This document shows positions 1 to 64,000 of a DNA stretch of 64,000 bases, in pieces; positions within the stretch are counted from its first letter, which is position 1; every line of letters starts with the position of its first letter. The position numbers and the translations under genes are program-made. The stretch comes from an uncultured Nitrospira sp. (GTDB lineage Bacteria; Nitrospirota; Nitrospiria; Nitrospirales; Nitrospiraceae): positions 62,001 to 126,000 of the forward strand of contig CABVSR010000002.1 of NCBI GenBank assembly GCA_902500995.1, written 5' to 3'. The notes below the pieces were generated by a model. The model ran no database searches and had not been told where the DNA came from. It was given only the letters and a program-made list of their open reading frames with translations.

Positions 1-240
1 CCCGACGTCGTGCTCATGGACGTCAACATGCCGGTGATGGACGGGATTCAGGCGACCAGATTGATCAAGGAGATCCTTCCCGCCACCATCGTCATCGGCC
101 TGTCCGTGCAAACGATCGCCCACGTCGGCCATGAAATGAAAGAAGCCGGCGCCGCAGCCTTCTTGAACAAAGAAGCCGCCGTCGAAGATCTCTATCAGAC
201 GATCCAGACGGCCAGAAAGGAACTCTTTAACCGCTTATGA
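1..240 (+). CDS. Response-regulator receiver domain, C-terminal end (5' truncated)
   Basis: The gene enters from outside the window; 79 codons remain. It contains the phosphoacceptor strand (VLMDVNMPVMDG, Asp at about residue 7 of the visible part) and the conserved Lys near the end (LNKEAA). The visible tail is very close in sequence to the C-terminal receivers of the kinases ending at 6863, 9451 and 12844, and like them it stops right after the receiver with no HTH domain. It is therefore probably the end of a fourth kinase-receiver fusion, although a stand-alone receiver is possible. Its TGA overlaps the ATG of the next gene (ATGA), so the two are translationally coupled. Confidence 0.85.
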   Translation, partial: PDVVLMDVNMPVMDGIQATRLIKEILPATIVIGLSVQTIAHVGHEMKEAGAAAFLNKEAAVEDLYQTIQTARKELFNRL

Positions 241-3200
241 CGCGATTCCAACAGAAGCCCAATCCGGCCGTGTCCATCGGCATCGGCCTATCGATGGCCG
301 CGCTGCTGCTGGCGGATGTGTATACTCCGCTGGGTATCGCCGTTTGGGTCTTGTACCTCGTGCCGCTGGTGTTGTCGTACCTCACCTGGGGCCCTATGGT
401 GCCGGTAACAATCGGCGCCACGGTTTCGTTCTTCATGTTTTTGGGTTGGTTGATCAGCCCTCCGGGGGTGGACCCGACCCTGTCGTTGGTCAATCGTGGC
501 ATGGGCCTGGCCACGGTCTGCGCACTCGCCGTATTCGGATATCAATTCATCACCAGCCGGCTGGCGCTCCGCAAAGAAGAATGGATCCGCGTGGGGCAGA
601 CCACGCTCAGCGAACGCATGATGGGCGAACAGGGGCTTTTTGCTCTGGCAGACAACGTGCTGCAGGGACTCGCCCAATACCTGGACGCGCAGGGCGGCGC
701 GATTTTCGTCGCCGAAGGTTCCCGATTTCATCGTCTGGCGGCCTATGGCGTTCCGGAAGGCACCTCCCTCCCCGACCGGTTTCAGACCGGCGAGGGCTTA
801 TTGGGCCAGGCGCTTCACACCAAACGGCCCATCGTCGTGCAGGATTTGCCGGAAGGCTATTTCACCGTCGGCTCCGCGCTGGGACGCAGCGCCCCGCGGC
901 ACCTGCTGATCGCCCCCATCGGCGTCGACGGCATGATCAACACGGTCCTCGAGCTGGCATTTTTCCATCCGGTACACGATTCGGATCGGGAGCTGATCGA
1001 TCGGATGGCGGAATCGATCGCGGTGGCAGTGCGATCGGCTCAGTACCGGACCCGTTTGCAGGAGCTGCTCGAAGAAACCCAGCGGCAGGCCGAAGAACTG
1101 CAGGTTCAAAGCGAAGAACTGCGGGTCGCCAATGAGGAATTGGAAGAGCAAAGCCGCGCCCTCAAGGAATCGCACGGCCGGCTGGAACAGCAACAGGCCG
1201 AGTTGGAACAGACGAATGCGCAATTGGAGGAACAGGCGCAAATCCTGGAAATGCAAAAAGAAGAACTCGGCCAAGCCGCCGTCGTCTCCGAAGAGCAGAA
1301 GCGGCAATTGGAGCGGGTCAGCCGTTACAAGTCGGAATTCCTCGCCAACATGTCCCATGAAATGCGGACACCGCTCAATTCCACGCTGATTTTGGCCAAA
1401 CTGCTGGCCGATAATCCTCGGGGCAACCTGACCGCCGATCAGGTGAAATCGGCGCTCACGATCGAATCGGCCGGCCACGACCTCCTGACCTTGATCGACG
1501 ATGTGCTGGACCTGGCCAAAGTCGAAGCGGGCCGCATCGAGATCACCCCGGGAGAAATCTCGCTGCAACGCCTGCTCGATAGTCTGCAGGCGCTGTTCCA
1601 GCCGCTGGCCGCGCAGAAACAGTTGCACCTTCGTACGAGGCGCGCTCCCGGCACGCCGGCCACTATTCAATCCGACTGGCAGCGGCTCGAGCAGGTGTTG
1701 AAGAATCTCCTGTCCAACGCCATCAAATTCACCGAGACGGGCGAGGTGTCGCTGGAGATCTCGATGCGTCCCGACGGCCGTGTCGCCTTTGCCGTGCAGG
1801 ACACGGGAGTCGGCATCCCCCAGGCCCAGCAAGACTTGATCTTTGAACCCTTCTGCCAAGGGGACGGCACCACCAGCCGGAAATACGGCGGCACCGGTCT
1901 GGGATTGTCCATCTCCCGCGAATTCGTCCGCTTGCTGGGAGGAGAGATTCACCTCGCCAGCGCTCCGGGACAAGGCAGCACCTTCACGCTCATCTTGCCG
2001 CAAATATTGCCGTCGATTCCTCAGTCGCCTGCGGGGCTCCAGCGCCCCTCGCAAGCCATGCTGGCTCCGGCTATTCCGGCTGCGCGTCCCGTTCATCGCG
2101 CGGAGACTCCGGCCATGCAAGCCGATGACGACCGGGACCATCTGATCCCGCATCGCCGGGTTATTCTGATCGTCGAAGACGATGAGTCCTTCGCAAGCGT
2201 TCTCACCGACCTGGCCCGCGAACTCAATTTCCAGGTGCTGCGGACCAACACCGCAGCCGATGCCTTTGCGCTGGCCTCGCGTTATCTGCCGAGCGCGGTA
2301 ATTCTGGATATCGGGCTGCCTGACCATTCCGGCCTGTCGGTCATCGATCGACTGAAAACGGATGTGCGAACCAGGCATATTCCGGTGCATGTGGTCTCGG
2401 GGCAGGACCACGAACAGGCCGCCCTGTCATTGGGCGCCGTCGGGTACCTGCTCAAACCAGTTCAACGGGAACAACTGGTGGAGGCCTTCCGCCAATTCGA
2501 ATCCCGGCTGACAGACAAGCCGCGGCGCGTGTTGATCGTGGAGGACGATCCCACGCAGCGAGAAAGCCTCCGGCTTCTGATCGGCTCGGATGAGGTGGAA
2601 ACCGTTGGCGCGGAAAGCGTCGCCGAATGCCTGGCCCGCTTGCGGGAACGGACCTTCGACTGCATGGTGCTCGACATCACCCTCCCCGATGCATCGGGCT
2701 TCTCGCTGTTGGAAACCCTCAGCCGCGAGGAGCACTTCGCCTTTCCGCCGGTCATCGTCTATACCGGCCGGGACTTGTCCACGGAAGAGGAGCACCGGCT
2801 GCGGAAGTATTCGCACTCCATCATCATCAAGGGCGCGAAGTCGCCGGAACGGCTGCTCGACGAGGTGACGCTGTTCCTCCACCAGGTCGTCACCGCGCTG
2901 CCCCCGGAGCAGCAGCGCATGCTGGAGAAAGCGCGCAAACGCAACGCCGCCCTGGAAGACCGGCGCGTGTTGATCGTGGAGGACGACGTCCGCAACATTT
3001 TTGCCTTGAGCGCCGTGCTGGAGCCCCATGGCGCAAAAATCGAGATTGCCCGTAACGGCCGCGAGTGCCTGACTGTTCTCGAACAATCGAAGCAGGAGGA
3101 AAAGCGGCGTATCGATCTCGTGTTGATGGATATCATGATGCCGGAAATGGACGGCCTGACGGCCATGCGCGCGATCCGCGAACAGCCGGAGTGGAAGAAA

Positions 3201-3341
3201 CTTCCCATCATCGCGCTTACGGCCAAGGCCATGAAGAACGATCAGGAGCAGGCGCTGGCCGCCGGCGCGAACGACTATATGGCCAAACCGCTGGACGTGG
3301 AACAGTTGCTGTCGCTGGTGCGCGTATGGATGCCGCGATGA
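237..3341 (+). CDS. Membrane hybrid sensor histidine kinase with three receiver domains
   Basis: 1034 aa. Residues about 12-105 form roughly four membrane helices. A GAF-like sensor domain follows (about 130-270), then a long Glu/Gln-rich coiled coil (about 275-360). The HisKA domain has the H-box SHEMRTPLN with His374, and is followed by a HATPase_c domain with an N box (NLLSNAIKF) and G boxes (DTGVGIP, GGTGLGLS). Three receivers complete the protein, each with an intact acidic pair (VEDD) and acceptor Asp (LDIGLP, LDITLP, MDIMMP). It would autophosphorylate and pass phosphate among the internal receivers. The gene is coupled by ATGA overlaps to the receiver gene before it and to the CheR gene after it, so it belongs to one signalling operon. 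The stimulus is unknown. Confidence 0.93.
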   Translation: MTRFQQKPNPAVSIGIGLSMAALLLADVYTPLGIAVWVLYLVPLVLSYLTWGPMVPVTIGATVSFFMFLGWLISPPGVDPTLSLVNRGMGLATVCALAVFGYQFITSRLALRKEEWIRVGQTTLSERMMGEQGLFALADNVLQGLAQYLDAQGGAIFVAEGSRFHRLAAYGVPEGTSLPDRFQTGEGLLGQALHTKRPIVVQDLPEGYFTVGSALGRSAPRHLLIAPIGVDGMINTVLELAFFHPVHDSDRELIDRMAESIAVAVRSAQYRTRLQELLEETQRQAEELQVQSEELRVANEELEEQSRALKESHGRLEQQQAELEQTNAQLEEQAQILEMQKEELGQAAVVSEEQKRQLERVSRYKSEFLANMSHEMRTPLNSTLILAKLLADNPRGNLTADQVKSALTIESAGHDLLTLIDDVLDLAKVEAGRIEITPGEISLQRLLDSLQALFQPLAAQKQLHLRTRRAPGTPATIQSDWQRLEQVLKNLLSNAIKFTETGEVSLEISMRPDGRVAFAVQDTGVGIPQAQQDLIFEPFCQGDGTTSRKYGGTGLGLSISREFVRLLGGEIHLASAPGQGSTFTLILPQILPSIPQSPAGLQRPSQAMLAPAIPAARPVHRAETPAMQADDDRDHLIPHRRVILIVEDDESFASVLTDLARELNFQVLRTNTAADAFALASRYLPSAVILDIGLPDHSGLSVIDRLKTDVRTRHIPVHVVSGQDHEQAALSLGAVGYLLKPVQREQLVEAFRQFESRLTDKPRRVLIVEDDPTQRESLRLLIGSDEVETVGAESVAECLARLRERTFDCMVLDITLPDASGFSLLETLSREEHFAFPPVIVYTGRDLSTEEEHRLRKYSHSIIIKGAKSPERLLDEVTLFLHQVVTALPPEQQRMLEKARKRNAALEDRRVLIVEDDVRNIFALSAVLEPHGAKIEIARNGRECLTVLEQSKQEEKRRIDLVLMDIMMPEMDGLTAMRAIREQPEWKKLPIIALTAKAMKNDQEQALAAGANDYMAKPLDVEQLLSLVRVWMPR

Positions 3342-4177
3342 TGCCTCACACATCGGCCCACATCGAGGATATCGAGGTCCGTCTGTTTCTCGAGGCGATC
3401 TACTCGCGCTACCATTACGACTTTCGCGGGTATTCCAGAGCCTCGCTCAAACGCCGCCTGCGCGTCGCCTGCGAGTCCATGGGGTATCCGTCCCTTTCCG
3501 CCCTTCAGGGGGAGCTGCTGCATGACGAGACCATTTTCCCTCAACTCATGGGGTACCTGACCGTACAGGTGAGCGACATGTTCCGCGATCCCGCCTATTT
3601 TCGCGGCATCCGGGAACAGGTGATTCCGCACCTGAAGACCTATCCATCGTTGAAAGTCTGGGTGGCGGGGTGCAGTTCGGGCGAGGAACTCTACTCCTTC
3701 GCGATTCTGTTCCGGGAGGAGGGGCTCGAGGAGAAAACGATGTTTTACGCCACGGACATCAACGGCACGGCCCTCGCCAAGGCCGAAGCGGGAGTGTACG
3801 AGCTGGACCGCATCGCCCTGTTCACCAGGAATCACCGGCTGTCCGGCGGAACCGGCTCGTTGTCCGACTACTACCATGCGGCCTACGGCGCCGCCCGGTT
3901 CGATCAAACGCTCCGGAAACGGACGGTCTTTTCCGACCACAGTCTGGCGTCGGACTCCGTCTTTGCCGAACTGCATCTGGTGTCCTGCCGCAATGTGCTG
4001 ATCTATTTCGACCGGCCGCTCCAGGACCGCGCCGTCGGACTCTTCAAGGATGCGCTGGTGCGAAAAGGATTTCTGGGGATCGGCGCCAGAGAAAGTCTAC
4101 GGTTTAATGCTCACGTCAACGCGTTCGGCGAATTCCTTCCCGCCGAACGCATCTATCAAAAGCGGGGCGAGGCATGA
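3338..4177 (+). CDS. cheR: CheR-type protein-glutamate O-methyltransferase
   Basis: 279 aa from the ATG that overlaps the upstream TGA; an in-frame ATG at 3326 is a less likely start. The N-terminal helical CheR domain (FLEAIYSRYHYDFRGYSRASLKRRL) precedes a SAM-binding Rossmann domain with the motif VWVAGCSSGEELYSFAI and a later acidic motif (YATDINGTAL). By family it transfers methyl groups from SAM to glutamates of a receptor or receptor-like partner. No MCP, CheA or CheW is encoded nearby, so the substrate is probably not a flagellar chemoreceptor. It overlaps the CheB gene by four bases, giving a paired methylation/demethylation module inside a kinase operon. Confidence 0.93.
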   Translation: MMPHTSAHIEDIEVRLFLEAIYSRYHYDFRGYSRASLKRRLRVACESMGYPSLSALQGELLHDETIFPQLMGYLTVQVSDMFRDPAYFRGIREQVIPHLKTYPSLKVWVAGCSSGEELYSFAILFREEGLEEKTMFYATDINGTALAKAEAGVYELDRIALFTRNHRLSGGTGSLSDYYHAAYGAARFDQTLRKRTVFSDHSLASDSVFAELHLVSCRNVLIYFDRPLQDRAVGLFKDALVRKGFLGIGARESLRFNAHVNAFGEFLPAERIYQKRGEA

Positions 4178-4776
4178 GCGTCACGCGGCACGACATCCCG
4201 CTGCCCGGCTGTGAAGCGATCGTGATCGGCGCGTCGGCAGGCGCGCTGGCCGCGCTCACCGAGCTCCTTCCCCCGTTGGCGCCCGATTACCCGGTGCCGA
4301 TTCTGGTGACGGTGCATGTGCCCCCCGACCATCCCAACGGCATCCCGGCCTTGTTGCAGAGTCGATGCCGGGTCACGGTCAAAGAAGCGGAGGACAAGGA
4401 GCCCATCCATCCCGCCACCGTCTACTTCGCTCCACCCGATTACCATCTATTGGTGGAGAAGGACCGGTCCCTGTCCCTGTCGAACGAGGAGCCGGTAAGC
4501 TTCGCACGCCCTTCGATCGATGTGCTCTTCGAATCGGCCGCCGATGTGTACGGAAAGGGCTTGCTGGCGCTCGTGCTGACCGGAGCCAATCATGACGGGG
4601 CCCAAGGTTCCTGCTCGGTGGCCGATGCCGGCGGCACCGTGCTGGTGCAGACGCCCGACTCAGCCGCGTCTCGCTCGATGCCCGAATCGGCCCTCGCGGC
4701 CTGCCCCGCGGCGACGGCCATGAGCCTTTCCGATATGAATCACCTACTGGCTGGAAAACGATCGGGAGAATCATGA
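4174..4776 (+). CDS. cheB: CheB-type methylesterase domain protein without receiver
   Basis: 200 aa consisting only of the CheB catalytic domain. Candidate triad residues are Ser21 (GASAGA), His48 (TVHVPPDHP) and Asp142 (LTGANHDG), with spacing close to that of classical CheB. Classical CheB has an N-terminal receiver; this protein lacks one, so its activity is not directly gated by phosphorylation. It presumably removes or deamidates the groups added by the adjacent CheR. Its stop codon overlaps the ATG of the following kinase, whose own N-terminal receiver could supply the missing regulatory input (inference). Confidence 0.92.
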   Translation: MSVTRHDIPLPGCEAIVIGASAGALAALTELLPPLAPDYPVPILVTVHVPPDHPNGIPALLQSRCRVTVKEAEDKEPIHPATVYFAPPDYHLLVEKDRSLSLSNEEPVSFARPSIDVLFESAADVYGKGLLALVLTGANHDGAQGSCSVADAGGTVLVQTPDSAASRSMPESALAACPAATAMSLSDMNHLLAGKRSGES

Positions 4777-6863
4777 TGTCGGCAGCCCCCGTTAAACTTC
4801 TGCTCGTCGATGATCACGAAGCCAATCTGGTGGCGCTCAGCACCCTCCTGGCTCAGGACGGCGTGGATGTGTTGCAGGCAGGATCGGGCCGGGAAGCCTT
4901 GGAGCTTCTGCTCGATCAGGATGTCGCCTTGGCCATCATCGACGTACATATGCCGATCATGGATGGATTCGAGCTCGCAGAGTTGATGCGCGGCTCGCAG
5001 CGCACCCAGCACGTGCCCATCATTTTCCTCACCGGCGAATCGCAGGACAACCGGCACCGCTTTCGTGGCTACCAGGCCGGGGCGGTCGATTTTCTGTACA
5101 AGCCGATCGAACCGGACGTCCTGCGCAGCAAGACCGCCATCTTCCTGGACCTGTACCGGCAGCGCGAAGAGCTGGCCCGCCAACGAGACCAGTTCCTGAC
5201 CCTGGCCGAGGAAAAAGCCCGCCTGCTGCGCGAACGGGACGAGGCCGACCGGCGCCTGCGCGACAGCGAATCCAGGTTTCGCATGCTGGCCGACAGCGCG
5301 CCCGTGATCATCTGGATGAATGGGCTCGAGGGCCTCGAGTTCGTCAACCAGGCTTGCCTGGAATTTCTCGGGGTAGAGCGGGTGGAGGACGTGAACGGGC
5401 TGTCCTGGACGGACGTCGTACATCCCGACGATCAGGCCCAGGCTGCTGAGACCTATCGCCGTGCGGTTTCAGGACATGAACGGTTCGAAGCGTCCTTTCG
5501 CTGCCGCCGCCGTGACGGCGTCTACCGCTGGATGCGCACGGTGGGCATGCCGACGCTCTCTCCCGCCGGCGGTCTGCTGGGATACTTGGGGGCAAGTTTC
5601 GATCTGACGGAAAGCAAGGAAGCCGAAGAACGGTTGCAGCGTTGGAGCGTGGATCTGGAGCGCGCCGTCAACCAGAAAACCGACGAGCTGCTCCGATCAC
5701 AAACGCACCTCCGCGCGCTGGCGGCGGAGCTGAATCTGACTGAACAGAGGGAACGCAAGCGGCTGGCCGCGGAACTGCACGATTACCTGGCGCAACTGCT
5801 GGTGGTGGTGCGCATGAAATTGCGCCAGGCGATTCCGCTGCTTCCGGGAGATCGCACCACCGACCTGCTGCAGGATGCGGATCATGCCCTCACGCAGTCT
5901 CTCGATTACACCCGCTGCCTGGTCGCGGAGTTGACGCCTCCCACCCTCAAGGAGTTCGGCTTTCTGGAATCGCTGACCTGGCTGGCGGCGCAAATGCAGC
6001 GGCACGGGCTGCCGGTCGTCATGCAGCCGGCCATGCCGGCGGTGGCGCTTCCGGAGGACCAGGCCGTGCTGATGTTTCAATCGGTGCGCGAGCTGCTGTT
6101 CAACGTGCTCAAACATGCGAAAGCACAACAGGCGACCGTCGGCGTCGCGCTCACGGAGCAAGGCTGCGTGGAAGTGGTCGTCTCGGACGATGGCTGCGGG
6201 TTTGCCTCCTCTCCGCCGGATCATTCGGAAAGCGGATCGTCCCGCTTCGGCCTGTTCAGCATCCGCGAGCGCATGGCGGCCATGGGCGGCGAACTCCTCA
6301 TCGAGTCTCAACCCGGTCGCGGCACCACCGCGACCATCAGGGCGCCGTACCGGCAGGCGCCGGTGGAATCTGTCGAACCGTCCCCAGAGCCGGTGACGGA
6401 CTTGCCCGACGCCATGTCAGGGAAAAGAGAGATGCCGCCTGCCCTCTCTGCGGAGGCCTCCGAACTCATCGGTATCCTCTTGGTCGACGACCATGCCATG
6501 GTGCGGCAGGGACTCAGGAGCATGCTGGATGAATACGACGATGTGGCGGTGATCGGGGAAGCGTCAAACGGCAAGGAGGCAGTCGAGTCCGTTGGACAGC
6601 TGCGGCCGTCCGTGGTCGTCATGGACATCAACATGCCCCAGGTCAACGGCATCGACGCGACGATCGAGATCAAATCCCGTCACCCCGAGATCGCGGTCAT
6701 CGGTCTCTCGGTGCAAAACAATCATGAAACCCGCGAGGCGATGCTCCGGGCCGGAGCGACCACGCTGATTTCCAAAGAAGCGGCTGTCGATGAATTATAT
6801 TTGGCCATCCGGCAGGCGTTGGCCGGCGAGAAGGCCGGTTCCGCCATGCCCGCCGACCGATAA
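4773..6863 (+). CDS. REC-PAS-HisKA_3 kinase-REC fusion
   Basis: 696 aa. It begins with a receiver (acceptor Asp57, IIDVHMP), then a helical linker, a PAS domain (about 165-285), a HisKA_3 dimerisation domain with His336 in the motif AAELHDYLAQLL, and a HATPase_c domain with FGLFSIRERM. It ends with a second receiver of NarL type (VVVMDINMP, acceptor near residue 610) that has no HTH. HisKA_3 kinases normally pair with NarL/LuxR-type regulators. The fused receiver without an output domain suggests a phosphate sink or relay. Last gene of an operon in which every junction is an ATGA overlap, and convergent with the Hsp20-like gene. Confidence 0.93.
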   Translation: MMSAAPVKLLLVDDHEANLVALSTLLAQDGVDVLQAGSGREALELLLDQDVALAIIDVHMPIMDGFELAELMRGSQRTQHVPIIFLTGESQDNRHRFRGYQAGAVDFLYKPIEPDVLRSKTAIFLDLYRQREELARQRDQFLTLAEEKARLLRERDEADRRLRDSESRFRMLADSAPVIIWMNGLEGLEFVNQACLEFLGVERVEDVNGLSWTDVVHPDDQAQAAETYRRAVSGHERFEASFRCRRRDGVYRWMRTVGMPTLSPAGGLLGYLGASFDLTESKEAEERLQRWSVDLERAVNQKTDELLRSQTHLRALAAELNLTEQRERKRLAAELHDYLAQLLVVVRMKLRQAIPLLPGDRTTDLLQDADHALTQSLDYTRCLVAELTPPTLKEFGFLESLTWLAAQMQRHGLPVVMQPAMPAVALPEDQAVLMFQSVRELLFNVLKHAKAQQATVGVALTEQGCVEVVVSDDGCGFASSPPDHSESGSSRFGLFSIRERMAAMGGELLIESQPGRGTTATIRAPYRQAPVESVEPSPEPVTDLPDAMSGKREMPPALSAEASELIGILLVDDHAMVRQGLRSMLDEYDDVAVIGEASNGKEAVESVGQLRPSVVVMDINMPQVNGIDATIEIKSRHPEIAVIGLSVQNNHETREAMLRAGATTLISKEAAVDELYLAIRQALAGEKAGSAMPADR

Positions 6864-6883
6864 CGGAAGTGTGGCTATGGCGG

Positions 6884-7270
6884 TCACCACATCACGAGGG
6901 ACCGCCACCGGTGCCCTGCATCGGCCGTGGGAATCGCGATCCGGGCCACTCCACCGGCGATGCTCACTCTCGCCTGAGAGACAAGCGCATCGGTCGGGAT
7001 GGGGAGATAGCGTTGGACCGTCCCGCAGGCGAGTATGACACCTTGCTGCGCGAACTGTACGGAGACCTGCTCGCTCGGTTCGCCAAGGACCGGCTGAAAG
7101 TCCGCATGGACGTACATTGTGCCATCGACCTCAGACACGTTGATGATGGGATGTAGACAGCCAGCAGCGGCGATGGGATATCGGGCCCCATCCGGTGAGC
7201 CGTGTGGTTCTCGCCGAGCCGCGCGAGGTGAACGGGGTTCCTGCATGACAGGATCAATGTGATTGACCAT
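6884..7270 (-). CDS. Hsp20/alpha-crystallin-like small heat-shock protein
   Basis: 128 aa. Start chosen at the ATG preceded by a clear GAAGGAG ribosome-binding site; the open frame extends further upstream but through the promoter. Residues about 40-125 resemble an alpha-crystallin domain (INVSEVDGTMYVHADF... VSVQFAQQGVILACG) and end with a strand like the conserved GVLTI motif (GGVARIAIPTA). Family role: ATP-independent chaperone that holds unfolded proteins. It is rather divergent, so the call rests on overall pattern. It lies behind a CYAGGG-type promoter that faces away from the PAS kinase promoter at 7378. Confidence 0.7.
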   Translation of the reverse strand: MVNHIDPVMQEPRSPRAARREPHGSPDGARYPIAAAGCLHPIINVSEVDGTMYVHADFQPVLGEPSEQVSVQFAQQGVILACGTVQRYLPIPTDALVSQARVSIAGGVARIAIPTADAGHRWRSLVMW

Positions 7271-7315
7271 ATGCGCTCCTTCGTAAGGTAGAGTCTGACT
7301 ACGAGCTGTGCCCCC

Positions 7316-7359
7316 AGAATACGCGATTGAGAAAAAGGAGTGACTAGGAGCTTCCCTGG
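7316..7359 (-). promoter_or_regulatory. CYAGGG-box promoter for the Hsp20-like gene
   Basis: Read in the direction of transcription, the box CCAGGGAAGCTCCTAG (7359-7344) is followed after 22 bp by TATTCT (7321-7316). The predicted start of transcription is about 40 bp before the ATG at 7270. It matches the consensus CYAGGG-N6-CYAG seen at other sites in the window. Confidence 0.65.
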
Positions 7360-7377
7360 GTTTTGCCTCAAGAGGTG

Positions 7378-7423
7378 CTAGCAGTTTGCCTAGTTGTGGC
7401 ACAGCCGGCGGCGAACCTACAGT
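7378..7423 (+). promoter_or_regulatory. CYAGGG-box promoter (variant) for the PAS kinase at 7475
   Basis: Box CTAGCAGTTTGCCTAG (7378-7393), 24 bp, then TACAGT (7418-7423). The GGG of the consensus is replaced by GCA but both CTAG halves are kept. The -10 lies about 50 bp before the chosen ATG. Together with the site at 7344 it forms a divergent pair. Confidence 0.55.
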
Positions 7424-7474
7424 GGCCTTGGGAGAGGCTGCCGCTCTCCGGCACGGACATTCAGGAACAGACTT

Positions 7475-9451
7475 ATGACGACCCCGGATCAGCCATTCGA
7501 CTCGGTGCCGGAACGCCCGTTCCCACTGGATTTCATGCTGGCGCACCTCGCCGCCATCGTGGAGAGTTCAGATGATGCCATCATTTCGAAAGATTTGAAC
7601 GGCATCATCACGAGCTGGAACCGCGGCGCCCAGCATCTCTTCGGCTACACCGCAGAGGAGATGATCGGGCAACCGGTGCAACGGTTGATCCCCGATGATC
7701 GACTGAATGAAGAGCCGCGGATCCTGGAACGACTGCGGAAGGGAGAACGCATCGATCATTATGAAACAGTGCGGAAACGCAAAGACGGGACGTTGATCGA
7801 AATCTCGCTTTCCGTCTCACCGATTAAAAATCAGGAGGGGCGGATCGTGGGCGCATCGAAAATCGCCCGCGGAGTCTCGGATCTCAAGCAGAGCCAACGG
7901 AACCTTGCCAATCTCCTCGAAGCGCTGCCCGCGGCGGTCTATACCATCGATGCCGACGGCCATATCACGCGATACAACCAGGCCGCTGCCGATCTCTGGG
8001 GTTGCCGGCCACCCATCGGAGGCACCTGTTGGTCCGGATCCTGGCGACAGTATTGGGCCGACGGGCGGCTCATGCCCCCGGAGGAATGTCCTCTGGCGCA
8101 GGCGTTGACGTTCAACCGCCCGGTACGCGGCCTCGAGACCATCATCGAGCGGCCCGACGGCACGCGCCTGCCCGTCGCCTCTCACTCGACCCCGCTCCGC
8201 GGCCCGTCGGGGGTCCCCGTGGGAGGGGTGGATATCCTCGTCGATTTGACCGAACAGAAGCGGATCGAGCGGGACATGCAGAACTCCGCCGCCGAACTCG
8301 AACGTCGCATCGCCGAACGCACCGGAGAACTATTGCTCTCGCAGGAACGTCTGCGGGCCCTGGCCTCCGACCTCACCCTCACGGAGCAACGTGAACGCCG
8401 GCATCTGGCGACCGAATTGCACGACTACCTGGCTCAGCTGGTGGTGGCCAGCCGGATCAGGCTGGCGCAAGTCATCCCGACCATCCACGACAGTTCGGCT
8501 TCCGCGGCCCTCACGAAGATCGACGGCATGCTCGATCAGGCCTTGACCTACACCCGTTCGCTGGTCGCCGAACTCAGCCCTCATATTCTGTACCAGTTCG
8601 GCTTGGCGCAATCGCTGGTGTGGTTGGGTGAACAGATGAAGCAACATGGCCTCGAAGTGGCCGTGCGCTCGATGGCGCCGGCCTTCACGCTCCCGGACGA
8701 TCAGGCGGTCCTCTTGTTTCAATCGGTGCGCGAGCTGCTGTTCAATGTCATCAAACATGCCAAAGTCGACCGCGCCGCCATTACGATCAATGTGGATGAC
8801 GACCGGCGCGAGTTGTGGATTTGCGTGGAAGATGAAGGCGCGGGCTTCGACGTCACCGAACTGGGCATCACCAAGAATACCCGCTGCAAGTTCGGCCTGC
8901 TGAGCATCAGGGAGCGGATGGAATTGCTCGGAGGCGAGTGCAACGTGTCGTCCGTCCAAGGCAGCGGCACGGCGGTAACCCTCAGGCTTCGCTTGGCCTC
9001 CGGCTCCGTCCAGCCTCCGCTCAAGCGCGCCTCCGAAGCGGCATCGCCGCATCCGCCCTCCAGTGACGCCTTATCGCGCAACATCAAAATCCTTCTGGTC
9101 GACGACCATGCCATGGTGCGGCAGGGATTGCGGAGCATTCTGGACGCGTACGAGAATCTCACGGTGGTGGGCGAAGGCGCCGACGGCCAGGACGCCGTCA
9201 TCATGGCCCGCTCGCTCCATCCCGACGTGGTCATTATGGATGTGAACCTTCCCATCATCGACGGCATCGAAGCCACGCGTATTCTCACGCAGGAGCACGA
9301 GGCCATCTCGGTGATCGGGATCTCCGTCCGCAACGATCCTCAAGTCCACGATGCGATGACCCAAGCCGGGGCAGTCGCGTTTCTTCCCAAAGAGTCCGCA
9401 GCCGATCAGCTCTACGAAGTCATCCTCCGGCAGTTCCCTGTTCGGGCCTGA
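7475..9451 (+). CDS. PAS-PAS-HisKA_3 sensor kinase with C-terminal receiver
   Basis: 658 aa from the ATG at 7475. A TTG at 7394 would extend the frame but lies upstream of the predicted -10, so it is rejected. Two PAS domains (about 20-135 and 143-262), a coiled linker, HisKA_3 with His316 (ATELHDYLAQLV), HATPase_c (FGLLSIRERM) and a C-terminal NarL-like receiver (VVIMDVNLP) without HTH. No membrane segment is visible, so it is a cytoplasmic sensor. It is closely related to the kinases at 4773 and 9668 from the HisKA_3 domain onward, pointing to local duplication with exchange of sensor domains. Confidence 0.93.
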   Translation: MTTPDQPFDSVPERPFPLDFMLAHLAAIVESSDDAIISKDLNGIITSWNRGAQHLFGYTAEEMIGQPVQRLIPDDRLNEEPRILERLRKGERIDHYETVRKRKDGTLIEISLSVSPIKNQEGRIVGASKIARGVSDLKQSQRNLANLLEALPAAVYTIDADGHITRYNQAAADLWGCRPPIGGTCWSGSWRQYWADGRLMPPEECPLAQALTFNRPVRGLETIIERPDGTRLPVASHSTPLRGPSGVPVGGVDILVDLTEQKRIERDMQNSAAELERRIAERTGELLLSQERLRALASDLTLTEQRERRHLATELHDYLAQLVVASRIRLAQVIPTIHDSSASAALTKIDGMLDQALTYTRSLVAELSPHILYQFGLAQSLVWLGEQMKQHGLEVAVRSMAPAFTLPDDQAVLLFQSVRELLFNVIKHAKVDRAAITINVDDDRRELWICVEDEGAGFDVTELGITKNTRCKFGLLSIRERMELLGGECNVSSVQGSGTAVTLRLRLASGSVQPPLKRASEAASPHPPSSDALSRNIKILLVDDHAMVRQGLRSILDAYENLTVVGEGADGQDAVIMARSLHPDVVIMDVNLPIIDGIEATRILTQEHEAISVIGISVRNDPQVHDAMTQAGAVAFLPKESAADQLYEVILRQFPVRA

Positions 9452-9472
9452 AAGCACCGGCTCCCCTCGTGG

Positions 9473-9517
9473 CTAGGGTATACCCCAGTAGCCAATTCGA
9501 TCGGCCCGGCCTATGCT
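9473..9517 (+). promoter_or_regulatory. CYAGGG-box promoter for the membrane kinase at 9668
   Basis: Box CTAGGGTATACCCCAG (9473-9488), 23 bp, then TATGCT (9512-9517). The leader to the ATG is long (about 145 nt) and contains a perfect 12-bp palindrome TGGTGATCACCA (9546-9557) that could be another operator or a hairpin. Confidence 0.65.
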
Positions 9518-9667
9518 GTCGAAGGCTCGGTGTACGATGGCGCCTTGGTGATCACCATGACGAGGTCGCCGCTCGCCCCTGTACCATCTTGCGACATGAG
9601 ACACGCTCGCAGAGGGTCGGTCGTCGCTCTTGGAAGGCGTTAAGACCCGGAGGCCTGTCGTTTACGC

Positions 9668-12600
9668 ATGACCTCGGTGCTGCTGACTTTGCAACGTCTG
9701 GTCCCCTGGGCCACCGGACTCTCTATCGGGGTACCGGTGGCGGCCTTTCTGTATTGGTTCTATAACCCCGCCATACCCGCTGAGTGGCTGCCCTACGCCG
9801 GGACGGTGAAACCGGCGACCATGGCTGCGGTCTTTTTTTGCGGCCTGTCCTTGTGGCTGCAGGCCGACGAGCAGCAGGTCACGCAACTGAAACGGAGGAC
9901 GGGACAGGGCCTTGCCGCTCTCGCCTTTCTTCTGGCAGCGGGGACCATGGCGGAATATTTCTTGTCCATCGATCTGGGTATCGATCTCTGGTTCATCCCC
10001 TCGCCCGATTACGCCCTCGACTCCCATCCCGGCCGGATGGCGCCGGCCACGGCCTTCGCCATCCTCATGTTGAGCCTGGCCTTGCTGCGGTTCGATTCGA
10101 ACCAGAGCGGGCAGGAAGATGCCGGCCATTACCTTGCGCTTCTCGGGGGTACGGTAGGGGCGATCGCGCTTGTGGGATATCTCTATGGCGTGCGGACGCT
10201 CTACAAGGTCGGCACGTCGAATTCCATTTCCATCATCAGCGCCGCCCTCCTGCTGACGCTCGGCCTCGGCATCCTCAGCGCCCGGCCCGCCCGCGGGTTC
10301 ATGTCCACGCTGACCGGCGACGATTTGGGTGCCGTGATGTTGCGGCGCGTTTTGCCGTTCGCCATTGCCCTGCCGATTCTGGCTGGATGGATTCGCATCG
10401 CCGCCCAGCGGTCGGGTCACTACGATTTCAATTTCGGCGTGGCGCTGGCTGTGGCCGTGGTCCTGCTGATCATGCTGGCCTTTCTCTGGTATCTGGCCGG
10501 TAACCTCAACCGCACCGACGGCCAGAAGAAGCATATCCTGCAGATCTTGCAGCAACGCGAGGCCAGGCATCGACTGGCGCTGAAGGCAGGCCGCATGGGC
10601 ACATTCCATCAGGATCTCGACCGCCAGACACTGGTATTTTCTCCGGAACTCGAACACATTTTCGGCCTGCCTGCGATGACGTTCGGCAGTACGTTCGCCG
10701 CCTTCCAGGACTTGATTCACCCCGAGGACCGGCAGCGAGTGCTGGAGACCATCAACAGAGCCATTCAGAACCGGGGTGCCTATGATCTGGAGTGCCGTAT
10801 CCTCCGGAAAGCTGCTCCCGGCGAAGCCTGGATCGCGGTCACCGGGCAGGTGCTTCCGGACTCCGCCGGTCATCCCCGGCAAATCACCGGCGTGATGTTC
10901 GACATCACGGAACGCAAGGAGGCCGAAACCGCCCTGAAAGAAAGCGAAGAGCGCTTCCGGCATCTCTTTGAACAGGCGTCGGACGGCATCGTGACCGCCG
11001 ATATGAACGGGCAGTACCTCGATGTGAACAGCCGCGCGTGCCAGATGTTGGGCTACACGCAAGAGGAATTGCTCAGGTTGCGGGTACCCGACCTGCTCGA
11101 TCCGCAGGACTACCCCCGGCTCAGGGCGATCAAGGCCGATTTGCTTCAGGGACACCGGCATTCAGGCGAGTGGAAACTCCGCAGGAAAGACGGTGGGACC
11201 ATTTCCGTCGAGATCAGCGCCAGGTTGCAGCCGGACCGGCGCTGGCATGCCATTGTGAGAGACATCACCGAACGTAAACGGGCCGATGCGGGGTTGCGCG
11301 AGAGTGAGGCCTACTTTCGCATGCTGGCCGACGCCACGCCGGTATTGGTCTGGAAAGCCGGGACGGACCGGCTCTGTTCCTGGCTCAACCGGTCGTGGCT
11401 GGAGTATACGGGACGCCTGCTCGAGGATGAACTGGGAACCGGGAGAACGGACAGTATTCACCCAGAAGACCGGGCCGAGTTCATCAGGGTCTACAATACG
11501 CACTTCTCGCAGCAGGCACCGTTCGAATTGGAATACCGCTTGCGCCGTCAGGACGGGACTTACGGCTGGATCCTGGATCGGGGTGTACCGCTTCTCAGCG
11601 CCACCGGAGTCTTCAGCGGGTACCTCGGCGCCGCCCTGGACATCACGGACCGGAAGCAGGCCGAAGAACGGCTGCAGCAATGGACCGTGGAACTCGAGAA
11701 ACGCGTTGATGAGCGGACGCGAGCCCTCATGCATTCGCAAGCGCGCCTGCGCGCCTTGGCCTCCGATCTTAGCGCTACGGAACAGCAGGAGCGCCGGCGG
11801 CTGGCGACGGAGCTGCATGACTACTTGGCGCAGTTGCTGGTCGTGGGCCGCATGAAACTCAGCCAGGCCAGGCCGCAAGTCCGAAACACCAAAACAGAAC
11901 AATTGCTGAGCGAGGCAGACGACATGCTCACGCAGTCGCTCAACTACACCCGATCACTCGTGGCCGAGTTGAGTCCGCAAATCCTCTATCAGTTCGGATT
12001 ACCTGCCGCGCTCAAATGGCTGGCCGGCCAGATGAACAGGCACGGGCTCTCGGTCGCCATCCATTGCGAGATGGACCAGCTTCCGCTCGCGGAAGAGAGC
12101 GCCGTGATTGTCTACCAGAGCGTGCGGGAACTCCTCTTCAACGTCGCGAAACATGCCGGCACGGGAGAAGCAACCATCGCATTGGATCAGGGCCCCGGCG
12201 ATCAGGTGCGCGTCACCGTATCCGATCAGGGCTGCGGGTTCAATCCGGCCATTCTCGCCGACAGCGATCGGCAACACCCCGGCCGGTTCGGACTCTTCAA
12301 TGTGCAGGAACGGATGGAGGCCGTCGGCGGCAGCCTGAGACTGACTTCCGCAGAAGGAATCGGCACCACCATCACGCTCAGCGCTCCGCTCAATCCTGCA
12401 CCCGATACGACTCCGGACTCGAGCCTGGCACATTCAACCTCGCCCGACGCGAATTCCCTGACGCCCTCGTCCCGATTACGCATTCTCTTGGTCGACGACC
12501 ATGCCATGGTCCGCCAGGGACTCCGAAGCGTCTTGGACAGTTACCCCGATCTTGAAGTAGTGGGTGAAGCAGGAGATGGAGCGGCGGCGATCAGCATTGC

Positions 12601-12844
12601 CGCCGCCCTGAAACCGGATGTGGTCGTCATGGACATCAACATGCCGATGATCGACGGTATCGAAGCCACCCGCCATATCACCAGCGAGCGACCGGATGTG
12701 GTGGTCATCGGGCTGTCGGTTCAAAACGAGCGGCACATCGAGGAAGCGATGCTCAAGGCCGGGGCGGCGGTCTTTGTCACCAAAGAACGCGCCGCCGGCC
12801 AATTGTACGACGCCATCGTGAGCACCGTGCGGACGAGACGGTAA
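9668..12844 (+). CDS. Membrane PAS-PAS-PAS-HisKA_3 sensor kinase with C-terminal receiver
   Basis: 1058 aa. The N-terminal 280 residues contain seven or eight hydrophobic helices and form an integral membrane sensor. Three PAS domains follow (about 300-418, 425-540, 545-665), then HisKA_3 with His717 (ATELHDYLAQLL), HATPase_c (FGLFNVQERM) and a terminal NarL-like receiver (VVVMDINMP) without HTH. The start is the first ATG of the frame; no strong ribosome-binding site is visible. The kinase core is a paralogue of those at 4773 and 7475. Its expression appears to be part of the CYAGGG set. Confidence 0.93.
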   Translation: MTSVLLTLQRLVPWATGLSIGVPVAAFLYWFYNPAIPAEWLPYAGTVKPATMAAVFFCGLSLWLQADEQQVTQLKRRTGQGLAALAFLLAAGTMAEYFLSIDLGIDLWFIPSPDYALDSHPGRMAPATAFAILMLSLALLRFDSNQSGQEDAGHYLALLGGTVGAIALVGYLYGVRTLYKVGTSNSISIISAALLLTLGLGILSARPARGFMSTLTGDDLGAVMLRRVLPFAIALPILAGWIRIAAQRSGHYDFNFGVALAVAVVLLIMLAFLWYLAGNLNRTDGQKKHILQILQQREARHRLALKAGRMGTFHQDLDRQTLVFSPELEHIFGLPAMTFGSTFAAFQDLIHPEDRQRVLETINRAIQNRGAYDLECRILRKAAPGEAWIAVTGQVLPDSAGHPRQITGVMFDITERKEAETALKESEERFRHLFEQASDGIVTADMNGQYLDVNSRACQMLGYTQEELLRLRVPDLLDPQDYPRLRAIKADLLQGHRHSGEWKLRRKDGGTISVEISARLQPDRRWHAIVRDITERKRADAGLRESEAYFRMLADATPVLVWKAGTDRLCSWLNRSWLEYTGRLLEDELGTGRTDSIHPEDRAEFIRVYNTHFSQQAPFELEYRLRRQDGTYGWILDRGVPLLSATGVFSGYLGAALDITDRKQAEERLQQWTVELEKRVDERTRALMHSQARLRALASDLSATEQQERRRLATELHDYLAQLLVVGRMKLSQARPQVRNTKTEQLLSEADDMLTQSLNYTRSLVAELSPQILYQFGLPAALKWLAGQMNRHGLSVAIHCEMDQLPLAEESAVIVYQSVRELLFNVAKHAGTGEATIALDQGPGDQVRVTVSDQGCGFNPAILADSDRQHPGRFGLFNVQERMEAVGGSLRLTSAEGIGTTITLSAPLNPAPDTTPDSSLAHSTSPDANSLTPSSRLRILLVDDHAMVRQGLRSVLDSYPDLEVVGEAGDGAAAISIAAALKPDVVVMDINMPMIDGIEATRHITSERPDVVVIGLSVQNERHIEEAMLKAGAAVFVTKERAAGQLYDAIVSTVRTRR

Positions 12845-12862
12845 CCCGCTCGCCCGCGCGAT

Positions 12863-13030
12863 TCATACTGCCGGCGGGCGCCGGCCCATCACCATCCCGA
12901 TCACCGCCAGAATCAAAAAGATCACGAACAATACATAGGCGATATGCGTCGCCGTGCCCGCGACTCCGCTGACGCCGAGGACGCCTGCAATCAGCCCGAT
13001 CACTAAAAATGTCACTGCCCAACTCAACAT
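12863..13030 (-). CDS. DUF1328-type small membrane protein
   Basis: 55 aa: [20 protein letters not shown] at the start, a second hydrophobic stretch ([20 protein letters not shown]) and a short Arg/Pro tail. Two transmembrane helices with Gly-rich packing are typical of the DUF1328/YtjA family of stress-associated inner-membrane peptides of unknown function. A GAGGTG ribosome-binding site stands just before the ATG. It is the last gene of the run of minus-strand genes that starts at 16304, 33 bp after the metallothionein-like gene. Confidence 0.85.
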
Positions 13031-13063
13031 GATGGCACCTCATTTATAGGTGAAACAGGACGC

Positions 13064-13300
13064 TCATCTGTCGGGAGCCCCCGCAGAATGGTACGCATGC
13101 TCCGTACCACAGCCTTTATGCCCGCAGGAGCAATTTCCCGTCGGGGCTGCCGAGTTACGGCAGGCATCGGAACAAAACTCCCGCCCCTTTTCGGCCTCAC
13201 ATGCGCATGAAGGGTGCGCGCATGGTTTTTTTCGTGTCGTTGCCTCCGGCATTGGCCTATCCTTTCCGGCGGCAGGCGCCGCCTTCTTTTGCCCCTCCAT
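13064..13300 (-). CDS. Metallothionein-like Cys-rich protein
   Basis: 78 aa. A Lys-rich N-terminus of about 25 residues is followed by a Cys/His cluster: CAHPSCACEAEKGREFC, CSDAC and NCSCGHKGC, eight cysteines plus histidines. The spacing recalls bacterial metallothioneins of the SmtA/BmtA type, which bind Zn or Cd in the cytoplasm; the central FCSDAC matches the family's YCSEAC. The start lies 9 bp after the stop of the DUF1207-like gene, so the two are co-transcribed. It may buffer Zn or Cu during stress, consistent with the metal-efflux genes at 58-64 kb. Confidence 0.75.
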   Translation of the reverse strand: MEGQKKAAPAAGKDRPMPEATTRKKPCAHPSCACEAEKGREFCSDACRNSAAPTGNCSCGHKGCGTEHAYHSAGAPDR

Positions 13301-13309
13301 TTCGGAACC

Positions 13310-14446
13310 CTAAAACCACAAGTGGATGCCGACGCCGATCCACTCCACCCGCTGCGTAAACAACTGGCCGTCCGGGCTCGGGCCGGAATAGTACTCGCCC
13401 AGCACTTGGAGCTTCCGATCGCCGATCTTAGCGTTCTCGAACTGCAGTCCGGCCATCACCGACTGGGCCACGGACCAATTGGTCCTCGCATGGGTCTGGA
13501 AGTCCGCATAGGCCACCGGTCTGACCTTCCCGCCCAGGAACAGCCAAGGACTTTTCCACTCGACTCCGGCTTGAGTCGTTTCACGCCCCAAGGTGCTTGG
13601 TTCTTTTCTGACAATCGTCCCGACTCCGCCGTAGACCCGCAACCAGGTCGTCACATCATAGGAGAGCTTGAGATCGATCTCCTCGTAACTCAGATTGATC
13701 CGATTGACCTGGGGATTATTCAGGATGAATTCGTCACCCAAGTGCGAACTCTGGTGCCGGATACGCAAGAACCCCGACAGTTTATCGGCGCGATAACTGG
13801 TCACGATCCCGATCGTGTAGTCGGCATTGATCAAATCGATGGAACGTTTTTCCGGATCGAACACCCCAAAGACCCCGGCCTGTATACCCAACTCCCATTC
13901 GCCGTTGAAGGGAGCGGCATCGCGGTACACGGCGAAGGACTCGCCGAAGGAGCTGGCAAATTCCCGGCTGCCGGATGAGAGGGCATGATAGGCCGCACCG
14001 AAATGGGGCCAACGAAGGTCGGCGTGCAACGGATCGACCAGCAAGCCACGGGGGAGAAATTTCGAGTCGGATTCCGGCGTGGCCGCTTGTACGACACCCG
14101 CCCCGGGCGCAGGAGCGGGAGCTGGTCCGGTCCGAACTTCGGCCCGCTCGACTCCTGGAATGGCCTCCAACGCGGTGACGATTTTGGCCGGATCTTCGGC
14201 CCCCAACCGTTTGGCGTAGACGACCACTCGACCCTGCTCCACCTGCACCACTGCTCCCGAGAGGTGAAACTCATGTTCCAGCAGACCCACCGCGTATCCA
14301 GCAATGTATTCGTCGGATGCGGCCGTCGCTAAACCAGGAACTGCGACGAGACACAGCAGCAGCAAGGCCCAAGCAATCTCCGCTCGCCTGCCTTGTCCGG
14401 CGTTCCCGTACCACAACCTGTTCCACCCTCCAGCCTCGTCCGCCAC
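13310..14446 (-). CDS. DUF1207-like outer-membrane protein with BON-like N-terminus
   Basis: 378 aa from a GTG three bases after the upstream stop. An N-terminal hydrophobic signal (ALLLLCLVAVPGLATAA, about 28-44) precedes a small alpha/beta segment resembling a BON or secretin-like fold (VVQVEQGRVVVYAKRLG... GVERAEV, about 60-105). After a Pro/Ala linker, the motif FLPRGLLVDPLHADLRWPHF begins a beta-barrel-like region with alternating aromatic residues and a terminal Phe, the usual outer-membrane sorting signal. This resembles DUF1207 proteins, whose function is unknown. Its place between an OmpA-like barrel and a metallothionein points to an envelope stress role. Confidence 0.78.
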   Translation of the reverse strand: MADEAGGWNRLWYGNAGQGRRAEIAWALLLLCLVAVPGLATAASDEYIAGYAVGLLEHEFHLSGAVVQVEQGRVVVYAKRLGAEDPAKIVTALEAIPGVERAEVRTGPAPAPAPGAGVVQAATPESDSKFLPRGLLVDPLHADLRWPHFGAAYHALSSGSREFASSFGESFAVYRDAAPFNGEWELGIQAGVFGVFDPEKRSIDLINADYTIGIVTSYRADKLSGFLRIRHQSSHLGDEFILNNPQVNRINLSYEEIDLKLSYDVTTWLRVYGGVGTIVRKEPSTLGRETTQAGVEWKSPWLFLGGKVRPVAYADFQTHARTNWSVAQSVMAGLQFENAKIGDRKLQVLGEYYSGPSPDGQLFTQRVEWIGVGIHLWF

Positions 14447-14448
14447 GG

Positions 14449-15045
14449 CTAGAAATGGAAATTGAGGCCAACGGTAATCATGTGGCCGTTGTCCTGAAAT
14501 TTTTTATCGACGATGTTTTGATCGCGAGATTCGATCTTCTCCAGCCAGATGTAGCGGTACGTGCTATCGATCGACACGTGCTTGTTGAAGAAAAATTGTA
14601 GCCCGCCACCAGCGTGTGCGCCGAACCGGTTCTGCGTATCATCGAAGCCGCCAGGTCCTTTGACCGTGGTGTAATACCAGCCTCCGCCGCCCAGCAGGAA
14701 CGGAGCCAATCTCGTGGTACCGAACGGGTAGATCAGGGCGGACACTTGGACCGGATAGGTATGGACGCGACTATCTCCGATATCGTTGCGCCGATAGTCC
14801 GCGGAGCCTTCAAACGCCAGATAACGCCACGGGTGCAGGCGTACCTGCCCGCCCCCGAACCAACGGCTGGAGCCATCCTTGGGATCCACATAGGTCGCGC
14901 GACCACCGATCGACAGGAGGCCGATATCGATCTGCTCAAACAGGCCCTTGTCGTCCGCCGCCGAAGCGGAAGGGGCGCTCACGCCGCCGATCATGAGGGC
15001 GGATGCGCATAACACGACTGCTCCCCACAACACCCTTGGTTTCAT
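14449..15045 (-). CDS. Outer-membrane beta-barrel protein (OmpA/OMP_b-brl-like)
   Basis: 198 aa. Start at the ATG with an AGAGGAG site; a signal peptide ending near SAPSASAADD is evident. The mature part has alternating hydrophobic strands with Gly/aromatic turns (ATYVDPKDGSSRWFGGGQVRL, APFLLGGGGWYYTTV, AGGGLQFFFNKHVSIDSTYRY) and ends in NFHF, so it is an eight-strand-type barrel. The lower part of the sequence overlaps nothing else, and the next gene begins three bases after its stop. Likely structural or adhesive; no enzymatic motif is seen. Confidence 0.85.
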   Translation of the reverse strand: MKPRVLWGAVVLCASALMIGGVSAPSASAADDKGLFEQIDIGLLSIGGRATYVDPKDGSSRWFGGGQVRLHPWRYLAFEGSADYRRNDIGDSRVHTYPVQVSALIYPFGTTRLAPFLLGGGGWYYTTVKGPGGFDDTQNRFGAHAGGGLQFFFNKHVSIDSTYRYIWLEKIESRDQNIVDKKFQDNGHMITVGLNFHF

Positions 15046-15090
15046 TGTCGGTCTCCTCTGTGAATGTGGCAATGTGGCTGGCTCCTCCGG

Positions 15091-15429
15091 TTAGGACTGA
15101 CTCGGCTTGTCGGCGTGGCTTTCAAACCACTCATCGACCCACCGTTTCACTTCCTCCCGGCGATCGCCGTACCGTTCCTGAATCTTGCCTTCCAGGATAT
15201 CGATTCGCCCTTCGATCAACATCAGATCGTCTTCCGTGAATTCAGCCCACTTCGCCTTGAGTTCGCCTTTGAATTGTTTCCATTTACCTGCGATCTGATC
15301 CTGATTCACAACCAAGACCGGCCCGGCTGCTCCTCGCGGAGTCAGTCTGTCGCCTGCCTGTGCCACCGCCGTCATCAGCACCATCCCCATCAGGGGAAGG
15401 CCGACTCTCCTCCACTGTATGAGTGCCAT
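15091..15429 (-). CDS. Exported CsbD-like stress protein
   Basis: 112 aa from the ATG after GGAGAGG. Residues 1-24 look like a signal peptide (RRVGLPLMGMVLMTAVAQA). Residues about 47-105 form a CsbD domain (KWKQFKGELKAKWAEFTEDD... GKIQERYGDRREEVKRWVDEWFE). It is a clear paralogue of the cytoplasmic CsbD protein encoded at 15823-16068. CsbD proteins are small, abundant, stress-induced and of unknown function, and are normally cytosolic; an exported copy is unusual. Confidence 0.85.
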   Translation of the reverse strand: MALIQWRRVGLPLMGMVLMTAVAQAGDRLTPRGAAGPVLVVNQDQIAGKWKQFKGELKAKWAEFTEDDLMLIEGRIDILEGKIQERYGDRREEVKRWVDEWFESHADKPSQS

Positions 15430-15500
15430 CGCCACCTCTCCTTGACATCCTTGGCAGAGGCGTGCCGGCGCGCGGTACCCCACCGGCACGCCCGACCGAT

Positions 15501-15779
15501 TTAGTGATCGATCTTGGTCTGACCGCTCTGAGCGTCAACGTAGACCTTCTGGGTCTTGTTGTTGGAGTCGATGATTTCGACTTCATAGACGGTCCGCCCG
15601 TCTTCCTTTCCGATCTCAGCCTCGACGGCCTTACCTGGAACCGCCTTCAGCGCGTGCCTGACGGCGTCTTCCAAGGTGACGGTAGCCGTGGCGGCCAATT
15701 GCTTGTTGGTTTCAAACAAGGCCCAGGCCGGGCTTGCCATCACCCCGGACAACAACGCCATCGCAATAATTTTTTTCAT
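15501..15779 (-). CDS. Periplasmic PepSY-domain protein
   Basis: 92 aa with a signal peptide (MKKIIAMALLSGVMASPAWA) and a single PepSY domain (VTLEDAVRHALKAVPGKAVEAEIGKEDGRTVYEVEI, then KVYVDAQSGQ). PepSY domains are thought to bind or inhibit peptidases or other envelope proteins. The ribosome-binding site AAAGGAG is strong. It sits between two CsbD-like genes in the envelope stress run. Confidence 0.88.
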   Translation of the reverse strand: MKKIIAMALLSGVMASPAWALFETNKQLAATATVTLEDAVRHALKAVPGKAVEAEIGKEDGRTVYEVEIIDSNNKTQKVYVDAQSGQTKIDH

Positions 15780-15822
15780 CTCGTGTACTCCTTTATAGTG
15801 CTGTCAGTAAGCGTCACCGGAA

Positions 15823-16068
15823 TCAGCGGGGAGGTTGAGCCTCTCGGCGCTGGGCTCCCGGTTGGGATTGCCCTTGCCGGGTGTACCAATCATCGGCCCA
15901 GCGCATGACTTCGTCTTTTTTATCGCCGTAACGCTCCTGGATGCGTCCGACGAACTTGTCGTAATCCCCTTCGATCTGCTTCAGATCGTCATCCGTAAAT
16001 TTGCCCCACTGCTTTTTGACTTCGCCTTTGAACTGCACCCATTTTCCTTTGAATTGATCGGTATTCAT
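15823..16068 (-). CDS. CsbD family stress protein (cytoplasmic)
   Basis: 81 aa, no signal peptide. The CsbD domain spans about residues 4-64 (KGKWVQFKGEVKKQWGKFTDDD... GRIQERYGDKKDEVMRWADDWY), followed by a polar Gln/Arg-rich tail. The ATG overlaps the TGA of the preceding 79-aa gene and also has its own GGAGG-type site. In Bacillus and proteobacteria this family belongs to the SigB or RpoS general stress regulons. Confidence 0.92.
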   Translation of the reverse strand: MNTDQFKGKWVQFKGEVKKQWGKFTDDDLKQIEGDYDKFVGRIQERYGDKKDEVMRWADDWYTRQGQSQPGAQRREAQPPR

Positions 16069-16304
16069 GACACTCCTCCCTGTTGATGGATGGCCGCCGC
16101 GGAAGCCTGCCCGCCTGATACGGCAGCCTCTCCGCGACCACGTTGCCGAACGGCGCTCTTTAATACCCGATGAGAAGGAGACCGGAAGGCAAGACCGTTT
16201 TTGCCGCCCCGGTACAGCACCACGCAGTTGTCGTCCTCGTCCGCGCCTTCCGTGAGCGTCACCACGACCTTGGCCTTGACTCCCTGCTCTTTCAGATGTT
16301 TCAT
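16065..16304 (-). CDS. Hypothetical protein, first gene of the envelope stress operon
   Basis: 79 aa, family not recognised. It has a strong GGGAGG ribosome-binding site and lies about 22 nt after a predicted transcription start. The first half (MKHLKEQGVKAKVVVTLTEG... CVVLYRGGKNG) looks folded; the second half is Arg/Ala/Gln-rich and low in complexity. The ATGA overlap with csbD supports real translation. A leader-like role in coupling csbD translation is possible. Confidence 0.6.
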   Translation of the reverse strand: MKHLKEQGVKAKVVVTLTEGADEDDNCVVLYRGGKNGLAFRSPSHRVLKSAVRQRGRGEAAVSGGQASAAAIHQQGGVS

Positions 16305-16332
16305 CTGCGCCTCCCGACGGTGATCTTTATTT

Positions 16333-16377
16333 GTTATAACTCCCCGGCAGACGATGGATGACTGGACATACCCCTAG
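16333..16377 (-). promoter_or_regulatory. CYAGGG-box promoter of the eight-gene envelope operon
   Basis: Read in the minus direction: box CTAGGGGTATGTCCAG (16377-16362), 23 bp, then TATAAC (16338-16333). The predicted transcript starts about 22 nt before the ATG at 16304. All eight genes down to 12863 are separated by at most 71 bp and no other box was seen among them. Confidence 0.7.
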
Positions 16378-16472
16378 TTTTCGCAGCGGTCTGCCGCCAC
16401 AGATCGTGGCCACTACGTAGATGGATGATTGAGATCAGGACGAAGGAGAGGGTGAAGCCTTACTGCGAGGCC

Positions 16473-18614
16473 TTAGGCCTCGAGGGACGCGTTGGAACGG
16501 CTGAGGATGGCCACCGACCTTGCTTGCGTGGTGTAGCCCTCCCCACCTTTAAACGTGGGAGCCGGGTCGGGAATCGCGGATTGGGCCGTGTCGAGCGTGA
16601 GCCTCCAGCAGACGGAGGTTTCAGATGAGGGCAGCAAAAATTCTACGGCTTCATGGTGCGCATTGAGCAGAACCATGAACGTATCATCGACAATCGAGTT
16701 GCCGCGGCTGTCTTTCTCTTCGATGGCATCGCCGGCCAGCACGAAGCCGATCGCGCGCAGGTGCCCTTGCGTCCAATCGGCCTCGTCCATCTCTTTACCG
16801 TCGGCGCGCAGCCAGACGATATCTTTCACTTCGGATCCGTGGATCTGCCGCCCTTGGAAAAAGCGCCGGCGCCGGAAGACAGGATGGTCCTGGCGCAACG
16901 CGATGACTTCGCGGACGAAGCCAAGAAAGGCCCGGTTCTCCGGCGTCAGGGTCCAATCATGCCAACTGAGTTCATTGTCCTGGCAGTAGGCATTATTATT
17001 GCCCTGCTGCGTGCGCCCGATCTCATCACCGCCGCACAACATCGGCACACCCTGCGAGAGCAGCAACGTCGCCAGCATGTTGCGTTTCTGTCGGAAGCGC
17101 AGGTCGCGCACGGCGCGGTCGTCGGTGGGGCCCTCCACGCCGCAGTTCCAGCTCAGATTATCGTTATGGCCGTCCTGATTGCCCTCGCCGTTCGCTTCAT
17201 TGTGCTTCTCGTTGTACGACACCAAATCATGAAGGCTGAACCCGTCGTGCGCGGTGATGAAGTTGATGCTGGCGAAGGGCCGACGGCCGCTCATTTCATA
17301 GAGGTCGCTGCTGCCGGACAGCCGGTAGGCAAGCTCCGCGACTTGCCCCCCGTCGCCCTTCCAATACCGGCGGATCGTATCGCGGTATTTGCCGTTCCAT
17401 TCCGCCCAGCCGGCCGGGAAGTTGCCGACCTGATACCCGCCGTCGCCGAGGTCCCATGGTTCTGCGATCAGCTTCACCTGCGACAAGACCGGGTCCTGGT
17501 GAATGATGTCGAAAAAGGCGCTCAGTCGATCCACCTCGTGCAGCTCCCTGGCCAAGGTGGAGGCCAGATCGAAGCGAAAACCATCGACATGCATGTCCAG
17601 CACCCAGTACCGGAGACTGTCCATGATCAGCTGCAGCGTCCTGGGATGGCGCACATTCAGGCTGTTCCCGCAACCGGTGTAGTCCATGTAGTAGCGGGGG
17701 TCGTCCGCCACCAGCCTGTAATAGGCAGCGTTATCGATCCCTCGGAACGACAGGGTCGGTCCGAGATGGTTGCCTTCTGCCGTATGGTTGTAGACGACGT
17801 CGAGAATGACCTCGATGCCGGCACTGTGCAACGTCTTGACCATCGTTTTGAATTCTCGCACGTGCCGCCCCCGGACAGGGGACAAGGCGTAACGCATGTC
17901 GGGCGCAAAAAAACCGATGGTGTTGTAGCCCCAGTAATTGGTCAGCCCCTGATCGGTCAAATGTTTGTCCTGCACCGCATGGTGCACGGGCAGCAATTCC
18001 ACCGCCGTTACTCCGAGGCTCTGCAGATATTCGATCACCGCCGGCGTCGAGAGACCCGCATAGGTGCCGCGCAGATGTTCCGGCACGTTGGGATTCCGCG
18101 CCGTGAAACCCTTCACATGCACCTCATAAATGACCGTCTTCGACCAGGGCGTGCGGAGCAGATGATCGCCTCCCCAACTGAACGCCTGATCGACGACGAC
18201 ACATTTAGGGGTGTTTTCCGCATTGTCGCGTTCGTCGCGGACCAGATCCGCGTCCGGCTCACCGATCCGGTAGCCGAACATGCTGTCCGACAACCGGATC
18301 GTGTCCGCGATCGATTTCGCGTAGGGGTCGATCAGGAGTTTGGCGGGATTGAACCGGTGGCCGGCCGCAGGCTCGTAAGGCCCGTCGACGCGGTAGCCGT
18401 AATGGAGGCCGGGGCGCCCCTCCGGCAGGTACACATGCCAGGTTTGATTGGTCCGTTCCTCCAAACGAATCCGATGGGATTCCTTTGTCGCGTCCGGCCC
18501 GTCAAAGAGGCACAGTTCCACCGACGTGGCATTCTCAGAAAACAGGGCAAAATTCACCCCTTCCCCATCCCACGTGGCGCCCAGCGGATAGGGTCGGCCC
18601 GGCCATACCTTCAT
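16473..18614 (-). CDS. glgX: Glycogen debranching enzyme GlgX (GH13)
   Basis: 713 aa, full length for the family. An N-terminal CBM48-like domain ([30 protein letters not shown]) precedes the GH13 barrel. Catalytic signatures are visible: nucleophile Asp in [12 protein letters not shown], general acid Glu in [10 protein letters not shown] and the third acid in [13 protein letters not shown]. It cleaves alpha-1,6 branches of limit dextrins during glycogen use. It is the third gene of a run with the 62-aa membrane protein and the ferritin-like protein (52 bp gap), so glycogen breakdown and iron storage appear to be co-expressed. Confidence 0.96.
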
Positions 18615-18666
18615 GTCATCTCCATTCAGTCAGATCGCGGTACGCGCGTGGTTATGGTCGCGGACG

Positions 18667-19200
18667 TTACTTCAAGAGACTGACGAGATCCTCGGCATGC
18701 TCTTCTTCCTTCATCAAAATGTGCTCGAGCAGCCGCCGCGTCGTGGGGTCGTCACTGCCGACGAAGGCGATCATATCGCGATAACTTTCAATCGCAATCC
18801 GCTCCGCCACCAGATCTTCCTTGATCATATCTTCCAGATCGTCACCCTCGACATATTCCGAATGGCTGCGGTCGGACAATCCGTCGGGTGAGAGATTCGG
18901 TTCCCCGCCGAGCTGGACGATTCGCTCCGCCAGTTCATCGGCATGGGCCTGTTCCTCGTCGGCATGTTCAAGAAATTCCGCTTTGACGCTTTCCGCGTTC
19001 ATGCCCTCCGCCATGAAATAATGGCGCCTGTATCGGAGGACACAGACAATTTCCGTTGCCAAGGCTTCATTCAGCAGTTTGACCACGGTATCGCGGTCCG
19101 CCTTGTAATCCGCGGTCAGCGCGCCTTCTTCAATGTGCTGGCGAGCGCGTTCCCTGATGGTTTGCACATCCTTGATGATCGATGGCTTCTCTGTTTTCAT
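18667..19200 (-). CDS. Ferritin-like (bacterioferritin-type) protein
   Basis: 177 aa from the ATG after AAAGGAG. A four-helix ferritin-like fold with repeated di-iron ligands is visible: EALATEIVCVLRYRRHYF, EHADEEQAHADELAERI, EDLVAERIAIESYRDM and MKEEEHAEDL. It likely oxidises and stores iron or detoxifies peroxide. No heme-ligand Met could be assigned with confidence. Its position 49 bp after the small membrane-protein gene and 52 bp before glgX indicates one transcript. Confidence 0.88.
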   Translation of the reverse strand: MKTEKPSIIKDVQTIRERARQHIEEGALTADYKADRDTVVKLLNEALATEIVCVLRYRRHYFMAEGMNAESVKAEFLEHADEEQAHADELAERIVQLGGEPNLSPDGLSDRSHSEYVEGDDLEDMIKEDLVAERIAIESYRDMIAFVGSDDPTTRRLLEHILMKEEEHAEDLVSLLK

Positions 19201-19249
19201 CTCGACTCCTTTCATGCCGTCAAACGGCCATACTTCGTTCGATTTGCGT

Positions 19250-19438
19250 TCAATATGAAAGATCTACGCGCCCCTGAGGCCAGGCGGATTCCAGGCCGAC
19301 GTCCGCCATGGAGTTCTGATCATGTTCCCTCGGAGCGCCGGCCCTTCCCTGCGCTCCGATCGCAACCGCGCAGGCGACGATCGAAATAAACAACCCCACA
19401 CTTGTTCCAAAGTGCCGTCCAAGGCCATTGTGCGACAT
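19250..19438 (-). CDS. Small exported or membrane-anchored protein
   Basis: 62 aa, family not recognised. It starts at an ATG with an AAGGAGGAG site. One hydrophobic helix (SVGLFISIVACAVAIGAQG, about 13-31) is followed by a polar tail. It is first in the ferritin-glgX run and lies about 35 nt after the predicted transcription start. Confidence 0.65.
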   Translation of the reverse strand: MSHNGLGRHFGTSVGLFISIVACAVAIGAQGRAGAPREHDQNSMADVGLESAWPQGRVDLSY

Positions 19439-19479
19439 CGTCCTGTCTCCTCCTTGACTGGTGCGGATCCCCTGTGCAC

Positions 19480-19524
19480 ACAGTAGAAGCTAGGAGGAAT
19501 GGCACGTACTAGGTAGAACCCTGG
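19480..19524 (-). promoter_or_regulatory. CYAGGG-box promoter of the small-protein/ferritin/glgX operon
   Basis: Minus direction: box CCAGGGTTCTACCTAG (19524-19509), 23 bp, then TACTGT (19485-19480). The start codon at 19438 lies about 35 nt past the predicted transcription start. Confidence 0.7.
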
Positions 19525-19557
19525 CCAGCGGGATGGATTCCCCCGGAGAGATGATGA

Positions 19558-20046
19558 TCAGACTGGAGGGACATAGATTGAAACAATGCCGGCGAGCCGG
19601 CCCGTACGATCGAGAACAGGCATCCAATCCATCTCGGCCACTCGCATGAGCGCCTGCGCGTCTGTCAGGAGATCGTCTTCCTGACAATAGGGCACATGAT
19701 CGCGCATGAGGTCTGCGACGGTGGACACCCTCGGCGTGCCTCCTGAACGCCCCCGTAAGGCGAGATCCCGATCGGTCAGCATGCCGACGAGGCTGGTTCC
19801 CTCGAAGACGACGATAACCGGGACATTCATCGCGGCCATCAGCGACATCGCATCGTCGACGCTCGTGTCCGGGGACACGACGGTCAACGCCGAGGACATG
19901 ACGTGTTTTACCCGACGCACTTCACCGGGCAACACGCCCAGGTCTTCATCGATCCTCGATTCGAGATATAGGTTCGTGCGCGGCCGTGCCAACCGTGCCT
20001 CGGCAATCGTTCGCGGCCTATTCACGCAGTTTGAGAGCCTAGTCAT
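19558..20046 (-). CDS. Two-CBS-domain protein
   Basis: 162 aa from the ATG behind AAGGTGG; the open frame continues upstream over the preceding gene and is not used. Two CBS motifs are visible, VSPDTSVDDAMSLMAAMNVPVIVV with VGMLTDRDLALRG, and DDLLTDAQALMRVAEMDWMPVLD with LAGIVSI. CBS pairs bind adenine nucleotides and act as energy or redox sensors. It follows the 98-aa gene by 19 bp and is probably co-transcribed. Confidence 0.88.
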   Translation of the reverse strand: MTRLSNCVNRPRTIAEARLARPRTNLYLESRIDEDLGVLPGEVRRVKHVMSSALTVVSPDTSVDDAMSLMAAMNVPVIVVFEGTSLVGMLTDRDLALRGRSGGTPRVSTVADLMRDHVPYCQEDDLLTDAQALMRVAEMDWMPVLDRTGRLAGIVSIYVPPV

Positions 20047-20065
20047 TTGTGCCACCTTACTGGCT

Positions 20066-20362
20066 TCACACCGCCTGAGGCCGGGCCTCATGCACGGTGA
20101 TCCGAAGCCGTTCATATTGAATGGGCTTGTCGGGGTTTCTGGTGTAGCGCGTACGATCTTCTCCGATCGTGACCATGCTGAGCGGAAGCGTGACATGCTG
20201 TTTGTAATGCGGGAAGGCCGTTTCCAGCAGCAAGGTCACGGTCTGCTGGTCACACTCGATGACTTCGGCGTTGAGATCCCGCTCATCCTCGAAATCCACC
20301 GTCACTCGCTCCTCAGGATCGATCCACCGCCGAATGCTGGCTGCTTTTTCTACCGATTCCAT
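20066..20362 (-). CDS. Hypothetical 98-aa protein
   Basis: Family not recognised. It has a GGGGAGG ribosome-binding site and an evenly mixed, soluble composition rich in beta-prone segments (ERVTVDFEDERDLNAEVIECDQQTVTLLLETAF, then YKQHVTLPLSMVTI). This resembles a small PilZ- or SH3-like barrel, but no signature confirms it. It precedes the CBS protein in one run. Confidence 0.7.
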   Translation of the reverse strand: MESVEKAASIRRWIDPEERVTVDFEDERDLNAEVIECDQQTVTLLLETAFPHYKQHVTLPLSMVTIGEDRTRYTRNPDKPIQYERLRITVHEARPQAV

Positions 20363-20460
20363 GGGCTGCCTCCCCTGCCGTTGGCATGCCGACGATCGTC
20401 CAGGCGACCATCTTTCACCAGCGACAATGGATTACTCTCATGATTGATGATGCTTGCCCA

Positions 20461-20476
20461 CTAGAACTTTCTCTAG
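20461..20476 (-). promoter_or_regulatory. Possible degenerate CYAGGG box upstream of the 98-aa/CBS genes
   Basis: CTAGAACTTTCTCTAG is an imperfect dyad with both CTAG halves at the standard spacing but without the GGG. No TANNNT lies at 22-24 bp; the nearest candidate (TAATCC) is 26 bp away. It is 98 bp upstream of the ATG at 20362, a usual distance for the other sites. Weak. Confidence 0.3.
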
Positions 20477-20572
20477 CAGGATCTGAAATGGCCTCGGAGT
20501 CCGTTGAGCCGCTTCGCTTCCTGTGACCGCGCTGAACTGCTGTTTGATCCAATGCGCGGGATTCGTCCCGTT

Positions 20573-20755
20573 CTACGCCGCTCCCCTCACGGCAAGTTGC
20601 GGAATGGGGGGCTTGACCGGCTGAGGCGGGATGGGAGGAGGAAACGGATCCGGCGGAAAAGGATTCGGCCCCGGGTCGGGATTCGGATTCGGCTCCGGAA
20701 CGGGAGCCGGACCCGGGAATGTGGGATCAGCGGAGTCGTACAGGCATCCGTTCAT
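20573..20755 (-). CDS. Proline-rich mini-protein
   Basis: 60 aa from the ATG behind GAGGCGAGG. After MNGCLYDSADPTF the chain is almost entirely Pro-X repeats (PAPVPEPNPNPDPGPNPFPP and similar). It starts 14 bp after the sod stop codon, so it is co-transcribed with sod. Similar proline-rich small genes occur at 28020, 39593 and 42442. Cys5 could be a lipid or metal site, but there is no signal peptide. Function unknown. Confidence 0.6.
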   Translation of the reverse strand: MNGCLYDSADPTFPGPAPVPEPNPNPDPGPNPFPPDPFPPPIPPQPVKPPIPQLAVRGAA

Positions 20756-20769
20756 ACCTCGCCTCTCTT

Positions 20770-21405
20770 TCAGCGCGGAACCGCCATCGATGAAAGTCCC
20801 GCTTGGATCCGCTCTTCGACGACGTTCCACCCGATGTTGCTGAAGAACGAATCGATGTATTGTTTGCGCTCGCTCGGTTGATAGTCCAAGAGGTAGGCAT
20901 GTTCCCAGACATCCATCACCAGGATCGGTAAGAAGCCGGCCACGTTGCCATGTTCATGCAACGAGACCCAATGGTTGGAGACGAGCCCCCGCGCCGGATC
21001 CACGTTGCAGATCGCCCAGCCCACCCCGCGCATCATGCCGACACTGCAAAAGTCCGCTTTCCAGCGCTCGTAACTGCCGAACGTCCGCTCTACGGCGCGA
21101 CTGAAGGCCGAGCCGGCGGCGGGCTGATCGTCGCCTCCGCGCCGGAGATTGCCGAAATAATATTCGTGCAGCACCATGCCGTTGAATTCAAAACCCAGCC
21201 GGCGGGTCAGTTCGGAGTAGGCCGGCATTTGTTCGTGATCTACCTTGCCCCGTTTCATACATTCAGCCAATTGTTCGCGCAATTCGTTTGCGGCTTTTAC
21301 GTAGCCTTCGTAGAGCCCGAAGTGCACTCGCAACGTTTCATCGGAAATGCCGGACAAGCCGAACAGATCGTAGGTCTTCGCCTGGTATGGTTGAGTGGCG
21401 GACAT
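20770..21405 (-). CDS. sod: Iron/manganese superoxide dismutase
   Basis: 211 aa. The ATG is chosen for the AAAGGA site and because the frame upstream runs through the promoter. The four expected metal ligands are present: His in LRVHFGLYEGYV, His in MVLHEYYFGNL, and Asp and His in VMDVWEHAYLLDY. It converts superoxide to peroxide and oxygen. The N-terminus lacks an export signal, so it is cytosolic. Residues alone do not let me choose Fe or Mn. Promoter and neighbours place it in the CYAGGG stress set, divergent from a LuxR-type regulator. Confidence 0.93.
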   Translation of the reverse strand: MSATQPYQAKTYDLFGLSGISDETLRVHFGLYEGYVKAANELREQLAECMKRGKVDHEQMPAYSELTRRLGFEFNGMVLHEYYFGNLRRGGDDQPAAGSAFSRAVERTFGSYERWKADFCSVGMMRGVGWAICNVDPARGLVSNHWVSLHEHGNVAGFLPILVMDVWEHAYLLDYQPSERKQYIDSFFSNIGWNVVEERIQAGLSSMAVPR

Positions 21406-21451
21406 AAGCAGTCCTTTCAATAAGTAAAGTGATGTTGCGCATGGGTTTTTC

Positions 21452-21496
21452 AACGTAACTGTTTCAGGGCCTTTCCCCAACTAGGCGATGCCCTGG
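21452..21496 (-). promoter_or_regulatory. CYAGGG-box promoter of sod
   Basis: Minus direction: box CCAGGGCATCGCCTAG (21496-21481), 23 bp, then TACGTT (21457-21452). The predicted leader to the ATG is about 40 nt. Confidence 0.7.
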
Positions 21497-21675
21497 TACG
21501 GTCCTGGGGCACTCTGGGAACAAGCCGGGGGGCTTTCCTAGGCGCGATGTTGACTCCACTCGGCCAGAATGAGCCCACGTGATGCATAGAACCAGCCGCC
21601 TGGTCTGGACAAGGGCAGCAGAGAGGATTATTTTGTTGATGAGGGTTGCCCATCACCGTTCATGGAAGGAGCATC

Positions 21676-22332
21676 GTGGCCAAAGCGCGCATCGTGATCG
21701 CCGATGACCATAGTCTGGTCCTGGAAGCCTATCGGCAGTTGTTGGAGCCGGATTTCGATGTGGCCGGCACGGCATCGAACGGGCAGGAACTGCTGAATAT
21801 TGCGCCTGGGCTCAACCCCGACATCATTCTGCTCGACATCTCGATGCCCACCATGAACGGGCTCGAGGTCACGAAGCAGCTGCGCGCGGCCGTGCCGCAT
21901 GCCAAGATTATTTTTGTGACCATGATGAGCGAGCCCTTTTATATTTCGCAGGCCTTTCAGATGGGCGCATCAGCCTATGTCTTGAAACAGTCTGCCTCGA
22001 CAGAATTGCTGTCGGCGCTGAACGCCGCTCTCAAGAACCAACGATATATCTCCCCGCAGCTTTCGCTCGAAGTCCAGGACGCCATCGAGACCCCCTGGGT
22101 GAAACCGGAAGGATTTTCCTCCAAACTGACTCCTCGTCAGCAGGAAGTGCTGCAACTGCTGACCAAGGGGATGTCCACGAAGGAAATTGCGCAAACCATG
22201 CAGGTCTCCACGAAGGCCGTGGAATTCCACAAGGGCAACATCACGCGCCGGCTGGGTATCCGCACCACGGCGGAGTTGACGCGATTCGCGTTATCGCAAG
22301 GATTGACGAAACTGCACGACCAGCATCCCTGA
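21676..22332 (+). CDS. LuxR/NarL-family response regulator
   Basis: 218 aa from a GTG behind AAGGAG; upstream ATGs in the frame have no such site. The receiver has acidic pair Asp10-Asp11, acceptor Asp54 (IILLDISMP) and Lys in YVLKQSA. The C-terminal GerE-type HTH is complete (LTPRQQEVLQLLTKGMSTKEIAQTM, recognition helix near STKAVEFHKGNI). It is a DNA-binding partner for HisKA_3 kinases such as those at 4773-12844. It is divergent from sod, with the sod CYAGGG box between them, which makes it a candidate for the factor that binds the box (inference). Confidence 0.94.
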   Translation: MAKARIVIADDHSLVLEAYRQLLEPDFDVAGTASNGQELLNIAPGLNPDIILLDISMPTMNGLEVTKQLRAAVPHAKIIFVTMMSEPFYISQAFQMGASAYVLKQSASTELLSALNAALKNQRYISPQLSLEVQDAIETPWVKPEGFSSKLTPRQQEVLQLLTKGMSTKEIAQTMQVSTKAVEFHKGNITRRLGIRTTAELTRFALSQGLTKLHDQHP

Positions 22333-22336
22333 TCGC

Positions 22337-23023
22337 TCAGGACTGGGAGCCGGGCACGGTGGGCTGCTGCGGCATGGCGATGAGCCCGATCGCGATGGCA
22401 TGTTTGGTGAGTTCGGCGGTGCTGTGAATGCCGAGCTGTTTCATGATGCGGGTTTTGTGAAATTCGACGGTCTTGATGGACACATTGAGGGTGGAAGCGA
22501 TTTCCTTGGTCGATTGGCCCTCGGCGATCAGCTGCAGGACTTCCCGCTGCCGGCCGCTGAGCGAATCGTTGGACGGCTGCGGTGAACCGGCCGGAGCCGG
22601 CGCCACGGGATGGAGCGCTTGGGCCACCAGATTCTCCGCCACGCTGGGCGAGACATAGAGACGCCCTTTCAACACCTCCTTGATCGCAAAGACCAGTTCC
22701 TCCGCCACCGATTGTTTCAAGACATATCCGGACACACCGGCGCGAAACGCTTCCGTCACGAAATATTGCTCGCCGTGCATCGTGAGGACGAGCAGCTTCA
22801 CCTCCGGGACCGATTTCTTAATTTGCCGGCAGGCATCCAGACCGTTCAACAGCGGCAGGGCGATATCCACGATGGCGATATCCGGCTTGTCCTTCTCCAC
22901 GGCTCGAACGAGCGCGCGCCCGTCAGCGACCCGGCCGCACAACTGAAAATCGTGTTCCAGCAGCTTCTCCACACCTTCCGCCACGAGGGTATGGTCGTCG
23001 GCTATGAGTACGCGTGGTTTCAT
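22337..23023 (-). CDS. LuxR/NarL-family response regulator
   Basis: 228 aa, ATG behind GGAGCATACCC. Receiver with Asp9-Asp10, acceptor Asp53 (AIVDIALP) and Lys in YVLKQSV; Pro/Ala linker; GerE HTH (LSGRQREVLQLIAEGQSTKEIASTL, then SIKTVEFHKTRI). It is a paralogue of the regulator at 21676 and ends five bases from it in convergent orientation. The upstream region carries an inverted repeat GTAGGA...TCCTAC (about 23054-23077) but no CYAGGG box. It is the second candidate for the box-binding activator. Confidence 0.94.
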   Translation of the reverse strand: MKPRVLIADDHTLVAEGVEKLLEHDFQLCGRVADGRALVRAVEKDKPDIAIVDIALPLLNGLDACRQIKKSVPEVKLLVLTMHGEQYFVTEAFRAGVSGYVLKQSVAEELVFAIKEVLKGRLYVSPSVAENLVAQALHPVAPAPAGSPQPSNDSLSGRQREVLQLIAEGQSTKEIASTLNVSIKTVEFHKTRIMKQLGIHSTAELTKHAIAIGLIAMPQQPTVPGSQS

Positions 23024-23111
23024 GGGTATGCTCCGGGCTAGTCAAGAAGCCGAGTAGGAGTTGCTGAGGAATCCTACCATTCTCTCCACACGATTACGAG
23101 TGGCCTGCGGC

Positions 23112-24428
23112 TCATAATTCTTTCGACCAGAAAAAAATGATGCCATGACCGCCCTTGGTGGGCGGCGCGCCGCCGGGGTCCCGATAGATGCCGAAATTGT
23201 AGGTGTAATTGAGCTCGATCTGCGATTTCCAGGGAGCCCCGGTCACCAACCCTCCTCCCAGGGCAGGCATGGAGTCGGTGATATTTTTCACGGCATTGTT
23301 CGAGGTGAACACCGGACGTTCGACCAGTCCCCAGGTCGCCTCCACATAGGGGTAGAGGAAGAAGAGCGCCTCATAACGGTATTGCAGGTTCGCGACGGCA
23401 TACCGGGTGGGAAATAATTCATTGAAAGCCACACCATGGATCATCGGCAACGAGATCGCCTCCCACTCGTAGCCGGTCGGCCGGCCCGGCAGCCGGAAGG
23501 CTGAAAAGCGATCCAGGTCCTTCCCGATTCCCCCATGAAGACTACTCAATAGGCGGTGCTTGTCGCTCTCGATGAACGGCAACCCCGTGGCCAGCAACGC
23601 GTAGGCGCTGGCCTGAATGTAGGTCCGTTCCTTCCTGAAATCCGGTGTATTGAACGGGGCCCCGCCCCACTGGTCCCACTTGGCCCGGTGCCCATGCAAC
23701 AGATCCCCGCCCATGGTGAATCCCTCGTGCGGAAGCTCCATCAGATTTCGTTTGAGCGCGTCCGCCCGGATACGGAAATGGATGCGGCCTTCATAGGTGT
23801 CCTTCGGCACGCCGTAGTTCGCCGACGTGTAGCTGGTGCCCTTGAACCAGCGGTACCCGGCTTCGTACGTGAGTGAAATGTTCACTGCGCTGTCCTGCCG
23901 GAACGGGCGGACCGGGAGCCGGTAGCCGATTCCGGCCCCGGCAAACGCATAACTCCATTCCAGCTCCGTGCCCCGCTGGCGCTGCCCCTGCACATATTCC
24001 GACCGGCCGATGGGCAAAATGAAATTGTCCCACGTGAACAGGAGCGACCAGTTCGGATAGTCTCGCAGCCCGATAGTGTAGTCCACGTCGTTGACGACGC
24101 CCGAAAAGGTCCCGCGCAGGCGCCGGTTGTCGTCATCCCAATTCCTCCAGATATATAACGCGCCGAACGGGAGCGCTTCTTGTTGGGCCGGCCCGTTCGG
24201 TATCGCCTGAATGCCGAAACTCAGGGCCGTGACGCTCCGCCGGTCCCGGGGCGGCACATAGATTTCCTCCCCGAACAGGGTGGTGCGAAACGGCTCACCC
24301 GCAATGGGCGTCGGTTCTTCCGCCCATACGACATGTTGTGGATCGTCAAACCAGGCTTCAGGCAAGGACCATAGGCAGACAAGGCTGATCCACACATAGA
24401 CAGCCCGTCGAGATGAACTTAGACACAT
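23112..24428 (-). CDS. Large outer-membrane beta-barrel protein, unknown family
   Basis: 438 aa from ATG 24428; a TTG at 24452 is an alternative, but the leader length from the predicted promoter fits the ATG better. Signal-like N-terminus (AVYVWISLVCLWSLPEAWF). The mature chain is rich in alternating aromatic strands (GALYIWRNWDDDNRRLRGTF, SLLFTWDNFILPIG, YRYEALFFLYPYVEATWGLV) typical of a barrel of about 16 strands. The C-terminus (IIFFWSKEL) departs from the usual terminal Phe. No transporter motif recognised. Confidence 0.75.
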   Translation of the reverse strand: MCLSSSRRAVYVWISLVCLWSLPEAWFDDPQHVVWAEEPTPIAGEPFRTTLFGEEIYVPPRDRRSVTALSFGIQAIPNGPAQQEALPFGALYIWRNWDDDNRRLRGTFSGVVNDVDYTIGLRDYPNWSLLFTWDNFILPIGRSEYVQGQRQRGTELEWSYAFAGAGIGYRLPVRPFRQDSAVNISLTYEAGYRWFKGTSYTSANYGVPKDTYEGRIHFRIRADALKRNLMELPHEGFTMGGDLLHGHRAKWDQWGGAPFNTPDFRKERTYIQASAYALLATGLPFIESDKHRLLSSLHGGIGKDLDRFSAFRLPGRPTGYEWEAISLPMIHGVAFNELFPTRYAVANLQYRYEALFFLYPYVEATWGLVERPVFTSNNAVKNITDSMPALGGGLVTGAPWKSQIELNYTYNFGIYRDPGGAPPTKGGHGIIFFWSKEL

Positions 24429-24480
24429 CGATTGAGTGGATCCTGACAGCAAACGTTCACTTCCTTGACGCCGGTATCTT

Positions 24481-24526
24481 TTTATATGTCACTCCTGACA
24501 CAAGCCACCCCTAGTGAAACCCCTGG
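24481..24526 (-). promoter_or_regulatory. CYAGGG-box promoter of the outer-membrane protein gene
   Basis: Minus direction: box CCAGGGGTTTCACTAG (24526-24511), 24 bp, then TATAAA (24486-24481). The leader to ATG 24428 is about 46 nt, like the other members. Confidence 0.65.
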
Positions 24527-24939
24527 CATCCGATCCGAAAAAACCGAGTTTCTTGCCTTCAAACAAATCCCATGGAGGAGCATAGAAACTGCGGCTTCCC
24601 CATGCGGCATGAACCGCGTCTATTGCCGGTACTGGTCTCGCGCGGCACTCTACGAAGTCGAGCTGGCTCTGGTCGATGAGGAAGACAGGCGCAACAGTAC
24701 CAGGAAAGAGACCCAAAGCCACGACGGCGCATGACGGGCTGAAACCTCGGCTGGTTCAAGGCGGCACTGGCCCGGCTGGTCGGCCGAACCCCGCCGATTA
24801 CTATGTCTGGTTGATCCGGAAAGATGCTCCAGCCTTCGTCCGTTTCGAAGGGAGTCTGTATGCAGCGGGCCAAGCTGGAGAATGGAACAGGTTTCACCGC
24901 GTGTGAAGCAGGCGCTTGTCTCCTTGCCGGAACCCTCTG
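24527..24939 (+). other. Stretch without a well-supported gene
   Basis: About 410 bp between the promoter at 24481-24526 and the stop of the 242-aa gene. Several short frames overlap on both strands. The plus-strand frames at 24610-24734 and 24676-24906 have protein-like composition in their ends (YWSRAALYEVELALVDEEDR and then PADYYVWLIRKDAPAFVRFEG in another frame), which could be a small real gene or a frameshifted remnant. Confidence 0.5.
24676..24906 (+). CDS. Possible small basic protein (weak)
   Basis: 76 codons from an ATG without a convincing ribosome-binding site. The first 40 residues are Lys/Arg/Gly-rich, and the end (DYYVWLIRKDAPAFVRFEGSL) looks like a real folded segment. No family recognised. 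Listed because the C-terminal half is unlike a random shadow frame. Confidence 0.3.
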   Translation: MRKTGATVPGKRPKATTAHDGLKPRLVQGGTGPAGRPNPADYYVWLIRKDAPAFVRFEGSLYAAGQAGEWNRFHRV

Positions 24940-25668
24940 TCACGGCAGGCCTTGGAGCGAGGCGTCCAGCGCGACGAAGGCCCCTCCATTCCTCGCGATG
25001 GCCAAAGCCTCCACCGCCCGCCCGAATCGATTGGTCGTGCCGTTTCCCCTGATCATCAGGCGGTCGCCGAGGCGGAACGCCCCTCGCAGTTGTGGACTGG
25101 CATCGAGCGGAAACCGCACTTGGGTCTCATCCGACAGCAACATTCCCTGAACGACTTTTTTCAGAGGATGATAGAAAAACGCGCGGATGGTTCCCGCCGC
25201 GCTCATTTCCGTCACGGAAAGCGCCTCCTGCTCGTGCAGGGGAAGGTCCAGGCGCATGGGCACGGCGAACGTGGTGCCTGATGTAAGGTTGGCGATCACA
25301 TCCGCCTGCACCAGCCGCTCTTCGGTGAAGAGCCGCCCGTATATGCGCACCGCGTCTCCCGGTTTGAAAGAGGTGATGAGTTGATCTGCGGCGCGCGACG
25401 TCACGTACAGATGGATTCCGCCGGCGAGGAACAATCCCTCGACCTCGCCGCGCGGATCCAGGATAAACCGCTCCACCGTTCCTTCTGCAGCCGGCGTCGG
25501 CCGGCCCTGATCTCCTTGCGCGGCCTCGGCGGCAGCGACCTGTTCGGCGGCCGTGGCAGGCCATGATTCGATCGGCTCCTGCAACAGAGCACTGAGTAAC
25601 GGTGCAGCAATCACGGCACGCCTGCCGTATAAGCCCTGCTTCATTCCCGCCGCCTGCCGATTCTTCAT
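24940..25668 (-). CDS. Exported protein with two OB-fold-like repeats
   Basis: 242 aa from an ATG four bases downstream of the stop of the GH15 gene, with GGAG inside that gene's end, so the genes are coupled. A twin-Arg-containing N-terminus and a hydrophobic stretch (GRRAVIAAPLLSALLQ) suggest export. Two similar beta-rich units follow: GTVERFILDPRGEVEGLFLAGGIHLYV... GDAVRIYGRLF and GTIRAFFYHPLKKVVQGMLLSDETQVRF... GDRLMIRGNG. Each looks like a five-strand OB barrel. Comparable units occur in the periplasmic proteins at 40073 and 46654. Function unknown. Confidence 0.75.
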   Translation of the reverse strand: MKNRQAAGMKQGLYGRRAVIAAPLLSALLQEPIESWPATAAEQVAAAEAAQGDQGRPTPAAEGTVERFILDPRGEVEGLFLAGGIHLYVTSRAADQLITSFKPGDAVRIYGRLFTEERLVQADVIANLTSGTTFAVPMRLDLPLHEQEALSVTEMSAAGTIRAFFYHPLKKVVQGMLLSDETQVRFPLDASPQLRGAFRLGDRLMIRGNGTTNRFGRAVEALAIARNGGAFVALDASLQGLP

Positions 25669-25672
25669 CGAA

Positions 25673-27469
25673 CTAGCTCCGCTGCCGGCGCTCGGCCGGG
25701 CTTTCCCTGCGTGAGAATCCAAATGCCGAATCGATGAGGCAGACGTGGGAAAACGCCTGGGGAAAATTTCCCACCAGCCGCGCATGCTTCACATCATATT
25801 CTTCCGACAGCAACCCGACATCGTTGCTCAACCCGATCAGGCGTTCGTACAACCGCCGGGCTTCCTCCTCGCGACCGGAGAGCAACAGATTGTCTACCAG
25901 CCAGAACGAACAGGGCAAAAACATCCCCTCGTCGCCGGGCAACCCGTCCAACTGCCCGGAGGGCAGATACCGCATGACCAATCCATCGACGGTCAGCTCC
26001 CGTTCGATGGCGCGGAGGGTTCCCTGCACCCGAGGATCGAGCGCCGGCAGGAACCCCACGAGCGGGATCATTAAGAGACTCCCGTCCAGCGACGTCCCGC
26101 CGTAATACTGCACGAACGTTTCGCGGCTCGCATCATACCCCTCTCGGCAGACCTGCTCGTGGATGGTCTCGCGAAGGGCACGCCATCGATCCAGCGGGCC
26201 GTCCAGACGGCACCGTTCGATCGCCTTCACGGCTCGATCGACCGCGACCCAGGCCATCACCTTGGAATGGGTAAAATGCCGGCGCGGGCCTCGAACCTCC
26301 CAGATGCCCTCGTCAGGGCGATCCCAGGCCGATTCGAGAAATTCCATGATGGCATGTTGCACCCGCCAGGAATCTTCATTGGCGGCGAGACCCAATTCCC
26401 TGGCCTGGTGCAGGGTGTCCATCATCTCTCCGTAGACGTCCAGCTGAAATTGTTGAGAGGCCGCATTGCCGATCCGCACCGGCACGGAACGCTCGTATCC
26501 AGGCAGCCAGGATAACTCCAACTCCGTCAGCCGCCGTTCCCCGCCGATGCCATACATGATCTGCAGGTCGGACGGCTTCCCGGCCACGGCGCGCAGCAAC
26601 CACTCGCGCCAGGCCTTGGCTTCGCTGCGATATCCGGCCGTCAACAACGAATAGAGCGTGAACGTCGCATCCCGGATCCAGCAGTACCGGTAATCCCAGT
26701 TGCGGATGCCCCCCAACAGTTCCGGGAGCGACGTGGTCGGCGCGGCGACCATGCCTCCCGTCGGCGCGTAGGTCAGCGCTTTGAGCGTAATCAGCGAGCG
26801 GATGACTGGTTCGCGCCAAGGCCCCTGATAGGTGCATTGCTGCGACCATTTCTTCCACCAGCGCTCGGTCTCAGACAGCGCCCGTTCAGTGATCAGCGGT
26901 TTGGGGGCCGGGTCATGTGAGGCTCGCCACGTGAGGGTGAGCGGAATTTCCTGCCCTTCTGTGACGGTAAAGTCGGCGACGGTCGAAAACCCTACGCCTC
27001 GCAATTCGAGCTCGGTCTCCAGGTAGACCGAATCAGGACCGGCGACCGCTTTTAGAAAGCGGCGCTGATGGCTGACCCAGGGCACGATCGATCCATAATC
27101 GAAACGCAGCGTCAATTCCATTTTCATCCGCACCGTGCCCTTGACTCCCGCGACGATGCGCACCACATTGATGTCGCGATCACGCGGCGGCATAAAATCG
27201 AGCACCATGGCCGTGCCGGTCGGCGTGACGTACTGGGTCTCCAGCACGAGGGTGTCGCCCCGGTACTGCCGTCGAATACTGGTGGGATTCTCGTGGGGCG
27301 TGATCAGCCACCGGCCGTGGTCCGGCGTGCCGAGCATGGCGGCGAAGCAAGCCGGTGAGTCGAAGCGCGGCAGGCACAGCCAATCGAGGGATCCTTCACG
27401 CGAAATCAGCGCCGCCGTCTGGGTGTCGCCGATTATGGCGTAGTCTTCGATTTTCGTCGCAACAGTCAT
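25673..27469 (-). CDS. GH15 glucoamylase/trehalase-like glycoside hydrolase
   Basis: 598 aa. The ATG at 27469 is chosen for the GAGAGG site; a GTG two codons earlier is possible. The N-terminal beta domain (IEDYAIIGDTQTAALISREGSLDWLCLPRFDSPACFAAMLG) and the (alpha/alpha)6 catalytic domain with YRYCWIRDATFTLYSL and ELSWLPGYERSVPVRIGNAAS are diagnostic for GH15. Members hydrolyse alpha-glucans from the non-reducing end or act on trehalose; the sequence alone does not decide which. It fits the glycogen/trehalose theme with glgX, glgC and treY. No CYAGGG box was found upstream. Confidence 0.93.
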   Translation of the reverse strand: MTVATKIEDYAIIGDTQTAALISREGSLDWLCLPRFDSPACFAAMLGTPDHGRWLITPHENPTSIRRQYRGDTLVLETQYVTPTGTAMVLDFMPPRDRDINVVRIVAGVKGTVRMKMELTLRFDYGSIVPWVSHQRRFLKAVAGPDSVYLETELELRGVGFSTVADFTVTEGQEIPLTLTWRASHDPAPKPLITERALSETERWWKKWSQQCTYQGPWREPVIRSLITLKALTYAPTGGMVAAPTTSLPELLGGIRNWDYRYCWIRDATFTLYSLLTAGYRSEAKAWREWLLRAVAGKPSDLQIMYGIGGERRLTELELSWLPGYERSVPVRIGNAASQQFQLDVYGEMMDTLHQARELGLAANEDSWRVQHAIMEFLESAWDRPDEGIWEVRGPRRHFTHSKVMAWVAVDRAVKAIERCRLDGPLDRWRALRETIHEQVCREGYDASRETFVQYYGGTSLDGSLLMIPLVGFLPALDPRVQGTLRAIERELTVDGLVMRYLPSGQLDGLPGDEGMFLPCSFWLVDNLLLSGREEEARRLYERLIGLSNDVGLLSEEYDVKHARLVGNFPQAFSHVCLIDSAFGFSRRESPAERRQRS

Positions 27470-27567
27470 CGGCACCTCTCATGGAGACATGCTATAAGTA
27501 GTCTAATGGTGCTCAACTGTACAGAGTGCCACCAGCCTAAACAATCCCACTGACTCGAGGAGGATCT

Positions 27568-27897
27568 ATGCGAAAAATCCTGGCAAAAAAAACCCAGCCC
27601 CGCAAAAAAACCGTGGCCCCCAGGAAACGCGGCCAAAAGCGCGACATCGAGCCGGCCGCGCACGTCATCGAACGAAAAACCAAGAAGCGGCCGAAGACAT
27701 CCACTGCTTCGGCGGCATCCACCAAGGTGAAAACGACGAAGGAGACCAGCACAAAGAAGGTCGCAAAAAAACGTGCGTCCGATGCCGGTCGTCAAGCCAA
27801 AAAGGTCGGCCAAGCCGTGGGGAAGGTTCTCGGCCGAGCGATCGGCACCGTCGAGCGGGCGCTCACCAAGGTGATGTCCGCTACTGATAAGAAATAA
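27568..27897 (+). CDS. Lysine-rich histone H1-like protein
   Basis: 109 aa, strong GAGGAGG site. Very basic: Lys/Arg/Thr/Ala repeats (KKTQPRKKTVAPRKRGQKR, KVKTTKETSTKKVAKKRASD) and a short amphipathic C-terminal helix (GQAVGKVLGRAIGTVERALTKVM). It resembles bacterial histone H1-like and AlgP-type tails that bind DNA without sequence preference. Divergent from the GH15 gene. Could compact the nucleoid under stress (inference). Confidence 0.75.
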   Translation: MRKILAKKTQPRKKTVAPRKRGQKRDIEPAAHVIERKTKKRPKTSTASAASTKVKTTKETSTKKVAKKRASDAGRQAKKVGQAVGKVLGRAIGTVERALTKVMSATDKK

Positions 27898-27924
27898 CCT
27901 ACAGGAACACCTCAGCAGGGATCA

Positions 27925-27969
27925 CTAGGGAGACGCCTAGGACGGATTGTTGCGACCGCCCGCTACAAT
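27925..27969 (+). promoter_or_regulatory. CYAGGG-box promoter of the proline-rich exported protein
   Basis: Box CTAGGGAGACGCCTAG (27925-27940), 23 bp, then TACAAT (27964-27969). The leader to ATG 28020 is about 44 nt. One of the best-matching sites, and its -10 differs from TATAAT by one base. Confidence 0.75.
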
Positions 27970-28019
27970 CACGTTGAGCATGCGGGCAATCATGGCTCGT
28001 ATTGCGTGGAGGTGATCTC

Positions 28020-28340
28020 ATGGCTCGGAGCGCATATGATCGACGGATCGTGATGATACTTTTTCTCGCAACCGCATCACCCACTCTTGGATTCGCTGCC
28101 GATCCTCGTCCCCCGGAGCCGACTCAGGCCCCAGAGACACAACATCCCGCTCCCGCGCCGCCGCCCTCCAAAATCGATCCTGGCATTCAAGTCACGCCGG
28201 ACATTCCGCCGAATCCCAAATCGATCGTGCCCCCGCCGGTCGTCGACCCAAAGATGGTGATCGATCCGGAACAACCGGGCGGGCCGGCTGATCCGAAATC
28301 ACCCTCAAAGCCGGACGCCTCGCCGCCACCCGCGCGCTGA
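28020..28340 (+). CDS. Exported proline-rich protein
   Basis: 106 aa with a near-perfect GGAGGTGATC ribosome-binding site. A signal peptide (RRIVMILFLATASPTLGFA) is followed by a chain of Pro, Asp, Lys and Ala (RPPEPTQAPETQHPAPAPPP and PPNPKSIVPPPVVDPKMVID). No folded domain is evident. It is likely an extended periplasmic or wall-spanning spacer, one of four proline-rich mini-proteins in this window. Confidence 0.7.
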   Translation: MARSAYDRRIVMILFLATASPTLGFAADPRPPEPTQAPETQHPAPAPPPSKIDPGIQVTPDIPPNPKSIVPPPVVDPKMVIDPEQPGGPADPKSPSKPDASPPPAR

Positions 28341-28386
28341 GACGTGCACACGCAGTACAAACCGCGCGCCGATCGGGCAAGTATTC

Positions 28387-29655
28387 TCATGTCCGTTTGA
28401 TGCGTTCTTTCCAATAAATCAGTCGCGCGCCCGGCTTAAACGTCAGGTAGTACCATATCCACTCGAACATCACCCGGACTCGATTTCGGAAGCCGATCAG
28501 AAAAAAGATATGGACGAAACACCAGGCCAGCCAGGCGACGATCCCGGACAGTGACAGGGGTCCGAACTGCGCGACCGCCTTGGCCCTGCCGATCGTCGCC
28601 AGAATGCCGCGATCCCGGTATACGAAGGGCGCGCGCCGCTCGGGCGGGACGCCTCGACTGATCATCCCGGCCACGTACCGACCTTCTTGCATGGCGACCG
28701 CCGCGAGGCCCGGCAAGGGTTTGCCCTCCGCAGAGGGGCAATGCGCCGCGTCGCCGATCACGAACAGCCATGGATCGCCGCGCAGACTCAGATCCGGTTC
28801 GACCATCACGCGCCCCGACGAATCCAAGGGCACCCCGAGTGAGCTCAGGATGGGCGAGGCCACATTGCCGGCGGCCCAGATCACATGGGCGCTCCGGATG
28901 AACTCCTCTCCTGCCAGGACGCCTTTTGAGTTCACATCCTGAACCCGGCGGTTCAAGAGCACCGTCACCCCGAGGCGTTCGAGGGAGGCCTGCGCCCGGC
29001 GGGACAAGGCGAGAGGGAAGGCTTCGAGGATTCGCGGCCCTCCTTCGATGAGCAGAATGCGGCAAGTCGTTTCTCGAAGGACCGGAAAATCCGGTGTCAT
29101 CGCCTTTCTGCCGATTTCTGCCAGCGCTCCCGCCAGTTCCACTCCCGTGGGGCCGCCTCCCACGATGACGAAGGTCAGCTCATCGAGGGCATCCGGGGTG
29201 CCTTTGACTCGTTCGGCCTTCTCGAAAGCCATGAGCATCCGCTCGCGGATCTCCAACGCATCCGGCAACGTCTTGAGTCCCGGCGCATCCGCTTCCCATG
29301 CGGCGTGCCCGAAATACGAATGGCAGGCGCCCGGCGCGAGAATCAACGCGCTGTAGGAGATCGGATCCCCGTCCCGGAGATCGATACGCCGGGCCGCGCG
29401 GTGGATCGCCATCACTTCATTCAGCAGGATCCGGACATTGCGTTGGGAGCGAAAGAGGGTGCGCAGCGGCCAGGCGATATCACCGGGAGACAAGGCGGCC
29501 GTGGCGACTTGATAAAGTAATGGTTGAAACAGGTGGTGATTCACCCGATCGATGAGGACGACGTCTCGCAGGGTGCCCTGCAAGGCCCGCGCGGCAGCCA
29601 ACCCGCCGAATCCGCCTCCGACGACGACCACCGGATCCCGGCGATGCTGTTCCAC
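28387..29655 (-). CDS. ndh: Type II NADH:quinone oxidoreductase (NDH-2)
   Basis: 422 aa from a GTG behind AAGGAGCAGGAG. FAD-binding motif VVVGGGFGGLAAARAL at the N-terminus, second nucleotide motif VIVGGGPTGVELAGALAE, and the FAD-ribityl motif LFVIGDAAHCPS. The C-terminal 70 residues hold an amphipathic or hydrophobic segment (GIVAWLAWCFVHIFFLIGF) for membrane attachment. It oxidises NADH and reduces quinone without pumping protons, which could lower reactive-oxygen formation. Divergent from the glycosyltransferase; the box between them faces the other way. Confidence 0.93.
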   Translation of the reverse strand: MEQHRRDPVVVVGGGFGGLAAARALQGTLRDVVLIDRVNHHLFQPLLYQVATAALSPGDIAWPLRTLFRSQRNVRILLNEVMAIHRAARRIDLRDGDPISYSALILAPGACHSYFGHAAWEADAPGLKTLPDALEIRERMLMAFEKAERVKGTPDALDELTFVIVGGGPTGVELAGALAEIGRKAMTPDFPVLRETTCRILLIEGGPRILEAFPLALSRRAQASLERLGVTVLLNRRVQDVNSKGVLAGEEFIRSAHVIWAAGNVASPILSSLGVPLDSSGRVMVEPDLSLRGDPWLFVIGDAAHCPSAEGKPLPGLAAVAMQEGRYVAGMISRGVPPERRAPFVYRDRGILATIGRAKAVAQFGPLSLSGIVAWLAWCFVHIFFLIGFRNRVRVMFEWIWYYLTFKPGARLIYWKERIKRT

Positions 29656-29731
29656 GCTCCTGCTCCTTGACGCTGACGAACAGAGCCCCCGCTTCTCCGC
29701 GCATCATTCCGGAGCAGGCAGAGGGTGGCTA

Positions 29732-29776
29732 CTAGGGAGCCGCCTAGTTCTGAATCGTTCACCGGCTCGTTAGGAT
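29732..29776 (+). promoter_or_regulatory. CYAGGG-box promoter of the glycosyltransferase gene
   Basis: Box CTAGGGAGCCGCCTAG (29732-29747), 23 bp, then TAGGAT (29771-29776). No TANNNT occurs at this spacing on the ndh side. The leader is long, about 130 nt, and contains a possible 17-codon reading frame (29819-29872) without a ribosome-binding site. Confidence 0.65.
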
Positions 29777-29914
29777 GACCCTCGCAACAATCCGCATCAC
29801 ATAGAGTGATTCCCCCATGTCGCAACTCATGACTACCCTCCGATTCTCCGTTCGCTGTCCATCCAATTGAGGTCGCCACGCACCGTCACCGGTCGAAAAA
29901 AAGGAGCCAGTTGT

Positions 29915-31003
29915 ATGAAGATCGCCCAGGTCGCGCCCCTATGGGAAAGTGTTCCACCGGTTCTCTATGGCGGAACAGAACGCATTGTGTCATGCATCAC
30001 GGAAGAGTTGGTCCGGCAGGGCCATGAGGTCACGCTCTTTGCCAGCGGCGACTCCACGACGAGCGCACGCCTCATGCCGATGTGCGCCGAGGCGCTCCGC
30101 TCCACCACAGTCATCATGAACTATGAGGCTCCCTTGACCGCCATGATCGAAAAGGTATTCAGCTCCGCGCCGGAGTTCGATCTCATCCATTCGCATTTGG
30201 AGTTTATTCCGTTTCCTCTCGCCAGGCGGTGCCGCACCCCGATGCTCACCACGCTGCATGCCCGGCTGGACCAGCCTGAGCTGGTTCCCGTCTTCAGAAA
30301 ATTTGTCGACCTTCCGTTGGTATCCGTGTCCGACGCCCAACGCGAGCCCCTGGCCTGGGCCAACTGGCAGGCCACCATCCATCCTGGCCTGCCGAAACAC
30401 CTGTATGCACCGCAAGAAGAGCAAGGGCGTTATCTGCTCTTCCTCGGCCGCGTGGCGCCTGAAAAGGGATTGGATCGGGCGATTGAGATCGCCACACGGG
30501 TGGAGATGCCGTTGCGCATCGCCGCGAAGATCGACAGGCAACATGCCGCCTATTACAAGTCGGTGATCGAGCCGCTGCTGGATCACCCGCTGGTGGAATT
30601 TCTAGGTGAGGTCACTGACATTGAGAAAGAAGATTTGCTGGGCCATGCCTATGCCCTGCTGGCCCCCAATACGTGGCCGGAGCCCTTCGGGCTGGCATTG
30701 ATAGAGGCGCTGGCCTGCGGGACGCCCGTCATTGGAACTCGCTGCGGCGCCATCCCCGAAATTGTCGAACATGGAGTGACAGGGTTTCTCTGTGACACCC
30801 TGGAGGACATGGCACAGTCGATCAGACATGTCCCGTTGCTGGAACGGACCCGATGCCGGCAATCGTTCGAGCTCCGGTTTTCTGCGGAACGGATGGCGCA
30901 AAACTATGTAGCGGTCTACGGGAACCTGCTCGGAGTCCCGGCCAAGGCGCCGGTGACGTCTTCGGATCTCGCTTTCGGTCTGACTCCTGCCAAACAGGGC
31001 TGA
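29915..31003 (+). CDS. GT4-family glycosyltransferase
   Basis: 362 aa from the ATG behind AAAAGGAG. N-terminal Rossmann domain with the acceptor-side loop PPVLYGGTERIVSCITEELVRQGHEVTLFASGDS, and C-terminal GT-B domain with LFLGRVAPEKGLDRAIEIA and the E-x7-E motif EPFGLALIEALACGTPVIG. Retaining sugar transfer from an NDP-sugar. The acceptor is not evident; glycogen-like, trehalose-like or exopolysaccharide products all occur in the family. Its stress-type promoter suggests a protective glycan. Confidence 0.92.
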   Translation: MKIAQVAPLWESVPPVLYGGTERIVSCITEELVRQGHEVTLFASGDSTTSARLMPMCAEALRSTTVIMNYEAPLTAMIEKVFSSAPEFDLIHSHLEFIPFPLARRCRTPMLTTLHARLDQPELVPVFRKFVDLPLVSVSDAQREPLAWANWQATIHPGLPKHLYAPQEEQGRYLLFLGRVAPEKGLDRAIEIATRVEMPLRIAAKIDRQHAAYYKSVIEPLLDHPLVEFLGEVTDIEKEDLLGHAYALLAPNTWPEPFGLALIEALACGTPVIGTRCGAIPEIVEHGVTGFLCDTLEDMAQSIRHVPLLERTRCRQSFELRFSAERMAQNYVAVYGNLLGVPAKAPVTSSDLAFGLTPAKQG

Positions 31004-31019
31004 ACGTCTCTCCACGCAC

Positions 31020-31053
31020 GAAGGGCAGGCGCTCGTTCGAACGCCTGCCCTTC
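31020..31053. terminator. Bidirectional hairpin terminator
   Basis: Perfect 12-bp arms GAAGGGCAGGCG / CGCCTGCCCTTC with a 10-nt loop, located between the ends of the glycosyltransferase (+) and the PRC-barrel gene (-). There is no long T run on either side. Confidence 0.7.
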
Positions 31054-31083
31054 TCGATCTCAACCTAAACCTGCGCTGTATGT

Positions 31084-31797
31084 TTAGCGCTTGCTGCTCG
31101 GGTTGCCACCTTCAAATCCAGGAGCTTTTCCCGAGGGCATTCCGCTCGTGCCGCTGGGTCCGCCGCCGCCCACCGACTCTTCACCCATGGATCCGGTGGC
31201 TTCGGGGCCCTTTTGGCCCGGGACACCGGGGTTCCCCGATACGGTCGGGGCTTCCCGAACCTGTCCCATCTTGTCCTTGTATTCCTGCAGGTCAGGAGAC
31301 TTATCCTTGCTGCTGCTCATCGGCAAGGCGTTTTGAATCTCCTCTTTCTTCATCGTCAATTGGAGCTTATCGCCCTTCGTTTTGAATTGGCTCCATCTGA
31401 TCGGCTGCGGCCGTTTGGATTCGTTGGAGACAAACACCACATATTCGATGTCTCCGGTTTTTTCATCCTTCATGACCTGCTGAATTTTGCCGATTTCCTC
31501 TCCGCTCACGCTGAAGACCGACGCGTTGAGGTACTTGCTGTCCTTCATTTCCACGAGCTTGCCTTGGCGTACAGGGGTGTCCGCATATTCTTCTGGAATC
31601 CCCTGTTTCCCACCCGTCAGATCCGTCTTTTTATCGAACGACGGTGACTCCTTCGGGGTGCTCGTGCCTGCACCTTTTCCCATGGTTGAATCCGGCGCCG
31701 GCGCGCCGGAACCAGTAGAGACCTGGCTAAACGCCGGCGTGCCGGCCATCAACGCCAACGCGATCGTTCCCGCATACATTGCCATTCGTCGATTCAT
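31084..31797 (-). CDS. Exported PRC-barrel-like protein
   Basis: 237 aa from ATG with AAAAGGAG. Signal peptide (AMYAGTIALALMAGTPAFSQ), a Ser/Gly/Thr-rich spacer, then a PRC-barrel-like unit (SVFSVSGEEIGKIQQVMKDEKTGDIEYVVFVSNE and QPIRWSQFKTKGDKLQLT, about 103-168), ending in a long Gly/Ser/Pro tail. PRC barrels are protein-interaction beta domains; the exported form may act at the envelope. It follows the small PRC protein by 54 bp in one operon. Confidence 0.82.
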   Translation of the reverse strand: MNRRMAMYAGTIALALMAGTPAFSQVSTGSGAPAPDSTMGKGAGTSTPKESPSFDKKTDLTGGKQGIPEEYADTPVRQGKLVEMKDSKYLNASVFSVSGEEIGKIQQVMKDEKTGDIEYVVFVSNESKRPQPIRWSQFKTKGDKLQLTMKKEEIQNALPMSSSKDKSPDLQEYKDKMGQVREAPTVSGNPGVPGQKGPEATGSMGEESVGGGGPSGTSGMPSGKAPGFEGGNPSSKR

Positions 31798-31851
31798 ATC
31801 GATTCTCCTTTTGTGAAATGCATGCACTACACCTGTCTCTGTGATCCTGAA

Positions 31852-32211
31852 TTACCAATAGGGCTTGTATCCATAATAGGTATGCAACCGCTCGGCCCAG
31901 GCAGAATCGGCCATGTCGGGCCACCGATCCTTATCAAACCCTTCGGCTTGCTCCAGCCGTTCCCGCGGGACGTTCAGAATAAAGAAATCTCCGCCTGCGG
32001 AAATCGAGAGCGCGCCCCATGGCAAGGCGAACAGCTTGTCGCCTAAGCCCATAAAACCGCCGAACGACAGTACGGCGTAGGCGATGCGCCCCTGGTCCAG
32101 ATCGATCATGAGCGAGTGAATCTCACCCAGATCCTCTCCGGCCGCGTTTTGAACCGCGGTTCCTTCGATGGTCGATGCGGTCAGCAGTCTCCGTCCTATA
32201 TGTGTAGCCAT
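31852..32211 (-). CDS. PRC-barrel domain protein (cytoplasmic)
   Basis: 119 aa from the ATG behind GAGGAGGAG. PRC-barrel core TIEGTAVQNAAGEDLGEIHSLMIDLDQGRIAYAVLSFGG and FALPWGALSI, then a helical tail ending HTYYGYKPYW. Family members serve in electron-transfer complexes and stress responses. First gene of the two-PRC operon, about 69 nt after its predicted transcription start. Confidence 0.9.
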   Translation of the reverse strand: MATHIGRRLLTASTIEGTAVQNAAGEDLGEIHSLMIDLDQGRIAYAVLSFGGFMGLGDKLFALPWGALSISAGGDFFILNVPRERLEQAEGFDKDRWPDMADSAWAERLHTYYGYKPYW

Positions 32212-32286
32212 CTTCTCCTCCTCTGGGGTTAGAAAATCGGATGCGGCCCGTGCCCGCTGCGTCGAGATCACGCCCTCTTTCTTGTA

Positions 32287-32331
32287 GTGTTAACTCCCGA
32301 TCTGGATGGGGGCAGCTAGGAATGACCCTAG
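32287..32331 (-). promoter_or_regulatory. CYAGGG-box promoter of the PRC-barrel operon
   Basis: Minus direction: box CTAGGGTCATTCCTAG (32331-32316), 23 bp, then TAACAC (32292-32287). Confidence 0.65.
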
Positions 32332-32356
32332 AAATTCGCCAGGCGAGCGAGCTCCA

Positions 32357-35257
32357 TCAGAAGCAACGATCCAGCAGGGCCACGGGGCAATCACGTAGTA
32401 GTGCTTTAACTGGGAGCGTTTGTTTCCCGTTTTCTGTGACCGTTTCGAAACGTTCCCCTGTCAGCAGATTGATGTAGTCCGACCCGGCCTTCCATGACGG
32501 CACTGTCAGGCGACTGTCCTGCCAGGGATCGCTGGCCTCCACCAGGCTGCTCGACTCCCCAAGGAATTCTGCGGTCAGGCGGGGCACGACGGTGACGATG
32601 GCCTGTTCCTGATGCAAGCGGGCGAAGGCGCAGAGATTCGCCCGACGCGCGCCCTCGCATTCCAGCGGTACATAATCCCCTTCAAGATAGAGCGCTGCAT
32701 GTTCGCGCCGGTGACGGAGCGCGGTTTGCAAAAGGTATAACTTGATGCGGCCGTCATCCCAGGATTCCATCAGGCGGCGAACCAGGGCGCGTCGATCAGT
32801 GACCTCCTCCCCGGTCCCCTGCCGGAAGTCTTGCAGGAGCCTGGCGCGAAGGTCGAAGTCCACGGGCCGTCGATTGTCGGGATCCACCAGACTGAATTCC
32901 CATAACTCCGTGCCTTGATAACAATCAGGAATCCCGGGGGCGGTCAGCTTCACCAGCAACTGCGCCAGCGAGTTCTGCATGCCGCACCGCGCCACGAATG
33001 CCTGAAAGGGCAGAAACTCTTCCAGAAACGGATTCGAAACGGAGCGATCCAGAATCCCGCGCACAAACCGGCGCACCGCGTCCTCGTAGTCCTCACGAGG
33101 ATTCACCCACCCCGTGTGCACCTTCGCTTCGCGGATCGATTTGAGCATGTACTGTACGAGACGCTCCTTCAACGTCTCGTACTGCTTGTCATCCACCGGC
33201 AACGGAGGCCAGACTCCCACCAACGTTTGATACAGCAGATATTCTTCATTGCGATCCGGAGCGATGAGGTCGTCGACTTTGATCCGGAACCGCCGGTTGT
33301 GCTTGCTCCATTGGGCCAGCGCGGCGCGCCACCGTTCAGGGATCTCCGATAACACGTTGATCCTCGCGCGCACATCTTCGCCGCGTTTCGTATCATGCGT
33401 GGATGTCGTCAGCATCGTGTGGGGCCAATGCGCCCGCCGTTCCCGGGCGGCCTTGTGAAAGGCCTCGACCGACAGGCCATACTGCGCCGGTTCGCCTCCC
33501 ACTTCATTGAGCGAGACAAGCCGGTTGTAAATGTAGAACGCCGTGTCCTCGATGCCCTTCGCCGTAACCGGGCTGGTCGTTTGCTGGAACTTCGTCACAA
33601 ACCGCACTTGATCCGCGTGGGTCAGTTTGACGCGGTCTTCCAGGCGCTTGAAGAGCAGATCCCGGACGAAATCGAAGACCTGGCCGCTCAAGGTCGGATT
33701 GCGGCGTTTGGCCCTGGTGACGGCCATCGTGATGTAAGTGCGATCGCGGTCCAGCAACTCTTTCTGCTCGGCCGTGATGTAGGAGCGGTACACGGGGAAG
33801 CAGGCGATCAGTTCGGTGATGGCGTGGGTCAAACTGTTCAAGGTGAAGTCCCGGTATTGCCGGTCCTTTTCCGAGAGCAGATTTAACTGGTGCCCCAGCA
33901 CATTGAGTTCGCTGGACATCGAGGCCCGCATGATCAGCTTTTTCGTGAAATAGACGAGGTCGTCGTAGACGATCCGCTGGCCGACGAATCGCTGATACAG
34001 CATCTCCATCGACCGTTCCTTCGCGGAGTGGATGAAGAGTCCGTTGACCAGATTCAAAAAATCGTAGCCGGTCGTGCCGGCGACCGGCCAGGTCGCAGGG
34101 AGCGATTCGCCTTTGCCGAGAATTTTCTCCACGACGACGAACAGCGAGGCCGGCTCGCCGGAAGGTGAAGGCGGAAGTTCCCGGGCCGCCCATTCCTGCA
34201 ATTGAACCAGGTAATGCTCCGGGTCATAGAGTCCATCCACATGGTCGATCCGCAGGCCCGTCGCCACGCCGCGTTTGAGGAGACGGAACACCAGCCGGTG
34301 AGATTCGTGAAAGACGCGCGCTTCTTCCGTGCGTATCGCCGCCAATTCGTTGATATCGAAAAATCGCCGGTAGTTGATTTCCTCGGACGCCACTCGCCAG
34401 GAAGCCAGCCGGTAACTTTGCTCATCGAGCAGCGCATCCAGTCGGTCGAAGCTGGCTGAATCTCCTTTGACACCGTTGTACCTCTCCACATTGGCCGCCA
34501 GATGCAATCGGATCGTTTCATTCCCGGTCACGAGGGCAGCGAGGCGGCGCCTGATGATGCCCGATTCCCGGTACCGCTCGGCGATACGCGCCGGATCGCG
34601 CTCGTTTCTGGGCGGGAGATTTCTCAATGCGGTCAGAATACTGAGCAATTCCTGCACATCGCCCTGATCCTGCTCTCCCGCTTGCGCCGTCAAGTCGGCC
34701 AGGCGGAACGACAGAATGCCCTCCCAGGATTGAGGCGCGACGGGAAACCGGTGGTCGAAGTAGGTGACGATGAATCCGCCGTCCGCATACAGCAACCGAA
34801 TGTCCTGATTCTCCAGCACCGCCCCGTACTGTTCCCCCAGGATGGGCAGCAGCACCTTGTCCTCGAGTTCGCGCTTCAGCGGCGACCAATCGATGTCGAA
34901 TGCCGTCGCATACCGGGAACCGGGACCGTGCTCCAGCACATCCCACCACCAGCGGTTCTCTGTGGATCGAATGCCCATGTGATTGGGCACCACATCCAAC
35001 AGCAACCCCATGCCGTGCTGGATGAGCGACGCGGCGAAGTCGTCGAAATCCTGCTCCGTCCCCAGCTCGGGGTTGAGACACTCCGGGTCCACGAGATCAT
35101 ACCCGTGCATGCTGCCCGGAACGGCTTTCAGGATCGACGAGACATAACAGTCGGTGATGCCGAGGGCATGGAGATAGGGGACAATTCGAGCGGCGTCGCG
35201 AAACGTAAAGGTATGGTTGAGCTGCAGACGGTAAGTCGCAACCGGGATACGCGGCAT
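32357..35257 (-). CDS. treY: Malto-oligosyltrehalose synthase TreY (GH13)
   Basis: 966 aa. N-terminus IPVATYRLQLNHTFTFRDAARIVPYLHALGITDCYVSSI is characteristic of TreY. GH13 motifs are visible: LLLDVVPNHMG, GLRIDHVDGLYDP (nucleophile Asp), FVVVEKILGKGE (acid Glu) and LTTSTHDTKRGEDVRARI. It converts the reducing end of malto-oligosaccharides to a trehalosyl unit, which TreZ releases. No treZ or treS lies in this window. It follows glgC by 27 bp, so ADP-glucose supply and trehalose formation are on one transcript. Confidence 0.96.
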   Translation of the reverse strand: MPRIPVATYRLQLNHTFTFRDAARIVPYLHALGITDCYVSSILKAVPGSMHGYDLVDPECLNPELGTEQDFDDFAASLIQHGMGLLLDVVPNHMGIRSTENRWWWDVLEHGPGSRYATAFDIDWSPLKRELEDKVLLPILGEQYGAVLENQDIRLLYADGGFIVTYFDHRFPVAPQSWEGILSFRLADLTAQAGEQDQGDVQELLSILTALRNLPPRNERDPARIAERYRESGIIRRRLAALVTGNETIRLHLAANVERYNGVKGDSASFDRLDALLDEQSYRLASWRVASEEINYRRFFDINELAAIRTEEARVFHESHRLVFRLLKRGVATGLRIDHVDGLYDPEHYLVQLQEWAARELPPSPSGEPASLFVVVEKILGKGESLPATWPVAGTTGYDFLNLVNGLFIHSAKERSMEMLYQRFVGQRIVYDDLVYFTKKLIMRASMSSELNVLGHQLNLLSEKDRQYRDFTLNSLTHAITELIACFPVYRSYITAEQKELLDRDRTYITMAVTRAKRRNPTLSGQVFDFVRDLLFKRLEDRVKLTHADQVRFVTKFQQTTSPVTAKGIEDTAFYIYNRLVSLNEVGGEPAQYGLSVEAFHKAARERRAHWPHTMLTTSTHDTKRGEDVRARINVLSEIPERWRAALAQWSKHNRRFRIKVDDLIAPDRNEEYLLYQTLVGVWPPLPVDDKQYETLKERLVQYMLKSIREAKVHTGWVNPREDYEDAVRRFVRGILDRSVSNPFLEEFLPFQAFVARCGMQNSLAQLLVKLTAPGIPDCYQGTELWEFSLVDPDNRRPVDFDLRARLLQDFRQGTGEEVTDRRALVRRLMESWDDGRIKLYLLQTALRHRREHAALYLEGDYVPLECEGARRANLCAFARLHQEQAIVTVVPRLTAEFLGESSSLVEASDPWQDSRLTVPSWKAGSDYINLLTGERFETVTENGKQTLPVKALLRDCPVALLDRCF

Positions 35258-35284
35258 ATCGATGTCAGCCGGCGAGTGCCGCCC

Positions 35285-36544
35285 TTAATAGGACGGCAGC
35301 CGACGCCTCTGCTCCTCTTTCGCCGCCGGAGGTTTGGGAATGACCAGCACGCCCGATTCTTCCCAATCGGATGCCCTGTCTAATCCGTCGTCCCCCGCGC
35401 CGAGTTCGGCATGCGCGGGGATGTTATTGTGACGATCGACGACGACGCGCTTCAGCTTGGCGCCGGCTCCGATGTGGGTATGGTCGAAAATGATCGAGTC
35501 TTCGATATAGGCGCCGCGTTCGATGCGCACATGGCGTCCGATGATCGAACGCCTGATATCCGCTTCACTCGCGCGGCTTCCTTCTCCAATGAGAGCATGA
35601 TCGACATAACAATTGACCAGACTCGCCGGAGGACCATAGGAAGGCTCGGTTCTGATCGGCCATTCCTGATTGCGCAAATCGCAGGCAGGCATCTCTCCCA
35701 ATAAATCCATATTGGCCTGCCAATAGGCCTGCATGGTCCCCACGTCACGCCAATAGCCGGCCTCCTCATGGAAACCGACGCCGGGAACTTCGTTGTCGAG
35801 AAAGTTATAGGCCATCACCCGGTCGGTCTTGAGACGGCGGGGCAGAATGTCCCGCCCGAAGTCATGTGATCCCCCGTTTTTCGCGTCTTCCTCCAAGGCC
35901 TGCACCAGCACATCGGCGTTAAACAGATAATTGCCCATGGATGAAAGCGCACGCGCTGGGTCGCCGGGCATGGCCTTGGGAACCGGTGGCTTTTCGTCAA
36001 ATCCCACCACGCGGCTGGTGCGGTCGATTTCGACGATCCCGAAACCCTGCGCATCAGCGAGGGGGACCGGAAGCGTCGCAACCGACACATCCGCTTCCCG
36101 ATCGAGGTGAAACTGCAACATCTGCCGGATATCCATGCGGTAGATATGGTCCGCGCCGAACACGGCAACGATATCGGGAGCAAAATCGCGGATCAGATTG
36201 AGGTTCTGGAACACCGCGTCCGCGGTGCCTTCATACCAGCCCGCCCCGGAGTTCATTTGTGGCGGGACCACCGTGACGAACTGCCGGTCTCCGTCGCCGA
36301 TTCGCCAGGCCTTCCGGAGATGTTCGATCAAGGATTGCGACCGGTATTGCACCATCACATGCATGCCCAGAATGCCGGAGTTATAAAAATTGCTAAGCAC
36401 GAAGTCGATGATGCGATAGGTCCCGCCGAAAGGGACAGCCGGTTTACTGCGCGCTTGGGTCAAGGGCATGAGGCGTGTCCCCTTTCCCCCTGCCAGAATC
36501 ATCGCCAGCACTCGGGGCTGGGTGAACCGTCCTTGTCTCTCCAT
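35285..36544 (-). CDS. glgC: Glucose-1-phosphate adenylyltransferase GlgC
   Basis: 419 aa. The ATG at 36544 is chosen for its GAGG site; the frame extends 11 codons further only because of a 21-bp (seven-codon) duplication. Motifs: MILAGGKGTRLMPLTQARSKPAVPFGGTYRIIDF (nucleotide and activator region), GTADAVFQN, GADHIYRMD, GFDEKP and GYWRDVGTMQAYW, then a C-terminal left-handed beta-helix. It makes ADP-glucose from ATP and glucose-1-phosphate, the committed step of glycogen synthesis, and is coupled to treY. Confidence 0.97.
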   Translation of the reverse strand: MERQGRFTQPRVLAMILAGGKGTRLMPLTQARSKPAVPFGGTYRIIDFVLSNFYNSGILGMHVMVQYRSQSLIEHLRKAWRIGDGDRQFVTVVPPQMNSGAGWYEGTADAVFQNLNLIRDFAPDIVAVFGADHIYRMDIRQMLQFHLDREADVSVATLPVPLADAQGFGIVEIDRTSRVVGFDEKPPVPKAMPGDPARALSSMGNYLFNADVLVQALEEDAKNGGSHDFGRDILPRRLKTDRVMAYNFLDNEVPGVGFHEEAGYWRDVGTMQAYWQANMDLLGEMPACDLRNQEWPIRTEPSYGPPASLVNCYVDHALIGEGSRASEADIRRSIIGRHVRIERGAYIEDSIIFDHTHIGAGAKLKRVVVDRHNNIPAHAELGAGDDGLDRASDWEESGVLVIPKPPAAKEEQRRRLPSY

Positions 36545-36584
36545 ATTTATCCTCACTGCCGTTATATTTATCCTCACTGCCGTT
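36543..36584 (-). repeat. Perfect 21-bp tandem duplication covering the glgC ribosome-binding site
   Basis: Two head-to-tail copies of a 21-bp unit (36543-36563 and 36564-36584), each including the Shine-Dalgarno GAGGATAAAT on the minus strand. Only the copy next to the gene is followed by ATG. The duplication lengthens the predicted leader from about 44 to about 65 nt. Confidence 0.95.
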
Positions 36585-36615
36585 GATGATGAGTGCCTCG
36601 GGCAGAGGCAGCATC

Positions 36616-36660
36616 ACCTTACACAACATCCCTGCGTCGGGGTACTGGACAAACCCCTAG
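36616..36660 (-). promoter_or_regulatory. CYAGGG-box promoter of glgC-treY
   Basis: Minus direction: box CTAGGGGTTTGTCCAG (36660-36645), 23 bp, then TAAGGT (36621-36616). Confidence 0.7.
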
Positions 36661-36794
36661 AGCGGCCTTGTTGCAGGCCTTCTCGAAACGTTCAATGTTC
36701 CTGTTCGCCCTCGAGAAGGACTCCCGGCAGGAGATCAATCAGCCGCGATGTGCTCGGGCCATCCGGCTCGAACACGTAGTGGCCATGCAGCTGA

Positions 36795-37358
36795 TTAGAG
36801 TTTTCCCACCAGGTCGAGGCCGGGCGTCAGCGTGGGCTGCCCCGGTTGCCAGCCGGCGGGACAGGCTTCGCCCTCGCCTTCACGCACTCGTACGGCCGCC
36901 TGAAGTTTCCGCAGCGTCTCTGCCATATTCCGACCGATGCTGTTGTCGTGCACCTCACAGGCCCGGAGCACCCCGTCCGGATCGATCACGAACGTTCCTC
37001 GAAGGGCGACCCCCTCCTCCTCCAGATACACGCCGAATTGACGGCTCAACGTCCCGGTCACATCGGCGATCAACGGGAATTCGACGGAGCGCACCATCGG
37101 GGAGCTGTCATGCCAGGCCTTGTGTACATACACGGAGTCGGTGCTGACGCCGCACACCTGCGCGTCCAGCTTGACGAATTCGGGATAGAGCCGCGCAATG
37201 TCCGCCAATTCCGTCGGGCAGACAAAGGTAAAGTCGCCGGGATAGAAGAGGAGAATCAGCCAGCGGCCCCGGAACTCATCCAACACCAGGCTGCGTATTT
37301 CTTCCTGATGGTAGGCCTGCACCGTCGCCGGCCCGATCACGCGTCCGATGGCATTCAT
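36795..37358 (-). CDS. Typical 2-Cys peroxiredoxin (AhpC/Prx1 class)
   Basis: 187 aa, ATG behind GAAAGGA. Peroxidatic Cys in FTFVCPTE (about residue 47) and resolving Cys in GEACPAGW (about 165). It reduces H2O2 and organic peroxides using a thioredoxin-like donor. It lies 59 bp after the diheme peroxidase gene on the same strand, so both peroxide-removing enzymes probably share one transcript. Confidence 0.95.
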   Translation of the reverse strand: MNAIGRVIGPATVQAYHQEEIRSLVLDEFRGRWLILLFYPGDFTFVCPTELADIARLYPEFVKLDAQVCGVSTDSVYVHKAWHDSSPMVRSVEFPLIADVTGTLSRQFGVYLEEEGVALRGTFVIDPDGVLRACEVHDNSIGRNMAETLRKLQAAVRVREGEGEACPAGWQPGQPTLTPGLDLVGKL

Positions 37359-37417
37359 GGCATCCTTTCTCGATCCGACCGGTGGCCGATCCGGCGACCT
37401 TTCGCGTTTATCTGCGA

Positions 37418-38875
37418 TCAGAGGGCCCGCAGAAACGCCACCAACGCGGCTTTTTCGTCGCTGTTCAATTTCAGTCCCCCGACGACATTGAAGAATTCGA
37501 CGCTATCCTCTAGCGTCGGCAATCGTCCGTCGTGGAAATACGGCGGTGAGTCCTTAATCCCGCGTAAGGCAAACGTCTTGATCGGCCCATCGGCTTCCGC
37601 TCCGAACCGTTCCAAAAATAGATCATGCATCATGTGATCAGTGTAGGCCGGCGGTTGGTGGCAGACGGCGCAGCGGGCCTTGCCGAAGAACAGTTCCTCT
37701 CCGGCGATTTCTTGCCGATCGGCGCGGGATCGATCCAACCGTCCGGTCATGGGATCCAGTTTCGGTGCCGGAGGAAAATCGATCATGTTTTGGATTTGGG
37801 CCATGTGCGCGACCAGCAAACGATCAATGATGTTGACGCCTTTCTTGGCGGCGCGAATGTGGTCGCCGTTGAAATAAGCGGTCCGCTGCTCGAACTCCGT
37901 GAAGTCCTCCACCGACCGCAGACTGCGTTTCGATCCATGAATCTGTTGATTGAACATGCCCCGCAAGCTCACCGTATCCAAGCGCAGCCGGTCGAGCTGG
38001 GGACGTGTATCAGGATTCAAATGAAATTGGCCCGTGGTATGAAAGTTCACATGGCAGTCCAGACAAGCCACGCCGGCGCTGGGCTTGGGTGACTTGCGAT
38101 CCGCCGTGAGGTTGAATTCTTCCTGAGGAAACTGCGTCACCAGCATTCTCAGACCATCCAATTGCACCGGGGTGATCAATCCCCGGAAGAGGCGGTCGAA
38201 ATTTTCCAGGCTCAAGACCTCCCCTTGCGACACGTCGCCCAGTTCAGGATGGGTAGTCAGAAAAATCGGCGGTGGAAACTCCGGGAGAAAACAGGCCGGA
38301 AGATCGAAAACGACATCGAAACGTTCCAATCGGGGAAACAGGCGGATTTGCTCGTCGGGAAACACCATGCCTCCAACCTCATGCTTCACATGGGGCAATC
38401 GCATGAAACCGGCGGGAAAGGCCTTTTGTTTTCTGATCTCGTCCGCGTCCATCCGAGCAAGTGTGTCCCACGTGACGCCTTCTTTCAGTTGCACGGTGGG
38501 GCCGATCGGTTGCGGTTTGCCCTTGGTCATGCGCACCGCCGGGTGCGTTTTGCAGTCCAGTCGGTATCGGTCGTGCAAGAGCTTGGACTGTCTGGCCATC
38601 ACCTTCGGTTTGTCTTCTATGTCCTTGGCCATGGCCTGCTGTGCCAGGCGCGCGGCCGATCGACCGGGGGGGCCACCGAACAGATCGTAGGAGAAATCGA
38701 CGCCTTCGAACCCTTTTTCCTTGGTCTTTTCAATGGCGGGATCCACAGGGGGCCGTGACTCGCCCTCTCGATTGGCCTGTACATAGGTCCCTGATACGGC
38801 CAGGATCAGCGCCAGCGCAGGCATGTACATCGCGGCCTTCCGAGCGAACCGGCTCGTCTTCTTTGTGTGATTCAC
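37418..38875 (-). CDS. Diheme cytochrome c peroxidase/MauG-like protein
   Basis: 485 aa from a GTG; AGGAGG lies 11 nt upstream. A signal peptide (AAMYMPALALILAVSGTYVQA) is followed by two CXXCH heme-binding motifs, CLDCH (about residue 273) and CAVCH (about 406). This is the order seen in bacterial cytochrome c peroxidases and MauG-like proteins. The N-terminal 200 residues are longer than in classical CcpA. It most likely detoxifies periplasmic H2O2 with electrons from cytochrome c; an oxidase-type role is possible. Confidence 0.88.
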   Translation of the reverse strand: MNHTKKTSRFARKAAMYMPALALILAVSGTYVQANREGESRPPVDPAIEKTKEKGFEGVDFSYDLFGGPPGRSAARLAQQAMAKDIEDKPKVMARQSKLLHDRYRLDCKTHPAVRMTKGKPQPIGPTVQLKEGVTWDTLARMDADEIRKQKAFPAGFMRLPHVKHEVGGMVFPDEQIRLFPRLERFDVVFDLPACFLPEFPPPIFLTTHPELGDVSQGEVLSLENFDRLFRGLITPVQLDGLRMLVTQFPQEEFNLTADRKSPKPSAGVACLDCHVNFHTTGQFHLNPDTRPQLDRLRLDTVSLRGMFNQQIHGSKRSLRSVEDFTEFEQRTAYFNGDHIRAAKKGVNIIDRLLVAHMAQIQNMIDFPPAPKLDPMTGRLDRSRADRQEIAGEELFFGKARCAVCHQPPAYTDHMMHDLFLERFGAEADGPIKTFALRGIKDSPPYFHDGRLPTLEDSVEFFNVVGGLKLNSDEKAALVAFLRAL

Positions 38876-38941
38876 GATGACTCTCGCCTCCTGTTGGGTT
38901 CGGATTTCCGCTCACCTTCTCGCTCTTACTCCGCGAAAAAA

Positions 38942-38987
38942 AGTGTACGCAGCCTTATCGCAATCTCCCTACTAGGTAGATCCCTGG
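38942..38987 (-). promoter_or_regulatory. CYAGGG-box promoter of the peroxidase/peroxiredoxin genes
   Basis: Minus direction: box CCAGGGATCTACCTAG (38987-38972), 24 bp, then TACACT (38947-38942). It is back-to-back with the box at 39021. Confidence 0.65.
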
Positions 38988-39020
38988 ATCATGTTCCGGT
39001 CCGAGCGGCGATGACAGAAA

Positions 39021-39065
39021 CCAGGGTCTCCCCTAGTGCTCGGCGGGGTGATTGCTCCCTAGGAT
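39021..39065 (+). promoter_or_regulatory. CYAGGG-box promoter of the zinc-ribbon gene at 39107
   Basis: Box CCAGGGTCTCCCCTAG (39021-39036), 23 bp, then TAGGAT (39060-39065), identical to the -10 at 29771. The leader to the ATG is about 35 nt. Confidence 0.7.
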
Positions 39066-39106
39066 GAATCCGACAAGCAACGGACCTCGAGCGAAGGGAG
39101 CACCCT

Positions 39107-39328
39107 ATGAACTGTGACCGATGCAGCAACTTAATGTTCCCCGTGGCGCTTCAAGATTGGGGCGGAGGCCTCCAGAGTCAGGACGTGGCTGCCTGGCGTT
39201 GTTTCGCCTGCGGGGAAATCGTGGATCAGCTCATTTCGGAAAATCGGACACGCGGAGGAGCCGCGACGGAGGAGTGGCGCCGGGGAGGCGCTCGACGGCG
39301 AGTCAACGCGATCGGTCTCTTGCGCTAA
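39107..39328 (+). CDS. Small zinc-ribbon protein
   Basis: 73 aa, ATG behind GAAGGGAG. Two CXXC knuckles, CDRC (3-6) and CFAC (about 32-35), with GEIVDQLI after the second, followed by a very basic Arg/Gly tail. A similar protein is encoded at 48321 (CLRC/CMMC, GDIVDPVI). These are probably small nucleic-acid- or protein-binding zinc ribbons. Family name not known to me. Confidence 0.8.
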   Translation: MNCDRCSNLMFPVALQDWGGGLQSQDVAAWRCFACGEIVDQLISENRTRGGAATEEWRRGGARRRVNAIGLLR

Positions 39329-39352
39329 ACAGCCGTAACAGTTCTCGCCTTC

Positions 39353-39387
39353 CGGGCGCCGGTGTATCGTCCGGCGCCCGTCTTTTT
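39353..39387 (+). terminator. Intrinsic terminator after the zinc-ribbon gene
   Basis: Perfect 10-bp arms CGGGCGCCGG / CCGGCGCCCG with an 8-nt loop, followed by TCTTTTTCTT. Confidence 0.88.
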
Positions 39388-39395
39388 CTTCCCTC

Positions 39396-39596
39396 TCAAG
39401 GACTATTCGGGGTCGGATCGTACCCTTCGAAAGGCTGCCGTCCCATGGTCAGCACCACCGCCACCAGCGCGAGCACGAGCAACAGATAAAAGCCGATGCG
39501 GAACGCCTCCGTGTACGGCGTACTGAATAACCCGAATGCATATAGGCCTGTCAGGATCATGCCTATCAGCACAACGGCAACCAGCAGGGTCGTCAT
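39396..39596 (-). CDS. Small two-helix membrane protein
   Basis: 66 aa with a very strong GGAGGTGATGCC site. Two hydrophobic helices (LLVAVVLIGMILTGLYAFGLF and FYLLLVLALVAVVLTM) and a short polar tail with GYDPTP. The ATG overlaps the TGA of the proline-rich gene before it. No family recognised; it resembles the small stress-induced membrane peptides common in such clusters. Confidence 0.78.
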   Translation of the reverse strand: MTTLLVAVVLIGMILTGLYAFGLFSTPYTEAFRIGFYLLLVLALVAVVLTMGRQPFEGYDPTPNSP

Positions 39597-39763
39597 GGCA
39601 TCACCTCCAGCTTGATGGGGGATTGTCCCTCATCCGGATCTCGGATCGGCGGATCGTCAACCGGCGGATCTTCTTGCGGGGGAGGATCGTCCGGCGGCTC
39701 TTTCCGGGGCGGCTTTCTTGGGCCTGGTTCTCTGACCGGCGGTCTGGATTTCGCCTTCCTCAT
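39593..39763 (-). CDS. Proline/acid-rich mini-protein
   Basis: 56 aa from ATG at 39763; no strong ribosome-binding site. Pro, Asp, Glu and Lys make up most of it (PPVREPGPRKPPRKEPPDDP, then PPPQEDPPVDDPPIRDPDEG). Its last codons form the Shine-Dalgarno of the next gene and the two overlap by ATGA, which supports translation. The longer frame continuing to 41119 is only antisense to other genes. Confidence 0.5.
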   Translation of the reverse strand: MRKAKSRPPVREPGPRKPPRKEPPDDPPPQEDPPVDDPPIRDPDEGQSPIKLEVMP

Positions 39764-40072
39764 AACTGAAAGGTCAGCAAGACTAGTGCCTCCCTGACCA
39801 AGCCGGCCATACGTACTCCGTAGCATGGTGTTCCACAAGCGCTGCGTGATCCCTTGCAGAACCGGCAAAGGATGGCCTGTCCTGCAGGGGACAGATTGTC
39901 CGCCGCGCAGCGGGCTTCCGGTCCTATCGGCCATCCTTACTCGCGCAAGAGAAACCGCATCTTTCAAGCGTTTTGCAGGACACAGAGACTTGACGTCGAA
40001 TCCGGCGCGTCTCTTGCTAAGAACAACGTACAAGCAGGTCGATTGCACTGAACGATATATGAAGGAGCCATC
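39764..40072. other. Intergenic region with a three-way-junction-like inverted-repeat structure
   Basis: No gene is seen. Outer arms AAGGATGGCC (39868-39877) and GGCCATCCTT (39929-39938) pair perfectly. Inside them are TGTCC/GGACA (39878-39893, part of an 18-bp dyad CTGTCCTGCAGGGGACAG) and CCGC/GCGG (about 39900-39914). It could be a structured leader RNA, an operator cluster or a mobile remnant. Downstream lies a possible TTGACG -35 about 80 bp before the ATG at 40073. Confidence 0.5.
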
Positions 40073-40918
40073 ATGAACGAGCAGACTCTTCATCTTTTTC
40101 AACGGACCAAGAGAATTCGCGTGGCCGCCTGTATCGGCATGACCGCGATGTGTCTCGCAGCCACTGCGCCTATGCCGTCCGCGTCGGCCGCTGAGGGGTC
40201 GGGCGGCATGAAACAGTCCACCCTTCGTGATGACGCGGAAGCGCTGTTGAAAGGGAATCGAACGGTGCTCGCCACGGTGCTTGCCGTGACCTCCGACCAG
40301 ATCAAAGTAGATGTCGGAGAAGTACAGCCTCGTTTCTTGCCGCTCAAGCAGGCACAACAGAAGGGTTTCCCAAAATTGTCTGAAGGCGATGACCTCATCG
40401 TCGTCCTGAATGAACAGAATCTTCTGGTGGATTATCACCCGCTGGACGGCGAGTCGAGCGCGCATACGATCATTCGCGGGGAGCTCACGCAAAATCTTCC
40501 CGTCGGCCAAGAGACAGCCGTCATTAAATCCGGAGGCAAGGAACAGTCCTTCACCATTCGATCCCAGGCGCGGAGCAAAGTCGCGGCCATTCCGCGCGGA
40601 GCGACCGCCGTGTTCCTGATCGATGAGACCAATCAGATTGCCGACGTGAGCCTCTCCCGGAAGCAGGCCGCCGAGCACGCGAATGCCGGGATGTCGCCCA
40701 TCAAGGGAGCGCACAGGCAGGTTGAAGGAACCGTGGCGACGCCGCTCAAGTCGAATCAGATCACGATTCACACCCGCGAGGGCGGAGACAAGCCCTTTGA
40801 GGTGAGGGAGATCCTGCAATCGAAGATGGCCGGGCTCCGCTCCGGAGACGCGGTGGTGTTGCTCGTGGATGGAGACAATAAGGTCATCGACGTGGCGATT
40901 CCACCCAAAGGGAAATAG
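40073..40918 (+). CDS. Periplasmic protein with three OB-like repeats
   Basis: 281 aa, ATG behind GAAGGAG. Signal peptide (AACIGMTAMCLAATAPMPSASAAE). Three related beta-rich units follow, each of the form strand-DQIKVD...LSEGDDLIVVLNEQNLLVDYHP, at about 60-125, 132-195 and 212-272. The third ends in LRSGDAVVLLVDGDNKVIDVAIP. It looks like tandem OB or SH3-like barrels comparable to those in the proteins at 24940 and 46654. No catalytic motif. Convergent with the NtrC-type gene. Confidence 0.8.
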   Translation: MNEQTLHLFQRTKRIRVAACIGMTAMCLAATAPMPSASAAEGSGGMKQSTLRDDAEALLKGNRTVLATVLAVTSDQIKVDVGEVQPRFLPLKQAQQKGFPKLSEGDDLIVVLNEQNLLVDYHPLDGESSAHTIIRGELTQNLPVGQETAVIKSGGKEQSFTIRSQARSKVAAIPRGATAVFLIDETNQIADVSLSRKQAAEHANAGMSPIKGAHRQVEGTVATPLKSNQITIHTREGGDKPFEVREILQSKMAGLRSGDAVVLLVDGDNKVIDVAIPPKGK

Positions 40919-40956
40919 GTGGAATGGGCGGGGTTGCATGGCAAAACACAGATCGG

Positions 40957-42327
40957 TCATGCAACTCCGTAACCTGCGGCCACCCCGTAGTGGCGAAGTT
41001 TGCGCAAGAGCGTCTTGCGGTGGATACCCAGGATTGTCGCGGAGCGTGAAAGGTCTCGCGCATGCGAATCCAGCACGCGGAGGATGTGGGTTCGTTCGAG
41101 GTCTTCCAGCGTGACCCACCCTTGCGCGCGAGCCAACCCTTCGGGCATGGCGTCCTTGATGGACGGGGGAAGATCCTCGGGACAGATGACCGAGTAGGGG
41201 CTCAAGGTGACGGCCCGCTCAATGGCATGTTCCAGTTCACGGACGTTGCCCGGCCACCAATAGCGGCGAAGGGCCGCCAGCGTGTCAGGCGAGAGCTCAG
41301 TGACGGGCGGGACCTTCATGGACCCGTACAGATGAAGAAAGCGTTTCGCCAGCAGCGGGAGATCCTCCAGGCGCTCCCGCAGCGGAGGAATGTCGATCGT
41401 GACGACATTCATCCTGTAATAGAGATCTTCTCGAAAGGTCCCGGCCCTGACGAGAGGTTCGAGGGGGAGTTTGGAGGCCGCAATGATCCTGACATCCAAG
41501 GCCGTCGACGCGGTGCTGCCGACACGGCGGATTTCTTTTTCCTGGATGACGCGCAGCAGCTTGCCCTGTAGGGCGGGAGAGAGGTCGGCGACTTCGTCCA
41601 GAAAGCAGGTGCCGGTATGGGCCTGTTCCAGCAGTCCCTTGCGGGAGGATATGGCTCCGGTAAACGACCCGCGCTCATGCCCGAACAGTTCGGACTCCAA
41701 TAAACTGTCGGCCAGCGCGCCTCCATCCACGGTGACAAACGGTTTGCAGCACCGAGGTCCGCTGGCATGGATGGCGCGGGCGATGAGTTCCTTACCGGTG
41801 CCGCTTTCGCCTTGAAGCAAGACGGAACTATCGGTTTGGGCGACACGGGCAATCGCCTTGTACACTTGCACCATGCTGGGACTGCTGCCCACTAGACTGC
41901 CAAATGGAGACGTGTCATCGGGACGGGCGTCGAATGCAGGAACGACTTCTCCGTTCCCCATACGCGCCTGCTCAACCGCGCGCTTGGCGATGGAACGGAC
42001 CTCTGCTGCGGTGAAGGGTTTGCTCACATAGTCGAATGCCCCGGCCTTCAGGCCCTCGACCGCCGTTCTCAGCGAACCATGTGCGGTCATCAACACGATC
42101 GGGGTTGCGGGGCAACGCCCGCGCAGATGGCGCAAATAGGTCAGCTCATCAGTGTGCGGAGGCAGGTCCGTGAGGATGAGATCCACCGATTTTCGTTCGA
42201 GGTACCCGCCGGCGTCCTGCGGGTCTCGCACGGAAGAGACGTCGTATCCGTCTTCCGACAAAATCTCTTGCAAATCAGTGACGGCACCCACGTTGCTGTC
42301 GACGATGAGAATTCGAGCCTGTGTCAT
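40957..42327 (-). CDS. NtrC-family sigma-54-dependent response regulator
   Basis: 456 aa. Receiver (1-120) with acceptor Asp in LILTDLPP, but the usual second acidic residue of the pocket is replaced (LIVDSNVG). The central AAA+ domain has Walker A GESGTGKE, the sigma-54-contacting loop GSFTGA, Walker B GTCFLDEV and an arginine-finger region (FREDLYYRMNVV). The Fis-type HTH at the C-terminus (LSRSATILGIHRKTLLRKLRHYGV) is complete. It activates sigma-54 promoters. Its own promoter carries a CYAGGG box, which places it downstream of the stress regulon. Confidence 0.94.
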   Translation of the reverse strand: MTQARILIVDSNVGAVTDLQEILSEDGYDVSSVRDPQDAGGYLERKSVDLILTDLPPHTDELTYLRHLRGRCPATPIVLMTAHGSLRTAVEGLKAGAFDYVSKPFTAAEVRSIAKRAVEQARMGNGEVVPAFDARPDDTSPFGSLVGSSPSMVQVYKAIARVAQTDSSVLLQGESGTGKELIARAIHASGPRCCKPFVTVDGGALADSLLESELFGHERGSFTGAISSRKGLLEQAHTGTCFLDEVADLSPALQGKLLRVIQEKEIRRVGSTASTALDVRIIAASKLPLEPLVRAGTFREDLYYRMNVVTIDIPPLRERLEDLPLLAKRFLHLYGSMKVPPVTELSPDTLAALRRYWWPGNVRELEHAIERAVTLSPYSVICPEDLPPSIKDAMPEGLARAQGWVTLEDLERTHILRVLDSHARDLSRSATILGIHRKTLLRKLRHYGVAAGYGVA

Positions 42328-42380
42328 TGTGTGATTCGTCCAATGAGAGAGGGTTTAGTAGCCAATGCCATTGAGAATGT

Positions 42381-42425
42381 AGACTACCCCTCAGAAAAAT
42401 CCTCGACACCTGGATGAAACCCTGG
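42381..42425 (-). promoter_or_regulatory. CYAGGG-box promoter of the NtrC-type regulator
   Basis: Minus direction: box CCAGGGTTTCATCCAG (42425-42410), 23 bp, then TAGTCT (42386-42381). The leader to ATG 42327 is about 47 nt. The box ends only 16 bp from the ATG of the divergent proline-rich gene. Confidence 0.7.
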
Positions 42426-42441
42426 TCCTTCCGGAGGCCTG

Positions 42442-42753
42442 ATGCCACTGTCCATACCAACCGCCACACGCAAGCCGGAACGTCCCATATCGTTTCAATG
42501 CGTTACGTTTCACCGCGCGGCGGCCGGCATGTCACGCGTTCATCCGGCACCTCCGCGGTCCGGCTCGTGGCCCTTGCCGGCATGCCTGGCGATGGCCCTG
42601 ATGTTGGTGCTGTCGATTTCCGCCACCGCGCAGTCTCAACAACCTGAACCCATTCCGCCTGCGCCCATCCCCGGTCCTTCCCCAAAACCGCTCCCGCCAG
42701 CTCCCATTCCCCCTCCCGCACCCAAGCCTATCCCCCCTGCCCCGCCCCGCTAA
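42442..42753 (+). CDS. Proline-rich signal-anchored or exported protein
   Basis: 103 aa from ATG with GGAGGCCTG; an internal ATG at 42529 would give a more usual signal peptide but has no ribosome-binding site. A hydrophobic segment (PLPACLAMALMLVLSISATAQ, about 44-64) is followed by regular Pro repeats (PAPIPGPSPKPLPPAPIPPP). Similar in plan to the proteins at 28020 and 20573. Probably an extended periplasmic spacer. Confidence 0.65.
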   Translation: MPLSIPTATRKPERPISFQCVTFHRAAAGMSRVHPAPPRSGSWPLPACLAMALMLVLSISATAQSQQPEPIPPAPIPGPSPKPLPPAPIPPPAPKPIPPAPPR

Positions 42754-42892
42754 CCGCGCCTGCTCCAATCCAAGCGATGCAGCCAGCATGTTCTGTGGCA
42801 CAAACAGGGGATTCTCCTGGGGCCGATCGAGCCTGGCGCCGTGATAGGCATGAGTTGAACGCAGCACATCGCCTGTCATGAAGGGAGCGGGT

Positions 42893-43471
42893 ATGAAGAA
42901 ATGGCTGGCATCCTTCGCATTGGCGGCTCTGGTTTCCACTGGAAGCCCCGGCTTGTCCCGGGGCCTTGAATTTACTGCCGATCGCGTCACCCACACCGAT
43001 CGGGGTTTTCACTACACGCGGATTTTCTATCATGACGGGATGTGGCGCCTGGAACACAACGAGCGAGGGCCCGTCAGCGTCACGATCGTCCGGGCTGATC
43101 GGAACGAAGTCTGGCATCTGTTGCCCGCAACGCACCATTACAAAACCGTCTCTTACCACAGGGATTACGCCCTCCATCTCGCGACCACGCTCGACAATGA
43201 AACGTCCCGCGAAATGATCGGCGTCCAGGATCTGGATGGGCACCCCACCGTGTTGTACGAGGTCATGACCACGTCGCCGGCGGGATTTCGGGAAAGTTAT
43301 TACCAGTGGATTGCGACCGACATTAATTTTCCGTTGAAACTCGCCAAAAAGAACGGCGACTGGATGGTGCAGTATCGCCACGTTAAGTTGGGCCCGGTCT
43401 CGGAGGTATTTTTTCAACTGCCGCACCACTACGTGCCTCTGGATCGCACTCAATTGGACGGCACTCAATAA
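42893..43471 (+). CDS. Periplasmic LolA/DUF4412-like protein
   Basis: 192 aa, ATG behind GGGAGCGGG. Signal peptide (WLASFALAALVSTGSPGLSRG). The mature part is beta-rich (LEFTADRVTHTDRGFHYTRIFYHDGMWRLE, WHLLPATHHYKTVSY, ESYYQWIATDINFPLKLAKK) with the layout of LolA/LolB-like lipid-binding folds such as DUF4412. Role unknown; it may bind lipoprotein or hydrophobic ligands in the envelope. Confidence 0.72.
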   Translation: MKKWLASFALAALVSTGSPGLSRGLEFTADRVTHTDRGFHYTRIFYHDGMWRLEHNERGPVSVTIVRADRNEVWHLLPATHHYKTVSYHRDYALHLATTLDNETSREMIGVQDLDGHPTVLYEVMTTSPAGFRESYYQWIATDINFPLKLAKKNGDWMVQYRHVKLGPVSEVFFQLPHHYVPLDRTQLDGTQ

Positions 43472-43549
43472 TCTCATTCACTCCGGTTGCCTTCATCCTC
43501 GCCCACCGCGGGGGTGAGACCACCGGCGCCTGGCAAGGAGGTTGATCGC

Positions 43550-44113
43550 ATGGCCGGCACGACATCGATACACCGGGCGACAGGAACGGCCGACCACGTG
43601 GTGGTCGCGTTGCTGCCAGACATGGGCGCGGCACGACAGGCCCTGGAGGCGCTGCGGGCCCGGGGCATTTCCGATGATCAGATCGGGTTCGCGATGCGCC
43701 AAGCGGAGAACGCCTCATCCGATGAGGAGGCCCCCTCGCCCACGTTGCAGGATGCCACGGCAGGCATGGTGGGCGGAGGCATCATCGGCGGATTGGCCGG
43801 TCTGTTGACGACAGCCGGGGCCATCGCCGTGCCGGGGCTGGCGCCCTTGCTGGCAGGCGGCTCACTCATCGGCTTGCTCGGCGCAACCGGCGCGTCCGTC
43901 GTTGCCGGGAGCGGGCTGGGAGCGGTAGCTGGAGGACTCGTCGGCGCGTTGATCAGTATCAACGTGCCAGAAACGGCGGCCAAACAGTATGAGGACGCGG
44001 TTCATCAAGGGCAGATTCTCATCACCGTCAAAACGGATGGCGACCCGGCAGCGATCGAGACGCTGTTGGCCTCACTGGCGGCCACTAGTCCCGATCGGCA
44101 ACCTCTCACCTGA
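43550..44113 (+). CDS. General stress protein 17M/YflT-like protein with glycine-zipper segment
   Basis: 187 aa, very strong AAGGAGG site. The N-terminal domain (HVVVALLPDMGAARQALEALRARGISDDQIGFAMR) resembles the heat-induced YflT fold. It is followed by long Gly/Ala hydrophobic stretches (GGGIIGGLAGLLTTAGAIAV... AGGLVGALISI) of the glycine-zipper type and a C-terminal beta-alpha unit (QILITVKTDGDPAAIETLL). Probably membrane-associated. It follows the LolA-like gene by 78 bp. Confidence 0.78.
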   Translation: MAGTTSIHRATGTADHVVVALLPDMGAARQALEALRARGISDDQIGFAMRQAENASSDEEAPSPTLQDATAGMVGGGIIGGLAGLLTTAGAIAVPGLAPLLAGGSLIGLLGATGASVVAGSGLGAVAGGLVGALISINVPETAAKQYEDAVHQGQILITVKTDGDPAAIETLLASLAATSPDRQPLT

Positions 44114-44211
44114 TCACCCGGCCGTCACGCCCGCGCCACGATGCGTGCTCCGAGTACGTTGAGCCTCCGAACGACGCGAGAATAACGCTGATGGACATGT
44201 TCAACATCCTG

Positions 44212-44256
44212 CTAGGGAAAGCACCAGCTCCCTCCGCACCGGCAGTGAGCCATGAT
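44212..44256 (+). promoter_or_regulatory. Possible CYAGGG-box promoter of the sugar-kinase gene
   Basis: Box CTAGGGAAAGCACCAG (44212-44227) fits the consensus exactly. Exactly 23 bp later is CATGAT (44251-44256), which lacks the first T of TANNNT. The distance to ATG 44322 is in the usual range. Confidence 0.45.
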
Positions 44257-44321
44257 GGCTCAACAAGCGACACTGTGCCCTCGCACCTCATCTCTCACAG
44301 GGAGCATCGCCGTTCGGCGCT

Positions 44322-45212
44322 ATGGCCACTCAATCACCATCACGATCTCGAAAAAACAATGCTCCGCCGCGCAACCCCGCTCCTTCCAATGGGTCGGCTG
44401 GCGCACCGGAACCGCATCATGAACCGATCAGAACGCTGGTGGTGGATATCGGCGGCACAGGCATCAAGGCCATGGTCGTCAATGAAGTCGGAGAGCCGAT
44501 CGGAGAACGAGTGAGGCTGCCGACGCCGGCGCGGAAGACTCCGCGGAGCGTGCTCAAGACCATCAGCCGCCTGGCCAAACTCTCCGGCCGGTTCCACCGT
44601 GTGAGTGTCGGTTTCCCCGGCCAGATTCGAAACGGCGTCATCCTGGACGCGGTCAACCTCGCACCAGCCTGGAAACACTTCAACCTGATCGCCGCGCTTG
44701 GCAAAATCATGCGCCGAAAGCCCATTAGAGCCGCCAACGACGCCGATGTTCAAGGATACGGCGCGATCTCCGGAAAGGGCGTCGAACTGGTCCTGACATT
44801 GGGCACCGGGGTCGGGTCGTCCCTGTTCGTCGATGGGCGCCTGGTGCCGAATGTGGAGGTGGGGAAAAACCGCCTGCGTGGCTCTGAACTCGAACGCCTG
44901 GGGAAAAAATTGTGGAACAATCGTCTGATCAAGGTCATCGCGAAACTCGAACGCATGTTTCACTACGATCGACTGTACATCGGCGGCGGCAATGCCGCGC
45001 AGGTCGACATCGGACGGCTCCCGGGAAATGTCACCGTCGTGTCGAACCTGAATGGGCTGCTGGGCGGCATCGCCTTATGGCACGAAGCTGGACATTTTGC
45101 TGCGAGCCGGCAGGAGGCCCTGCGCGAGGCGACGAAGCCGTTCCCGCCTGCACCGGCGAGACAGGCCGCACGCCGGAGTCGAGCAGATGAGACCGCCCAC
45201 CAGGCTGGATAA
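44322..45212 (+). CDS. ROK-family sugar kinase, polyphosphate-glucokinase-like
   Basis: 296 aa from ATG 44322 (weak ribosome-binding site; first 33 residues low in complexity). Motifs: VVDIGGTGIKAMVV (phosphate 1), VGFPGQI, RAANDADVQGYG (catalytic Asp) and LTLGTGVGSSLFVDG (phosphate 2). The stretch LERLGKKLWNNRLIKVIAKLERMFHYDRLYIGGGN is typical of polyphosphate/ATP glucokinases. It appears to lack a short segment after VEVG that such enzymes usually have. It would make glucose-6-phosphate from glucose released by the GH15 and GlgX enzymes. Confidence 0.82.
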   Translation: MATQSPSRSRKNNAPPRNPAPSNGSAGAPEPHHEPIRTLVVDIGGTGIKAMVVNEVGEPIGERVRLPTPARKTPRSVLKTISRLAKLSGRFHRVSVGFPGQIRNGVILDAVNLAPAWKHFNLIAALGKIMRRKPIRAANDADVQGYGAISGKGVELVLTLGTGVGSSLFVDGRLVPNVEVGKNRLRGSELERLGKKLWNNRLIKVIAKLERMFHYDRLYIGGGNAAQVDIGRLPGNVTVVSNLNGLLGGIALWHEAGHFAASRQEALREATKPFPPAPARQAARRSRADETAHQAG

Positions 45213-45257
45213 CGCGAGACAACTTGTCCTCACTCAGACAATCAGTCCGCGCCATTG

Positions 45258-45292
45258 CTCGGCGCTCCGTCGCCCCCTGATCCCGCGCCGAG
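45258..45292. other. Inverted repeat upstream of the sigma-54-type promoter
   Basis: Perfect 8-bp arms CTCGGCGC / GCGCCGAG separated by 19 bp. Its centre is about 105 bp upstream of the predicted start of transcription, a normal place for an NtrC-type enhancer. It could instead be a terminator of the kinase gene, but no T run follows. Confidence 0.4.
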
Positions 45293-45353
45293 GAAAACCC
45301 GCTGCCAGAGAGGATCGCATCACGGTTCGCAGCCGTATGGCATCACGATGATG

Positions 45354-45368
45354 TGGTCTCGCATTTGC
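45354..45368 (+). promoter_or_regulatory. Candidate sigma-54 promoter of the SRPBCC operon
   Basis: TGGTCTCGCATTTGC keeps the required GG and GC with exact spacing and the TTGC(A) of the -12 element; positions 4-6 of the -24 element differ from consensus. The leader to ATG 45434 is about 54 nt. Confidence 0.55.
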
Positions 45369-45433
45369 ACAGAGTTCGCTGACACAGCACGGCATTTCCC
45401 CTGGGCTTCAACAGACCCGATCTGGAGGGCGAT

Positions 45434-46243
45434 ATGGCACATATGCGTGGAGGAATCAGAACGACCCGGTCTCACAGGCGTGAGACGACAGAACAGAATT
45501 CGAGGTCCCGCTCGTGGGATGAGGAACGGCAACACGAAGAATATGACCAGAGTCACCGGAACGTCGGAGAGAAGGAGCGTCTTATCTCAGGACTGATCGG
45601 AGGGGGCTTGCTCTTGCACAGTCTGAAGCCGCCCTTTTCAGGCTTGAATGCACTTCGAGCAGTGATCGGGCTGGCGCTCGTACAGCGGTCTTTCACTGGT
45701 CACTGCGCTGTCTACGGGATGCTGGGAATGGATACGCAGGACCGGGCAGATACCTCTTCGATCGGGCGCTCCAAGGTGCACAGCGACCGGGCGATCAAGA
45801 TCGAACGATCCATTACGATTCAACGTTCCGCGAAAGACCTCTATGAATTCTGGAGGCAGCTGGACAACCTCCCCACCATCATGAGCCAAGTGCGCAGGGT
45901 CGAGCCGATCGACGATCGCCGTTCGCACTGGGTCATCAATACCTTGCCCGGCGCCCCGACCGTGGAATGGGACGCGGAAATCATCAATGACGTCGAGCAT
46001 GAACGCATCGGGTGGAAAACTTTCGGCGACGCAACGGTCGAACATGCCGGATCGGTGCGATTCACACCGGTGGACGGCGACCGCGAGACCCGGGTGACGG
46101 TGACCCTGCAATACGATCCGCCGGCCGGCGCCGTGGGCGCTGCGTTCGCGGAGCTCTTGGGACAGGAACCAGGGCAAAAAATCGCTCGCGATCTCGAACG
46201 CTTCAAAGACGCGATGGAGTCACACAGCGCCGCTTCGCGATAG
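45434..46243 (+). CDS. SRPBCC-domain membrane-associated protein
   Basis: 269 aa, ATG behind TGGAGGGCG. Polar N-terminus, then a hydrophobic region (GLIGGGLLLHSLKPPF... LRAVIGLALVQRSF, about 53-95), as in DUF2892-type membrane segments. The SRPBCC/START-like domain spans about 118-260 (IKIERSITIQRSAKDLYEFWRQLDNLPTIMSQVRRVEPID, then VTVTLQYDPPAGAVG). Family members bind hydrophobic ligands. First gene of a three-gene run ending at 47769. Confidence 0.85.
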   Translation: MAHMRGGIRTTRSHRRETTEQNSRSRSWDEERQHEEYDQSHRNVGEKERLISGLIGGGLLLHSLKPPFSGLNALRAVIGLALVQRSFTGHCAVYGMLGMDTQDRADTSSIGRSKVHSDRAIKIERSITIQRSAKDLYEFWRQLDNLPTIMSQVRRVEPIDDRRSHWVINTLPGAPTVEWDAEIINDVEHERIGWKTFGDATVEHAGSVRFTPVDGDRETRVTVTLQYDPPAGAVGAAFAELLGQEPGQKIARDLERFKDAMESHSAASR

Positions 46244-46282
46244 CAAGGCTCGAATGAGCCGGCGAGGAAGAAAGGAGACACC

Positions 46283-46606
46283 ATGGACAGGTGGCGGAAG
46301 GGCACCGTGGCATTGATGGTGATGGGCGCCGTGCTGCTTTCAGGATTTCCAGACTTAACGGCGCCGGTCGTCAGCGCCAAGACCACCCCGAAAGCAGAGA
46401 CTGATACGACGGGTAAATCCGGTACCTCCACCGCGAAGGAAGGCCGGGTCAAAAAGAAACGGCGATCATCCGGCAAGGGGATCGTCGAAGAAAGAGTGGA
46501 GAGCAACGCTCATTCGACTCCTCAAGACTCCTCGGAGAACAACTCCGGAACCACCCTAAAATTCGGCTCCGGCGGCGGCGGGGTCTCAGGAGCAACCGGG
46601 AAATAA
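46283..46606 (+). CDS. Small exported low-complexity protein
   Basis: 107 aa, ATG behind GAAAGGAG. Signal peptide (GTVALMVMGAVLLSGFPDLTAPVVSA) followed by Lys/Ser/Thr/Gly-rich sequence (KKKRRSSGKG) and a Gly-rich end. No fold or family recognised. Lies 39 bp after the SRPBCC gene. Confidence 0.68.
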   Translation: MDRWRKGTVALMVMGAVLLSGFPDLTAPVVSAKTTPKAETDTTGKSGTSTAKEGRVKKKRRSSGKGIVEERVESNAHSTPQDSSENNSGTTLKFGSGGGGVSGATGK

Positions 46607-46653
46607 CAATCGGAGACGCAACCATGCGTCCGTTTTTAGAAGGAGGCCATATT

Positions 46654-47769
46654 ATGCCTAAACGGAATAGACAGATTCGGCTGTTCGCCACCATGGTCGG
46701 ACTCGGAATTCTGAGCGCCCCTGTGGTGCAGGCGGAACAGCACCGCGACCTTGTGTCCCATGATCAACGAGAGGCCCAGATTCACAATGCCGACATCACC
46801 GGTGGCTTCTACGAAGACCGTTACAAACGCGACAACTGGTACTATGACTTCTATGACAGTCCCGAATATTCCCGCGCCGATTCCTGGTCTGTCGTTCAAG
46901 GATCCAACGAGAGCACGGCGGGCCTGGCAGATGCCGCTCATCCTTCCTTCCGGCACTCCCGCTCCCACGCCTCTGACACTCGCGCGACCGGGCAATATGC
47001 GGGGGATCCCTGGTTTTATGCGCAGCGGGATCCATTGTATGGCATGCCGGAAACAGGCCCGGATCTATCCAAGGGGAATGTCATCAAAGGCACGATCAAC
47101 GCCGTCAAGCAGGTCCGCAATCGGACGACGGGCGATCAGAACACCGTCATACTGTTAACCACTCCGGACCGGAAGCAGATGACTGCCGACCTCGGTCCTT
47201 CGCGCCGCACGATGGATTTGGCGCTGACGCAGGGGGACCCGATCATGGTCGCCGGCTCCTGGGAAAATATCGGGCCCTATTCCGTGCTGATGGCAGAACA
47301 GGTGAAGACCGAAGCCAAACGAGTGACGCTCTTTCGTCCGACCGGAACGATCGGAGGCCACAGGACCGTAGAAGGGCGCATCCAGCAGTTTCGCGATATT
47401 CGCGTGACCCGGAATGGAGAAATCCATCGTGCGGCCGCAGTCCAGACACCGGATGGGCGTATGGCCCTGGTGGATCTGGGCTCGGACAACGTGGACCGCA
47501 CGCCCTTGAGAGCGGCGGCCGGGGATCGCATGACGGCGCAGGGACCGGTGGTCCAGGTGGGCAACTATCCGGTCCTGTGGGCCGACCGTGTGGCCATCAA
47601 CGATGCCGCACCGGTTGAAGTGACGCGCCCCGCAGGGTCCACCGAGTTTGCACCGGCAGCCGGAACTCCTACGGGAAGCTGCCTGGGAGCAGGATGCGAT
47701 ACTCAGCCCTTACGTCAAGGGCAATCAGAGAGCCACAACAGCAATGCGATGGAGGGTACGACGCGCTGA
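46654..47769 (+). CDS. Periplasmic protein with OB-like domains
   Basis: 371 aa; ATG 46654 chosen for AGAAGGAGG rather than the earlier ATG at 46624. Signal peptide (LFATMVGLGILSAPVVQA). An acidic, Tyr-rich segment (FYEDRYKRDNWYYDFYDSPE) follows, then two beta-rich units (IKGTINAVKQVRNRTTGDQNTVILLTTPDR... GDPIMVAGSWENIGPYSVLMAEQV, and VEGRIQQFRDIRVTRNGEIHRAAAVQTPDG... YPVLWADRVAI) resembling OB folds. Two Cys near the end (GSCLGAGCD) may form a disulfide. Last gene of the SRPBCC run. Confidence 0.78.
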   Translation: MPKRNRQIRLFATMVGLGILSAPVVQAEQHRDLVSHDQREAQIHNADITGGFYEDRYKRDNWYYDFYDSPEYSRADSWSVVQGSNESTAGLADAAHPSFRHSRSHASDTRATGQYAGDPWFYAQRDPLYGMPETGPDLSKGNVIKGTINAVKQVRNRTTGDQNTVILLTTPDRKQMTADLGPSRRTMDLALTQGDPIMVAGSWENIGPYSVLMAEQVKTEAKRVTLFRPTGTIGGHRTVEGRIQQFRDIRVTRNGEIHRAAAVQTPDGRMALVDLGSDNVDRTPLRAAAGDRMTAQGPVVQVGNYPVLWADRVAINDAAPVEVTRPAGSTEFAPAAGTPTGSCLGAGCDTQPLRQGQSESHNSNAMEGTTR

Positions 47770-47783
47770 CGCGGCCGGCCAGG

Positions 47784-47818
47784 CCAGGAAGAAGGAGCAG
47801 AGTGCTCCTTCTTCCTGG
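47784..47818. terminator. Long hairpin terminator between convergent genes
   Basis: Perfect 16-bp arms CCAGGAAGAAGGAGCA / TGCTCCTTCTTCCTGG with a 3-nt loop, between the ends of the genes at 47769 (+) and 47851 (-). Confidence 0.85.
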
Positions 47819-47850
47819 TGACTGCCTTCAGCCGCTGTATTGGAGTGGGT

Positions 47851-48198
47851 TTACAATCGAATGGTGATACTGCTGCGCCCGGAAACGGGGTCCAAGCTGG
47901 TGACCATCGTCCGGACCCTTCGCTCAACCACGCGTTCAATGCGCTCCATGAGCACATCCTGGCAGGAGGTGAACATCGCTTCGTGCACCTGCCTCAACAG
48001 GGCGCGCCCCTCCTCGGACTGAGCCAAGCGGGCTTCAGCGGGCACAGCGCCGTTTCTGGTGATCGTCGCGTTGATGACATCGTCGGAAAGCTGCACCTGT
48101 ACGTGCGAATAGTTCGACTTCATGAATTCCGTGTGAAAATTCAGGATCGCCATCATCACCGCGTATTCGAGATCGGCTGGACTTCTCGCCTGCCCCAT
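47851..48198 (-). CDS. DUF2294-like protein
   Basis: 115 aa, ATG behind AGGGGATAA. The pattern matches DUF2294: N-terminal helix EYAVMMAILNFHTEFMKSNYSHVQVQLSDDVINATI, then PAEARLAQSEEGRALLRQVHEAMFTSCQDVLMERIERVVERRVRTMVTSLDPVSGRSSITIRL. The family is found with stress and gas-vesicle genes; molecular function unknown. It is followed by a shared terminator and preceded at 123 bp by the zinc-ribbon gene. Confidence 0.82.
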   Translation of the reverse strand: MGQARSPADLEYAVMMAILNFHTEFMKSNYSHVQVQLSDDVINATITRNGAVPAEARLAQSEEGRALLRQVHEAMFTSCQDVLMERIERVVERRVRTMVTSLDPVSGRSSITIRL

Positions 48199-48320
48199 AG
48201 GTTATCCCCTCAACCCAGGTCCAGGGCATGGCGAACCCTTCCGGGAGCTCCCGAAATGGGCCTCTCGTCCTTCGCGCGCCGAACTGTCCCTCTGGTCCCG
48301 TTGAAACCCCGACCGATCGA

Positions 48321-48521
48321 TCATGACAGCGAGGTGACCACCGCAAGCCGGGCGCGATCTCCACGAGGCTCCGCCCGCTCGCGCCGGTTTTTCAGAATGA
48401 CCGGATCAACGATGTCTCCGCACATCATGCAGTGCAGCGCCCGGAATCCCTGGCCCGCGGTCTCCAAAACATGATCATAGTCTTCCCGATACATGGGACT
48501 GTTGCATCGCAGGCAATTCAT
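48321..48521 (-). CDS. Small zinc-ribbon protein, paralogue of the one at 39107
   Basis: 66 aa from the ATG behind GGAGGCGTG; the longer frame to 48770 runs through the promoter. CLRC (3-6) and CMMC (about 33-36) knuckles followed by GDIVDPVILKNRRERAE and a basic tail. Same plan as the protein at 39107, but with a different promoter type: a sigma-54-like element is 65 bp upstream. Confidence 0.78.
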   Translation of the reverse strand: MNCLRCNSPMYREDYDHVLETAGQGFRALHCMMCGDIVDPVILKNRRERAEPRGDRARLAVVTSLS

Positions 48522-48585
48522 CACGCCTCCGTTTGGCTGCTGGTGGTGCGGGAATGCACGAACCGCGTTCATGCACAGACCTTCT

Positions 48586-48600
48586 GCAAAGGCCGGTCCA
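48586..48600 (-). promoter_or_regulatory. Candidate sigma-54 promoter of the zinc-ribbon gene
   Basis: On the minus strand TGGACCGGCCTTTGC: GG and GC at exact spacing, with G at position 7 and a perfect TTGC. The leader to ATG 48521 is about 53 nt. Confidence 0.55.
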
Positions 48601-48730
48601 GGAATCATCGGGGCGAGACGTCGTCTCCGGTCACGACCGGATGCCCATGAAAACCGGCGGTTATCGCGGATTGCGATAGCGGGGTCTTTGCGTGCCGTGA
48701 GAAAAACTCGTTCGGCGGTGGGCAAGCGGT

Positions 48731-48770
48731 GTGCGCGCGCACCACAGCGGCCGATGATGTGCGCGGGCAC
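48731..48770 (-). promoter_or_regulatory. Paired GTGC-N4-GCAC dyads, possible NtrC-type enhancer
   Basis: GTGCGCGCGCAC (48731-48742) and GTGCGCGGGCAC (48759-48770), centres 28 bp apart, about 160-190 bp upstream of the transcription start predicted from 48586-48600. They lie directly after the NtrC-type gene at 48786. Confidence 0.5.
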
Positions 48771-48785
48771 TCGAAACGCGTGGGA

Positions 48786-50192
48786 TTACGTGCGAGGTTT
48801 TCGGCGGCGGTCCAACATCCAGCGGGTCACACCCAGGTGCTTGGCGGCCAAGGTTTTGTTGCCGCCTGAGCGGGCCAGCACTTCCTCAATGATCCGGTCT
48901 TCCAGATCTGCCAGGGTCTGCGCGCCGAGTTGAAAACTGAGATGGACCTGCGCCGGATCGGGCGAAACCGCACCGGGAGCGGAAGCAGCGGCACGGGGCT
49001 GTTCCGGCGTCGAGACTGCCTGCTGCACATCTCCAGGAAAGTTGGCGGCTTCGAGAGTCGTTCCTCCACAGAACAACACGGCGCGTTCGATCAAATTGCT
49101 GAGCTCCCGCACGTTGCCGGGAAGGTGATACGCGCGGAGCAGGGCTTGCGCGCTGGCCCCCAACGTTCGGACCGGTTTGGTCAAGGCCAAGGCGGAGCGA
49201 GTCAGAAACTGTTCCGCCAGGGGGATGATATCCTCCCGTCTTTCGCGGAGCGGCGGGACGACCAGGGTCACGACATTCAACCGGAAGTACAAATCCTCCC
49301 GGAACTCTCCCTTGGCGACGGCTTGTTTCAGGTTGCGATTGGTCGCCGCCATCACCCGCACGTCGATGGGAATGTTCGCGGCCCCGCCGACCCTGCGAAT
49401 CGTGCGTTCTTCCAACACCCGGAGGAGCTTGGCTTGCAACCCGAGCGGCAAGTCGCCGATCTCGTCGAAGAAAACGGTGCCACCCTCGGCCAACTCAAGA
49501 AGACCGCATTTTCTTCCGGTCGCTCCGGTAAACGCGCCCTTTTCGTGCCCGAACAACTCGCTCTCGAAGAGGTCCCGAGGGATCGACGGGCAGTCGACCT
49601 CTACGCAGGGTTTTCCGGCGCGGGCGCTGTTGTAGTGGATCACCCGGCCCATGTACTGCTTCCCGGTTCCCGTTTCGCCTTGGAGCAACAGCGTGACCCG
49701 GTCGTTCTTGATCAGCTCCTGCAGCTGGGCGAGAAAGGTTTTGGTGACGGGGCTGCGGGCAATCACGCGATCGAGGGCGTACCGGGCCGCATCCTGCCCG
49801 CTGTGCAACTGCACCTGGCGCTGCAAGGTCAATAATTCCGTCGCCCGACGCAGCGTGTGAAGGAGATCCTCCATGTCGATGCTCTTGGCGACGAAATCAA
49901 AGGCGCCCAGCCGCATCGCCTCCACCGCATCTTTCACCGTACCGCGCGCGGTCAGCACAATGACCGGCAGCCCCGGCAACATCTGTTTCACCCGGGCCAG
50001 CACATCCAGCCCGGACAGATTCGGCATCACGAGATCCGCAATCAGCACATCCGGCTCAAAAGACCGCAGCAGTCCCAGGGCCTCCTCGCCTGAGCCCGCC
50101 GTTTGCACCACATACCCGTGATCGCGGAGGCGCAAGGCAAAGGCTTCACGCACCGACGCCTCATCCTCCAGCAACAAGAGCTGCCATGCCAT
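48786..50192 (-). CDS. NtrC-family sigma-54-dependent response regulator
   Basis: 468 aa. Receiver with acidic Glu-Asp pair (LLEDEAS), acceptor Asp (LIADLVMP) and Lys (VAKSIDM). AAA+ domain with Walker A GETGTGKQ, canonical GAFTGA loop, Walker B GTVFFDEIGDL and FREDLYFRLNVV. Fis-type HTH (NKTLAAKHLGVTRWMLDRRRK). It follows the sensor kinase gene by 71 bp, so the two form a two-component pair. Likely targets include the neighbouring zinc-ribbon gene (sigma-54 promoter and dyads between them). Confidence 0.95.
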   Translation of the reverse strand: MAWQLLLLEDEASVREAFALRLRDHGYVVQTAGSGEEALGLLRSFEPDVLIADLVMPNLSGLDVLARVKQMLPGLPVIVLTARGTVKDAVEAMRLGAFDFVAKSIDMEDLLHTLRRATELLTLQRQVQLHSGQDAARYALDRVIARSPVTKTFLAQLQELIKNDRVTLLLQGETGTGKQYMGRVIHYNSARAGKPCVEVDCPSIPRDLFESELFGHEKGAFTGATGRKCGLLELAEGGTVFFDEIGDLPLGLQAKLLRVLEERTIRRVGGAANIPIDVRVMAATNRNLKQAVAKGEFREDLYFRLNVVTLVVPPLRERREDIIPLAEQFLTRSALALTKPVRTLGASAQALLRAYHLPGNVRELSNLIERAVLFCGGTTLEAANFPGDVQQAVSTPEQPRAAASAPGAVSPDPAQVHLSFQLGAQTLADLEDRIIEEVLARSGGNKTLAAKHLGVTRWMLDRRRKPRT

Positions 50193-50263
50193 ACTAGATC
50201 ATCCCGCCTTGGAGGTGAGCGCGACGCATCAGCTGTTTCGCATCCATCGTCGCCCGATTCCTG

Positions 50264-52237
50264 TTACGCCTCATGCCGGAGGGGCAGCCAGACCTCGACG
50301 ACCGCCCCCTGCCCGGGCGGGCTTTGAATGACGAGTTGCCCATGGTGGCGCTCGACGATGTCCCTCGTGATGGTCAGTCCGAGCCCTACCCCTTTGGCCT
50401 TCCCGTTGGTGAAAAACGGCTCGTAAATCCGCTTCAAATCCTCCTCCGCGATGCCCTTCCCGCCGTCGGCAAACCGCATCAACACACCGGGAATGCGCCG
50501 GAGCTCCGGCGCCAGCGTGGCATAGAGAGGGCCGCCGGCGGGCATCGCCTCGATGGCGTTCATCACGATATTGAGGCAGACCTGAAGAATGTGCGCTCTG
50601 GAGGCATCGACCGCCGGAAGATCCGGCGCGACGGAGCTTCTGATCAGAATCTGATGCTTCATCAGATTGGGCCGGAGGAGCGTGAAGGTATCGTCCAGGA
50701 CCGAAGCCAGGTCGCAGGCGGCCATGTCGAAGGGCCTCGGTCGCAACTGGCTGAGGTGGGATTCCAGGAGTTCATCGATCCGCGATGCCTCCCGCGCGAT
50801 CAACCGGCAACGGTCACGAGCGTCCTGAGGGAGAGACGTTTGCTCCGCCAGATGCGTGGCCAGGCTTCCGAGGCCGATCAGCGGATTTCGCACTTCGTGC
50901 AAAATGCCTCCCGCGAGTTGACCGACCAGCTTGACCTGTTCCGTGTGGCGGAGGGCCTCCAGCATCTGTTCGCGTTCACTCACATCGGTCAGAATCGCCA
51001 TAAAATATTGGGTCGTTCCGTCGGAGGCCTTCACCGGGCTGACACGTTCCCACACCAGAAACTCCGACCCGTCCTTCCGCCGGTTGATGAACCGCTCTAC
51101 AAACGGATGACCGGCGCTGATCGATTGCCAGAGCCGTTCATAAAACTCGGGCGCATGTTTGCCGGACTTGAGAATCACCGGGCGCTGCCCGAGCGCTTCC
51201 TCCCGCGTCCAGCCCGTCATGCGCTCCAGGGCCGGGTTCCAGTCTACGATGGTGCCGGTCGTGTCCGTCATCATCACCCCGTCTTGCGCCGACAGGAACA
51301 GGCGATGATAAAAATCCATCTGCGTTTCTTCATGCCGCCGGCGCTCCAGCACCGCCCCGATCGTATTCGCCATCGTACAGAGAAATTCCTGTTCCTTTTG
51401 TGTGAACCGGCGAACACGCTTCGAATGGGCCGTCATCACGCCATAGACTCGATCCTCCACCAGCATCGGCACACACATGCCGGCCACCGCGCCATGTTCC
51501 GTCAACAGCTTCGATGGAGAAAACCTCGTTTCCCGACGGAGATCGTCGACCACCACCGGAATCCGTTCGTGGATCGCGAACCCGGCCTGCGAATGGGTGC
51601 CGCCTTCGATCGTTAATTTTCCGATCAGGTCACCACGCAGCCCGCTTCCGGCCATGATGTAGAGATGGTCGTCCGGCTCGCGGGGCACCAGAATTTTGCA
51701 CAGCTCCACCTCCAAGGCCGCCGCCGTTTCCTTGACCGCCTCGTTCATCAAGTCCTGAGCCGATATCGCGCTGACACCCAGCGTGCCGATCCGCGCCAGC
51801 ACCGATTGGAATCGCGCCACCTGCGCCGCATCTTGGGCGAGGAGCACCCGTTCCGTCACGTCCTCCAGCACCATCAAGACGCCGCGGTCCCCGCGATACG
51901 GCACCACGTTGAACCGGCAGGCATAATTGAGCGGCCGCCCGTCAGCAGCCATGAGCTGGTATTCCACGTTCTTCCGCGAACCGAGATCGCGCTGGTTCCA
52001 GGCGATAGCATCATCCAGCAGCCGCTTCCGTAGCGCCGGCTCGCCGCCTTCCGGCTGAGTCGCATCGCTTTCCACCAATTCGGCGAATTGAGAGTTTTCG
52101 AAGATGAGCAGCCCGTTGCACACGAAGCACAGACCGCCGTCAATGCAGTCGCTGAGCCAGGCCAGCACTTCTGCGGCGGCGGGTTCCGACCGGACCGGTC
52201 GGGGCAGCTTGGAACGGGTGCGATGGGAGGAGGGCAT
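50264..52237 (-). CDS. PAS-GAF-PAS sensor histidine kinase (NtrB-like)
   Basis: 657 aa from ATG 52237 with AGGA; a GTG at 52264 is possible. N-terminal PAS-like domain (SDCIDGGLCFVCNGLLIFENSQF...), GAF domain (FQSVLARIGTLGVSAISAQDLMNEAVKETAAAL... about 140-300), second PAS with PAC (about 310-430), HisKA with H-box GGILHEVRNPLIGLG and HATPase (FADGGKGI, GVGLGLTITRDIVERHHG). No membrane segment. Partner of the NtrC-type regulator downstream. Confidence 0.94.
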   Translation of the reverse strand: MPSSHRTRSKLPRPVRSEPAAAEVLAWLSDCIDGGLCFVCNGLLIFENSQFAELVESDATQPEGGEPALRKRLLDDAIAWNQRDLGSRKNVEYQLMAADGRPLNYACRFNVVPYRGDRGVLMVLEDVTERVLLAQDAAQVARFQSVLARIGTLGVSAISAQDLMNEAVKETAAALEVELCKILVPREPDDHLYIMAGSGLRGDLIGKLTIEGGTHSQAGFAIHERIPVVVDDLRRETRFSPSKLLTEHGAVAGMCVPMLVEDRVYGVMTAHSKRVRRFTQKEQEFLCTMANTIGAVLERRRHEETQMDFYHRLFLSAQDGVMMTDTTGTIVDWNPALERMTGWTREEALGQRPVILKSGKHAPEFYERLWQSISAGHPFVERFINRRKDGSEFLVWERVSPVKASDGTTQYFMAILTDVSEREQMLEALRHTEQVKLVGQLAGGILHEVRNPLIGLGSLATHLAEQTSLPQDARDRCRLIAREASRIDELLESHLSQLRPRPFDMAACDLASVLDDTFTLLRPNLMKHQILIRSSVAPDLPAVDASRAHILQVCLNIVMNAIEAMPAGGPLYATLAPELRRIPGVLMRFADGGKGIAEEDLKRIYEPFFTNGKAKGVGLGLTITRDIVERHHGQLVIQSPPGQGAVVEVWLPLRHEA

Positions 52238-52334
52238 CAATGTCCTGCTCGTCGGGAGTCTCACATGATCGATGGCGCGCCCGCATGTGCGCGCACCCAG
52301 TATACCGAGCAGGCTCTACCCCGTCGAGGCTCGT

Positions 52335-52437
52335 CTTTCGTCGCTCGTATCTCGTCGCTCGTATTCCCTCTTGCGCTTCACGCTTCACGAGATACGCTTC
52401 ACGAGACACGCCTTCCGTCTCACGTTTCACGCTTTAC
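52335..52437. repeat. Degenerate tandem repeats with 14-bp period
   Basis: CGTCGCTCGTAT occurs at 52339 and again at 52353. CGCTTCACGAGATACG at 52381 and CGCTTCACGAGACACG at 52395 are also 14 bp apart, and further CACG/TACG variants follow. The block lies between the sensor kinase start and the PII-like gene. It looks like a dispersed intergenic repeat family. Confidence 0.75.
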
Positions 52438-52757
52438 GGGACCACGAAATGATCCCGGCGAGTGACCGCGACGTCGCTGACGAACATCGCTCCCGAATGT
52501 TTGTGAAACACAGGTCCGAGACCAGCCAGGATCGGCTCGATTCGCTCTTCCGGCACCACGGTGAACACGATCACCTGGCTGCTGGTGTCGTCGAACAGCA
52601 GATGGCCTTCATGAAATCCATGATGGCCCTTGCCCGACACGTTGTTGATGATCGTGTACCCGGTCGCGCCGACCCTGTCCAACAGGCTGGTGACGATCTT
52701 CAAATGTTCGCCTTCGACCACAATGCGAATCTCTTTCATCGGATGCAGCGTCAGCAT
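52434..52757 (-). CDS. PII-like protein associated with the DAB carbon-uptake system
   Basis: 107 aa from ATG 52757; the ATG at 52739 is an alternative. The ferredoxin-like PII fold is visible: MKEIRIVVEGEHLKIVTSLLDRVGATGYTIINNVSGKGHHG, a T-loop-like insertion, IVFTVVPEERIEPILAGL and a C-terminal strand. The T-loop lacks the uridylylated Tyr motif of GlnB. PII-like proteins beside bicarbonate transporters sense adenine nucleotides or bicarbonate; such a role is inferred here. It starts 17 bp after dabA. Confidence 0.82.
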   Translation of the reverse strand: MLTLHPMKEIRIVVEGEHLKIVTSLLDRVGATGYTIINNVSGKGHHGFHEGHLLFDDTSSQVIVFTVVPEERIEPILAGLGPVFHKHSGAMFVSDVAVTRRDHFVVP

Positions 52758-52774
52758 ACTCCGCCCCCTTCTTC

Positions 52775-55700
52775 CTAATGATCCTTCCTCTCCTGCTTGA
52801 ATGATGCCGTCTGGGCCCATGTCTCCTGCGCCGTGCCGACCGCATCCCCGTCTTTCTGAAGCCGGGCCGGTTCGGCGTCGGCCGCAAGATCGGCCGGCAA
52901 GGCGTGATGTGACTCCGGCGCGCCGGCCACCGGCTGCCAGCCCCGCATGATGTCATAGTGATAGAACTTCGCTTCGCCCGGCTCGCACACCACCAGAGAC
53001 ACCCATTCATTATCGAAGAGCCGCTCCAGGCCGGGGTGTTTGGCGATCACCGCCTCGACTTGGGTTCTGGGCGCCTCAATCACGGCCAACAATCGCATCG
53101 GTTCATGGTAGGGCACAGGGCCGTCCAGCACGGTTTGCGCCGGCAGGCCTAATCGGAGGTCGCCGGTGGCCCCGCTCATGACCCCGACACGCCCGACGAT
53201 GTTGTGATACACCTTGCTCCCGCTGCCGTACACCTCGTTATCCGCGGTGGAGAAATAGTGCTCCATGTTGATCCATTGGGCCACGATGAGCGGCGCCGTC
53301 ATGATCGTTTCCAGCAATTTACCCGACTCGTCCTGCCGGTAATCATAGGAGTGCAGAAAAGACCGGCCTTCCAGATTCAACGGGCGCGTCAGCTCCCGCC
53401 GTCCGATGATGAGGAGATTGTTTTTGGACAGGCCCCATTCCGGACGCACCTGCGCCCAATCCACACTTCGGCGGCCGGCCCTGGTCAGCGGATCCTTGCG
53501 CTTCGATCCCGCGGCAGGCCCCTCTAACGCCAGGCCACGTTCTTGCGCCGACTGCGCGCCCGCCTCCTGGAGGTCATCCAGCAACCGCAGGAGATCCTTG
53601 CGGTGCGTCGCCGGCACATCTTCCAAATCCACGATCCTCACATCGTTCCGGGTCGTATCGTGCGCCGCCGCCACAAAATGGGAATCGCCGGGAATGGTGA
53701 TGCCGCGCCCTTCCAGCACCTTGCGCACAGCCTGATTGTTCGCCATCGCAGCGAAGGCCCGCGCATTTGGCAGGCCGCTGTTTCCTCCGCAAGCGCCGCA
53801 ATCGAGCGCGGACTCATAGGGATTGTTGTCGGACGTGCTCCCGTGGGAACACATCACGACGAGACGCGCAAACCCCGAGGTGAATCCCATGAGCCGGAGC
53901 GCCGCCTCCACGGCATAGGCCTGTTCGGAGACCGAAAAGCCATGCATGGTGATGCGCTGGAGGCGGGACGACATGCCGCGGGGGGTGAGGTTCAGATTGC
54001 GCCGGAATCGTTCATACAAGGCGTCCGTTTCCGCGGGTGTCAGGCCGAGGCTTTTCGCCACGTCCCGGCTCTTCTGCTCGTCCTGGTGGTCCATCGCGCC
54101 GAGCCGGATGGTCTCAATCAACGCCGGGGTGATGTCGGAGCCAAGGGCGGGGAATTCCCGCCGGAGCGCGGCGCGGATGGCCGCGCGTTGCTCCACCGCC
54201 ACCATCTCTTCCGCCTCATGCCTCGTCAGCTTGTCGATAGTGAGCGTCGTCGCCAAGGGCGGCAGCCACAGGCTTTTCAGCCAGGCACTCATGCGCTGGT
54301 ACCACAAGGGGAACAGCGTCTTCCCGAAAAACGGCACGCTGAAAAACCAGCCCAATGCTTCAACCATGACGTAGGGCGTGATGACGTTTTCTTTCAGATC
54401 GTGCAGGAGAGTATGGCCGGCGTGGCTGAGCCGCGCAAACAGCCGGTGCCGGCTCGCCGCCGCCCCATGGTAGCTGCGCGGGATCTCGCGGATATGATTC
54501 TTGGGTTTCAGCAACACGGGAGCGTGGGTGACAGGATGCTCTTCCCCAAATGCCTGGTATTTGACCGGAATGCCGAAAAACCCCGCCACGCCCAGCGTCT
54601 CATACCCCCCGAGCTGTTCAAGGTGCCGGCGGAAAATCTCCGAGCGAACATCGATGCAAAATACCATCTGAGCCAACGGTCGGGACGCGCCGCCGGCAGC
54701 CTTCTCATCCGTCTCCCGCAGCTGTTTCGCGACCCCGCTCAATTGTGCGACCACTTCACGGCGGTGGCGGGCTTCCAACGCTTCCAGCCAGCGATGGTTG
54801 TGCTGCGCAGGCGGAAAGCCGTCGAGCCAGGTCAACACCGTGACCACATCGGAAGACGGCGTCTGGCTGATCAGTTCCGGATCGGCCCCCATCGCATTCG
54901 CGAGTGCCAGCAACCGTCCGGCATCCCGACGCAGGAATTCTTTGGCGCGCCAGTCAGCGCTCTGCTCGAACACCTCCTTGCCCTTCTCGTCCCATTCTGC
55001 CGGCTGGGCCGCCCGGTGGTGACGGCTCCAGGCCCGCGCCTCTCGCTCCACGGAAGGAGCCAAGCGGCCTGCCACGACTTGCCGTCTGAGCCAATGCGCA
55101 TGCGGAAACTGGTCGATATAGCCGCGAACCGCCTCGTAATGGCCCGCAATCCCCAGCAAGTCACGGCACGGCAGCTGCACCAATTCGCGTTCGTAAAACA
55201 ACCGTACGGCGAGATATTTCACGAGATCGATCGGATAGCGCGCTTGCCAGGGATGATGTTGTTCCTCGGCTCGCCACTTGATGTAACCCGTCCAACCGGG
55301 AAGCGCGGACAAGTGCAGGGCAAAGTACGATTCCCAGGCGGACTTGGGAATGCCCAGATCGGCGAGGCAATGCAGGACCGCTTCTTCCGGACGTTCGCCC
55401 AAGGCCTCGATCTTCGCTGCCGCATCCTGAATCCCGAGCAGCCGAAGGGCCGCGTCGTAGCGGGCCACGCGTTTCCAGGCGCGATAAAATGTGTGCTCCC
55501 GATCCGGCATGACCCAAGAGGCTTCGCCCTCGTCTAAGAAGACCCCGCACCACTTGATCATCTGCTCGTTGATGTCCGCCGCCACGGACGTGCCGAGCGT
55601 CCGATCGCACCAGGTCGAGAGCGTCTCATGGGACAACAGGTCCACCGCCTCCCAGGGAACGAGCGGCTCCTCCACGCGGGTGCGGGCAGGCGCGACAGAC

Positions 55701-56140
55701 GGGGTCAGCCAGTCGACGAGCTGGTTCAGCGTCCGATCTCCCGCCTCCCCTGAACCCGGTTGTTCAACCGCCGGCTCGTCCAGCCCATGCACCATGGAAT
55801 GGCGGAGTAACTCGAGATGCGATAATTCCCGTCCCGCAAACAGGACCTGCCGGTCGCCTGCCAGCGGCGCCAGCACCTGAGTGAGATCCTCTTGGCCGAG
55901 ACGACCCTGCGCAAAGTAGCGGCGATACTGGGTACCCGGGAGATACCCTCTTCCGCCCAGCAGTTGCTCCCCGCGCTTGACCGCTTGCTCGAAGGGAAGA
56001 TGCTCCAGACCATGCAGCGGATTGTGGTGGATGAAGGTGCGCATCGGCCAGTACGCGGCAATCGCCTCTCCGGCCAGCTCCACATGGGACCGCAGCTCCA
56101 TCCGCTGGGCATCTGTGAAGGCGCGTCGTTCAAGTGCCAT
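52775..56140 (-). CDS. dabA: DabA (DUF2309), zinc-containing subunit of inorganic-carbon transporter
   Basis: 1121 aa. ATG 56140 chosen for GGAGTCATTGG; the frame continues 186 codons upstream as a shadow of dabB. Beta-carbonic-anhydrase-like ligands are visible: Cys and Asp in FCIDVRSEIFRR, and His and Cys in CSHGSTSDNNPYESALDCGACGGNSG. In characterised DAB systems the same four residues bind zinc, and the complex couples cation gradient to unidirectional CO2 hydration, giving cytosolic bicarbonate. Peripheral partner of the membrane protein DabB, whose gene precedes it by 35 bp. Confidence 0.95.
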   Translation of the reverse strand: MALERRAFTDAQRMELRSHVELAGEAIAAYWPMRTFIHHNPLHGLEHLPFEQAVKRGEQLLGGRGYLPGTQYRRYFAQGRLGQEDLTQVLAPLAGDRQVLFAGRELSHLELLRHSMVHGLDEPAVEQPGSGEAGDRTLNQLVDWLTPSVAPARTRVEEPLVPWEAVDLLSHETLSTWCDRTLGTSVAADINEQMIKWCGVFLDEGEASWVMPDREHTFYRAWKRVARYDAALRLLGIQDAAAKIEALGERPEEAVLHCLADLGIPKSAWESYFALHLSALPGWTGYIKWRAEEQHHPWQARYPIDLVKYLAVRLFYERELVQLPCRDLLGIAGHYEAVRGYIDQFPHAHWLRRQVVAGRLAPSVEREARAWSRHHRAAQPAEWDEKGKEVFEQSADWRAKEFLRRDAGRLLALANAMGADPELISQTPSSDVVTVLTWLDGFPPAQHNHRWLEALEARHRREVVAQLSGVAKQLRETDEKAAGGASRPLAQMVFCIDVRSEIFRRHLEQLGGYETLGVAGFFGIPVKYQAFGEEHPVTHAPVLLKPKNHIREIPRSYHGAAASRHRLFARLSHAGHTLLHDLKENVITPYVMVEALGWFFSVPFFGKTLFPLWYQRMSAWLKSLWLPPLATTLTIDKLTRHEAEEMVAVEQRAAIRAALRREFPALGSDITPALIETIRLGAMDHQDEQKSRDVAKSLGLTPAETDALYERFRRNLNLTPRGMSSRLQRITMHGFSVSEQAYAVEAALRLMGFTSGFARLVVMCSHGSTSDNNPYESALDCGACGGNSGLPNARAFAAMANNQAVRKVLEGRGITIPGDSHFVAAAHDTTRNDVRIVDLEDVPATHRKDLLRLLDDLQEAGAQSAQERGLALEGPAAGSKRKDPLTRAGRRSVDWAQVRPEWGLSKNNLLIIGRRELTRPLNLEGRSFLHSYDYRQDESGKLLETIMTAPLIVAQWINMEHYFSTADNEVYGSGSKVYHNIVGRVGVMSGATGDLRLGLPAQTVLDGPVPYHEPMRLLAVIEAPRTQVEAVIAKHPGLERLFDNEWVSLVVCEPGEAKFYHYDIMRGWQPVAGAPESHHALPADLAADAEPARLQKDGDAVGTAQETWAQTASFKQERKDH

Positions 56141-56175
56141 CCAATGACTCCGTTCCGGCTTCCCGCCCGGCACAA

Positions 56176-57846
56176 CTAGCGTCGAAAGGCCATACGGCCG
56201 ATCATCCGCATCACGTCCTCGACATAAAGACCGTTGAGAAAGGTCACGTAGGCGCGCGCCCGTAGCGTTTCGATCCAGGGCGGCATGAGCAGCGTGACGC
56301 CTTTCGCCTTCCCGTAAATCATGCCCCAGGCGGCGATGATCAAAATCGCCGCGCATCCCACCACCAGATCGAAGAACGAGCGGTTCCACTCCGCAGCGCG
56401 CATGAACGCCGCCGCGGTCTCGTGACCGGGATAGAGGAAATGTGTGAAGGCCTCGCCCGCCCACAGGTACGTGAGGCCGATGACCGCGAGCGCGCCGAGC
56501 ATCGTCAGCGACACGGTCCATGACGCGCCGGTATGCAACCGGTAGAGCGTGAACATCGCTTGCGACGTGGTGACCCACCCGAAGAACAGAAAGATCACGG
56601 CGCCCTGCGCATCCTGCAGCGGGATACTGACGACCCCATGCAGGACGAGCAGAATCACGAGCGGCAACACCAAGGTTGCGACCAGGCCCGTCGTCCACGT
56701 CATGGGAGAAAAACTCTGGGCCTCATTCGCCTTGGCGGCCGGCGGCAATTTGAACTCCGTCCGCGCCTTATGGATGACGGACCCGGAATTGAGGAACAGG
56801 GTGGCCTTGAACAGGCCGTGGGCGCAGAGGTGAAATACTGCCAGGGCGAAGGCGCCCAGCCCGCACTCCATGACCATGTACCCCATCTGCCCCATCGTGG
56901 AATAGACGAGGCGGCGCTTCACGCTAGTCTGCGTCAACATCGCGCTGGCGCCGATCAACGCCGTCACGCCACCGATCACAAACAACAGGTGGAGCGTCGC
57001 CGGAGCAAAGCTGAACAGCGGCGCCAGGCGATTGACGAGAAAGCCGCCGGCGTTCACGATTCCCGCGTGCATCAAGGCTGAGACCGGTGTCGGCGCCTCG
57101 ATCGTGCCGATCAGCCAGACATGGAAGGGAAATTGCGCGGATTTCGTCATCACCGAGAGGACCAGCAGCAGGGTTGCAACCAGCGGTACGTCCAGCCCCG
57201 ACGGCAACCAGGTGACGTCTGCCGATTGGGACGACGGGACCTGCAATCGCGCGAAGAGTTCTGTCAGGTCCAATGTCCCATAGACTGCATAGAGCAGCAG
57301 GATCGCGATCGCGAAGGCCGCATCGCCCAAGCCTTGCGTCCGGAAGGTCTTCTTCCCCGCGTCTCTCGCCGCGCGGCTGGCCGGGTTACAGACCAGAAGC
57401 GACGACAGCAGCCACGTGACCAGATGCCAGCACACAAACATCCAGAAAAGATTGCCGCTGCTGACCAGGATCAGCAGCACGGAGGTGAGCGCGCCCAGGA
57501 ACGCAAAATACCGGACATATCCCGCATCGCCGACCATGTAGCGGTCGGAGTAGACATGAATGATCAGGCTGACCGAACTGATGAGGACCATCATGACCGC
57601 CGCCAAGCGATCCACCAGGAGTGTATAGGCCAAGGGTCCGGACGATCCGCCCAGAATCGACAGGCGGATCGGATCGCCGTACAGCACCATCACAAACGTC
57701 GCCACCGAGGTCAGCGCGGCGCACCAGAGCGTCCCGATGCCAATGCGCGAAATTCGTTCTCCAAGCTCCCGCCGGAATAGGGCGATGAAGAGCGTGCCCA
57801 GGAGGGGCGAGAAGATGGTCAACAGAGGAACGATGGCTTCCATCAC
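56176..57846 (-). CDS. dabB: DabB, NuoL-like membrane subunit of inorganic-carbon transporter
   Basis: 556 aa from a GTG (57846) directly followed by ATG (57843); GGAG lies 8 or 11 nt upstream. About 14 hydrophobic helices, with the proton-channel signatures of Mrp/NuoL antiporter subunits (TKSAQFPFHVWLIGTIEAPTPVSALMHAGIVNAGGFLVNRLAPLF). No other complex I subunits are encoded here, and dabA follows, so this is a DAB system rather than a respiratory fragment. Confidence 0.94.
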   Translation of the reverse strand: MMEAIVPLLTIFSPLLGTLFIALFRRELGERISRIGIGTLWCAALTSVATFVMVLYGDPIRLSILGGSSGPLAYTLLVDRLAAVMMVLISSVSLIIHVYSDRYMVGDAGYVRYFAFLGALTSVLLILVSSGNLFWMFVCWHLVTWLLSSLLVCNPASRAARDAGKKTFRTQGLGDAAFAIAILLLYAVYGTLDLTELFARLQVPSSQSADVTWLPSGLDVPLVATLLLVLSVMTKSAQFPFHVWLIGTIEAPTPVSALMHAGIVNAGGFLVNRLAPLFSFAPATLHLLFVIGGVTALIGASAMLTQTSVKRRLVYSTMGQMGYMVMECGLGAFALAVFHLCAHGLFKATLFLNSGSVIHKARTEFKLPPAAKANEAQSFSPMTWTTGLVATLVLPLVILLVLHGVVSIPLQDAQGAVIFLFFGWVTTSQAMFTLYRLHTGASWTVSLTMLGALAVIGLTYLWAGEAFTHFLYPGHETAAAFMRAAEWNRSFFDLVVGCAAILIIAAWGMIYGKAKGVTLLMPPWIETLRARAYVTFLNGLYVEDVMRMIGRMAFRR

Positions 57847-58244
57847 ACGAAGGTCTCCGACATCGGCATACTTTGCGCGGGGTCTTCAGCAAGAACAAGG
57901 CCCAGGGAGGAAATACCCCCGGGGAGCCAGGAAATGCAAGAAATCGCGGAATCAGCCCCTCACCGGCTGCTCACGGCAGACGGGTCTATTCTGAAGAACC
58001 ACGTGCATCGATGCACAGCCGTGCATATACGCACTCTCATAACATGACTCCCACCATCGAAACAAAGGACGCCATGGCCGGAGAAGGATGCGACGCACTG
58101 ATGATCTGGATGCGCCCGGAACAATCACACCGTTGAGCGCCAACAACAGACGCATGGAATGTGGATGCAGCAGCGCATCGAATCCGCGCGCTGCTTGATG
58201 TGGGTGCGGGCCTGTGATAGCGTTCGCGGAGAGGCCCTTGCGTG
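57847..58244. other. Divergent intergenic region between dab and metal-efflux operons
   Basis: 398 bp without a supported gene. It must hold the promoters of both operons. The main visible signal is the pair of GTGCAT dyads at 58003-58034. A near-match to a sigma-54 promoter for dabB (57889-57904) has spacing one base too long. Confidence 0.6.
58003..58034. promoter_or_regulatory. Two adjacent GTGCAT dyads, probable operator
   Basis: GTGCATCGATGCAC (58003-58016) is a perfect 14-bp palindrome. GTGCATATACGCAC (58021-58034) is a near copy whose start is 18 bp on. Such paired dyads usually bind two dimers of a repressor or activator; they could serve dabB or the efflux genes. Confidence 0.5.
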
Positions 58245-58727
58245 ATGCCCAAGAGACAGCACCGGACAACCAGGTTGAATCATCTCCTGCGTGGATGGGT
58301 GGTACTCTGGTTGCTCGCCCTGCCCCTGTTCCACATCCACCCCGAAACGGATCCGCACCATGGAGAAGCCGGTCATGTCCATGCCGTGGCGGTGCATACG
58401 GTCTTTTCCGGCGACCTGGAAGGCGAATTCGGCGAACAGCGAGAGGCTCCTGCCGCAACTGACGCCGCCGACGGGCCGGTGGTTTCGGCCGAAGCTCCGC
58501 ACGCCTGGAACCCCGATCCCGAAGTCACCCTCTCCCTGCTGAACGACGCCACCGACCGCAAGTTGGTCAAGCCGCTGCTGAGTCACATCCTGTTTGTGGC
58601 CGATCATCTTCAGCCCGTCCTCGATGTGCATGCCCGTCCCCAAGACGAACTCCGGCCTTCTGCCCCCACGAAGCTCTTGATCCAAGACGTGCCTGCGCGC
58701 GCTCCGCCCTCCCCGTTTCTCAGCTAA
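58245..58727 (+). CDS. His-rich exported protein preceding metal-efflux genes
   Basis: 160 aa from ATG 58245 (GTG at 58242 possible; GAGAGG about 10 nt upstream). One hydrophobic segment (LRGWVVLWLLALPLFHI) is followed by a His/Glu cluster (HIHPETDPHHGEAGHVHAVAVH) likely to bind metal. The rest is acidic and unstructured apart from LLSHILFVADHLQPVLDVHA. It resembles short DUF2946-like proteins often placed in front of CzcCBA operons. Possible periplasmic metal sensor or chaperone. Confidence 0.65.
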   Translation: MPKRQHRTTRLNHLLRGWVVLWLLALPLFHIHPETDPHHGEAGHVHAVAVHTVFSGDLEGEFGEQREAPAATDAADGPVVSAEAPHAWNPDPEVTLSLLNDATDRKLVKPLLSHILFVADHLQPVLDVHARPQDELRPSAPTKLLIQDVPARAPPSPFLS

Positions 58728-58830
58728 TCATCGGTTCTATCGATAACGACATTGTGATCGTGCTGGTGCCGTCGGCGAGGCCTGTCCCGGGTCTCGTGCC
58801 ACGACCTGCGCGAAACGGAGGAGGCCTTCG

Positions 58831-60081
58831 ATGATTGCGCCCATGCTCCTTTTTCTTTTCACGGCCTGCCTGTTCAGCTTGCCGGGCGGCCTGGCCCGGG
58901 CTGGAGAGACTCGCCCTCAAACCTATGCGCTGGCTGATATTCTCGCGCTCGCTACGCAACACAATCCCGTCCTCGCCGGAGCGGAGGGATGGGTGAAACA
59001 AAGTCAGGGGCAACAGATCGCCGCCGGCGCCTATCCGAATCCTTCTCTTACCGGCATTGCCGGACGCGGTGCGATCCAGGATCCCAAGACCGGGGTCCAT
59101 GTGACCGAACGCACGTTCATCGTGGAACAACCCCTTGAATGGATGGGCAAGCGCCGGGCCCGCCAGGAAGCGGCCGATGCCGGGCTGGCCGGGGCGAACG
59201 CCGCTTTGGAGGAAGCCCGGCTCTCGTTGTTCGCCGAGGTGAAAATCGCCTTCTACCAGCTCCTGTTCGGCCAGCGTGATGTCGAACTGTCCGCTCAAAA
59301 CGTCGCGAATGTGGAAGAGGTCTTGCGAACCGTGCAGGCGCGCGTGGCAGCCGGCGAAGCCACCTCATTCGACAGCTTGAAGGCCGGGGTGGAGGTGCAA
59401 AAGGCCAAGAAGGAAGCGGCGCGCGCGAACAATTCCTTGCTGGTCGCCAAGGCGCGGCTCAATACCCTCACCGCCGGATCGCTCGGCAAGGACTTCGCCA
59501 TTCAAGGCGACTTTGAGAGGCCCACACAGGTCGTCGATGCGGAGAGGTTGGCGTCGCAGGCGTTGGAGCAACACCCTGCCGTCCGGCGCTTGAGCAAACT
59601 GGCCGAGCAGGCCGACCATGCGCTGCGTTTTGAGCGCGAAGCCCGCGTGCCCAATGTCAGCGTGATCGGGAGTTATCACCGCGAGGCGGGCGATGAATCG
59701 CTCACCGCCGGCCTGGCCGTGCCGCTCCCCCTCTGGTACCGCCGGCAAGGCGAAATCCAATCCGCCTTGGGCGCCAAACATCGCGCGGATGCCGAGCGGG
59801 CGCGGGCGCGGCATGAATTGGAACAGGCGGTCACCCAGCATGCGCAGGAAGTGCGCACGGCGCAGGAGCAACTCCACCTATTCGACACCGGGTTGCTGAA
59901 GCAGGCGGAGCAGACGCTGGCGATGGCGCGGACGAGCTTCCGGCATGGCGCCGCAAGCCTGCTGGATGTCCTCGATGCGCAACGGGTGTATCGGCAGACT
60001 CAGCTGGAATATGCCCAGGTGCGCGCCGACCTCTCCATCGCACTGGCCCGCCTGGAACGGGCACTGGGAACTTCGCGATGA
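58831..60081 (+). CDS. TolC-family outer-membrane efflux protein (CzcC/CusC-like)
   Basis: 416 aa, ATG behind CGGAGGAGG. Signal peptide (MLLFLFTACLFSLPGGLARA). Two OEP repeats: long alpha-helical segments (ALADILALATQHNPVLAGAEGWVKQ and YRQTQLEYAQVRADLSIALARLERALG) with short beta strands between (PNPSLTGIAGRG, VSVIGSYHREAG). It forms the exit duct for the RND pump and overlaps the adaptor gene by ATGA. Confidence 0.92.
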   Translation: MIAPMLLFLFTACLFSLPGGLARAGETRPQTYALADILALATQHNPVLAGAEGWVKQSQGQQIAAGAYPNPSLTGIAGRGAIQDPKTGVHVTERTFIVEQPLEWMGKRRARQEAADAGLAGANAALEEARLSLFAEVKIAFYQLLFGQRDVELSAQNVANVEEVLRTVQARVAAGEATSFDSLKAGVEVQKAKKEAARANNSLLVAKARLNTLTAGSLGKDFAIQGDFERPTQVVDAERLASQALEQHPAVRRLSKLAEQADHALRFEREARVPNVSVIGSYHREAGDESLTAGLAVPLPLWYRRQGEIQSALGAKHRADAERARARHELEQAVTQHAQEVRTAQEQLHLFDTGLLKQAEQTLAMARTSFRHGAASLLDVLDAQRVYRQTQLEYAQVRADLSIALARLERALGTSR

Positions 60082-61283
60082 GCGCCGCCGGCAGAGTGAA
60101 GGGAGCCGGGCGCGTCAGGATCACGACAGGACCGGCGACGGCCGCACTGGCTTCCGCTCTGTTGTGGATCCTCGCTGGTTGCGGTGACCAGGCTCCCGCG
60201 CCTCCGGCATCGACCGCGGCCGGCGAGGCATCGGCAGAGCTCGGTCGCAGCCTCGTCATCCACCCGCCGCCGGCGGTCCAGGCTCGCCTCCGTACCCAGA
60301 CTGCCGCCCTCCGCGCCGTCCCGCAACTGATCACCGCTCCCGGTGAAGTCGCCCTCGACCTCAAACAGGTGGCCAAGATCACGTCGCGCATCGGCGGACA
60401 AATCGAACGCATCCATGTGCAGCTGGGCGATCGCGTCAAAAAGGGGCAGGCGCTGGTGGCCATCGGCAGCCTGCAGCTCGATCAGTTGATCGAAGAGTAT
60501 CTCGTCGGGAAAGCGCAGGCCGATGTGGCGGAAAACAGCTTCCGGCGCACGGAAAAATTGCGCGCGGACGACATCGTGACGGAGCGCAAACTGATCGAAG
60601 ACAAAGGCCTGTATCTCGAAACCCAGGCGCGCTACCAGCACATCCGCGAACGGCTCGCCAACCTGGGGATTTCGACTAACGACCTGAAGCAGGGCCCGCA
60701 CGAGAAAAGCCATCTCTACACCTTGACCGCGCCGATCGCCGGCACGGTCGTCACCCAACATGCGGTGCGCGGCCAGGGTGTCGGTCCCGGCGACGAATTG
60801 TTTGAACTCGTCGATACCACCCGGGTGTGGGTGTTTGCCAATCTTCCCATCGAACAGGCCAGACACTTCAAGGAAGGCGATTCCGGCAGCATCACGCCCA
60901 AGGGCGGCGATGCCATCGTGGCGCCGATCACCTACCTGTCGCCGGTCGCGGATGAGACCACGCGCACCATTCGCGTGCGTTTGGAAGTCGCCAATGTACA
61001 GGGACAGTTGAAACCACGCGAGTATGTCGAAGTCGCACTCAGCTGGTCCGGTCCGCCCGTGATGACCGTTCCCATCACGGCCCTCACCACCATCGACAAG
61101 ACACGCGGGCTGTTTCTCGAAACCGCGGACGGCTATACGTTCGTGCCTATCGAAGCAGGCCGCGAAGGCGGCGGATGGGCGGAGGTCCGGCAGGGCCTGA
61201 AGGAAGGCGACCGCATTGTCACCGACGGCGTGTTCGATCTGAAAAATCTGTTGCTGAAGGAACAGATCGGATCGGGCGAATAA
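60078..61283 (+). CDS. RND periplasmic adaptor (CzcB/CusB-like membrane fusion protein)
   Basis: 401 aa. N-terminal hydrophobic segment with a possible lipobox (LLWILAGCG, Cys about residue 35). Barrel-sandwich/lipoyl halves (VAKITSRIGGQIERIHVQLGDRVKKGQALVAIGS and LYTLTAPIAGTVVTQHAVRGQGVGPGDELFELVD) flank a helical hairpin, followed by a beta-barrel domain (VWVFANLPIEQARHFKEGDSGSI). It links the inner-membrane pump to the TolC protein; the pump gene starts 7 bp later. Confidence 0.93.
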   Translation: MSAAGRVKGAGRVRITTGPATAALASALLWILAGCGDQAPAPPASTAAGEASAELGRSLVIHPPPAVQARLRTQTAALRAVPQLITAPGEVALDLKQVAKITSRIGGQIERIHVQLGDRVKKGQALVAIGSLQLDQLIEEYLVGKAQADVAENSFRRTEKLRADDIVTERKLIEDKGLYLETQARYQHIRERLANLGISTNDLKQGPHEKSHLYTLTAPIAGTVVTQHAVRGQGVGPGDELFELVDTTRVWVFANLPIEQARHFKEGDSGSITPKGGDAIVAPITYLSPVADETTRTIRVRLEVANVQGQLKPREYVEVALSWSGPPVMTVPITALTTIDKTRGLFLETADGYTFVPIEAGREGGGWAEVRQGLKEGDRIVTDGVFDLKNLLLKEQIGSGE

Positions 61284-61290
61284 GGCGCGC

Positions 61291-64000
61291 ATGAACCATC
61301 TGCTGACGTTTTCGCTCCGCTATCGATTCTTTACCCTCGTGGCCGTCGCCGTCGTCATCGCCTCAGGCCTCTGGTCGTTCGCGCACCTCACGATCGATGC
61401 CGTGCCCGACCTCACCCCGGTGCAGGTACAAATTCTCACCCGCGCGCCGGCGCTGGGACCGGTTGAAGTGGAACAATTCGTGACGTTCCCCATCGAAGCG
61501 TCGTTGAACGGTCTGCCGGCGCTGCGGGAGCTACGGTCCATCTCACGATACGGCCTGTCCGCCGTCACGGCCATCTTCGACGATCACACCGACATCTATC
61601 GAGCCAGGCAGCTCGTCGCGGAACGGCTGGCGCAGGCCATGGAACGTATCCCGGCGGAATACGGCCGCCCGATGATGGGCCCGCTCACGACCGGCCTGGG
61701 CGAGGTGTATCAATTTACGGTGCGGGGCGAGGGATTTAGTCCCATGGCTCTGAGAACGCTCCTGCAATGGGACATCGGCATGAAACTGCGCGCCGTGCCC
61801 GGCGTGGTGGAAGTCAATATCTGGGGGGGCGAGCCGCAGCAATTCCACGTCATCGTCGATCCGTCGAAACTGCTGGCGTTCAAATTGTCGATGAAGCAGG
61901 TGTTCGACGCCTTGCAGCGCAACAACGCCATCGCGGGCGGCGGGTATATCGAACACCAGCGCGAACAACTGTCGATCCGCGGCGAGGCGCTTGCCGCCGG
62001 AGTCAGCGATCTGGCTCACATTGTGGTGGCACATGGGCCGGGCGGCGTCCCCGTTTCCATCGCCGACTTGGCCGAAGTCCGGGAGGGGTCGGCGCTCAGA
62101 ATCGGGGCCGCCACGGCCATGGGCGAGGGCGAAACCGTGATCGGCATGGTGCAGATGCTGGCGGGAGAAAATGCCCAGGAGGTCGTCACCCGCGTGAAGG
62201 CACGGCTGCACGCTCTCCAACCGACTCTGCCCGCCGGGGTCACCATCGAACCCTATTACGATCGCACGATCTTCGTCTCGAAGGTCATGCAGACCGTGCG
62301 CAACAATCTGCTGGAGGGGGGGCTGCTGGTGATCGCGGTGTTGTTTCTGTTTCTTGGCGACCTGCGCGCAGGGCTCATCGTGGCCGCCGCCATACCCCTG
62401 TCGATGCTGATCGCGTTCATCGGCATGATGCAAGCAGGCCTCTCCGGCAATCTCATGAGCCTCGGTGCGATCGATTTCGGGCTCCTCGTGGACGGCTCCG
62501 TGGTGATGATCGATAACATCCTCCGGCGATTGGCCGAACAGCACGCGCCGACAAAGGAAGCCCGGTTGAAGCTGGTGTTGGCTGCCGGCAGTGAAGTGCT
62601 CCGCCCCATGACCCTCGCGGTCACGATCATCATTCTGGTCTACGTCCCGATCCTGGCGCTCACCGGGATCGAAGGCAAGATGTTCCGCCCGATGGCGATG
62701 ACGGTCATCATGGCCTTGACCGGGTCTCTCCTCCTCGCGGTCACAGTCACCCCCTTGTTGTCTTTCTGGTTTCTGCGAGCCAGACCAGCCGGCGAGACGA
62801 CCGCCGTCGTTCGCGGCGCGAGACGGGTCTATGCGCCCTGGCTACGATGGGCCATCGCCCGTCCGGCTTGGCCTGTGTCCATCGCGGTCGGTCTTTTTGC
62901 GATCAGCCTCCTCGCGGGAACCAGACTGGGCGTCGAATTCGTCCCGCGCCTGGAAGAAGGGGACCTGGCGGTGCAGGTGTGGCGGTTACCCAGCATCTCA
63001 TTGAGCGAATCCGTCGCCACCTCGCTGGAGATCGAACGGGTGCTGAGGCGCTTCCCCGAAGTCACCCAGGTGGTCACCCGCACCGGCAGCCCGGAAGTCG
63101 CCACCGATGTCATGGGCATCGAACTCTCCGACGTCTTCGTCATTCTCAAACCGCAGCAGGACTGGGTCACGGCCCGGAGCCGCAACGAGTTGATCGACGC
63201 GATGAAACAGCAGATCGTCGCGCAGGTGCCGGGCGTCGGGCTCGGATTCACGCAACCGATCGAAATGCGGTTCAACGAATTGATCGCCGGCGTGCGCTCA
63301 GACCTGGCCGTCAAAATCTTCGGCCCGGATCTCGACATCCTCAAGCAGCAGGCCGAACGGGCGGCGCGAGCCCTGCAAGGCGTGCCAGGCGCGGCAGACG
63401 TCAAGGTCGAGCAGGTCGCCGGCTTGCCCCTCTTGCGCGTCATTGTCGATCGGACTGAAATCGCGCGCTATGGCCTCACGGCCGAAGAAGTGTTGACGCT
63501 CATTCAATCTGCGCGGGTCGGGACGGTGGTGGGAACGGTCGTGCAGGGGTCCCGGCGGTTCGAATTGGTCGTGCGACTGGCGGAGCGGGTCTCCCGCGAT
63601 CCCGGGTCTTTAGGCAGCCTGCTCATCCCCACCATGCACGGAGAATTGGTCCCGCTGTCGCGCGTGACCAGCATCCTCCTGGATTCCGGTCCGGCACAGG
63701 TGAGCCGCGAACACGTCGAACGGAGGATCGTGGTCGAGACCAATATTCGGGGGCGTGATCTCGGCGGTTTCATGGCCGACGCGCAGCGCGCCGTTTCCAG
63801 GGCGGTCTCGCTGCCCCCCGGTTATGAGCTGATCTGGGGCGGGCAATATGAACATCTGCAAGAAGCCGGTAAACGGCTGGCCATCGTCGTGCCGGTCACG
63901 CTGCTGTTGATCCTGGGCATGTTGTCCGTGATCTTCGGCACACTGCGGCCCGCCCTGCTCATCTTTCTCAACGTGCCGCTCGCCCTGTCGGGAGGAATGC
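61291..64000 (+). CDS. Heavy-metal RND efflux pump (CzcA/CusA-like), 3' truncated
   Basis: At least 903 codons are visible with no stop before the window end; full members are about 1020-1050 aa. N-terminus FSLRYRFFTLVAVAVVIASGLWSF is the first membrane helix. Periplasmic porter domains and the helix 4 motif IDFGLLVDGSVVMIDN follow; the DFG..VDG.V pattern marks the heavy-metal (HME) group of RND pumps and its acids relay protons. The second half begins at LGVEFVPRLEEGDLAVQVW. Substrate is probably a divalent or monovalent metal; Zn/Co/Ni versus Cu cannot be settled here. Confidence 0.93.
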   Translation, partial: MNHLLTFSLRYRFFTLVAVAVVIASGLWSFAHLTIDAVPDLTPVQVQILTRAPALGPVEVEQFVTFPIEASLNGLPALRELRSISRYGLSAVTAIFDDHTDIYRARQLVAERLAQAMERIPAEYGRPMMGPLTTGLGEVYQFTVRGEGFSPMALRTLLQWDIGMKLRAVPGVVEVNIWGGEPQQFHVIVDPSKLLAFKLSMKQVFDALQRNNAIAGGGYIEHQREQLSIRGEALAAGVSDLAHIVVAHGPGGVPVSIADLAEVREGSALRIGAATAMGEGETVIGMVQMLAGENAQEVVTRVKARLHALQPTLPAGVTIEPYYDRTIFVSKVMQTVRNNLLEGGLLVIAVLFLFLGDLRAGLIVAAAIPLSMLIAFIGMMQAGLSGNLMSLGAIDFGLLVDGSVVMIDNILRRLAEQHAPTKEARLKLVLAAGSEVLRPMTLAVTIIILVYVPILALTGIEGKMFRPMAMTVIMALTGSLLLAVTVTPLLSFWFLRARPAGETTAVVRGARRVYAPWLRWAIARPAWPVSIAVGLFAISLLAGTRLGVEFVPRLEEGDLAVQVWRLPSISLSESVATSLEIERVLRRFPEVTQVVTRTGSPEVATDVMGIELSDVFVILKPQQDWVTARSRNELIDAMKQQIVAQVPGVGLGFTQPIEMRFNELIAGVRSDLAVKIFGPDLDILKQQAERAARALQGVPGAADVKVEQVAGLPLLRVIVDRTEIARYGLTAEEVLTLIQSARVGTVVGTVVQGSRRFELVVRLAERVSRDPGSLGSLLIPTMHGELVPLSRVTSILLDSGPAQVSREHVERRIVVETNIRGRDLGGFMADAQRAVSRAVSLPPGYELIWGGQYEHLQEAGKRLAIVVPVTLLLILGMLSVIFGTLRPALLIFLNVPLALSGGM

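Follow-up and report, generated by a model that had tools for sequence, protein, structure and literature searches.

In Nitrospira, a pair of neighbouring response regulators, RR1 and RR2, probably governs a storage and stress regulon through a 16-bp palindromic promoter element, CTAGGG-N4-CCCTAG (the box); at least one of the two, with RR1 or both the likelier, would bind the box and activate the genes behind it. The window, a stretch of 64,000 nucleotides from an uncultured Nitrospira sp. (G000:C2:62001–126000), encodes both regulators, and its RR2 is 98% identical to that of Nitrospira UBC2. Nitrospira are the principal nitrite oxidisers, and the comammox bacteria, which oxidise ammonia, are among them. 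In the papers searched, no promoter motif of Nitrospira has been tied to a regulator, this box is not described, and no NreC consensus was found. A named regulator pair together with its box makes a whole stress and storage regulon testable, even in uncultured members, and allows the regulon to be predicted from genomes alone.

The box was re-derived independently from dyads around the sod promoter (CTAGGGNNNNCCCTAG). The window holds 11 sites with at most two mismatches, against a mean of 1.14 expected from 100 dinucleotide shuffles, among which the maximum was 6 sites and 11 was reached in 0/100. Of 84 box orientations in stretches from the same genome, 15 have the hexamer TAnnnT starting exactly 23 bases past the box, with 0–2 occurrences at each of the other offsets; a reversed-pattern control gave no peak. 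If the −10 hexamer spans −12 to −7, an offset of 23 places the box centre near −43, as the preliminary description had it. Alignment of 93 distinct box promoters, from this locus and 40 others, revealed no −35 hexamer. The offset peak and the missing hexamer indicate that the box stands in for the −35 element, and its position is that of a class II-type activator site.

The same position had been offered as a sign of the LuxR/NarL class. It is a weaker sign than claimed, because CRP/FNR-type activators use that position too. A 16-bp dyad in a −41.5-type position also suits that family, and the box could be a 5-N6-5 palindrome centred near −42 and recognised by a CRP-family protein from an unlinked gene. 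We regard this as very unlikely. The sixth base of the arms is conserved (G in 83 and C in 68 of the 93 promoters), which favours a 6-N4-6 site, and both the distribution of the box among genomes and its presence in the RR1 promoter, described below, indicate the pair instead. The base directly after the box is T in 61 of the 93 promoters, and the site probably extends to ACTAGGG-N4-CCCTAGT, the leading A having been noted by eye. Two NtrC-type regulators in the window (40957–42327 and 48786–50192) were considered as readers; such sigma-54 activators were rejected because boxes at −43 of TAnnnT promoters are unlike an enhancer arrangement. Tandem boxes that overlap by CTAG, with a 12-bp period, were found elsewhere in this genome (C5:101214/101226) and in G017 (C1:1810472/1810484 and 2880787/2880799). 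Such tandems occur in genomes without RR1 and RR2 too, and may have a different reader.

RR1 and RR2 lie where the preliminary description placed them, complete and tail to tail, with their stop codons 4 bp apart. A six-frame search found 25 GerE genes in the genome, just two of them inside the window (C2:84123 and C2:84397), and the pair are indeed the sole complete regulators of their class there. Both proteins cover the whole Pfam Response_reg profile (E = 6e-28 for RR1, 1e-23 for RR2) and match the GerE helix–turn–helix (PF00196) above cut-off (E = 1e-17 and 3e-20, respectively). The receiver motifs ILLDISMP and AIVDIALP, together with ADDH, T and K residues, can be seen in the translations. 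Each protein thus has the N-terminal receiver with a phosphorylatable Asp and the C-terminal GerE domain of the NarL/FixJ type. As read from their sequences, RR1 and RR2 are a conserved convergent pair of phosphorylatable NarL/FixJ-type response regulators. The best NCBIfam models for the two are MctR (NF052445) and PRK15369, at about 155–167 bits; both score 167 bits with MctR, for which the curated cut-off is 300, and far under the curated cut-off of 242 bits for PRK15369. Neither regulator therefore belongs to these families, and no NCBIfam equivalog scored above its cut-off for either protein.

Boxes were counted at up to one mismatch in 175 Nitrospiraceae genomes, and RR1 and RR2 were sought in the same genomes. 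Both regulators are present in 55 of the 175, almost always adjacent and convergent (in two genomes they lie on separate contigs). The median number of boxes is 14 in these 55 genomes as compared with 2 in the other 120, and the pair is found in all 32 genomes with at least 12 boxes and in 37 of the 38 with at least 11. Presence of the pair is associated with box number (Mann–Whitney P = 1e-22, a value uncorrected for shared ancestry apart from the separation into genera), and the contrast runs in the same direction within each of genera g1, g14, g15 and g17; in g14, genomes with the pair carry 16–20 boxes, those without it 0, 0 and 0. The co-occurrence check proposed in the preliminary description therefore comes out in favour of the regulators, whose presence tracks box number. 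Seven genomes with the pair hold just 1–5 boxes. Genomes that carry the box and lack both regulators, which the preliminary description would have held against the pair, do exist: near-complete assemblies without the pair carry 2–7 boxes. The objection holds for such small box sets, but not for the expanded regulon.

In the genus of the window, the pair and many of the boxes share one island, so that part of the correlation within the genus may reflect block inheritance. The island-type glgC is restricted to genomes with the pair and to G027, where remnants of the island are left; G027 was scored as lacking the pair, but the short contig bearing its boxed island breaks off ahead of the position expected for the pair, and the absence is likely an assembly gap. 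Among the matches listed, boxes outside the island are not clearly more numerous in genomes with the pair, an impression rather than the outcome of a formal test. It is nevertheless improbable that inheritance of the island as a block is all that lies behind the co-occurrence. Of the 26 boxes of N. moscoviensis, no more than 4 fall within about 130 kb of the pair (in the 260 kb around it), and this dispersal means that physical linkage is not the explanation there. In other genera, too, only a minority of boxes lie within 10 kb of the pair, and no such explanation is needed for the box conserved upstream of RR1. G038 retains a small island piece with boxes and has no pair, which indicates that boxes can persist under another reader. 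The G038 gene for NDH-2, which has no upstream box, was rejected as a natural knockout: it lies right behind the amylase gene of the boxed island piece.

The recognition helix VEFHK is common to five regulators of this genome, RR1, RR2, L009 (C6:52184), L018 (C23:44910) and L016 (C7:71971), whereas L025 has VAFHK. In the tree the five belong to one subfamily, within which RR1 (99/96) and RR2 (100/99) form separate clades. Helices so nearly identical raise the prospect that a paralogue elsewhere reads the boxes and that RR1 and RR2 are mere neighbours or targets, and the persistence of boxes without the pair fits such an arrangement. So does a further paralogue with the same helix, RR3, which in genomes without the pair (L194–L203, L280) has a box directly 3′ of its gene, mostly with a −10 at offset 23. 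In one of these loci (L201, in G017) the next long ORFs past RR3 resemble, by eye, an outer-membrane efflux/HlyD pair. None of L009, L018 and L016, however, tracks box number within the genus: L009 has an orthologue in 29/29 congeners, with box counts from 0 to 25; G025 (14 boxes) and G029 (17 boxes) have no L018; and most of the 29 congeners, including most of the box-rich ones, lack L016. In this genome, moreover, the nearest box to any of the three is more than about 1.5 kb away, and RR3 has no close orthologue. We consider a paralogue unlikely as reader of the boxes of this genome. Where the pair is missing, the well-spaced box next to RR3 does fit a specificity held across the subfamily; recognition of the box is probably subfamily-wide, with RR1 and RR2 reading the expanded regulon.

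The preliminary description had noted one box between sod and RR1. That box (box A, CTAGGYGAWGCCCTGG) is conserved in nearly all of 20 congeners, but a second, box B, had been missed. In the window box B has three mismatches with the half-site CCTAG intact, and is among the weaker versions in the genus; all 20 congeners examined keep it in the RR1 promoter, and most of them have a closer match to a −10 at offset 23 on the RR1 side. Across 40 pair loci, a box lies within 300 bp upstream of RR1 in 37 and upstream of RR2 in 15, against a background of 95 of 533 (18%) other ORFs of the same loci and 240 of 4000 random 300-bp stretches. Second copies of RR1 in G084 and G051 likewise carry the box upstream. 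Box B is thus a putative autoregulatory site, and RR1, if the site is its own, has the arrangement of an autoregulated response regulator. In the spacers of L056–L075 a conserved CCTGKTATNNTGA stretch lies nearer the RR1 start than box B, and is possibly a second, box-independent RR1 promoter.

RR1 and RR2 are co-inherited and so inseparable by co-occurrence; autoregulation is our sole ground for preferring RR1. It is quite conceivable, if short of an even chance, that RR1 alone is the box-binding activator, with RR2 either modulating it (as heterodimer partner, phosphate sink or antagonist) or serving some other control, a reading that refines our explanation rather than competing with it. 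The frequency of the box upstream of RR1 and its retention by duplicated copies argue for this division of labour, but the helix of RR2 is equally VEFHK, and no genome with RR1 and boxes but without RR2 was found among the 175. RR2-like singletons (in G012, G015, G016 and others) were rejected as solo carriers, as they fall outside the RR2 clade in the tree. Covariation of helix and box was likewise of no help in separating the two: in a clade with few boxes (G084 C52 (G084b), G127, G087, G052 and G083; loci L120, L121, L125, L127 and L128) RR1 has VLFHK and RR2 has VEFHR, both helices having changed together, so that the change cannot be assigned to either. Some RR1 promoters of this clade carry CTAGGG...CCAG variants, and the site may have shifted. 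As candidates for the regulator of the expanded regulon, then, RR1 and RR2 have gained from the co-occurrence, from the box in the RR1 promoter and from the failure of the paralogues to track box number; as exclusive readers they have not, given five VEFHK regulators, boxes without the pair, and RR3 beside a box.

Table 1. Regulators, boxes and selected neighbouring genes in the window. Offsets are counted from the box to the −10 hexamer.
Feature	Position	Strand	Remarks
PAS-HisKA_3-HATPase-REC hybrid kinase	7394..9451	+	Pfam; possible input
PAS-HisKA_3-HATPase-REC hybrid kinase	9668..12844	+	Pfam; possible input
Fe/Mn superoxide dismutase (sod)	20773..21405	-	Pfam Sod_Fe_C; target behind box A
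RR1	21676..22332	+	GTG start, 218 aa; REC + GerE (NarL/FixJ-type) response regulator; recognition helix VSTKAVEFHKGNITRRLGI
RR2	22337..23023	-	228 aa; REC + GerE response regulator; recognition helix VSIKTVEFHKTRIMKQLGI
box	7378..7393	+	3 mismatches; TACAGT at offset 24; upstream of HisKA_3 hybrid kinase; second box at 7344
box	9473..9488	+	TATGCT at offset 23; upstream of HisKA_3 hybrid kinase 9668-12844
box	16362..16377	-	3 mismatches; TATAAC at offset 23; upstream of 15823-16068 and 15091-15489
box	19509..19524	-	TACTGT at offset 23; upstream of ferritin-like 18667-19215 and isoamylase-type glgX 16473-18614
box A	21481..21496	-	CCAGGGCATCGCCTAG towards sod; −10 TACGTT 23 bp downstream
box B	21526..21541	+	CGGGGGGCTTTCCTAG towards RR1; −10-like CAGAAT at offset 23
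box	24511..24526	-	TATAAA at offset 24; upstream of 446-aa ORF 23112-24452
box	27925..27940	.	−10 on both sides: TAGGTT towards GH15 operon, TACAAT on + strand
box	29732..29747	.	between NDH-2 (28387-29655, -) and glycosyltransferase (29867-31003, +)
box	32316..32331	-	upstream of PRC-barrel genes 31852-32271 and 31084-31827
box	36645..36660	-	3 mismatches; TAAGGT at offset 23; upstream of glgC 35285-36577
box	38972..38987	-	TACACT at offset 24; upstream of ORF 37418-38875

The position of the boxes in the window (Table 1) suggests that their targets, namely the listed genes, RR1 and possibly RR2, make up an energy-storage and oxidative-stress programme. RR2 follows the 446-aa ORF on the same strand after 88 bp; the two possibly form an operon, in which case the box at 24511 may control RR2. 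The two small proteins behind the box at 16362 are CsbD-like by eye. At 29732, TAGGAT stands at offset 23 on the plus side and AATGAT on the minus side; this box and that at 27925 each suggest that a single box serves two divergent promoters. Near the box at 38972 there is a second, at 39021, with TAGGAT at offset 23 on the plus side. For glgC, the island orthologue in several congeners lacks a box in the 350 bp that precede its aligned start, and the gene is therefore not uniformly conserved as a direct target. The HisKA_3 kinases had been described as lying behind boxes, which is so for those at 7394 and 9668, but not for that at 4773. The TTG start of the first, at 7394, is probably wrong, the −10 of its box lying at about 7418; an ATG near 7475 (MTTPDQPFDS) is a better-fitting start.

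We propose that a dimer of RR1 and/or RR2 would bind CTAGGG-N4-CCCTAG at the −35 position, centred about −43, and that the bound regulator would activate, rather than repress, sigma-70-type promoters. The regulon would comprise sod, ferritin, glg/trehalose-type genes, NDH-2, and the PRC-barrel and CsbD-like proteins, and RR1 would switch on its own gene via box B. The kinases at 7394 and 9668 would phosphorylate the regulators in response to a physiological signal; they carry a C-terminal REC, and direct phosphotransfer to RR1 or RR2 is an assumption of ours. With two of the three local HisKA_3 kinases behind boxes, the circuit could include positive feedback. We suggest only tentatively that the two members of the obligate pair act jointly, either as a heterodimer or with one activating and the other competing for the same box, and so form the master switch of an energy-storage and oxidative-stress regulon found throughout the Nitrospira lineage, with the wider VEFHK subfamily using the same box for other targets.

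The closest structures to RR2 by sequence are VraR, DesR, DevR (DosR) and NarL, all matching over nearly the full length (E = 4e-26 to 3e-21). Their sites and signals differ from those of the pair, and the recognition helix of VraR, the best match, is KTVKTHVSNI, without the E-F-H-K pattern of RR2. ComA of Bacillus subtilis, a NarL-type regulator, recognises a 16-bp 6-N4-6 palindrome upstream of its target promoters; the form of the palindrome would be shared with the box, although half-site and regulon differ. NreC has the REC + GerE domain order, a HisKA_3-type kinase and a GGG-N4-CCC palindrome. In the NreBC oxygen/nitrate system of Staphylococcus it is paired with an oxygen-sensing histidine kinase, and its phosphorylated form stimulates transcription and binds to a GC-rich palindrome (PMC8139620, PMC5694512). 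As a response regulator with a palindrome close to the box, NreC appears to be the nearest functional analogue. The window genes that were examined showed no pair resembling NreA/NreB; here, PAS-rich hybrid kinases with a C-terminal REC take the place of NreB, there are two convergent regulators, and the regulon concerns energy storage and stress rather than nitrate respiration. The mechanism of the regulator is thus of a known type, and what is unusual is the obligate convergent pairing, together with the size and conservation of the regulon.
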